Shown here in pieces: positions 1 to 21,487 of a stretch of DNA of 21,487 nt. The notes beneath the pieces are model-generated. The model was given only the letters and a program-made list of their open reading frames with translations, had not been told where the DNA came from and made no database searches. Both the position numbers and the translations under genes were made by a program. Within the stretch, counting starts at the first letter, position 1; each line of letters starts with the position of its first letter. The stretch lies in the IMG/VR virus record IMGVR_UViG_3300044655_001207, positions 1 through 21,487 of that record. One strand, given 5' to 3'. The stretch comes from a virus.

Positions 1-780
1 GATGGAATAAAATTAGAAAAATTTGAATACCATTATAATATCGGTGGATTTAAAACTATATTAAATAGTTTATTAAACATATGGGGATACGATAAGTTTT
101 TATTACCATCTCAAAATAAAGAAAACATAAAATATAATATGATTGCTAAGCTTGGTAGGCCAAAATATGCAAGATTGTATTTTTTAAAAAACATAGAAAA
201 TTACAAATGTGATAATTTTGTATACGCAATAAATAGTGTACATGGTAATACCGAAACATATATAAATCAATTAACAGATGCAGAAACACAAACATACATT
301 AGTATTGGATATAATGAAAATGATTTGGTACCAACAAAAGAATTTGAATCCGAAAGACTAAACCTAAATGGCCCGTTAGTACCAAATGAAGATTTTGAGT
401 CTTTAGCTGAAATAATATTTGAAACAAGATTGCACCATTTGTATTTTAAATTATTTACAGAAAAAACTTTAAAAGGATTTTTAATGAAGAGACCATTTTT
501 ATTAGGTGCACATTTTGGTTCTTTACAGTGCTTAAGGGAATTGGGATTTAAAACATTTGATTTTATTTTTGATGAAAGTTATGATTTAATTGAAGATGAG
601 AAAGAAAGAACAAATTTTATAATAGAAGAGTTTAAAAAGTTTAATGATAGAAGTATTGAAGAAAATTATGAAATAATTAAAAAACATGAACACATTTATG
701 AATATAATTTTAATCATTTAATTTATCTTTTAAATAAAAAAGATAAAGAATTTTATAACATAATTAAAAAAGAATTATGA
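1..780 (+). CDS. Conserved phage protein of unknown function, 5' end outside the window
   Basis: The reading frame is open from base 1, so the Met codon at 139 is internal and 46 further residues precede it; the true start lies upstream of the window. The visible part is 259 codons ending in TGA. The region around residues 158-200 (counted from base 1) contains RPFLLGAHFGSLQCLRELGF followed by KTFDFIFDESYD and a charged helix. This GF-x-TF-DESYD-x-x-x-D-x-x-x-R pattern is one I associate with uncharacterised proteins of large tailed phages and some giant viruses; no function is established that I know of. No signal peptide or membrane segment is visible. The stop overlaps the next start (ATGA), indicating translational coupling. 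Its place before an SGNH-like gene and the hub gene suggests a role in virion or surface modification, but that is only context. Confidence 0.8.
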   Translation, partial: DGIKLEKFEYHYNIGGFKTILNSLLNIWGYDKFLLPSQNKENIKYNMIAKLGRPKYARLYFLKNIENYKCDNFVYAINSVHGNTETYINQLTDAETQTYISIGYNENDLVPTKEFESERLNLNGPLVPNEDFESLAEIIFETRLHHLYFKLFTEKTLKGFLMKRPFLLGAHFGSLQCLRELGFKTFDFIFDESYDLIEDEKERTNFIIEEFKKFNDRSIEENYEIIKKHEHIYEYNFNHLIYLLNKKDKEFYNIIKKEL

Positions 781-1553
781 TTTTACATGCATACGGATGT
801 AGTTGGACAGAGGGTGAAGGTGTAGATATAACGATTGAAAATACACTATCCGATAAAGCAGAAAAAAATACATTTAGAAATAAATTTGCATGGCCTGCAT
901 TGTTGAGTGAAAAATTAAATTCCAATTACATAAATAATGGTATTTCTGGAAACAACAATAATAACATATTTAATAAAATTGTAGAAGATATACAATTAAA
1001 TAAAATTTCAAAAGATGATTTGGTTATTATAATGTGGTCATCTTCTCTAAGAGATAACGTTCCGTTCTTGCCAAATAATGAATGGGTAAGTTGGTCTGTA
1101 AAACATTTGATAGAGTCCCCAAATAAATTTAAAGATTCGTATAAGAGTGATAACAAAACATATAATTCATTTTTATCATCTTATAAAGATTTTTTTTTAT
1201 TAAATGTTTTTAATCAAAACTATTATAACATTGTAAATCAAAATTATATAATTTTTTTACAAAAACTATTAGAGTTTTATGAAATAAAATATTTGATGTG
1301 TGATGCATTTGAACCAATGGTTATAAACTTAGATAAAAAAGATGATATAACAAATATTATAAATAAATCGACCTATTGGGGATTTAATAAAAAAACAATT
1401 AGAGATTTATTGAATGATACAAATCGTTTAGATATATGGGAACATCAAGATACCACATTTAAAACAAGAGCAACCCAGCATCCCAATAAAGATGGGTACA
1501 GACTGATAAGTCAAGAACTTTATAATTATATAGTAAAGAACAACATAACATAA
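777..1553 (+). CDS. SGNH/GDSL-like hydrolase
   Basis: A 258-residue protein with the blocks of the SGNH hydrolase fold in order. Block I is AYGCSWTEGEG (residues 5-15) with Ser9 as candidate nucleophile. A Gly/Asn block, NNGISGNNNN (53-62), supplies oxyanion-hole-type residues. A hydrophobic strand ends in DLVIIMWSSS (81-90). A C-terminal HPNKDGY (235-241) has His235 as candidate catalytic base. The canonical block III GxND is not obvious, as WSSS replaces it, so activity is inferred rather than certain. Family members are esterases or lipases, often removing acyl or acetyl groups from carbohydrates. In a phage tail cluster this could mean deacetylation of a surface glycan, or modification of the phage's own glycans. 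It overlaps its neighbours by ATGA (777-780) and TAATG (1553), so it is translated within the operon. Confidence 0.72.
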   Translation: MILHAYGCSWTEGEGVDITIENTLSDKAEKNTFRNKFAWPALLSEKLNSNYINNGISGNNNNNIFNKIVEDIQLNKISKDDLVIIMWSSSLRDNVPFLPNNEWVSWSVKHLIESPNKFKDSYKSDNKTYNSFLSSYKDFFLLNVFNQNYYNIVNQNYIIFLQKLLEFYEIKYLMCDAFEPMVINLDKKDDITNIINKSTYWGFNKKTIRDLLNDTNRLDIWEHQDTTFKTRATQHPNKDGYRLISQELYNYIVKNNIT

Positions 1554-1957
1554 TGGCAAACGAATTTCAATTATTTGATGGTAAAAATTTATCATCATTA
1601 TTTAAAGATATATACGATAATCAACAAGTTAAAAAGAAAAATATTTCCGAATTGATTGAGTCGTTGAGAAAACTAATTAAAAATGTAGGTGAAGCAACAG
1701 TTATTGCACCTATTATAAAGGATTTAATTGAGGTATCGGTTAAAAACGATGACCACTTAATTAAACTTGCAACAATTGCACAAAGACTCGCTGCTGCAGA
1801 AGCCAAAGGTATTGGTGAAGATGGTTGGTTAAGCGAACATGAAAAAACACAATTACTACAAGATATGGAAGATACTATCAATGCAGTAGAAGAAAAAACA
1901 AAAGAAAAAATGGGTGATTTAGAAATTGAAATTGAAGAAATTAAAACTAAATTATAA
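1553..1957 (+). CDS. Small helical phage protein, probably virion-associated
   Basis: A 134-residue, almost entirely helical, charged protein. The N-terminus reads FQLFDGKNLSSLFKDIYDNQ. A central hydrophobic helix follows (NVGEATVIAPIIKDLIEVSVKNDDHLIKLATIAQRL, about 45-84), and the C-terminal 40 residues are Glu/Lys-rich with coiled-coil character. I recall the FDGKNLS...FKDIY opening from uncharacterised structural-cluster proteins of marine T4-like phages, but no function is known to me. It starts on the TAATG overlap with the SGNH gene, and its own stop overlaps the hub gene by one base. A small tail or baseplate assembly factor is plausible from position only. No membrane segment or signal peptide is visible. 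Confidence 0.75.
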   Translation: MANEFQLFDGKNLSSLFKDIYDNQQVKKKNISELIESLRKLIKNVGEATVIAPIIKDLIEVSVKNDDHLIKLATIAQRLAAAEAKGIGEDGWLSEHEKTQLLQDMEDTINAVEEKTKEKMGDLEIEIEEIKTKL

Positions 1958-3168
1958 TGACAGATGTAAAATCATTTTTAGCAATAGTAAATAATGTGTA
2001 TCCAACCAACACTTCTTTCTTAAAAAAAGATAAAGAAGATATGGTAGATGTATATAATGATAATGATAATTTTACAGAAACCGATTCTAGAATGTATGGT
2101 GCAATAACATATGAATTTGAAGATAGTTTTGAAATAGAAGATTATGCATTCCCATTTGATAAAAATAATTTTACATTTCCAATTAAAGGTGAAACTGTAG
2201 TTATTATGAAAATGTTTAATCAAACTTTTTGGTTACCATATACAAATACTCCCTATTCAAATTATAGAAGAGATTCTATAACATATAAAGCAACTAGACC
2301 GGCCGATACAACAGGTGCAGGTAAATCGGCAAAATCATATACAGAAAAAACTAAAACCGGTGGAACAACATCTACTCCCGATAATAAAAAACCAGAAATT
2401 GGATATATCATTAAAGAAAAAGTTAAATTTCTAAAACCAAAACAAGGTGATACTATCATTAGTGGTAGAGTTGGTAATACTATTCGTTTTAGTGAGTTTC
2501 ATTTAACTGATGATAATAAAACATCATCACCATCAATACTCATTCGTAATAAACAAAACTCAGAATTGGATTCTCAAAAAATCGGTGAAATGGTTGATGA
2601 AGATATAAACAAAGATGGAACATCGGTTTATATGACATCTGGTAAAGTAAAAGTACCATTTGTAGAAACTATTAAAAAAACAAAAATTGGATTTAAAGAC
2701 TATCCATCATCCGATAAATTAAAAGGTGACCAGTTATTTGTTAATTCGGATAGAATAATTCTTTCTGCAAAAGCTAGTGAATTTATTATTTTTGGTAAAG
2801 GAAATACAGGTATTATAACGGATGGTAATTTTTCAATAGATGCGGAAAAAGAAATATACATACATAATAATAAAAATGTAACAATTCATTCCGAAGGGGC
2901 TAATCAAATATTTCTTAATTCGGAGAATGGTAAAATATTCTTAGGTAAAGATAAAGGTGCAGGGGATGCTGGTGCACCCGTTCAAAAAATGGTATTGGGT
3001 GGTGAATTGATTAAATTACTTAGTGAATTGATAGATGCAATAAATAGACAAATATATGCAACACCAGTTGGCCCTACATTTCAAGGCCCTTCTAATAGAT
3101 TTGAATTTGACATAATTAAGTCCAAATTAAAGGATATGTTATCATCTAATAATTTCTTAAGTAAGTAA
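1957..3168 (+). CDS. Baseplate hub / central spike protein (gp5-like OB-fold, no lysozyme)
   Basis: A 403-residue protein with three parts. Residues about 45-100 form a beta-rich N-terminal part (YGAITYEFEDSF, FPIKGETVVIMKMFNQTFWLPY) typical of the OB-fold hub domain of gp5/VgrG-type proteins. A Thr/Lys/Gly linker (about 112-148) is followed by a conserved block with GDTIISGRVGNTIRFS (165-179) and SPSILIRN (191-198), which recurs in phage baseplate hub proteins. Residues 257-330 have short repeating beta strands (SDRIILSAKASEFIIFG, NFSIDAEKEIYIHNNKNVTI), consistent with a trimeric spike beta-helix. T4 gp5 carries a lysozyme domain in its middle; none is visible here, so cell-wall digestion must be done elsewhere or is not needed. 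The C-terminal helix (about 380-403) resembles tails of other phage hub proteins. It lies two genes after the SGNH protein and starts on a TAATG overlap. Confidence 0.75.
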   Translation: MTDVKSFLAIVNNVYPTNTSFLKKDKEDMVDVYNDNDNFTETDSRMYGAITYEFEDSFEIEDYAFPFDKNNFTFPIKGETVVIMKMFNQTFWLPYTNTPYSNYRRDSITYKATRPADTTGAGKSAKSYTEKTKTGGTTSTPDNKKPEIGYIIKEKVKFLKPKQGDTIISGRVGNTIRFSEFHLTDDNKTSSPSILIRNKQNSELDSQKIGEMVDEDINKDGTSVYMTSGKVKVPFVETIKKTKIGFKDYPSSDKLKGDQLFVNSDRIILSAKASEFIIFGKGNTGIITDGNFSIDAEKEIYIHNNKNVTIHSEGANQIFLNSENGKIFLGKDKGAGDAGAPVQKMVLGGELIKLLSELIDAINRQIYATPVGPTFQGPSNRFEFDIIKSKLKDMLSSNNFLSK

Positions 3169-3169
3169 T

Positions 3170-4423
3170 ATGTCTTGGTTAATATTTAAAAAGAATATTT
3201 TAGAATCAATGATTTTCGGCCGATTTGCAAATGATACGGAAGGGTTTGCAGATTTCTATGCCAATGAATATGACCAATGTATAAAGAGAGGTGGTGATAC
3301 TATATACGGAGTTCCTGTTGTTAATGGAAATGTAAAGGGCATGTCCGATGTTATCAAAAATGCAATGAAAAAAGGACAAGAAAGTGATGGTGAGAATTTT
3401 AATATATTAGAAGAAATTTATCCAGCAGCATTTGATGCATACTGGTTGGGAGGTGAAATGGCACCTATACCAAATCCTTTATTAAAACCATTGGGTTGGG
3501 CATCTACTGTACCTGCACCCGGCACAATTCAAAACATCGGCCCTAATCCAACATCACTTGCAGCATCCGCAGCTAAAAATAAAGCAGAAGTTGAAGCATT
3601 GAAACTATTAGAGGATGAACTTAAAAAACAATCCGTTACTATTCCAGGTATCCCACCTTTACCACCGATTACAATTCCTGTATACGAAACCGCTTTAAAG
3701 ATAATAAACAAAGAAGTAGTTGCCCCGGATATTAAAAATAATCCAATAGTTAAAAGTGCAATTGAAATAATTAAAAAGTTAAAAGAAGCCAAAAAGAAAA
3801 AACCTGCAATTGGAAGTCAAATCAAAAAGGCCATAAAGTTTCCCTTTCCAAAATTACCAAGTAAAAAGAAATTGAAAGAGGAAGCTAAAGAGAAATTGAT
3901 AGAACAGGCCGTTGAAGAAATAAAAAAACAAATAATACCACCCATTGAAGAACAGATATTACAACCATTTATTCTTCCAATAGTTGCTGCAATTGAACTT
4001 GCAAAAAATAGTATTCCAAAACCATTACCTACAAAAGAACAAGTTGTAAAGTATGTTAAAGATACTGCAGAGGGGTTGGTACCTGAGATAGATTTATCAT
4101 TATATGTTTCTATCCCAAAAATTCCAAATATAAAGGAAATAAAAAAACAAATAGAAGAACAAATACCAACCAAAGAAGAATTGAGAGAATTGGCCTTACA
4201 ACTTATATTAGATAGATTACCAATTATACCGAATATATGGTTTACATTACCAAGTTATGTTTTCACATATCCAACAAATGCATTTGCAGACCCATTTGTG
4301 AATTTAGCTAAGTTTCATTTATTGGGAACATCGGGTAATATGGTAGTTTTGGCTCAATACCCGACACCTGCTCCACCAGCTCCTGCAATATTAAATTGGA
4401 CAGGTTATAAAGTTATTGGATAA
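3170..4423 (+). CDS. Pro/Lys-rich virion structural protein
   Basis: A 417-residue protein starting one base after the hub stop codon. The N-terminal ~70 residues (FYANEYDQCIKRGGDTIYGV, VVNGNVKGM) form a compact region I have seen in structural clusters of T4-like phages. The middle (130-340) alternates Lys/Glu-rich amphipathic helices with proline-rich turns such as IPGIPPLPPITIP (158-170). A short motif, (L/I)P(S/T)K followed by a helix, recurs at about residues 229, 286 and 332. The C-terminus (350-417) is hydrophobic and Pro/Ala-rich (PTPAPPAPAI) and ends in WTGYKVIG. No enzymatic motif is visible. The layout suggests an elongated structural component next to the hub, perhaps spike-binding or tape-measure-like, though it is too short for a tape measure. 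Function unknown. Confidence 0.7.
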   Translation: MSWLIFKKNILESMIFGRFANDTEGFADFYANEYDQCIKRGGDTIYGVPVVNGNVKGMSDVIKNAMKKGQESDGENFNILEEIYPAAFDAYWLGGEMAPIPNPLLKPLGWASTVPAPGTIQNIGPNPTSLAASAAKNKAEVEALKLLEDELKKQSVTIPGIPPLPPITIPVYETALKIINKEVVAPDIKNNPIVKSAIEIIKKLKEAKKKKPAIGSQIKKAIKFPFPKLPSKKKLKEEAKEKLIEQAVEEIKKQIIPPIEEQILQPFILPIVAAIELAKNSIPKPLPTKEQVVKYVKDTAEGLVPEIDLSLYVSIPKIPNIKEIKKQIEEQIPTKEELRELALQLILDRLPIIPNIWFTLPSYVFTYPTNAFADPFVNLAKFHLLGTSGNMVVLAQYPTPAPPAPAILNWTGYKVIG

Positions 4424-4436
4424 ATTATTAAATCAA

Positions 4437-4445
4437 ATATTTATT
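4437..4445 (+). promoter_or_regulatory. Candidate phage promoter box ATATTTATT
   Basis: The 47-base gap between the Pro/Lys-rich gene and the next gene contains ATATTTATT, 25 bases before the ATG at 4471. The same box (ATATTTATA) occurs in four other gaps of this window. Here it overlaps CAAATATTT (4434-4442), one half of the dyad found at 19756 and 20349. No TTG element lies at the 20-base spacing (a TTG at 4416-4418 is 17-18 bases upstream). A promoter role is inferred from recurrence only. Confidence 0.4.
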
Positions 4446-4470
4446 ACTAAACATATACAAAACAATTATT

Positions 4471-4983
4471 ATGAAATCAGAAATTTTATTAACTTTAATT
4501 AAAGAAGTTGTTAAAAACGAAGTTAAGTTACAAGTAAAAGAAGAACTTGTTAAACTTATAAAATCTGGTGCAGTTACATTAAACTCACAAAAGAAAACAT
4601 CTACTCCATCATTGAGAGAGATGACGGAAGTTACACCTACACCGGTTAAAAGACAACAACCTGCATATGAGCAGCCAATTCAAGTCCCAAATAGACCACA
4701 AAAAGAATTTTCAAAAGACCCAATGATAAATGAGATTTTGAATATGACTCAACCATTTACATCTGCACAAAGAGTAGAAGGTGGACAAGGTGGAGGAAGT
4801 GTATTGGATATGATTAAACCAACTATGCAAATGGATGAAGATTGGAACACAATGGATTTTAGAGAAACAAATGTTCCTCAAAATATTCCACAACAATTTG
4901 AATCAACGGGTGATGGGTTACAAGATGCTACAATAAAAGCATTGACGAGAGATTATTCAGAATTAGTAAAGAGATTTAAATAA
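4471..4983 (+). CDS. Unknown phage protein, helical N-terminus and disordered Pro/Gln-rich middle
   Basis: A 170-residue protein. Residues 1-33 are a charged amphipathic helix (LLTLIKEVVKNEVKLQVKEE). Residues 40-90 are Pro/Gln/Lys-rich and probably disordered (KRQQPAYEQPIQVPNRPQKE). A Gly-rich stretch (VEGGQGGGSVLDMI, about 103-116) follows, and the C-terminal segment DATIKALTRDYSELVKRFK (152-170) is again helical. Two short helices joined by a flexible linker fit an assembly chaperone, connector or scaffold component better than an enzyme. It begins a new transcription unit or sub-unit: it is preceded by a 47-base gap with an ATATTTATT box. It ends on TAATG, shared with the gp25-like gene. 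I do not recognise a named family. Confidence 0.72.
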   Translation: MKSEILLTLIKEVVKNEVKLQVKEELVKLIKSGAVTLNSQKKTSTPSLREMTEVTPTPVKRQQPAYEQPIQVPNRPQKEFSKDPMINEILNMTQPFTSAQRVEGGQGGGSVLDMIKPTMQMDEDWNTMDFRETNVPQNIPQQFESTGDGLQDATIKALTRDYSELVKRFK

Positions 4984-5420
4984 TGGCAATAGAGCTTGGT
5001 AAAGTTAATGTAACCGATTTAACTCAAAATGACTATAAAATACTTGGAATTGGAATAAATAAAAGTTCCGATACAGGTGGTATATTTGCAGTTAATTATA
5101 CAACATTGACACAGGCTAAGGATTCATTAAAAAATCTAATACTAACCAGAAAGGGTGAAAGAATAATGGAACCTGAATTCGGATGTGATATTTGGAAATT
5201 GTTATTTGAACAAATAAGTCCTGATGTAATTAATAATAAAATTGAATCTACTATCTTAGATGCTGTATCCATTTGGATGCCATATATAACAATAGACAAT
5301 ATTATATTTGATTATGATGATAACGATATAGATAATAATAAAATAGTTTTGGATATAAAATTTTCATTATCTTCAAATAGAAATTTATCCGAAACGATTG
5401 AAATAAATGTAAATAATTAA
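4983..5420 (+). CDS. Baseplate wedge protein, gp25-like (GPW/gp25 family)
   Basis: A 145-residue protein, close in length to T4 gp25 (132 residues). The diagnostic core lies at residues 52-76: LILTRKGERIMEPEFGCDIW followed by KLLFE, which matches the family pattern of LLT-x-x-GER-x-x-P-x-FG and a helix. The usual EPR of the core reads EPE here. The N-terminal ~35 residues are an extension with little structure, and the C-terminus is beta-rich (NKIVLDIKFSLSSN). In contractile tails gp25 binds gp6 and helps start sheath polymerisation at the baseplate wedge. It starts on TAATG with the preceding gene and is followed three bases later by the gp6-like gene, the same pairing found in T4-like baseplate clusters. 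Confidence 0.93.
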   Translation: MAIELGKVNVTDLTQNDYKILGIGINKSSDTGGIFAVNYTTLTQAKDSLKNLILTRKGERIMEPEFGCDIWKLLFEQISPDVINNKIESTILDAVSIWMPYITIDNIIFDYDDNDIDNNKIVLDIKFSLSSNRNLSETIEINVNN

Positions 5421-5423
5421 TAA

Positions 5424-7427
5424 ATGGCCATTAAACCTTTAAACAATATAGGTGGAAAAAATTTATCGTATGTCGGTAAAGATTTTGAAACATTAAAACA
5501 AAATCTTGTTGATTTTACAAAAACATATTTTCCAAACTCATATTCCGACTTCTCCGAAGCTTCACCTGGAACAATATTCATAGACCAGGCAGCTGCCATT
5601 GGTGATATGTTATCATTTTACCAAGATGTTCAATTAAAAGAATCGATGTTGGCACATGCAACAGAGAAAAAGAATATTGTGTCAATTGCACAATCTATGG
5701 GATATAAACCAAAAGTTACATCCCCTGCAGTTTGTGAAGTGACTATTTATCAATTAGTTCCAGATGATGGTACTGGTATACCCGATGATAGATATTTTTT
5801 GAGAATTAAAGATGGTATGGAGATAGAATCGACCTCTAATTCTTCTATAATATTTAGAACAACAGACGCAGTTGACTTTACAATATCAGCAAGTAGAGAG
5901 GTAGAAGTTTACGAAAGATTGAACACAGGAGTTCCTTCAAAATATTTGATAAGTAAAAAAGTAAAAGCAATTTCTGCACAAGAAGTATCAACAACTATCA
6001 CAATGGGTTCAGATACGGATTACCCAAGTATAACTTTATCAGATTCAAACATTATACAAATCATATCGGTAATAGATGATGATAACAACACATATTATGA
6101 AGTTCCTTATTTAGCACAAGAAAGTGTTTTTGTTGAAAAACCAAATACACAATATAATAGTGACCAATATTTACAATCAGGAGAAGTTCCGTATATATTA
6201 GAAGTACAAAAAGTACCTAGAAGATTTTCAGTTAAAGTAAATTCGGATAATACAATGGATTTACAATTTGGTAGTGGTGATACAAATTTATCGGATGAAA
6301 GCATTTTACCAAATACAAAAAATGTTGGATTGGGTTTAGGAAATTCAATACAAAGATTAAATCAAGGAATTGACCCATCAAATTTTTTGAAAACTAATAC
6401 ATTCGGAATAGCACCTGCAGGAAGAACTTTAACTATAAAATATTTAGTCGGTGGTGGTGTTACATCAAATATAAATCAAAACGATTTAACTAAAATTAGA
6501 AAAATAGAATTTGACGATGATTTACTATCAATTCCTACCGAACTATTAGCATCTTATAATGATACCAAGTCCTCAATAGCCGTTGAGAATCTAATTGCAG
6601 CTACTGGTGGAAGAGGAAGTGAATCAATCGAAGAAATTAGACAAAATGCATTGGCAACATTTGGTTCTCAAAACAGAGCAGTGACCAGACAAGATTATAT
6701 CGTAAGAGCATTATCGATGCCGGAAAGATATGGTAGTGTTGCTAAAGTATATGTAAGTCCGGATGGTGAAATTGATAATAATTCTCCTGCATCGATACTT
6801 GCAAATCCTAAAAATATTGCAGAATTTACTAATTTGGTAGATTCAATCAAAGGATTACCAAAACAAGATATACAAAAAGAATTGGTTAAATATCTTACTC
6901 AAAAGAAAACAAATATAGCAGAGGTAAACAATCCATTTGCAATCAATATGTATATTTTGGGATATGATGAGAATAAAAAATTAACAAACTTAAATTCTGC
7001 CATAAAAGAAAATCTTAAAACATATTTAGGTGAATATAGAATGATTACGGATGCAGTTAATATGATTGATGGATTTATTGTAAACATTGGAGTTGATTTT
7101 GAAATAATTTGTTATTCTAATTATAACAAAAGAGAAATTGTTACTCAATGTTTAACCGAATTACAATCTCATTTTGATATAGATAATTGGACATTTAATA
7201 AACCAATAAACATTTCGGAAATAGAATTAATTCTTGCAAATGTAGAGGGAGTTATGAGTGTACCATCCGTAAAAATTTCAAATCTATGTGGTGTTGACGG
7301 AAACTATTCACCCAATAGATATAATATAGATGAAGCAACTAAAGGTAAGATTGTCTATCCTTCTTTAGACCCATGTATATTTGAAGTTAAATTTCCTAAC
7401 AAAGACATCAAAGGGAGGGCAATATAA
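5424..7427 (+). CDS. Baseplate wedge protein, gp6-like (baseplate J family)
   Basis: A 667-residue protein, nearly the same length as T4 gp6 (660). The N-terminal block, residues 15-96, has the expected pattern: YVGKDFETLKQNLVDFTKTY, then DFSEASPGTIFIDQAAAIGD, a helix with FYQDVQLKESML, and NIVSIAQSMGYKPK. The middle is beta-rich and includes RFSVKVNSDNTMDLQFGSGD. The segment GRGSESIEEIRQNALATFGSQNRAVTRQDYIV (about 393-424) is the conserved turn-and-helix of baseplate J/gp6 proteins. The C-terminal part (about 480-667) is the gp6 dimerisation-type region. The protein forms the ring that joins wedges into the hexagonal baseplate. It follows the gp25-like gene by three bases, and its last codons carry the ribosome-binding site of the next gene. 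Confidence 0.92.
   Translation: MAIKPLNNIGGKNLSYVGKDFETLKQNLVDFTKTYFPNSYSDFSEASPGTIFIDQAAAIGDMLSFYQDVQLKESMLAHATEKKNIVSIAQSMGYKPKVTSPAVCEVTIYQLVPDDGTGIPDDRYFLRIKDGMEIESTSNSSIIFRTTDAVDFTISASREVEVYERLNTGVPSKYLISKKVKAISAQEVSTTITMGSDTDYPSITLSDSNIIQIISVIDDDNNTYYEVPYLAQESVFVEKPNTQYNSDQYLQSGEVPYILEVQKVPRRFSVKVNSDNTMDLQFGSGDTNLSDESILPNTKNVGLGLGNSIQRLNQGIDPSNFLKTNTFGIAPAGRTLTIKYLVGGGVTSNINQNDLTKIRKIEFDDDLLSIPTELLASYNDTKSSIAVENLIAATGGRGSESIEEIRQNALATFGSQNRAVTRQDYIVRALSMPERYGSVAKVYVSPDGEIDNNSPASILANPKNIAEFTNLVDSIKGLPKQDIQKELVKYLTQKKTNIAEVNNPFAINMYILGYDENKKLTNLNSAIKENLKTYLGEYRMITDAVNMIDGFIVNIGVDFEIICYSNYNKREIVTQCLTELQSHFDIDNWTFNKPINISEIELILANVEGVMSVPSVKISNLCGVDGNYSPNRYNIDEATKGKIVYPSLDPCIFEVKFPNKDIKGRAI
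7412..7418 (+). promoter_or_regulatory. Strong Shine-Dalgarno site AGGGAGG
   Basis: AGGGAGG lies 8 bases before the ATG at 7427, inside the last codons of the gp6-like gene. It is the only clear purine-rich Shine-Dalgarno sequence I found before any start in this window; the other starts have A/T-rich leaders or stop/start overlaps. This start also has a TAATG overlap, so reinitiation and direct ribosome binding may both operate, which fits a high-copy structural protein. Confidence 0.6.
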
Positions 7428-8521
7428 TGCATAAATTTTTCACATCATCATTTGACGCAAGTATATATCTTCAACAACCTGAACAAAACGCAGGTAGGGA
7501 TGAGATATTAGAAGTAGGTAAACTTTATTATGGTTCTACTATGGATATAGCTAGAACTTTAATTAAATTTAATACAACACAAATTTCACAATCAATTGTA
7601 GAAAGTATAGGAACAGGAAGTTATTCTGTTTTTTTAAATCTTAAATCTGCAAATTCCGAAGAAATACCTTTAGAATATACATTATATGCAAATGCTGTAT
7701 CTGGAAGTTGGAAAATGGGAACTGGTACTAAATTTGACAACATAACATCGGATGGTGTAAGTTGGTATTATTTGAATGGTTCTTCGAAGTGGCAAGACAT
7801 ATCAGGTTCCTATCCTGCTCAAACGGATACATCTTCTATATTAAATGGTGGTGGTGGTTTATGGTATAGTGCATCAATTGCATCACAATCATTCAGTAAT
7901 GAACCAGATGATATTAGAATGGATGTAACAAATATTGTAAAACTATGGATTAGTGGTTCAAATAGATTAACCAATGATGGTATCATATTACACCACCACA
8001 CATCGGCATCATTATATACTGATACAACGGACTATGGTGTATTAAAATTCTTTTCTAAGGAAACAAGTACAATATATGAACCTAAATTAGAATTAGTTTG
8101 GGACGATAGTTTATTTACAACAGGAAGTTTAACACCTGTAACCGGTTCTGCAGAAGATGGTTATAAAGTAGTAGTTACAAATCTTAAAAGAGAATATCCT
8201 TCAAACTCTAAAGTAAAAATAAGAGTTAAAGGTAGAGATATGTATCCTTTAAAAACATTTACAACCGGGTCTTTTGCATACGACCAATCAAAATATCTAC
8301 CATCAGGTTCGGTTTACTATCAAATAGAAGATTATGTAACAAACGAAACAATTGTTCCATTTGGAGATTATTCTAAATTAAGTTGTGATAGTACATCAAA
8401 TTATTTTAACTTAGATACATCGACATATCCAATAAATAGAACATACAAATTAAAACTAAAAATAGTTGAAAGTGGTATATCTACTATTATAGATGATAAA
8501 TTAATATTTGAAATAGTATAA
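7427..8521 (+). CDS. Beta-rich tail/baseplate protein with DNRLRE-like domain
   Basis: A 364-residue, Ser/Thr/Gly-rich beta protein. Residues 1-212 resemble the DNRLRE fold found in cell-surface proteins: an opening DASIYLQQPEQN, the strand TLIKFNTTQIS, then DVTNIVKLWISGSNRLTNDG with IILHHH, and a closing strand FFSKETSTIYEPKLELVWDD. Residues about 213-364 look like an Ig-like or fibronectin-like domain (GYKVVVTNLKREY, KVKIRVKGRDMYPL). No catalytic motif is visible. Position immediately after gp25 and gp6 is where T4-like genomes keep wedge proteins gp7 and gp8, but I see no sequence evidence for either. A peripheral baseplate or fibre-base protein, perhaps binding host glycan, is the most reasonable reading. 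Function is inferred. Confidence 0.65.
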   Translation: MHKFFTSSFDASIYLQQPEQNAGRDEILEVGKLYYGSTMDIARTLIKFNTTQISQSIVESIGTGSYSVFLNLKSANSEEIPLEYTLYANAVSGSWKMGTGTKFDNITSDGVSWYYLNGSSKWQDISGSYPAQTDTSSILNGGGGLWYSASIASQSFSNEPDDIRMDVTNIVKLWISGSNRLTNDGIILHHHTSASLYTDTTDYGVLKFFSKETSTIYEPKLELVWDDSLFTTGSLTPVTGSAEDGYKVVVTNLKREYPSNSKVKIRVKGRDMYPLKTFTTGSFAYDQSKYLPSGSVYYQIEDYVTNETIVPFGDYSKLSCDSTSNYFNLDTSTYPINRTYKLKLKIVESGISTIIDDKLIFEIV

Positions 8522-8523
8522 TA

Positions 8524-9624
8524 ATGACCAATTTAGAAGCAATTTCAATTAAACTTAAAGAAGAGAAAGATAAAGAATTAGAGTCTATACTTAAGATATC
8601 AGGGTCTGCTGCTAATGTTAAAAATGAATATGGTGTTACAATCGTAGATGATACAAATGTTGCATCTTCTTTGGTTTTTAAAAATTTAAGTAAACCAAAA
8701 TATGATGATGTTGAACTTATTAAGGCAATAGATGTAGATATAAAGGAATTAAAACCAAACATACCTACACCAAATTTAGATTTAGTACCAAGACCATTAT
8801 ACACAGAACAAGTTGATTTAGTTGCAGATTTAAGAAAACAAGTAGAAAGATTAACAATAACGATTACCGATTTAAATAGCCAAATAACAACTTTACAAGC
8901 ACAAGTTCAAACGGAAATAAATAATAGATTAAGTATTGAGCAAACGAACGATGCATTGGCAAATCAAATAGACACATTGACTGGTACGATTAATGATTTT
9001 ACTGGCCAGATATCAACATCATTACAAAAATCGGTTGATGAAAGTATTTTAAGAGCATCACTACAATCTCAAAATACAGGGTTTAAAGCACAAATCAATG
9101 CATTAATTCAACAAATAAATTCATTAAACTCAATTATCGAAGGTCTACAAGCTCAATTGGGTGCAGTAAGACAACAAAAAGAAATTGAACAAGAAACAAA
9201 AGGACAGGGTGGTACTAATATAAACAAAGTAGTTAGTGCAAACTTTGATGAAAAGGGAACCCCTAGTGATGCGGTAATGTCTTATAAGATTAAGAACGCA
9301 AGAGACAAGGCCCATCAATGGATTTATGGTGAAAATTTAACTCTTGTAAATAATGATTTAGAACCGGTACAGGTATCAATAACTGCAAATTGGGGGCAAA
9401 ATCAAAGATGGTTTAGTATACCAAAAGCTAATTTTGAAATTTCACCCGGTGCAACGGAAAGAATTAAATTTATAGGTACTCCTAATGGTGTAAGTTTTGG
9501 TAAAAGAGACAACACTGTATTTTATGATGGCAGTCTTACTATTACAATTAAAAGAAAAGATGGTACATCAGAAACCAAATCATTCACCACCAATTTAAAA
9601 GTAGCACATCCAAAATCATACTAA
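8524..9624 (+). CDS. Coiled-coil fibre-like protein with C-terminal beta domain
   Basis: A 366-residue protein. Residues 95-222 form a long coiled coil with regular hydrophobic spacing (LRKQVERLTITITDLNSQIT, INALIQQINSLNSIIEGLQA). A Gly-containing hinge (226-232) follows, and residues 262-366 are a beta-sandwich-like domain (HQWIYGENLTLVNNDLEPVQ, WFSIPKANFEISPGATERIK). The N-terminal ~90 residues are charged, with a Pro-rich stretch (KPNIPTPNLDLVPRPL). This stalk-plus-head layout matches trimeric fibre or whisker (fibritin-like) proteins of tailed phages, but no fibritin signature is seen. It begins two bases after the preceding stop and probably shares that transcript. Trimerisation is inferred from the coil only. 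Confidence 0.65.
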   Translation: MTNLEAISIKLKEEKDKELESILKISGSAANVKNEYGVTIVDDTNVASSLVFKNLSKPKYDDVELIKAIDVDIKELKPNIPTPNLDLVPRPLYTEQVDLVADLRKQVERLTITITDLNSQITTLQAQVQTEINNRLSIEQTNDALANQIDTLTGTINDFTGQISTSLQKSVDESILRASLQSQNTGFKAQINALIQQINSLNSIIEGLQAQLGAVRQQKEIEQETKGQGGTNINKVVSANFDEKGTPSDAVMSYKIKNARDKAHQWIYGENLTLVNNDLEPVQVSITANWGQNQRWFSIPKANFEISPGATERIKFIGTPNGVSFGKRDNTVFYDGSLTITIKRKDGTSETKSFTTNLKVAHPKSY

Positions 9625-9630
9625 TATAAT

Positions 9631-10944
9631 ATGTCAATAAAAAAATATACAAATATTGAAGGAATAAATAATAAAACTGAAAATGAAGGACAATTTCTTC
9701 AAACGGATGATTTATTTATTGTTTCAAAAACGGAAATAGATACTACTGATTTTGGTGATTGTAAGTATGATGTTATGGAAGTGTCATTATATGATATCAA
9801 TAATAATATCTTACCACAATCATCGGGTAATAATGTTGCATATATTAAAATGGGTGACATTAAAAATTATATGTACCAAATAACAAATAAGCAAGGCCTT
9901 AAAGAATTGGCCATCGATGCAGAAAAGTTAATAAATGATTTAGGGTACACAAATGGTATTATTAAAGTTAATATAAATTTTGTTAGATATAAAGTTGGAA
10001 GTGAAGATGTATTAGAAAGTGTTTGGATTGAAGAAATTTCTCCATCAAGAGAAGAAATTCGTATTGTTCCACTTAAAACAAAATCTGCAGATATCAATAA
10101 TAAAACAAAAAATCAATTTAAAAATTTAGAAAATTTAAATAAAGATTTTAAATATTATAAACAAGCTTTATTGAATTCTTTAAATTCTTTTGATAACACA
10201 TTTTTAGATAAAATTAATTCTCACTTAGAAACAAATTATGGTAAAGATTTTTTTAATATTCTTAAAAAAGATTTTGGGTTAAGTAATTTTAATATTATAA
10301 GAGATAAAATATCCAATGACTTTAAACAATCGGTTGATTATTATGTAAATAACAAATATTATAAAATATCAGAATCTAGATTTGGGAAACCATCTGACAT
10401 AAGATTTGAAGATTGTGAAGTTTATGATTTTAATGATATGATATCTACAATACAAAATATTTTAACAGAGTGCATTAATTTTAATTTAAAAAGTTTAAAA
10501 AGAAGCGAATTAAATTTAAAAACATTACCTAAAGAATTTGCAGTAACAGAATTACAAAAGCAAATTCAAAATAATTTGGATTCATTTAATACATTTACAC
10601 AAACAAAAAGAAACGTTTATTCACCCGATGGTACAGCGGCTGTGTTTAATGATGTAACAAGTTCATTCGTAGAACCAACACACCCATTAAGAGGAACTCT
10701 ATTAAATACATTTTGTAAAGGATATAACCAATATGGAAAATATGCCGATGGTAATGGTGGTTTTTATGAACAATTGATTGAAGTTAATTCTTCAACATGT
10801 GGATATACACCACCAAATGATGGAGGAGGAAGTGGCGGTGGTTCCGGCGATGGTGGTGGTGGCGGTTATATTCCAATCGGTGACCCAAATGATGGTAGAG
10901 AACGAACAGTTGGTGGAACAGGTAGAGCGGAAAATTTCAGATAA
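9631..10944 (+). CDS. Virion structural protein with Gly-rich C-terminus
   Basis: A 437-residue protein. Residues about 105-147 carry NGIIKVNINFVRYKVGSEDV and WIEEISPSREEIRIVP. This beta segment ending in EIS-x-SR-x-EIR is one I associate with baseplate or tail structural proteins of T4-like phages. Residues 160-320 are helical and Asn/Lys-rich. A compact block with two cysteines (C362 and C390; FCKGYNQYGKYADGNGG and SSTCGY) precedes a Gly-rich linker (397-411) and a short polar tail ending in ENFR. The two-Cys GY-x-x-Y-x-YADG-GG block looks like an independent small module. Both this gene and the next start with MSI and border on Gly-rich segments, which suggests flexible joints between neighbouring baseplate parts. 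No enzymatic motif is visible. Confidence 0.65.
   Translation: MSIKKYTNIEGINNKTENEGQFLQTDDLFIVSKTEIDTTDFGDCKYDVMEVSLYDINNNILPQSSGNNVAYIKMGDIKNYMYQITNKQGLKELAIDAEKLINDLGYTNGIIKVNINFVRYKVGSEDVLESVWIEEISPSREEIRIVPLKTKSADINNKTKNQFKNLENLNKDFKYYKQALLNSLNSFDNTFLDKINSHLETNYGKDFFNILKKDFGLSNFNIIRDKISNDFKQSVDYYVNNKYYKISESRFGKPSDIRFEDCEVYDFNDMISTIQNILTECINFNLKSLKRSELNLKTLPKEFAVTELQKQIQNNLDSFNTFTQTKRNVYSPDGTAAVFNDVTSSFVEPTHPLRGTLLNTFCKGYNQYGKYADGNGGFYEQLIEVNSSTCGYTPPNDGGGSGGGSGDGGGGGYIPIGDPNDGRERTVGGTGRAENFR
10819..10866 (+). repeat. GGN-rich low-complexity run encoding a Gly linker
   Basis: A run of GGA/GGT/GGC codons broken by Ser and Asp codons encodes a flexible glycine linker near the C-terminus of the 437-residue protein. 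A second run, GGTx5 GCT GGA GGTx3, lies 220 bases downstream at 11089-11121 in the next gene. Codon use within the first run is mixed (GGA, GGC, GGT), so it is not a pure microsatellite. Confidence 0.7.
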
Positions 10945-10948
10945 TAAA

Positions 10949-10957
10949 ATATTTATA
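10949..10957 (+). promoter_or_regulatory. Candidate phage promoter box ATATTTATA
   Basis: ATATTTATA lies in the 24-base gap before the 1597-residue protein, 11 bases before its ATG. It matches the boxes at 15781, 17752 and 19001. No TTG -33 element is found at the right spacing. If it is a -10 type promoter, the leader would be only about five bases. Confidence 0.4.
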
Positions 10958-10968
10958 AAAAATAATAG

Positions 10969-13900
10969 ATGTCAATAAGATACAATAGACAATATAAAAT
11001 GGCAGCGGACATAGAGGGCCCTGTTGGGCCCAATACTAACGAAGACCAGACCAATTTAAATTTCTTAAATAATAATGATGTATATTTAGGTGGTGGTGGT
11101 GGTGCTGGAGGTGGTGGTAGTGCACCTGTGGAAACTCCTGTTTATATAGACCCACCATATACTACCAACCCCCCTATTGATATAATACAACCGACACCGG
11201 AAAATCCAACTCCAAACGACCTATTAGTTCCATTGTTTAATTATGAAATTGCAATATCTTCAAATTTACAAGAAGAAGCTGGTGATTTTATCAAATTAAA
11301 ATATGATATACTTTCAAACGGGGCCATACAAGAACAAGGTGATGTATTACTTTCCGATTACAATACCGATGGATTATCATCGGCAAGAGAAGTATTAAAA
11401 TCAGGTATTTTAAATCTTTATTTGGAAAATAATCTACCTTCAAATTATAGTATATCTAAAATATATTATACAAATAAATTAATTGCAACAAAAAATCCAA
11501 CCGATTATACAAAATGGAATGTTGGTAATAATTTTATAGGAATACAAGCTTCCGAATTACTTACAGGTGGTGTTGCAGTTGCCGTTATTGTTGAAAAAGT
11601 AATTAATTCGCCAAAACCTACTATATTTTTAAATACAACAAAATATAGTAAACAAATTAAAGATTCGGATGGAGATACAATCATTAATGTTGATTTTAAA
11701 GAAATTGATTGTAATTATATTGATTTTTATTTATCAGAAACAAAATCAATTAGAGTAGAATCTGGTATAGGTAATTGTGCACTATCTTTTTTAAACAATT
11801 TTGACGGAATATATGGTAATAAAAAAATAATAGTAGTACCTTATAGTAATTTATATGGAACAGGTGATAAAGTTGAATTTACTATTAATTTTATTGCAGT
11901 CAATGATTTCCCATCTATTACAGAAATTGAATATGTCGATACAATAGAAATTCCGGCATATTCGGATTTAAATATTGAATATGATGTAAAATATTCATCA
12001 TTTGCAGCTAGTTCTATTGATGTATTTTTAGTTTTAAAAGATAAAACTAAAGTAGGTATATTTGAAAAATTAACACCAAATGGTTCTTTTAAAATAAATT
12101 TAAAAGATTTAGCTACAAGATATTCACAATGGAATGGTAACGACAATGTAACTTTAATATTCAAACCATATAATAGAAGTGGTGTCGAAGAATTGGTTGG
12201 AAATGAATATGAAATAAAAACTTTATTAATATATCCAGTATTACAAATAGATGAAGATATTATTAAAAAATCAATATTTGAAGCATTCTTACAAAATTTT
12301 CATATTAATGAACCAGAAAAAGAAAGTAAACATTTAACACATCTTGCTAATTTTGGTAACAATGAACAAATTATAATATCTTCTTGGGAAAAAGATGATT
12401 GGACTTTATCTAAAAAATCTACGGATGAATTGGGTAACGAAATAGTTAAACCAGATGATAGAGTTGAATCTATAATATTAAAATTATATAGTCCACTCCC
12501 TACAAATATAAATGAAAATTCTACTTTTTGGATTACAAAATTATTAACAAATCCATTAGTAGAAACGGTAGTATTAAATGAACAAAATTTATTAAAATGT
12601 CCTCCGATAAAGGGGCCTAATTTTGATATAGATGTAGATTTTGTAAAAGGCAAATCTACAAATTATGAATCATTAGATGATTTAATATTAAACGCAGCTC
12701 CATCGGCATCGACAAACTTAATATCTAAATATTTAAGTGGTTCTTTAATGAATGTTGAAGATTTGAATATAGAATATACAAGTGGTTCAACTTATAAGTG
12801 GGAAAATTTTGTACATTTTAGTTCTGCAAAAGAAAGAGTTGATAATTTTGTTTACAAAGTACAATTGATTGAAGTATATGAAAATTTAGTACAAAGTGCA
12901 CAAACTGCATCTTGGAGTTCATCGTTGGCATCACAACAAGAACAACAAAAACAAACAACCAAAAAAGAACAATTAATACAGGGATTTGATGGATTTGAAA
13001 AATTCTTATATACATCATCTTCGTTGTCTTGGCCGTATACATTAGATACCAGAACCAATAGTTCTGCAGGAACAGTTACAACTTGGTATGATAATATTAT
13101 TGTATTAGCTGAAAATTATGATAAAGAAAATAGTAACTGGATTCAAAATAATATTCCACAATATATTGTAAATAATACTGAGAATGATAGTTTATTATTA
13201 TTTTTCTCTATGATAGGTCAGCATTTTGATAATATATATTTTCATACAAAATCTATTGAAAAAAGTAGAGGATTAGGGTATAAGGCTAAGGATGGTATTT
13301 CGGATAAATTATTATTTGATACTTTAAAATCATTTGATTGGGATGCAAAAAATTTAGATTCAGATTCTCAATTATGGAAATACGCATTTGGTTTAGATTC
13401 CGATGGTAATACTAAACAAACGAATCCAGGAAAACAAAGAACATACGAAGTTTGGAGAAGAATTATAAATAACTTACCTTATTTATTAAAACATAAAGGA
13501 ACCAGAAGAGGTATATATGCATTAATGAGTTGTTATGGTATTCCTTCATCAAATCTTTCAATTTTAGAATTCGGTGGCCCGGAAGTAACTGAAGTATCCA
13601 AAAGTAAATTGGTATATGATAATGTAACCACAGCTTTAAAATTTACATCAGGGTCTTCAATTCAAATGGGGTGGCAAAATACTAATAAAAATAGAAAACC
13701 AGATACGATTGAATTATTTGTTAAACCAACTGCTTCAGGTAATTATAATGTGGTAACTGGAGTAGAAAGTTCTTTAACAATTAATATAAGTGGTAGTGTT
13801 GGTAGTAAATATGGTGTTGTTAAAATTGGCACTACTACTGGTGAATATGTCACATCATCTTTATTACCAATATTTAATGATAAGTTTTTTGGAATAAAAG

Positions 13901-15762
13901 CTTCCAGAGAAATTAGTGGAAGTTATCATAATTTGGAATTGAGTGTAAGACAATCGGAAAAAGAAAGAACTATATTTGAAGAAACTAAAACAGCATCAAT
14001 ATCCAATACAATATCGGTGTGGGACAATGGTTCAACATTACAACTTGGAAGTGGATTTGTTGGAAGTGTAGATGAATTTCGTTTATGGAGTACACCATTA
14101 GATAAAGAAAGATTTTATGAACACGTTTCTTTTCCTGAAATGATTAATGGAAATAGCGTATCAGCATCTACGGATGATTTACATTTTAGATTGGACTTTG
14201 AATATCCAAAAAATTTAGCAGTATCACAATCATTAATAAATGTCGATACAAACATATTTTACCCATTAATACAAATTAACCCATCCAGTTCTTTACAAAT
14301 AACAAGAAACATATTAGAAACAACCGGTTCTATTGGTAATAATGTAATTTTATCAACAAATGTATCGGCATCTTTCATAGCAACTGCCATTGGATTTACA
14401 TCCGTAACATCGTATCCATATCAATTTGAAGCAATAGATAGAAGTGTAGTATTGGAAATTCCTGATTTGGGTTCTGGCAGATATTCTACAAATAAAGTTA
14501 GATTTGAATCACAAACATTGATTTCGGATTTATCTTCAAAAAGTAGAGCAACTAAAAAGGCATTTGACCAATCTCCAACCGATTCAAATAGAGTTGGTTT
14601 ATTCTTCTCTCCTACAAAAGAATTGAATATTGATATTGCTAAGTCATTTGGTGGAATCAATTTAGATAATTACATAGGTAACCCTTCTGATATTTATAAA
14701 TCAAATTATTCCGAATTAGATTCTTTAAGAAATTATTATTTTAAAAGATTTGATGGCAGAGATATTTACGCATACATTAACTTAATCAAACTATATGAGA
14801 AATCAATGTTTGAAGATATTAAGAAAATGTTACCTGCAAGAGTTAAAGCCACTACTGGTTTATTAATTGAACCCCATATATTAGAAAGAAGTAAAATAGC
14901 TCACAAAAAACCAACAGGTGCCGATTATCAACAAGAAACGGAAATTCATTATAGTGATACGACAATATTATCTGCCGATAATCAACAATATGAAACCATT
15001 GTAGATGCAAATTTATCAGAAAATTTATTTGGAGAAAATAATCAATACGAAGCTCAAATATACACAGCGTCAGTTGAAGATATAATTGCAGAAAATTATC
15101 AATATGATGCAGAGATATTCACATCTTCAATTCAAAATATAATTGCAGAAAATTATCAATATGAAGTTTCAATACCGGCTGGGTTAGATGAACCAACTTT
15201 TCAAACCGAATTGGATATAATCAATGGTACTCAATTAGTCGGACAATCTACATTTGAAGAAATTGGGTTTGAAATTTATGCACAGAGTGGTTCCGCAATT
15301 AGAACATATTTTAATACGGATAATAAAATAGTTAAAGAAAGAGTTAGAGTGAATTTAGTAACTGAACAAAAAAGTAGAGACGTAGTTAAATATAAAGTTG
15401 TTGTAAATGGTAAAGGAGACCCTAGAGGTGGTAGTGAATTGACATCTTCTATTTATTATGAAACTAAATTAAATATACAACCATTTATAAATCCAAAAAC
15501 AGGATTACCATCAATAGTACCTGGTGTTGGTGGTGATATAGTTGCAGTAGTACCTGTGGATGGATATTTACCAACACATTATAGAAATACTTCCGATTTA
15601 ACAACTGGTATGATGAACTCATATTTTAAAGGTTCAAAAAATACAGCAGCAACTACATTGGATGGTACTTCTCCAATTGAAACATTTGTATCTAATCCAA
15701 ATACATTAACTGTAAACAAAACTGGCAGAAGTACATCTGAACCGATTTTAGAAGTAGAATAA
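10969..15762 (+). CDS. Giant baseplate/tail-fibre structural protein with LamG-like domain
   Basis: A 1597-residue protein, the largest in the window. In order: a Gly-rich N-terminal linker (41-51) and Pro-rich spacer (52-90); Ig-like or cadherin-like beta domains (about 93-430) with DSDGDTIINVDF; a helix-rich section containing YEVWRRIINNLPYLLKHKGT followed by RRGIYALMSCYG (826-857), a block recurring in phage tail proteins; a LamG/concanavalin-like domain (about 905-1050) with GFVGSVDEFRLW; a conserved helix FKRFDGRDIYAYINLIKLYE with MLPARVKATTGLLIEPHILE (about 1258-1306); tandem ~19-residue QYE repeats (1336-1405); and a conserved C-terminus with YFKGSKNTAATTLDG ending in EPILEVE. It occupies the place of the large wedge/fibre protein in the cluster. 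The LamG-like domain suggests carbohydrate contact. Whether it is gp7-like cannot be decided from sequence alone. Confidence 0.75.
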   Translation: MSIRYNRQYKMAADIEGPVGPNTNEDQTNLNFLNNNDVYLGGGGGAGGGGSAPVETPVYIDPPYTTNPPIDIIQPTPENPTPNDLLVPLFNYEIAISSNLQEEAGDFIKLKYDILSNGAIQEQGDVLLSDYNTDGLSSAREVLKSGILNLYLENNLPSNYSISKIYYTNKLIATKNPTDYTKWNVGNNFIGIQASELLTGGVAVAVIVEKVINSPKPTIFLNTTKYSKQIKDSDGDTIINVDFKEIDCNYIDFYLSETKSIRVESGIGNCALSFLNNFDGIYGNKKIIVVPYSNLYGTGDKVEFTINFIAVNDFPSITEIEYVDTIEIPAYSDLNIEYDVKYSSFAASSIDVFLVLKDKTKVGIFEKLTPNGSFKINLKDLATRYSQWNGNDNVTLIFKPYNRSGVEELVGNEYEIKTLLIYPVLQIDEDIIKKSIFEAFLQNFHINEPEKESKHLTHLANFGNNEQIIISSWEKDDWTLSKKSTDELGNEIVKPDDRVESIILKLYSPLPTNINENSTFWITKLLTNPLVETVVLNEQNLLKCPPIKGPNFDIDVDFVKGKSTNYESLDDLILNAAPSASTNLISKYLSGSLMNVEDLNIEYTSGSTYKWENFVHFSSAKERVDNFVYKVQLIEVYENLVQSAQTASWSSSLASQQEQQKQTTKKEQLIQGFDGFEKFLYTSSSLSWPYTLDTRTNSSAGTVTTWYDNIIVLAENYDKENSNWIQNNIPQYIVNNTENDSLLLFFSMIGQHFDNIYFHTKSIEKSRGLGYKAKDGISDKLLFDTLKSFDWDAKNLDSDSQLWKYAFGLDSDGNTKQTNPGKQRTYEVWRRIINNLPYLLKHKGTRRGIYALMSCYGIPSSNLSILEFGGPEVTEVSKSKLVYDNVTTALKFTSGSSIQMGWQNTNKNRKPDTIELFVKPTASGNYNVVTGVESSLTINISGSVGSKYGVVKIGTTTGEYVTSSLLPIFNDKFFGIKASREISGSYHNLELSVRQSEKERTIFEETKTASISNTISVWDNGSTLQLGSGFVGSVDEFRLWSTPLDKERFYEHVSFPEMINGNSVSASTDDLHFRLDFEYPKNLAVSQSLINVDTNIFYPLIQINPSSSLQITRNILETTGSIGNNVILSTNVSASFIATAIGFTSVTSYPYQFEAIDRSVVLEIPDLGSGRYSTNKVRFESQTLISDLSSKSRATKKAFDQSPTDSNRVGLFFSPTKELNIDIAKSFGGINLDNYIGNPSDIYKSNYSELDSLRNYYFKRFDGRDIYAYINLIKLYEKSMFEDIKKMLPARVKATTGLLIEPHILERSKIAHKKPTGADYQQETEIHYSDTTILSADNQQYETIVDANLSENLFGENNQYEAQIYTASVEDIIAENYQYDAEIFTSSIQNIIAENYQYEVSIPAGLDEPTFQTELDIINGTQLVGQSTFEEIGFEIYAQSGSAIRTYFNTDNKIVKERVRVNLVTEQKSRDVVKYKVVVNGKGDPRGGSELTSSIYYETKLNIQPFINPKTGLPSIVPGVGGDIVAVVPVDGYLPTHYRNTSDLTTGMMNSYFKGSKNTAATTLDGTSPIETFVSNPNTLTVNKTGRSTSEPILEVE
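11089..11121 (+). repeat. GGT-rich microsatellite encoding a Gly linker
   Basis: Five GGT codons, GCT, GGA, three GGT and AGT encode residues 41-51 of the giant structural protein. The near-pure GGT run is prone to slippage in steps of one codon, which would change linker length without breaking the frame. Confidence 0.65.
14974..15174 (+). repeat. Tandem in-frame repeat, ~19-residue QYE units
   Basis: Four successive units in the giant structural protein: ADNQQYETIV..., ENNQYEAQIYTASVEDIIA, ENYQYDAEIFTSSIQNIIA and ENYQYEVSI. Between the last two units 28 bases are identical (15080-15107 and 15137-15164), spaced exactly 57 bases (19 codons). The first units have diverged at DNA level. This indicates recent duplication of a beta-strand-like element just after the conserved helix region. 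Confidence 0.85.
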
Positions 15763-15780
15763 CGAAATTTAAAAATAATT

Positions 15781-15789
15781 ATATTTATA
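15781..15789 (+). promoter_or_regulatory. Candidate phage promoter box ATATTTATA
   Basis: ATATTTATA lies in the 47-base A/T-rich gap before the 207-residue structural gene, 20 bases before its ATG. With the preceding T it reads TATATTTA, which resembles a Bacteroidota -7 box. No TTG occurs at the 20-base spacing upstream, so it is more likely a phage-specific late-type element. Confidence 0.45.
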
Positions 15790-15809
15790 TCAAACGATAA
15801 TACAACACT

Positions 15810-16433
15810 ATGGGATATTTAAGTAACACAGAATTAACAGTTGATGCTATCCTTACAAAAAAAGGTAGAGAAAAATTAGCTGCAGGACAAGGATTAAACA
15901 TTACTCAATTTGCCTTAGCAGATGATGAGATTGATTATTCTTTATACGAACCGGCACATCCATTGGGTTCAGCATATTATGATGCGGCAATTAAAAATAT
16001 GCCAGTCTTAGAAGCTAATCCAGATGAAACACAAGTAATGAAATACAAATTGGTAACTCTTCCAAAAAATACAACTAGAATTCCTGTTGTTGAATTTGGA
16101 GTTCCTAATATTTCAGTTAATCAAAAAAGTGGTGAAGTTGCATTATCACCAACTACATCTCCAGCGGGAAATAGAAGTATGGGATATACTATTGTATTAT
16201 CTAACAAAAACGCAGGAGATATCATCGGTGAAGGAGTAACATCGGATATTGGTTCGGTTCCTTTGTTTATTGGTGATGATGTATCAGCAACAGCAGTTGT
16301 AGCAAAGGGAATATCATTTAAATTTATTCCAAACCCATCATTAACATCAACAATTAGAACAACATTAACAGTTTATGGTAATGAGACAGGTGGTTCTCAA
16401 ACTATTCCAATCACAGTAACTTACGTTCAATAA
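15810..16433 (+). CDS. Conserved phage virion structural protein, 207 residues
   Basis: The N-terminal ~85 residues form a distinctive block: LTVDAILTKKGREKLAAGQG, LNITQFALADDEIDYSLYEP, AHPLGSAYYDAAIKNMPVLE and DETQVMKYKLVTLP. I recall this block from uncharacterised structural proteins of marine T4-like phages. Residues 95-207 are a beta-rich domain (GYTIVLSNKNAGDIIGEG, ISFKFIPNPS, TLTVYGNETGGSQTIPITVT) resembling an Ig-like sandwich. The KKGREKLA start resembles small tail proteins that bind at an assembly interface, but no function is established. It stands after a gap with an ATATTTATA box, and a second structural gene follows ten bases later. Its codons are regular, as in a highly expressed gene. 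Confidence 0.75.
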   Translation: MGYLSNTELTVDAILTKKGREKLAAGQGLNITQFALADDEIDYSLYEPAHPLGSAYYDAAIKNMPVLEANPDETQVMKYKLVTLPKNTTRIPVVEFGVPNISVNQKSGEVALSPTTSPAGNRSMGYTIVLSNKNAGDIIGEGVTSDIGSVPLFIGDDVSATAVVAKGISFKFIPNPSLTSTIRTTLTVYGNETGGSQTIPITVTYVQ

Positions 16434-16442
16434 TAAAAAACT

Positions 16443-17693
16443 ATGGCATTAATTAGAGACAATAGAGGAAGCCTTTTAGCAAGTAATTTATCACAATACT
16501 TAGCAGGTGCAGCAAACACCGCAGGCACTCCAGTAGATACTAACGAATTAGTTAGAATCGTAAACCAATTTTTAGGAACAGGTGAACAAATTAGTTCCGA
16601 TATTAATACTATTTCAAATGGTATTTATAAAAAATTTGGAACAATTGATAAAGTAACTAATAGAACACAAATCGTGACTTCTGGAATATGGAGTGGTGAT
16701 ACCGGTTCATTGGATGTGAAAGCAAACTATACTTCATCTGCACAAGTTGCATCTACAAGTGGTAAATACTATTTAGATGTTTATAACACAACCGCAACGG
16801 GTTCTGGAGAAGTTCAGTTCTCAATTGCATATGGTGATGCATTGGGATTTGGTGCACCGACTTTAACTCAAAACGATGATTCAACTTCTCCAACAAAAGC
16901 AACTTATAATCAATATAAGAATGTATTATTGGATAGTTCGGATAATTATTTTAGTGTATATACAGGTTCAACTGCCGGCGGACATGATATGACATCTTTC
17001 TACGCAATTAATGTAAATAGAGCAAGATACAAAGAAAGATTAGACCCAGGAAATATCTCAATAGATTTATCAGGTTCAATTAGAAGTATTACTTTAATAG
17101 ATGATAGTGGTGGAACAGATGAAAATGTAACAACTGCAGGAAGAGTTTATAACTTAGTAAGTGGTTCGTTAAATATTGGTTCGGCATTAAGTGCATCAAT
17201 CGCTACAACCGGTGGATATAGTGCAGCACAAAATGGACAAGGATATGGTTTATTTTATCCAGATATGGGTATTATATTATTAAATCCAAAAGCATTGGCT
17301 GCAGCATGTGACCCCCTTTTAGCAGAAGCTAAAAATTCAATTACATCAATATATCACCAAAATAATGGTAACACCTCAGGTTCGGTTGCATTATTGATGG
17401 CAATTAGTGGTGGTGCAGACTTCCAAGTAAGAAGAACTGAAAATGTTTCTACTTCTCATTACTTTGTAAGAGCAAACAATAGAGAATTCAATTTTTCAAA
17501 CAATCCAACATTTGTAACAGGTTCAGTTGGACAATTTGTTCAATCATTATTTGAAAAAGACCCTCATGTTTATATTACAACGGTAGGTTTATACGATGAT
17601 GCAAATGAATTATTAGCAGTAGCAAAAACTTCTAAACCAGTTGAAAAATCTTTTGATAAAGAAATAGCAATTAAAGTTAAATTAGACTTCTAA
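16443..17693 (+). CDS. Virion structural protein, 416 residues, with C-terminal GLYDD module
   Basis: A Ser/Thr/Gly-rich protein. Its N-terminus (ALIRDNRGSLLASNLSQYLA) is followed by beta segments. A conserved stretch NRARYKERLDPGNISIDLSG with LIDDS (about 194-222) is followed by GYGLFYPDMGIILLNP and a helix. The C-terminal module has ANNREFNFSNNP (344-355) and ITTVGLYDDANELLAVAK (378-395) and ends in IKVKLDF. The same module, with 13 of 18 identical residues in the GLYDD segment, ends the 409-residue protein after the terminator. I recall this ending from structural proteins of T4-like marine phages; the exact role is unknown. It is not a tail sheath: no sheath signature is visible. It is the last gene before the terminator at 17711-17746. 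Confidence 0.75.
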   Translation: MALIRDNRGSLLASNLSQYLAGAANTAGTPVDTNELVRIVNQFLGTGEQISSDINTISNGIYKKFGTIDKVTNRTQIVTSGIWSGDTGSLDVKANYTSSAQVASTSGKYYLDVYNTTATGSGEVQFSIAYGDALGFGAPTLTQNDDSTSPTKATYNQYKNVLLDSSDNYFSVYTGSTAGGHDMTSFYAINVNRARYKERLDPGNISIDLSGSIRSITLIDDSGGTDENVTTAGRVYNLVSGSLNIGSALSASIATTGGYSAAQNGQGYGLFYPDMGIILLNPKALAAACDPLLAEAKNSITSIYHQNNGNTSGSVALLMAISGGADFQVRRTENVSTSHYFVRANNREFNFSNNPTFVTGSVGQFVQSLFEKDPHVYITTVGLYDDANELLAVAKTSKPVEKSFDKEIAIKVKLDF

Positions 17694-17710
17694 TCGGAGA
17701 ATAAAATAAA

Positions 17711-17746
17711 AACTATAACCCACCTTAATTTGGTGGGTTTTTAGTT
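17711..17746 (+). terminator. Intrinsic terminator after the structural operon
   Basis: An 8-bp perfect stem AACCCACC (17717-17724) / GGTGGGTT (17732-17739) encloses a 7-base loop, TTAATTT, and is followed by TTT. An outer helix AACTA (17711-17715) / TAGTT (17742-17746) extends it across a small internal loop. The GC-rich core is striking in an AT-rich region. It lies 23 bases after the stop of the 416-residue gene and just before an ATATTTATA box, so it separates two transcription units. Confidence 0.9.
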
Positions 17747-17751
17747 TTGAG

Positions 17752-17760
17752 ATATTTATA
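17752..17760 (+). promoter_or_regulatory. Candidate phage promoter box ATATTTATA
   Basis: ATATTTATA begins six bases after the terminator stem and ends six bases before the ATG at 17767. A gene placed straight after a strong terminator needs its own promoter, which supports a promoter role for this box. The distance predicts a leaderless or nearly leaderless mRNA. Confidence 0.5.
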
Positions 17761-17766
17761 AGTGAT

Positions 17767-18996
17767 ATGTTAAAAAGAATACCAAAGTCAGATATTAGTA
17801 TTAGGCCATTTAAAGCCTATAAAGATTGGGATAGATTATCAGCAAGTGCATCTGTGTTATTAGCCGAAAATGGTGATTATACCAAAACAGAAATGGTTGA
17901 TATAATGGTTGGTCATTTAAGTGGTTCATCGTATAATAAACATTCGGTATATGGACAATTAAGAGCCCAATTCTATAATGATTTAGGTGATAATCCATTT
18001 ACTAGAACAGGACATAAAACAAAATCATACATATCCGCAACTTTAGTTAAAGAAAGATTTTTAAGTGGTAGTGCAAAAGTAATATCAATTCCAAATGTAT
18101 ATGTTGGTGAGGGAATAAAAAAAGGGTCTGTTATTTTAAAGGATAATATTAATGAATTAGATGAAGTTTCATATTTTGATGATTCATTTGGAAACCTACA
18201 AGATGACAGAGACCAAATTAATATTTCTAGAATTGATATGGGTGGTGGGCCCGGTAGTCAACTAATAAATTTTACAGATTTATCAGAATACGTTTATAGT
18301 GCGTCATTTGAAGAAATACCGGGTGATGCGGTTGATATACAATTAGGAACATTGGATATTATCTATAATGGGATACAACAACCAACAATACAATTGGTTA
18401 GTTTAGATATCGAATCAGGTATAGCGATTGCCGAAGACATACCATTTTTACCAGAAGAGTCACAGGGTATAAAAATTGGCAATGTATTTTATAATCAAGG
18501 ACTAATTGTATTAACTAAAGATTCAGCATTAAAATTACAAAATCAATGGACGTTGGATTATAAATCTACACAAACCATATATGAACATGAGTATTTATTG
18601 ATTGCCAATGAAGATGAATTTAATGTATCACAAAATCCATCAGCAATAGTGGAGATTGGTAAAATTACAGAATTTATAACAGGTTCGGATAATAAAATTT
18701 ATAAGACAACTACTAATCCAGGTGTAAAATATATTAAAAAGAAATCCATATTAGAAACGGGTGAAATATTAGATTATAGATTTGCATCAAATTATACATC
18801 ATCGGTTAGTGGTGGATTTGAACATTATGATTTAAGTGGTTCGGTAGATAGTACCGGCTCGTTCTTAACACCATTCATTACAACTATTGGATTATATGAT
18901 GATAATTGTGATTTAGTAGCGGTGGCAAAATTACCTCAGCCAATTAAATCATATCCGGATTTACCGGTAAACTTTATTGTACGATTTGATACATAA
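17767..18996 (+). CDS. Virion structural protein, 409 residues, C-terminal paralogue of the preceding protein
   Basis: The N-terminus starts MLKRIPKSDISIRPFKAYKD. It has beta-rich segments with ATLVKERFLSGSAKVISIPN (about 95-115) and SEYVYSASFEEIPGDAVDIQ. The C-terminal module has ANEDEFNVSQNP (280-291) and ITTIGLYDDNCDLVAVAK (371-388), clearly related to the end of the 416-residue protein, with 8 of 12 and 13 of 18 identical residues. The N-terminal halves are not obviously related. The two proteins probably dock to the same ring or partner through this module. The gene lies directly after the terminator with an ATATTTATA box six bases before its ATG, so it is transcribed separately. Function is unknown beyond a structural role. 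Confidence 0.72.
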   Translation: MLKRIPKSDISIRPFKAYKDWDRLSASASVLLAENGDYTKTEMVDIMVGHLSGSSYNKHSVYGQLRAQFYNDLGDNPFTRTGHKTKSYISATLVKERFLSGSAKVISIPNVYVGEGIKKGSVILKDNINELDEVSYFDDSFGNLQDDRDQINISRIDMGGGPGSQLINFTDLSEYVYSASFEEIPGDAVDIQLGTLDIIYNGIQQPTIQLVSLDIESGIAIAEDIPFLPEESQGIKIGNVFYNQGLIVLTKDSALKLQNQWTLDYKSTQTIYEHEYLLIANEDEFNVSQNPSAIVEIGKITEFITGSDNKIYKTTTNPGVKYIKKKSILETGEILDYRFASNYTSSVSGGFEHYDLSGSVDSTGSFLTPFITTIGLYDDNCDLVAVAKLPQPIKSYPDLPVNFIVRFDT

Positions 18997-19007
18997 TCTT
19001 ATATTTA
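18977..19007 (+). promoter_or_regulatory. Promoter-like site, TTG-N20-TATATTTA
   Basis: TTG (18977-18979) is followed after exactly 20 bases by TATATTTA (19000-19007). This matches the Bacteroidota housekeeping promoter pattern TTG-N19-21-TAnnTTTG except for the last base. The TTG lies inside the end of the preceding gene. The same spacing and the same last-base deviation occur at 19762 and 20355. It also contains an ATATTTATA box (19001-19009). The downstream ATG is at 19026. Confidence 0.55.
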
Positions 19008-19025
19008 TATACAAAAACAAATAAT

Positions 19026-19325
19026 ATGGCTAAAACTATTTTAGAATTATACGCAGAACAAAAAGCAGGTGGATGGGAAGAAGGTAAACCTGCAGCAGCA
19101 TTAGTAGATGCAAACAAAGCTAATGACAAAACAAAATATTCAGTAGGTATTGATTTCTCAGGAACAAAATCTGCAGATGATAAAGCAATTGCAGCATTTG
19201 AAGCAATTTCACCGGCTAAAAGTAGATATGGTATAGCGGGTGGCCAAATTGGTGGTGGTAGTTCATATTTAAAAAATGGATATACCGATGTAAAACCATA
19301 TGGTAAAACCGATAGAACAAAATAA
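19026..19325 (+). CDS. Small phage protein of unknown function, 99 residues
   Basis: The N-terminal ILELYAEQKAGGWEEGKPAA is helical. It is followed by an Ala/Lys/Asp-rich segment with DKAIAAFEAISP (about 52-63), and a Gly/Ser-rich polar tail (YGIAGGQIGGGSSYLKNGYT) ends in DRTK. There is no cysteine, no membrane segment and no recognised motif. The composition is like a small virion or assembly protein. The gene has its own promoter-like site and lies five bases before the endonuclease gene, so the two are probably co-transcribed. The Ala-rich codon choice resembles that of the 207- and 416-residue structural genes, which hints at high expression. I do not recognise a family. Confidence 0.7.
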   Translation: MAKTILELYAEQKAGGWEEGKPAAALVDANKANDKTKYSVGIDFSGTKSADDKAIAAFEAISPAKSRYGIAGGQIGGGSSYLKNGYTDVKPYGKTDRTK

Positions 19326-19330
19326 ATTTA

Positions 19331-19756
19331 ATGGCTAAAAAAGTTACAAAAAAGAACAATCCAAAATGGGTTGCACAAAAATATGGATTTAAGTCTGGTT
19401 TAGAAGAAACCATCTCTCAACAAATAGAATCACAAGGAATTAAAGTAGAATATGAAACCGAAAAAGTTCCATACATAATTCCTGCATCCACTCATCACTA
19501 TCATCCCGATTTCAAATTACCCAATGGTATTAGAATAGAGACAAAAGGTAGGTTTGTGGCAGCTGACCGTAAGAAACATTTGTTGGTTAAAGAACAAAAC
19601 CCAAATATGGACATTAGGTTCGTATTTTCCAATTCAAAGAACAAAATTACCAAAAAGTCTAAAACGACCTATGGGGATTGGTGTGAAAAGAACGGATATA
19701 AATATTCGGACAAAATCATCCCAAATGAGTGGTTTTTAGAGGAAAATAGACCGTAA
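19331..19756 (+). CDS. T7 endonuclease I-like Holliday junction resolvase
   Basis: A 141-residue protein, close to the 149 residues of T7 gp3. The PD-(D/E)xK catalytic residues are all present: Glu25 in FKSGLEE, Asp60 in YHPDF, and Glu70 and Lys72 in IETKGR. They are spaced exactly as Glu20, Asp55, Glu65 and Lys67 of T7 endonuclease I, shifted by five. The C-terminal pattern KITKKSKTTYGDWCEKNGYK, followed by IPNEWF, is typical of the family. The enzyme cleaves four-way and branched DNA, resolving recombination or replication intermediates before packaging. T4 itself uses endonuclease VII (gp49), of a different fold, so this is a swapped module. It starts five bases after the 99-residue gene, and its stop codon is part of a 35-bp repeat carrying the next promoter. 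Confidence 0.93.
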   Translation: MAKKVTKKNNPKWVAQKYGFKSGLEETISQQIESQGIKVEYETEKVPYIIPASTHHYHPDFKLPNGIRIETKGRFVAADRKKHLLVKEQNPNMDIRFVFSNSKNKITKKSKTTYGDWCEKNGYKYSDKIIPNEWFLEENRP

Positions 19757-19787
19757 AATATTTGGTAATATCAAATATTTGTCGTAT
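19753..19787 (+). repeat. 35-bp direct repeat, copy 1, with dyad operator
   Basis: This stretch is identical to 20346-20380. It contains the TAA stop of the endonuclease (19754-19756) and the dyad AAATATTTG (19756-19764), 7 bases, CAAATATTT (19772-19780). It also holds most of a promoter. The arms can be read as tandem AAATATTTG sites 17 bases apart. Location over the promoter spacer suits an operator. Confidence 0.85.
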
Positions 19788-19792
19788 CTTTA
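19762..19792 (+). promoter_or_regulatory. Bacteroidota-type promoter for the SPFH gene
   Basis: TTG (19762-19764), 20 bases, TATCTTTA (19785-19792). This fits TTG-N19-21-TAnnTTTG with one mismatch in the last base. Transcription should start near 19798, leaving a leader of about a dozen bases (TATAAAATAAAGGT) before the ATG at 19810. The dyad spans the spacer, so a bound repressor would block polymerase. Confidence 0.68.
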
Positions 19793-19809
19793 TTATATAA
19801 AATAAAGGT

Positions 19810-20349
19810 ATGTTAGATAAATTAGTACAAGTATTAGAAAGATTTGGTTATCAATTAATGCCATTCGTTATTATTGAAGAATGGAATGCCGGAGTACATT
19901 TAAGAAATGGGAAATGGATTAATACATTATATAGTGGTTTACATTTTAAGATACCATTTTTTGATAATGTAATTGAAACACCTGTTATTACTCAATCAGT
20001 TAATTTACCCTCACAAACCCTAACAACATTAGACGAACAAAGTATTGTATTGAAATCAATTATTAGATACAGAGTTAGTAATGTAAGAACCTATTTATTG
20101 GGTGTGATGCATGCAAACGATGTCTTAATTGATACGACACAAGGAATGATTAGAGATGTAGTGGAGTTAACAACTTGGGATGACTTAGTGGATGTAAACG
20201 AAACAATAACTGACAAGGTGAAAGAATATGTAGTAAAGTGGGGAATTGAAGTCGAAGCAGTAACAATAACAGATTTGGGAATTGTTAAAAGTTTCCGTAT
20301 TTTTGGAGACGAAACACATAAAACAACAATATTACCAAGTGATATGTAA
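19810..20349 (+). CDS. SPFH/Band 7 (stomatin/prohibitin-like) domain protein
   Basis: A 179-residue protein that is almost only the SPFH domain. The pattern is clear: EEWNAGVHLRNGKW (23-36), SGLHFKIPFFDNV (42-54), a strand with VNLPSQTLTTLDEQSIVLKS (64-83), IIRYRVSNV (84-92), a helix, and WGIEVEAVTITDLGIVKSFR (144-163). Cellular stomatins and prohibitins carry an N-terminal membrane segment and a C-terminal coiled coil; both are missing or minimal here, with only a short hydrophobic stretch (QLMPFVII, 15-22). Family members form membrane-associated rings that restrain proteases such as FtsH. A phage copy could protect phage proteins or alter host membrane complexes, but this is inferred. It has its own promoter and operator and lies next to the resolvase and primase, so it is probably expressed with the replication genes. 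Confidence 0.85.
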   Translation: MLDKLVQVLERFGYQLMPFVIIEEWNAGVHLRNGKWINTLYSGLHFKIPFFDNVIETPVITQSVNLPSQTLTTLDEQSIVLKSIIRYRVSNVRTYLLGVMHANDVLIDTTQGMIRDVVELTTWDDLVDVNETITDKVKEYVVKWGIEVEAVTITDLGIVKSFRIFGDETHKTTILPSDM

Positions 20350-20380
20350 AATATTTGGTAATATCAAATATTTGTCGTAT
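20346..20380 (+). repeat. 35-bp direct repeat, copy 2, with dyad operator
   Basis: Identical to 19753-19787. It contains the TAA stop of the SPFH gene (20347-20349) and the same dyad, AAATATTTG (20349-20357) and CAAATATTT (20365-20373). Beyond the identical 35 bases one base differs (C to A) and the next four, TTTA, again agree. Confidence 0.85.
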
Positions 20381-20385
20381 ATTTA
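20355..20385 (+). promoter_or_regulatory. Bacteroidota-type promoter for the primase gene
   Basis: TTG (20355-20357), 20 bases, TATATTTA (20378-20385), with the same architecture as the promoter at 19762. Transcription would start at about 20390-20392, on top of the GTG start codon of the primase. The mRNA from this promoter should therefore be leaderless. Confidence 0.65.
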
Positions 20386-20389
20386 AAGG

Positions 20390-21331
20390 GTGTTGAAGCA
20401 AAATGATAAGAATATAGTCGTATCTACTCTAACCGGTGTCTTAGGTAGTCATCTTACCCTAAAAGGGAATGAGTTGGCATTTTACTGTCCTTTTTGTAAT
20501 CATCACAAACCAAAACTACAAGTTAATACAGAAACTCAAAAGTGGCATTGTTGGACTTGTAATAGTGGTGGTAAAAAATTGACCTCTTTATTAAAGAAAT
20601 TAGATGTTGATAGGAAGACTATTTCGGTTATTAGAGAGATATACGGAGATAGCAATTATAACCCACTTTTAGAGGATGCCGATACAAAGGTGTTCATTTC
20701 CCTACCAAAAGAATTTATTAGTCTTAGTGAGATTCCTAAAGGGTTTAATCCGGAATATAAACATGCAATACATTACCTTACTCAAAGAGGAATAGGTATT
20801 AAAGATATAATCAAATATAACATAGGATATTGTAAAGAAGGATTATATGGACAAAGAGTAATTATACCATCATATAATTCCGATGGCACATTAAATTACT
20901 TTGTTTCTCGTTCATATTATCCGGAGAACAAAATGAAATACAAAAATCCTCCAATCAGTAAAAATGTAATATGTTTTGACTCCCAAGTAAATTGGAACGA
21001 ACCGATTATACTGTGTGAAGGTGTATTTGATGCAATCACAATTAAAAGAAATGCAATTCCATTATTAGGTAAGTTTCCATCCAGAACATTGGTTGAAAAA
21101 ATCTTTATGAGTGGAATTACCGATATTATTATTTCATTAGACAACGATGCAATAAATGAGGCACTTAAAGCTGCCGAATATTTTAGAAAACAAGGTATTC
21201 ATGTAAAAATGATGTATCTTAAAGACAAAGATGCCGCCGATATGGGGTATGAAAAATTCTATGAGGAATTAAAGAAAACCAAAGAGTTTTCTCCCGAAGA
21301 ATTATTATTAAACAAAATAAACTCACTATGA
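20390..21331 (+). CDS. DNA primase (DnaG/gp61-like: zinc finger plus TOPRIM)
   Basis: A 313-residue protein, near the size of T4 gp61 (342). A CxxC...CxxC zinc-binding domain has Cys33 and Cys36 (FYCPFC) and Cys54 and Cys57 (WHCWTC). The TOPRIM domain has Glu210 in IILCEGVFDA and the DxD pair Asp251/Asp253 in IISLDNDA, followed by KDKDAADMG (278-286). The segment YGQRVIIPSYNSDGTLNYFV (153-172) is the primase core strand pattern. It makes RNA primers for lagging-strand synthesis with the replicative helicase. GTG at 20390 is chosen as start because no in-frame ATG lies before the zinc finger; TTG at 20393 is the alternative. It follows the SPFH gene by 40 bases holding a repeat-borne promoter. 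It ends with an ATGA overlap onto the gp47-like gene. Confidence 0.92.
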   Translation: MLKQNDKNIVVSTLTGVLGSHLTLKGNELAFYCPFCNHHKPKLQVNTETQKWHCWTCNSGGKKLTSLLKKLDVDRKTISVIREIYGDSNYNPLLEDADTKVFISLPKEFISLSEIPKGFNPEYKHAIHYLTQRGIGIKDIIKYNIGYCKEGLYGQRVIIPSYNSDGTLNYFVSRSYYPENKMKYKNPPISKNVICFDSQVNWNEPIILCEGVFDAITIKRNAIPLLGKFPSRTLVEKIFMSGITDIIISLDNDAINEALKAAEYFRKQGIHVKMMYLKDKDAADMGYEKFYEELKKTKEFSPEELLLNKINSL

Positions 21332-21487
21332 GTAGTAAATTAAAAACAATTTACCACATTGCCGATGTACACATCCGTAATGTAAAAAGACACAAAGAGT
21401 ATAGACAAGTATTTGAAAAAATGTTTGAGGAAATCCGTAAAAGAGGAACCGAAGATGCAATTATATATTTAGCCGGTGATATTGCCC
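21328..21487 (+). CDS. Recombination nuclease subunit, gp47/SbcD-like, 3' end outside the window
   Basis: 53 complete codons are visible, starting at an ATG that overlaps the primase stop (ATGA). Residues 8-25, IYHIADVHIRNVKRHKEY, have the D-x-H metal-binding motif (Asp13, His15) of calcineurin-like phosphoesterases of the Mre11/SbcD/gp47 type, including the typical R-x-x-x-R-x-x-E-Y. YLAGDI near the window end is the second motif (GD). In T4, gp47 pairs with gp46, an SMC-like ATPase, to resect DNA ends for recombination-dependent replication. The partner gene is expected just downstream of the window. Translational coupling to the primase suggests one early replication/recombination operon. 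Confidence 0.88.
   Translation, partial: MSSKLKTIYHIADVHIRNVKRHKEYRQVFEKMFEEIRKRGTEDAIIYLAGDIA

Follow-up and report, generated by a model that had tools for sequence, protein, structure and literature searches.

We found that the stretch of DNA analysed here (the window, a virus record of 21,487 bp that represents a fragment of a phage genome) encodes a stand-alone SPFH/Band 7 protein of 179 aa on its forward strand (positions 19,810–20,349). As its structural model shows, the predicted protein is a complete SPFH1+SPFH2 unit, in which an amphipathic helix takes the place of the transmembrane anchor and a short tail motif that of the coiled coil. Sequence comparisons place it in a family which is kept by purifying selection and whose gene behaves as an accessory gene moving between phage lineages. 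The SPFH domain and phage SPFH proteins are already known; the new variant is the stand-alone, amphipathic-anchored family present in several lineages. Membrane organisers of the SPFH type occur almost universally, and their core action is still disputed; a natural cut-down version, consisting of the domain and one helix and selected in many phages, constitutes a minimal test of the lone domain.

Predicted fold and membrane anchor of the window protein

The window protein matches the Pfam family PF01145 (Band_7/SPFH) with an E-value of 2.8e-22 and 80 bits (cut-off 23.6), covering profile positions 2–149. A sequence search of the PDB returned HflK and stomatin, both at about 6e-8, with HflK as the best match (5.7e-8). 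The AlphaFold model, built from an alignment of 29 sequences, has a mean pLDDT of 83.4 and consists of an N-terminal helix (residues 2–16), the SPFH1+SPFH2 domain (residues 19–158; window positions 19,864–20,283, plus strand), also delimited by the Band_7 profile and by stomatin/HflK alignments, and a low-confidence tail after residue 160. Structural alignment of the model with the solved structures of stomatin, HflK, QmcA, prohibitin and Erlin gave Z scores of 14–17, those for stomatin, HflK and prohibitin being 15–17. The profile score, the pLDDT and the Z scores of 15–17 together exclude a chance match. Thus, the SPFH fold was recovered by structural comparison, and structure prediction bore out the original prediction of a minimal SPFH domain devoid of a transmembrane segment and a coiled coil.

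Neither an N-terminal transmembrane helix nor a membrane hairpin was detected in the window protein (highest 19-residue Kyte-Doolittle, KD, mean of 1.19), and since it possesses no transmembrane helix or signal peptide, it is predicted to be cytosolic. The earlier statement that it has no clear membrane anchor holds as far as transmembrane helices are concerned, but not for residues 2–16 (19,813–19,857, plus strand), which are predicted to form a conserved amphipathic helix that we propose as a membrane-surface anchor. The hydrophobic moment of this helix ranges from 0.58 to 0.86 in the 29 aligned sequences, all of which are amphipathic here, and for every sequence at most 1.8% of shuffles reach as high a value. 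In turn, no C-terminal coiled coil follows SPFH2 in the AlphaFold model: the protein ends 21 residues past the last strand and its tail is modelled without a helix. The position where the coiled coil begins in other SPFH proteins is occupied by the conserved tail motif SFRIFGD (residues 161–167; 20,290–20,310, plus strand), which appears across the family alignments as hxSFRIhxD, with R163 invariant.

A stand-alone phage family among SPFH proteins

One scan of viral contigs yielded 49 relatives; with an alignment-based scan the number confirmed was 137, and 80 of these were retained. Sixty-seven different proteins were distinguished among 91 (the window's included), and they measure 166–185 aa. 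Nearly all begin with M[FL]D[KR], and the residues G34, G43, P49, F50, Q69, D75 and G145 of the SPFH core are shared. The family possesses no coiled coil and no transmembrane segment (19-residue mean KD of at most 1.8, against 2.2–2.5 in long phage SPFH proteins). In the phylogenetic tree it forms one clade apart from the tested cellular and long phage SPFH proteins (99/90 support), while three long phage SPFH proteins form a separate branch (99/96), outside which the window protein falls; the deep order of the tree is unsure because of several long branches. The dN/dS ratios lie between 0.02 and 0.25 in family pairs with usable divergence.

The PHROGs collection holds no dedicated family for these proteins, which match only the domain part of phrog_200: the window protein aligns with profile positions 101–256 of 379 (E 5.8e-8), whereas long phage SPFH proteins cover positions of about 44–360 at 1e-55 to 1e-68. 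Among the named phages of the phage collection none encodes a close relative: over long matches, identity stays under about 36% throughout. In the literature searched, phage SPFH proteins are present as annotations only, namely in the T4-like phages 44RR, Aeh1 and RB43 (PMC1524935), which does not imply membership in phrog_200. A search for crAss-like phages together with SPFH returned nothing relevant, text matches to "prohibitin" in two phage papers proved to be the word "prohibiting", and the searched literature gave no description of a stand-alone amphipathic-anchored SPFH family fixed by the portal in one lineage.

Similar to the window protein, long phage SPFH proteins (phrog_200) are phage-encoded and contain the SPFH domain, and some genomes have both kinds; yet they reach about 300–380 aa, are anchored at the N terminus by a transmembrane segment or as lipoproteins, and have a C-terminal coiled coil, features all missing from the window protein. 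Stomatin and QmcA share its SPFH1/SPFH2 fold (Z of about 16) and likewise expose the SPFH domain to the cytosol, but they are 17–24% identical to it and, unlike it, possess a membrane hairpin or transmembrane helix and a coiled coil. The SPFH domains of HflK and HflC are periplasmic, and none of the other hallmarks of these proteins, i.e., the transmembrane anchor, the coiled coils and the cage-forming ends, is found in the window protein either. A "prohibitin-like" open frame of 192 aa in Podoviridae sp. ctgrD200 (MW202733) resembles it in architecture, with an N-terminal helix-like stretch, an SPFH domain and a conserved R-L-L-x-D tail; this gene adjoins the terminase gene of a GC-rich phage of another lineage, and its product is about 16–26% identical to the window protein.

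As for cellular proteins, the relatives found in 84,980 species genomes are long SPFH proteins with about 20–33% identity over the domain. At 71 cellular loci of this collection identity reaches about 33% at most over long matches, and up to 62% over short SPFH stretches of 34 residues. We infer from its relatives and its promoter type that the host of the window phage probably belongs to the Bacteroidota. SPFH matches were detected in 297 of 395 Bacteroidota genomes; among the matches listed, they score no more than 88 bits and lie in open frames of at least 246 aa, save one interrupted copy. In the species-genome search, identity between the window protein and Bacteroidota SPFH proteins was about 25%. 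Among these listed matches there were full-length SPFH proteins instead of members of the stand-alone family, and the window protein is no closer to Bacteroidota SPFH proteins than to others. With cellular identity low and the listed Bacteroidota frames long, a host-derived gene finds no support.

The insertion site and its duplicated promoter

We confirmed that the gene is located between a resolvase and a primase gene, as the original prediction had it. On the left it is neighbored by a gene for a T7-type endonuclease I, i.e., a Holliday-junction resolvase (19,331–19,756, plus strand; PF05367, Phage_endo_I, E 5.4e-59; phrog_945), and on the right by a DnaG-like primase gene (20,390–21,331, plus strand; phrog_47, E 1.7e-52; PF01807), 3' of which an SbcD-like frame starts. 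The membership in a replication cluster that had been proposed for it is thus real as a position; a functional tie is not upheld, since 62 related loci lack SPFH between endonuclease I and primase. In 61 of these 62 empty loci the two genes are parted by one promoter only (44–57 nt). The SPFH gene occupies the site in four records, the window and three others, where the gap is 637 nt. Compared with the 44 nt of most empty loci, the difference amounts to 593 nt, which equals the spacing of a promoter repeat flanking the gene, and so indicates that a unit of promoter and SPFH gene was added. The cassette between the two promoter copies spans positions 19,793–20,345 (plus strand), and the whole insertion unit, delimited by the endonuclease-primase distances and the repeat spacing, is 593 nt long. 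Judging by these sequence comparisons, the place of the SPFH gene among replication genes is incidental.

The first promoter copy (19,753–19,792, plus strand; a 40-nt direct repeat, D3) comprises a −33 element TTTG (19,761–19,764), a 20-nt spacer and a −7 element TATCTTTA (19,785–19,792), a reading that follows the Bacteroidota promoter consensus. It also contains 9-bp inverted arms, AAATATTTG and CAAATATTT (19,756–19,764 and 19,772–19,780). The second copy, before the primase gene (20,346–20,385, plus strand), is identical to the first at 39 of 40 positions and corresponds to the single copy of the relatives. The strongly conserved promoter core TTTGGTAATATCAAATATTTGTYGTATATTT occurs in 87 viral stretches (e.g., loci L187–L265), mostly directly 5' of the primase start where no SPFH gene is present, but before other genes too, and in 0 of 395 Bacteroidota genomes. 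The gene had been proposed to have its own operator-controlled promoter. The palindromic element is indeed there, but a private operator for SPFH is rejected: the element is a copy of the widely shared primase promoter of the window's phage group. Two 40-nt copies stand where empty relatives have a single one; what had been read as an "operator" is thus a phage promoter that was duplicated.

Comparison of empty with filled sites shows how phages can gain a gene with its own promoter. The simplest route of gain would be a recombination event between copies of the promoter. In the tree, the window protein is nested in a clade from other phages, as sister to the protein of a large phage (L004), and a similar promoter lies directly 5' of the SPFH gene in two phages (L011 and L012) whose clade includes the window protein. 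Among the four carriers the SPFH gene shows no amino-acid changes and a dS of 0.01–0.02, versus 0.18–0.29 for endonuclease I and primase. We considered that the cassette had swept recently, but this reading is weakened by the tail genes, which at a dS of 0.00–0.03 are as close among the four carriers as SPFH; the pattern is therefore that of a recombination mosaic and not proof of a sweep. The one remaining locus without SPFH, L220, has another, larger insertion there, about 980 nt long, between endonuclease I and a single promoter copy; the site may therefore take up cargo of more than one kind. Elsewhere in the window (4,983–18,996) there is a tail/baseplate module akin to those of the cyanophage Microcystis phage Mel-JY01 (41%) and of Flavobacterium phages immuto (38%), a likeness which suggests that the window phage is a T4-like myovirus.

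Gene contexts and possible roles

The gene context of the family differs between lineages. In crAss-like phages, assigned as such by terminase, portal and capsid homology, the SPFH gene lies directly 3' of the portal gene in 36 loci and 5' of a gene for a scaffold-like acidic protein in 37, followed by the major capsid protein gene. The crAss-like Leptolyngbya phage Lbo-JY46 retains the same order (portal, a 407-aa protein, a capsid-sized protein) without the SPFH gene, which argues that SPFH is not a core head factor. In large phages the stand-alone gene is situated among small ORFs of an uncharacterised type, and in the window, jumbo-phage and other lineages it lies outside the head cluster. 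Hence, when gene neighbourhoods were surveyed for homologues that might be virion components, a head-cluster position emerged for crAss-like phages but not for the other lineages. Three large phage records encode both a stand-alone and a long SPFH protein (phrog_200), and a 209-kb relative with an empty endonuclease-primase site encodes a long one. No long SPFH protein was found in the crAss-like records searched; pairing with it is therefore not general.

We tentatively regard the protein as a membrane-surface SPFH scaffold on the cytosolic face that supports phage takeover or assembly. Its amphipathic helix and a hydrophobic SPFH1 surface would attach it to the cytosolic side of the inner membrane, where it would assemble side by side with itself through SPFH2, possibly also with the long coiled-coil SPFH protein in phages having one. 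On the resulting platform phage proteins might be retained or, as originally suggested, shielded, or the platform might affect the turnover of host membrane proteins; in either way it would serve takeover or assembly at the membrane. In solved complexes of Erlin and of prohibitin, SPFH1 itself is in contact with the membrane (PMC12624060). Full-length SPFH rings are built with the coiled coil and the C-terminal region, neither of which is present in the window protein, but stomatin SPFH domains on their own still associate into dimers, trimers or fibril-like assemblies when the full coiled-coil cage is missing (PMC9663324, PMC9157467). Membrane binding and oligomerisation are predictions, with which the helix is consistent; the tail motif and the residues past 160 have low confidence in the monomer model, and the neighbour genes converge on no single pathway.

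The crAss-like gene order points to a more specific role which, by analogy, we consider rather unlikely for the family: a head-assembly helper that provides a membrane platform where the portal ring and scaffold start, much as T4 gp40 acts with gp20. The T4 prohead starts from the membrane-bound portal (gp20) in a gp40-dependent manner (PMC9958956), and the parallel with this portal-assembly chaperone is a possible functional one, drawn from the crAss-like gene position and claiming no sequence relation. In addition to the 36 loci with the gene between portal and scaffold-like and capsid genes, and to the portal and terminase homology with crAss-like phages, the terminase-adjoining frame of the same architecture in the unrelated podovirus ctgrD200 speaks for such a role; the locations outside the head cluster and the order in Lbo-JY46 speak against it. 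The same position in the crAss-like clade would also fit a virion component, but contexts in all other clades are non-structural and the text of the crAss001 virion atlas (PMC10172136) makes no mention of SPFH, crAss001 not being a known carrier, so that we give this reading the least credence of all. The fixed place beside the portal in abundant crAss-like phages nevertheless raises the question of where and how heads begin assembly. That a virus-specific SPFH protein of several unrelated lineages, cut down to the domain and an amphipathic helix, forms a membrane platform for portal/prohead initiation, or co-assembles with long phage SPFH proteins, seems doubtful; if true, an SPFH scaffold would serve virus assembly and not protease control.

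Rather than supporting the phage's own structures, the protein could act on those of the host: as originally predicted, the short subunit would enter host SPFH rings as a decoy. Lacking a coiled coil, it might open or block them, or it might modulate FtsH control. It does present a complete SPFH1/SPFH2 interaction unit without the coiled coil, and most of the surveyed Bacteroidota carry SPFH proteins. Sixteen phage records, several of them fragments, yielded no FtsH-type protease, so any FtsH effect would hit the host enzyme. Nevertheless, this proposal finds no support in the low scores of the listed Bacteroidota matches (best 88 bits), which are full-length proteins, nor in the identity of about 25% to Bacteroidota SPFH proteins, to which the window protein is not specially similar; its predicted cytosolic location, as opposed to the periplasmic SPFH domains of HflK and HflC, makes a decoy in HflK/HflC rings in particular less likely. 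We judge a decoy or modulator improbable overall, although a decoy among cytosolic SPFH proteins is conceivable. Even less probability attaches to a neutral passenger brought in by recombination without benefit to the window phage. Although only four of the 66 sampled endonuclease-primase loci carry SPFH (window counted), the family-wide purifying selection, the intact promoter and ORF and the lack of amino-acid changes among the four carriers argue against it.

Several further genes were observed near SPFH genes. Two jumbo-phage loci (L182, 3–5,358, and L183, 1–5,535) show what resembles a conserved cassette: genes for a large protein, then a MoxR-like AAA ATPase, a protein resembling metallopeptidases (clearly so in L182) and a small membrane protein precede the long SPFH gene (phrog_200). 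Seven large-phage loci (L004, at 5,515–5,994, L010, L013, L014, L015, L127 and L128) have a gene for a secreted NlpC/P60-like peptidase (cluster c40) in the vicinity of the stand-alone SPFH gene, directly upstream of it in four of them. In many loci (L016–L032 and L129–L142) the SPFH gene is followed on its 3' side by a conserved group of genes for small proteins (clusters c10, c11 and c18) and, likewise, by a gene encoding a DnaJ-like protein with zinc-ribbon repeats (c12).
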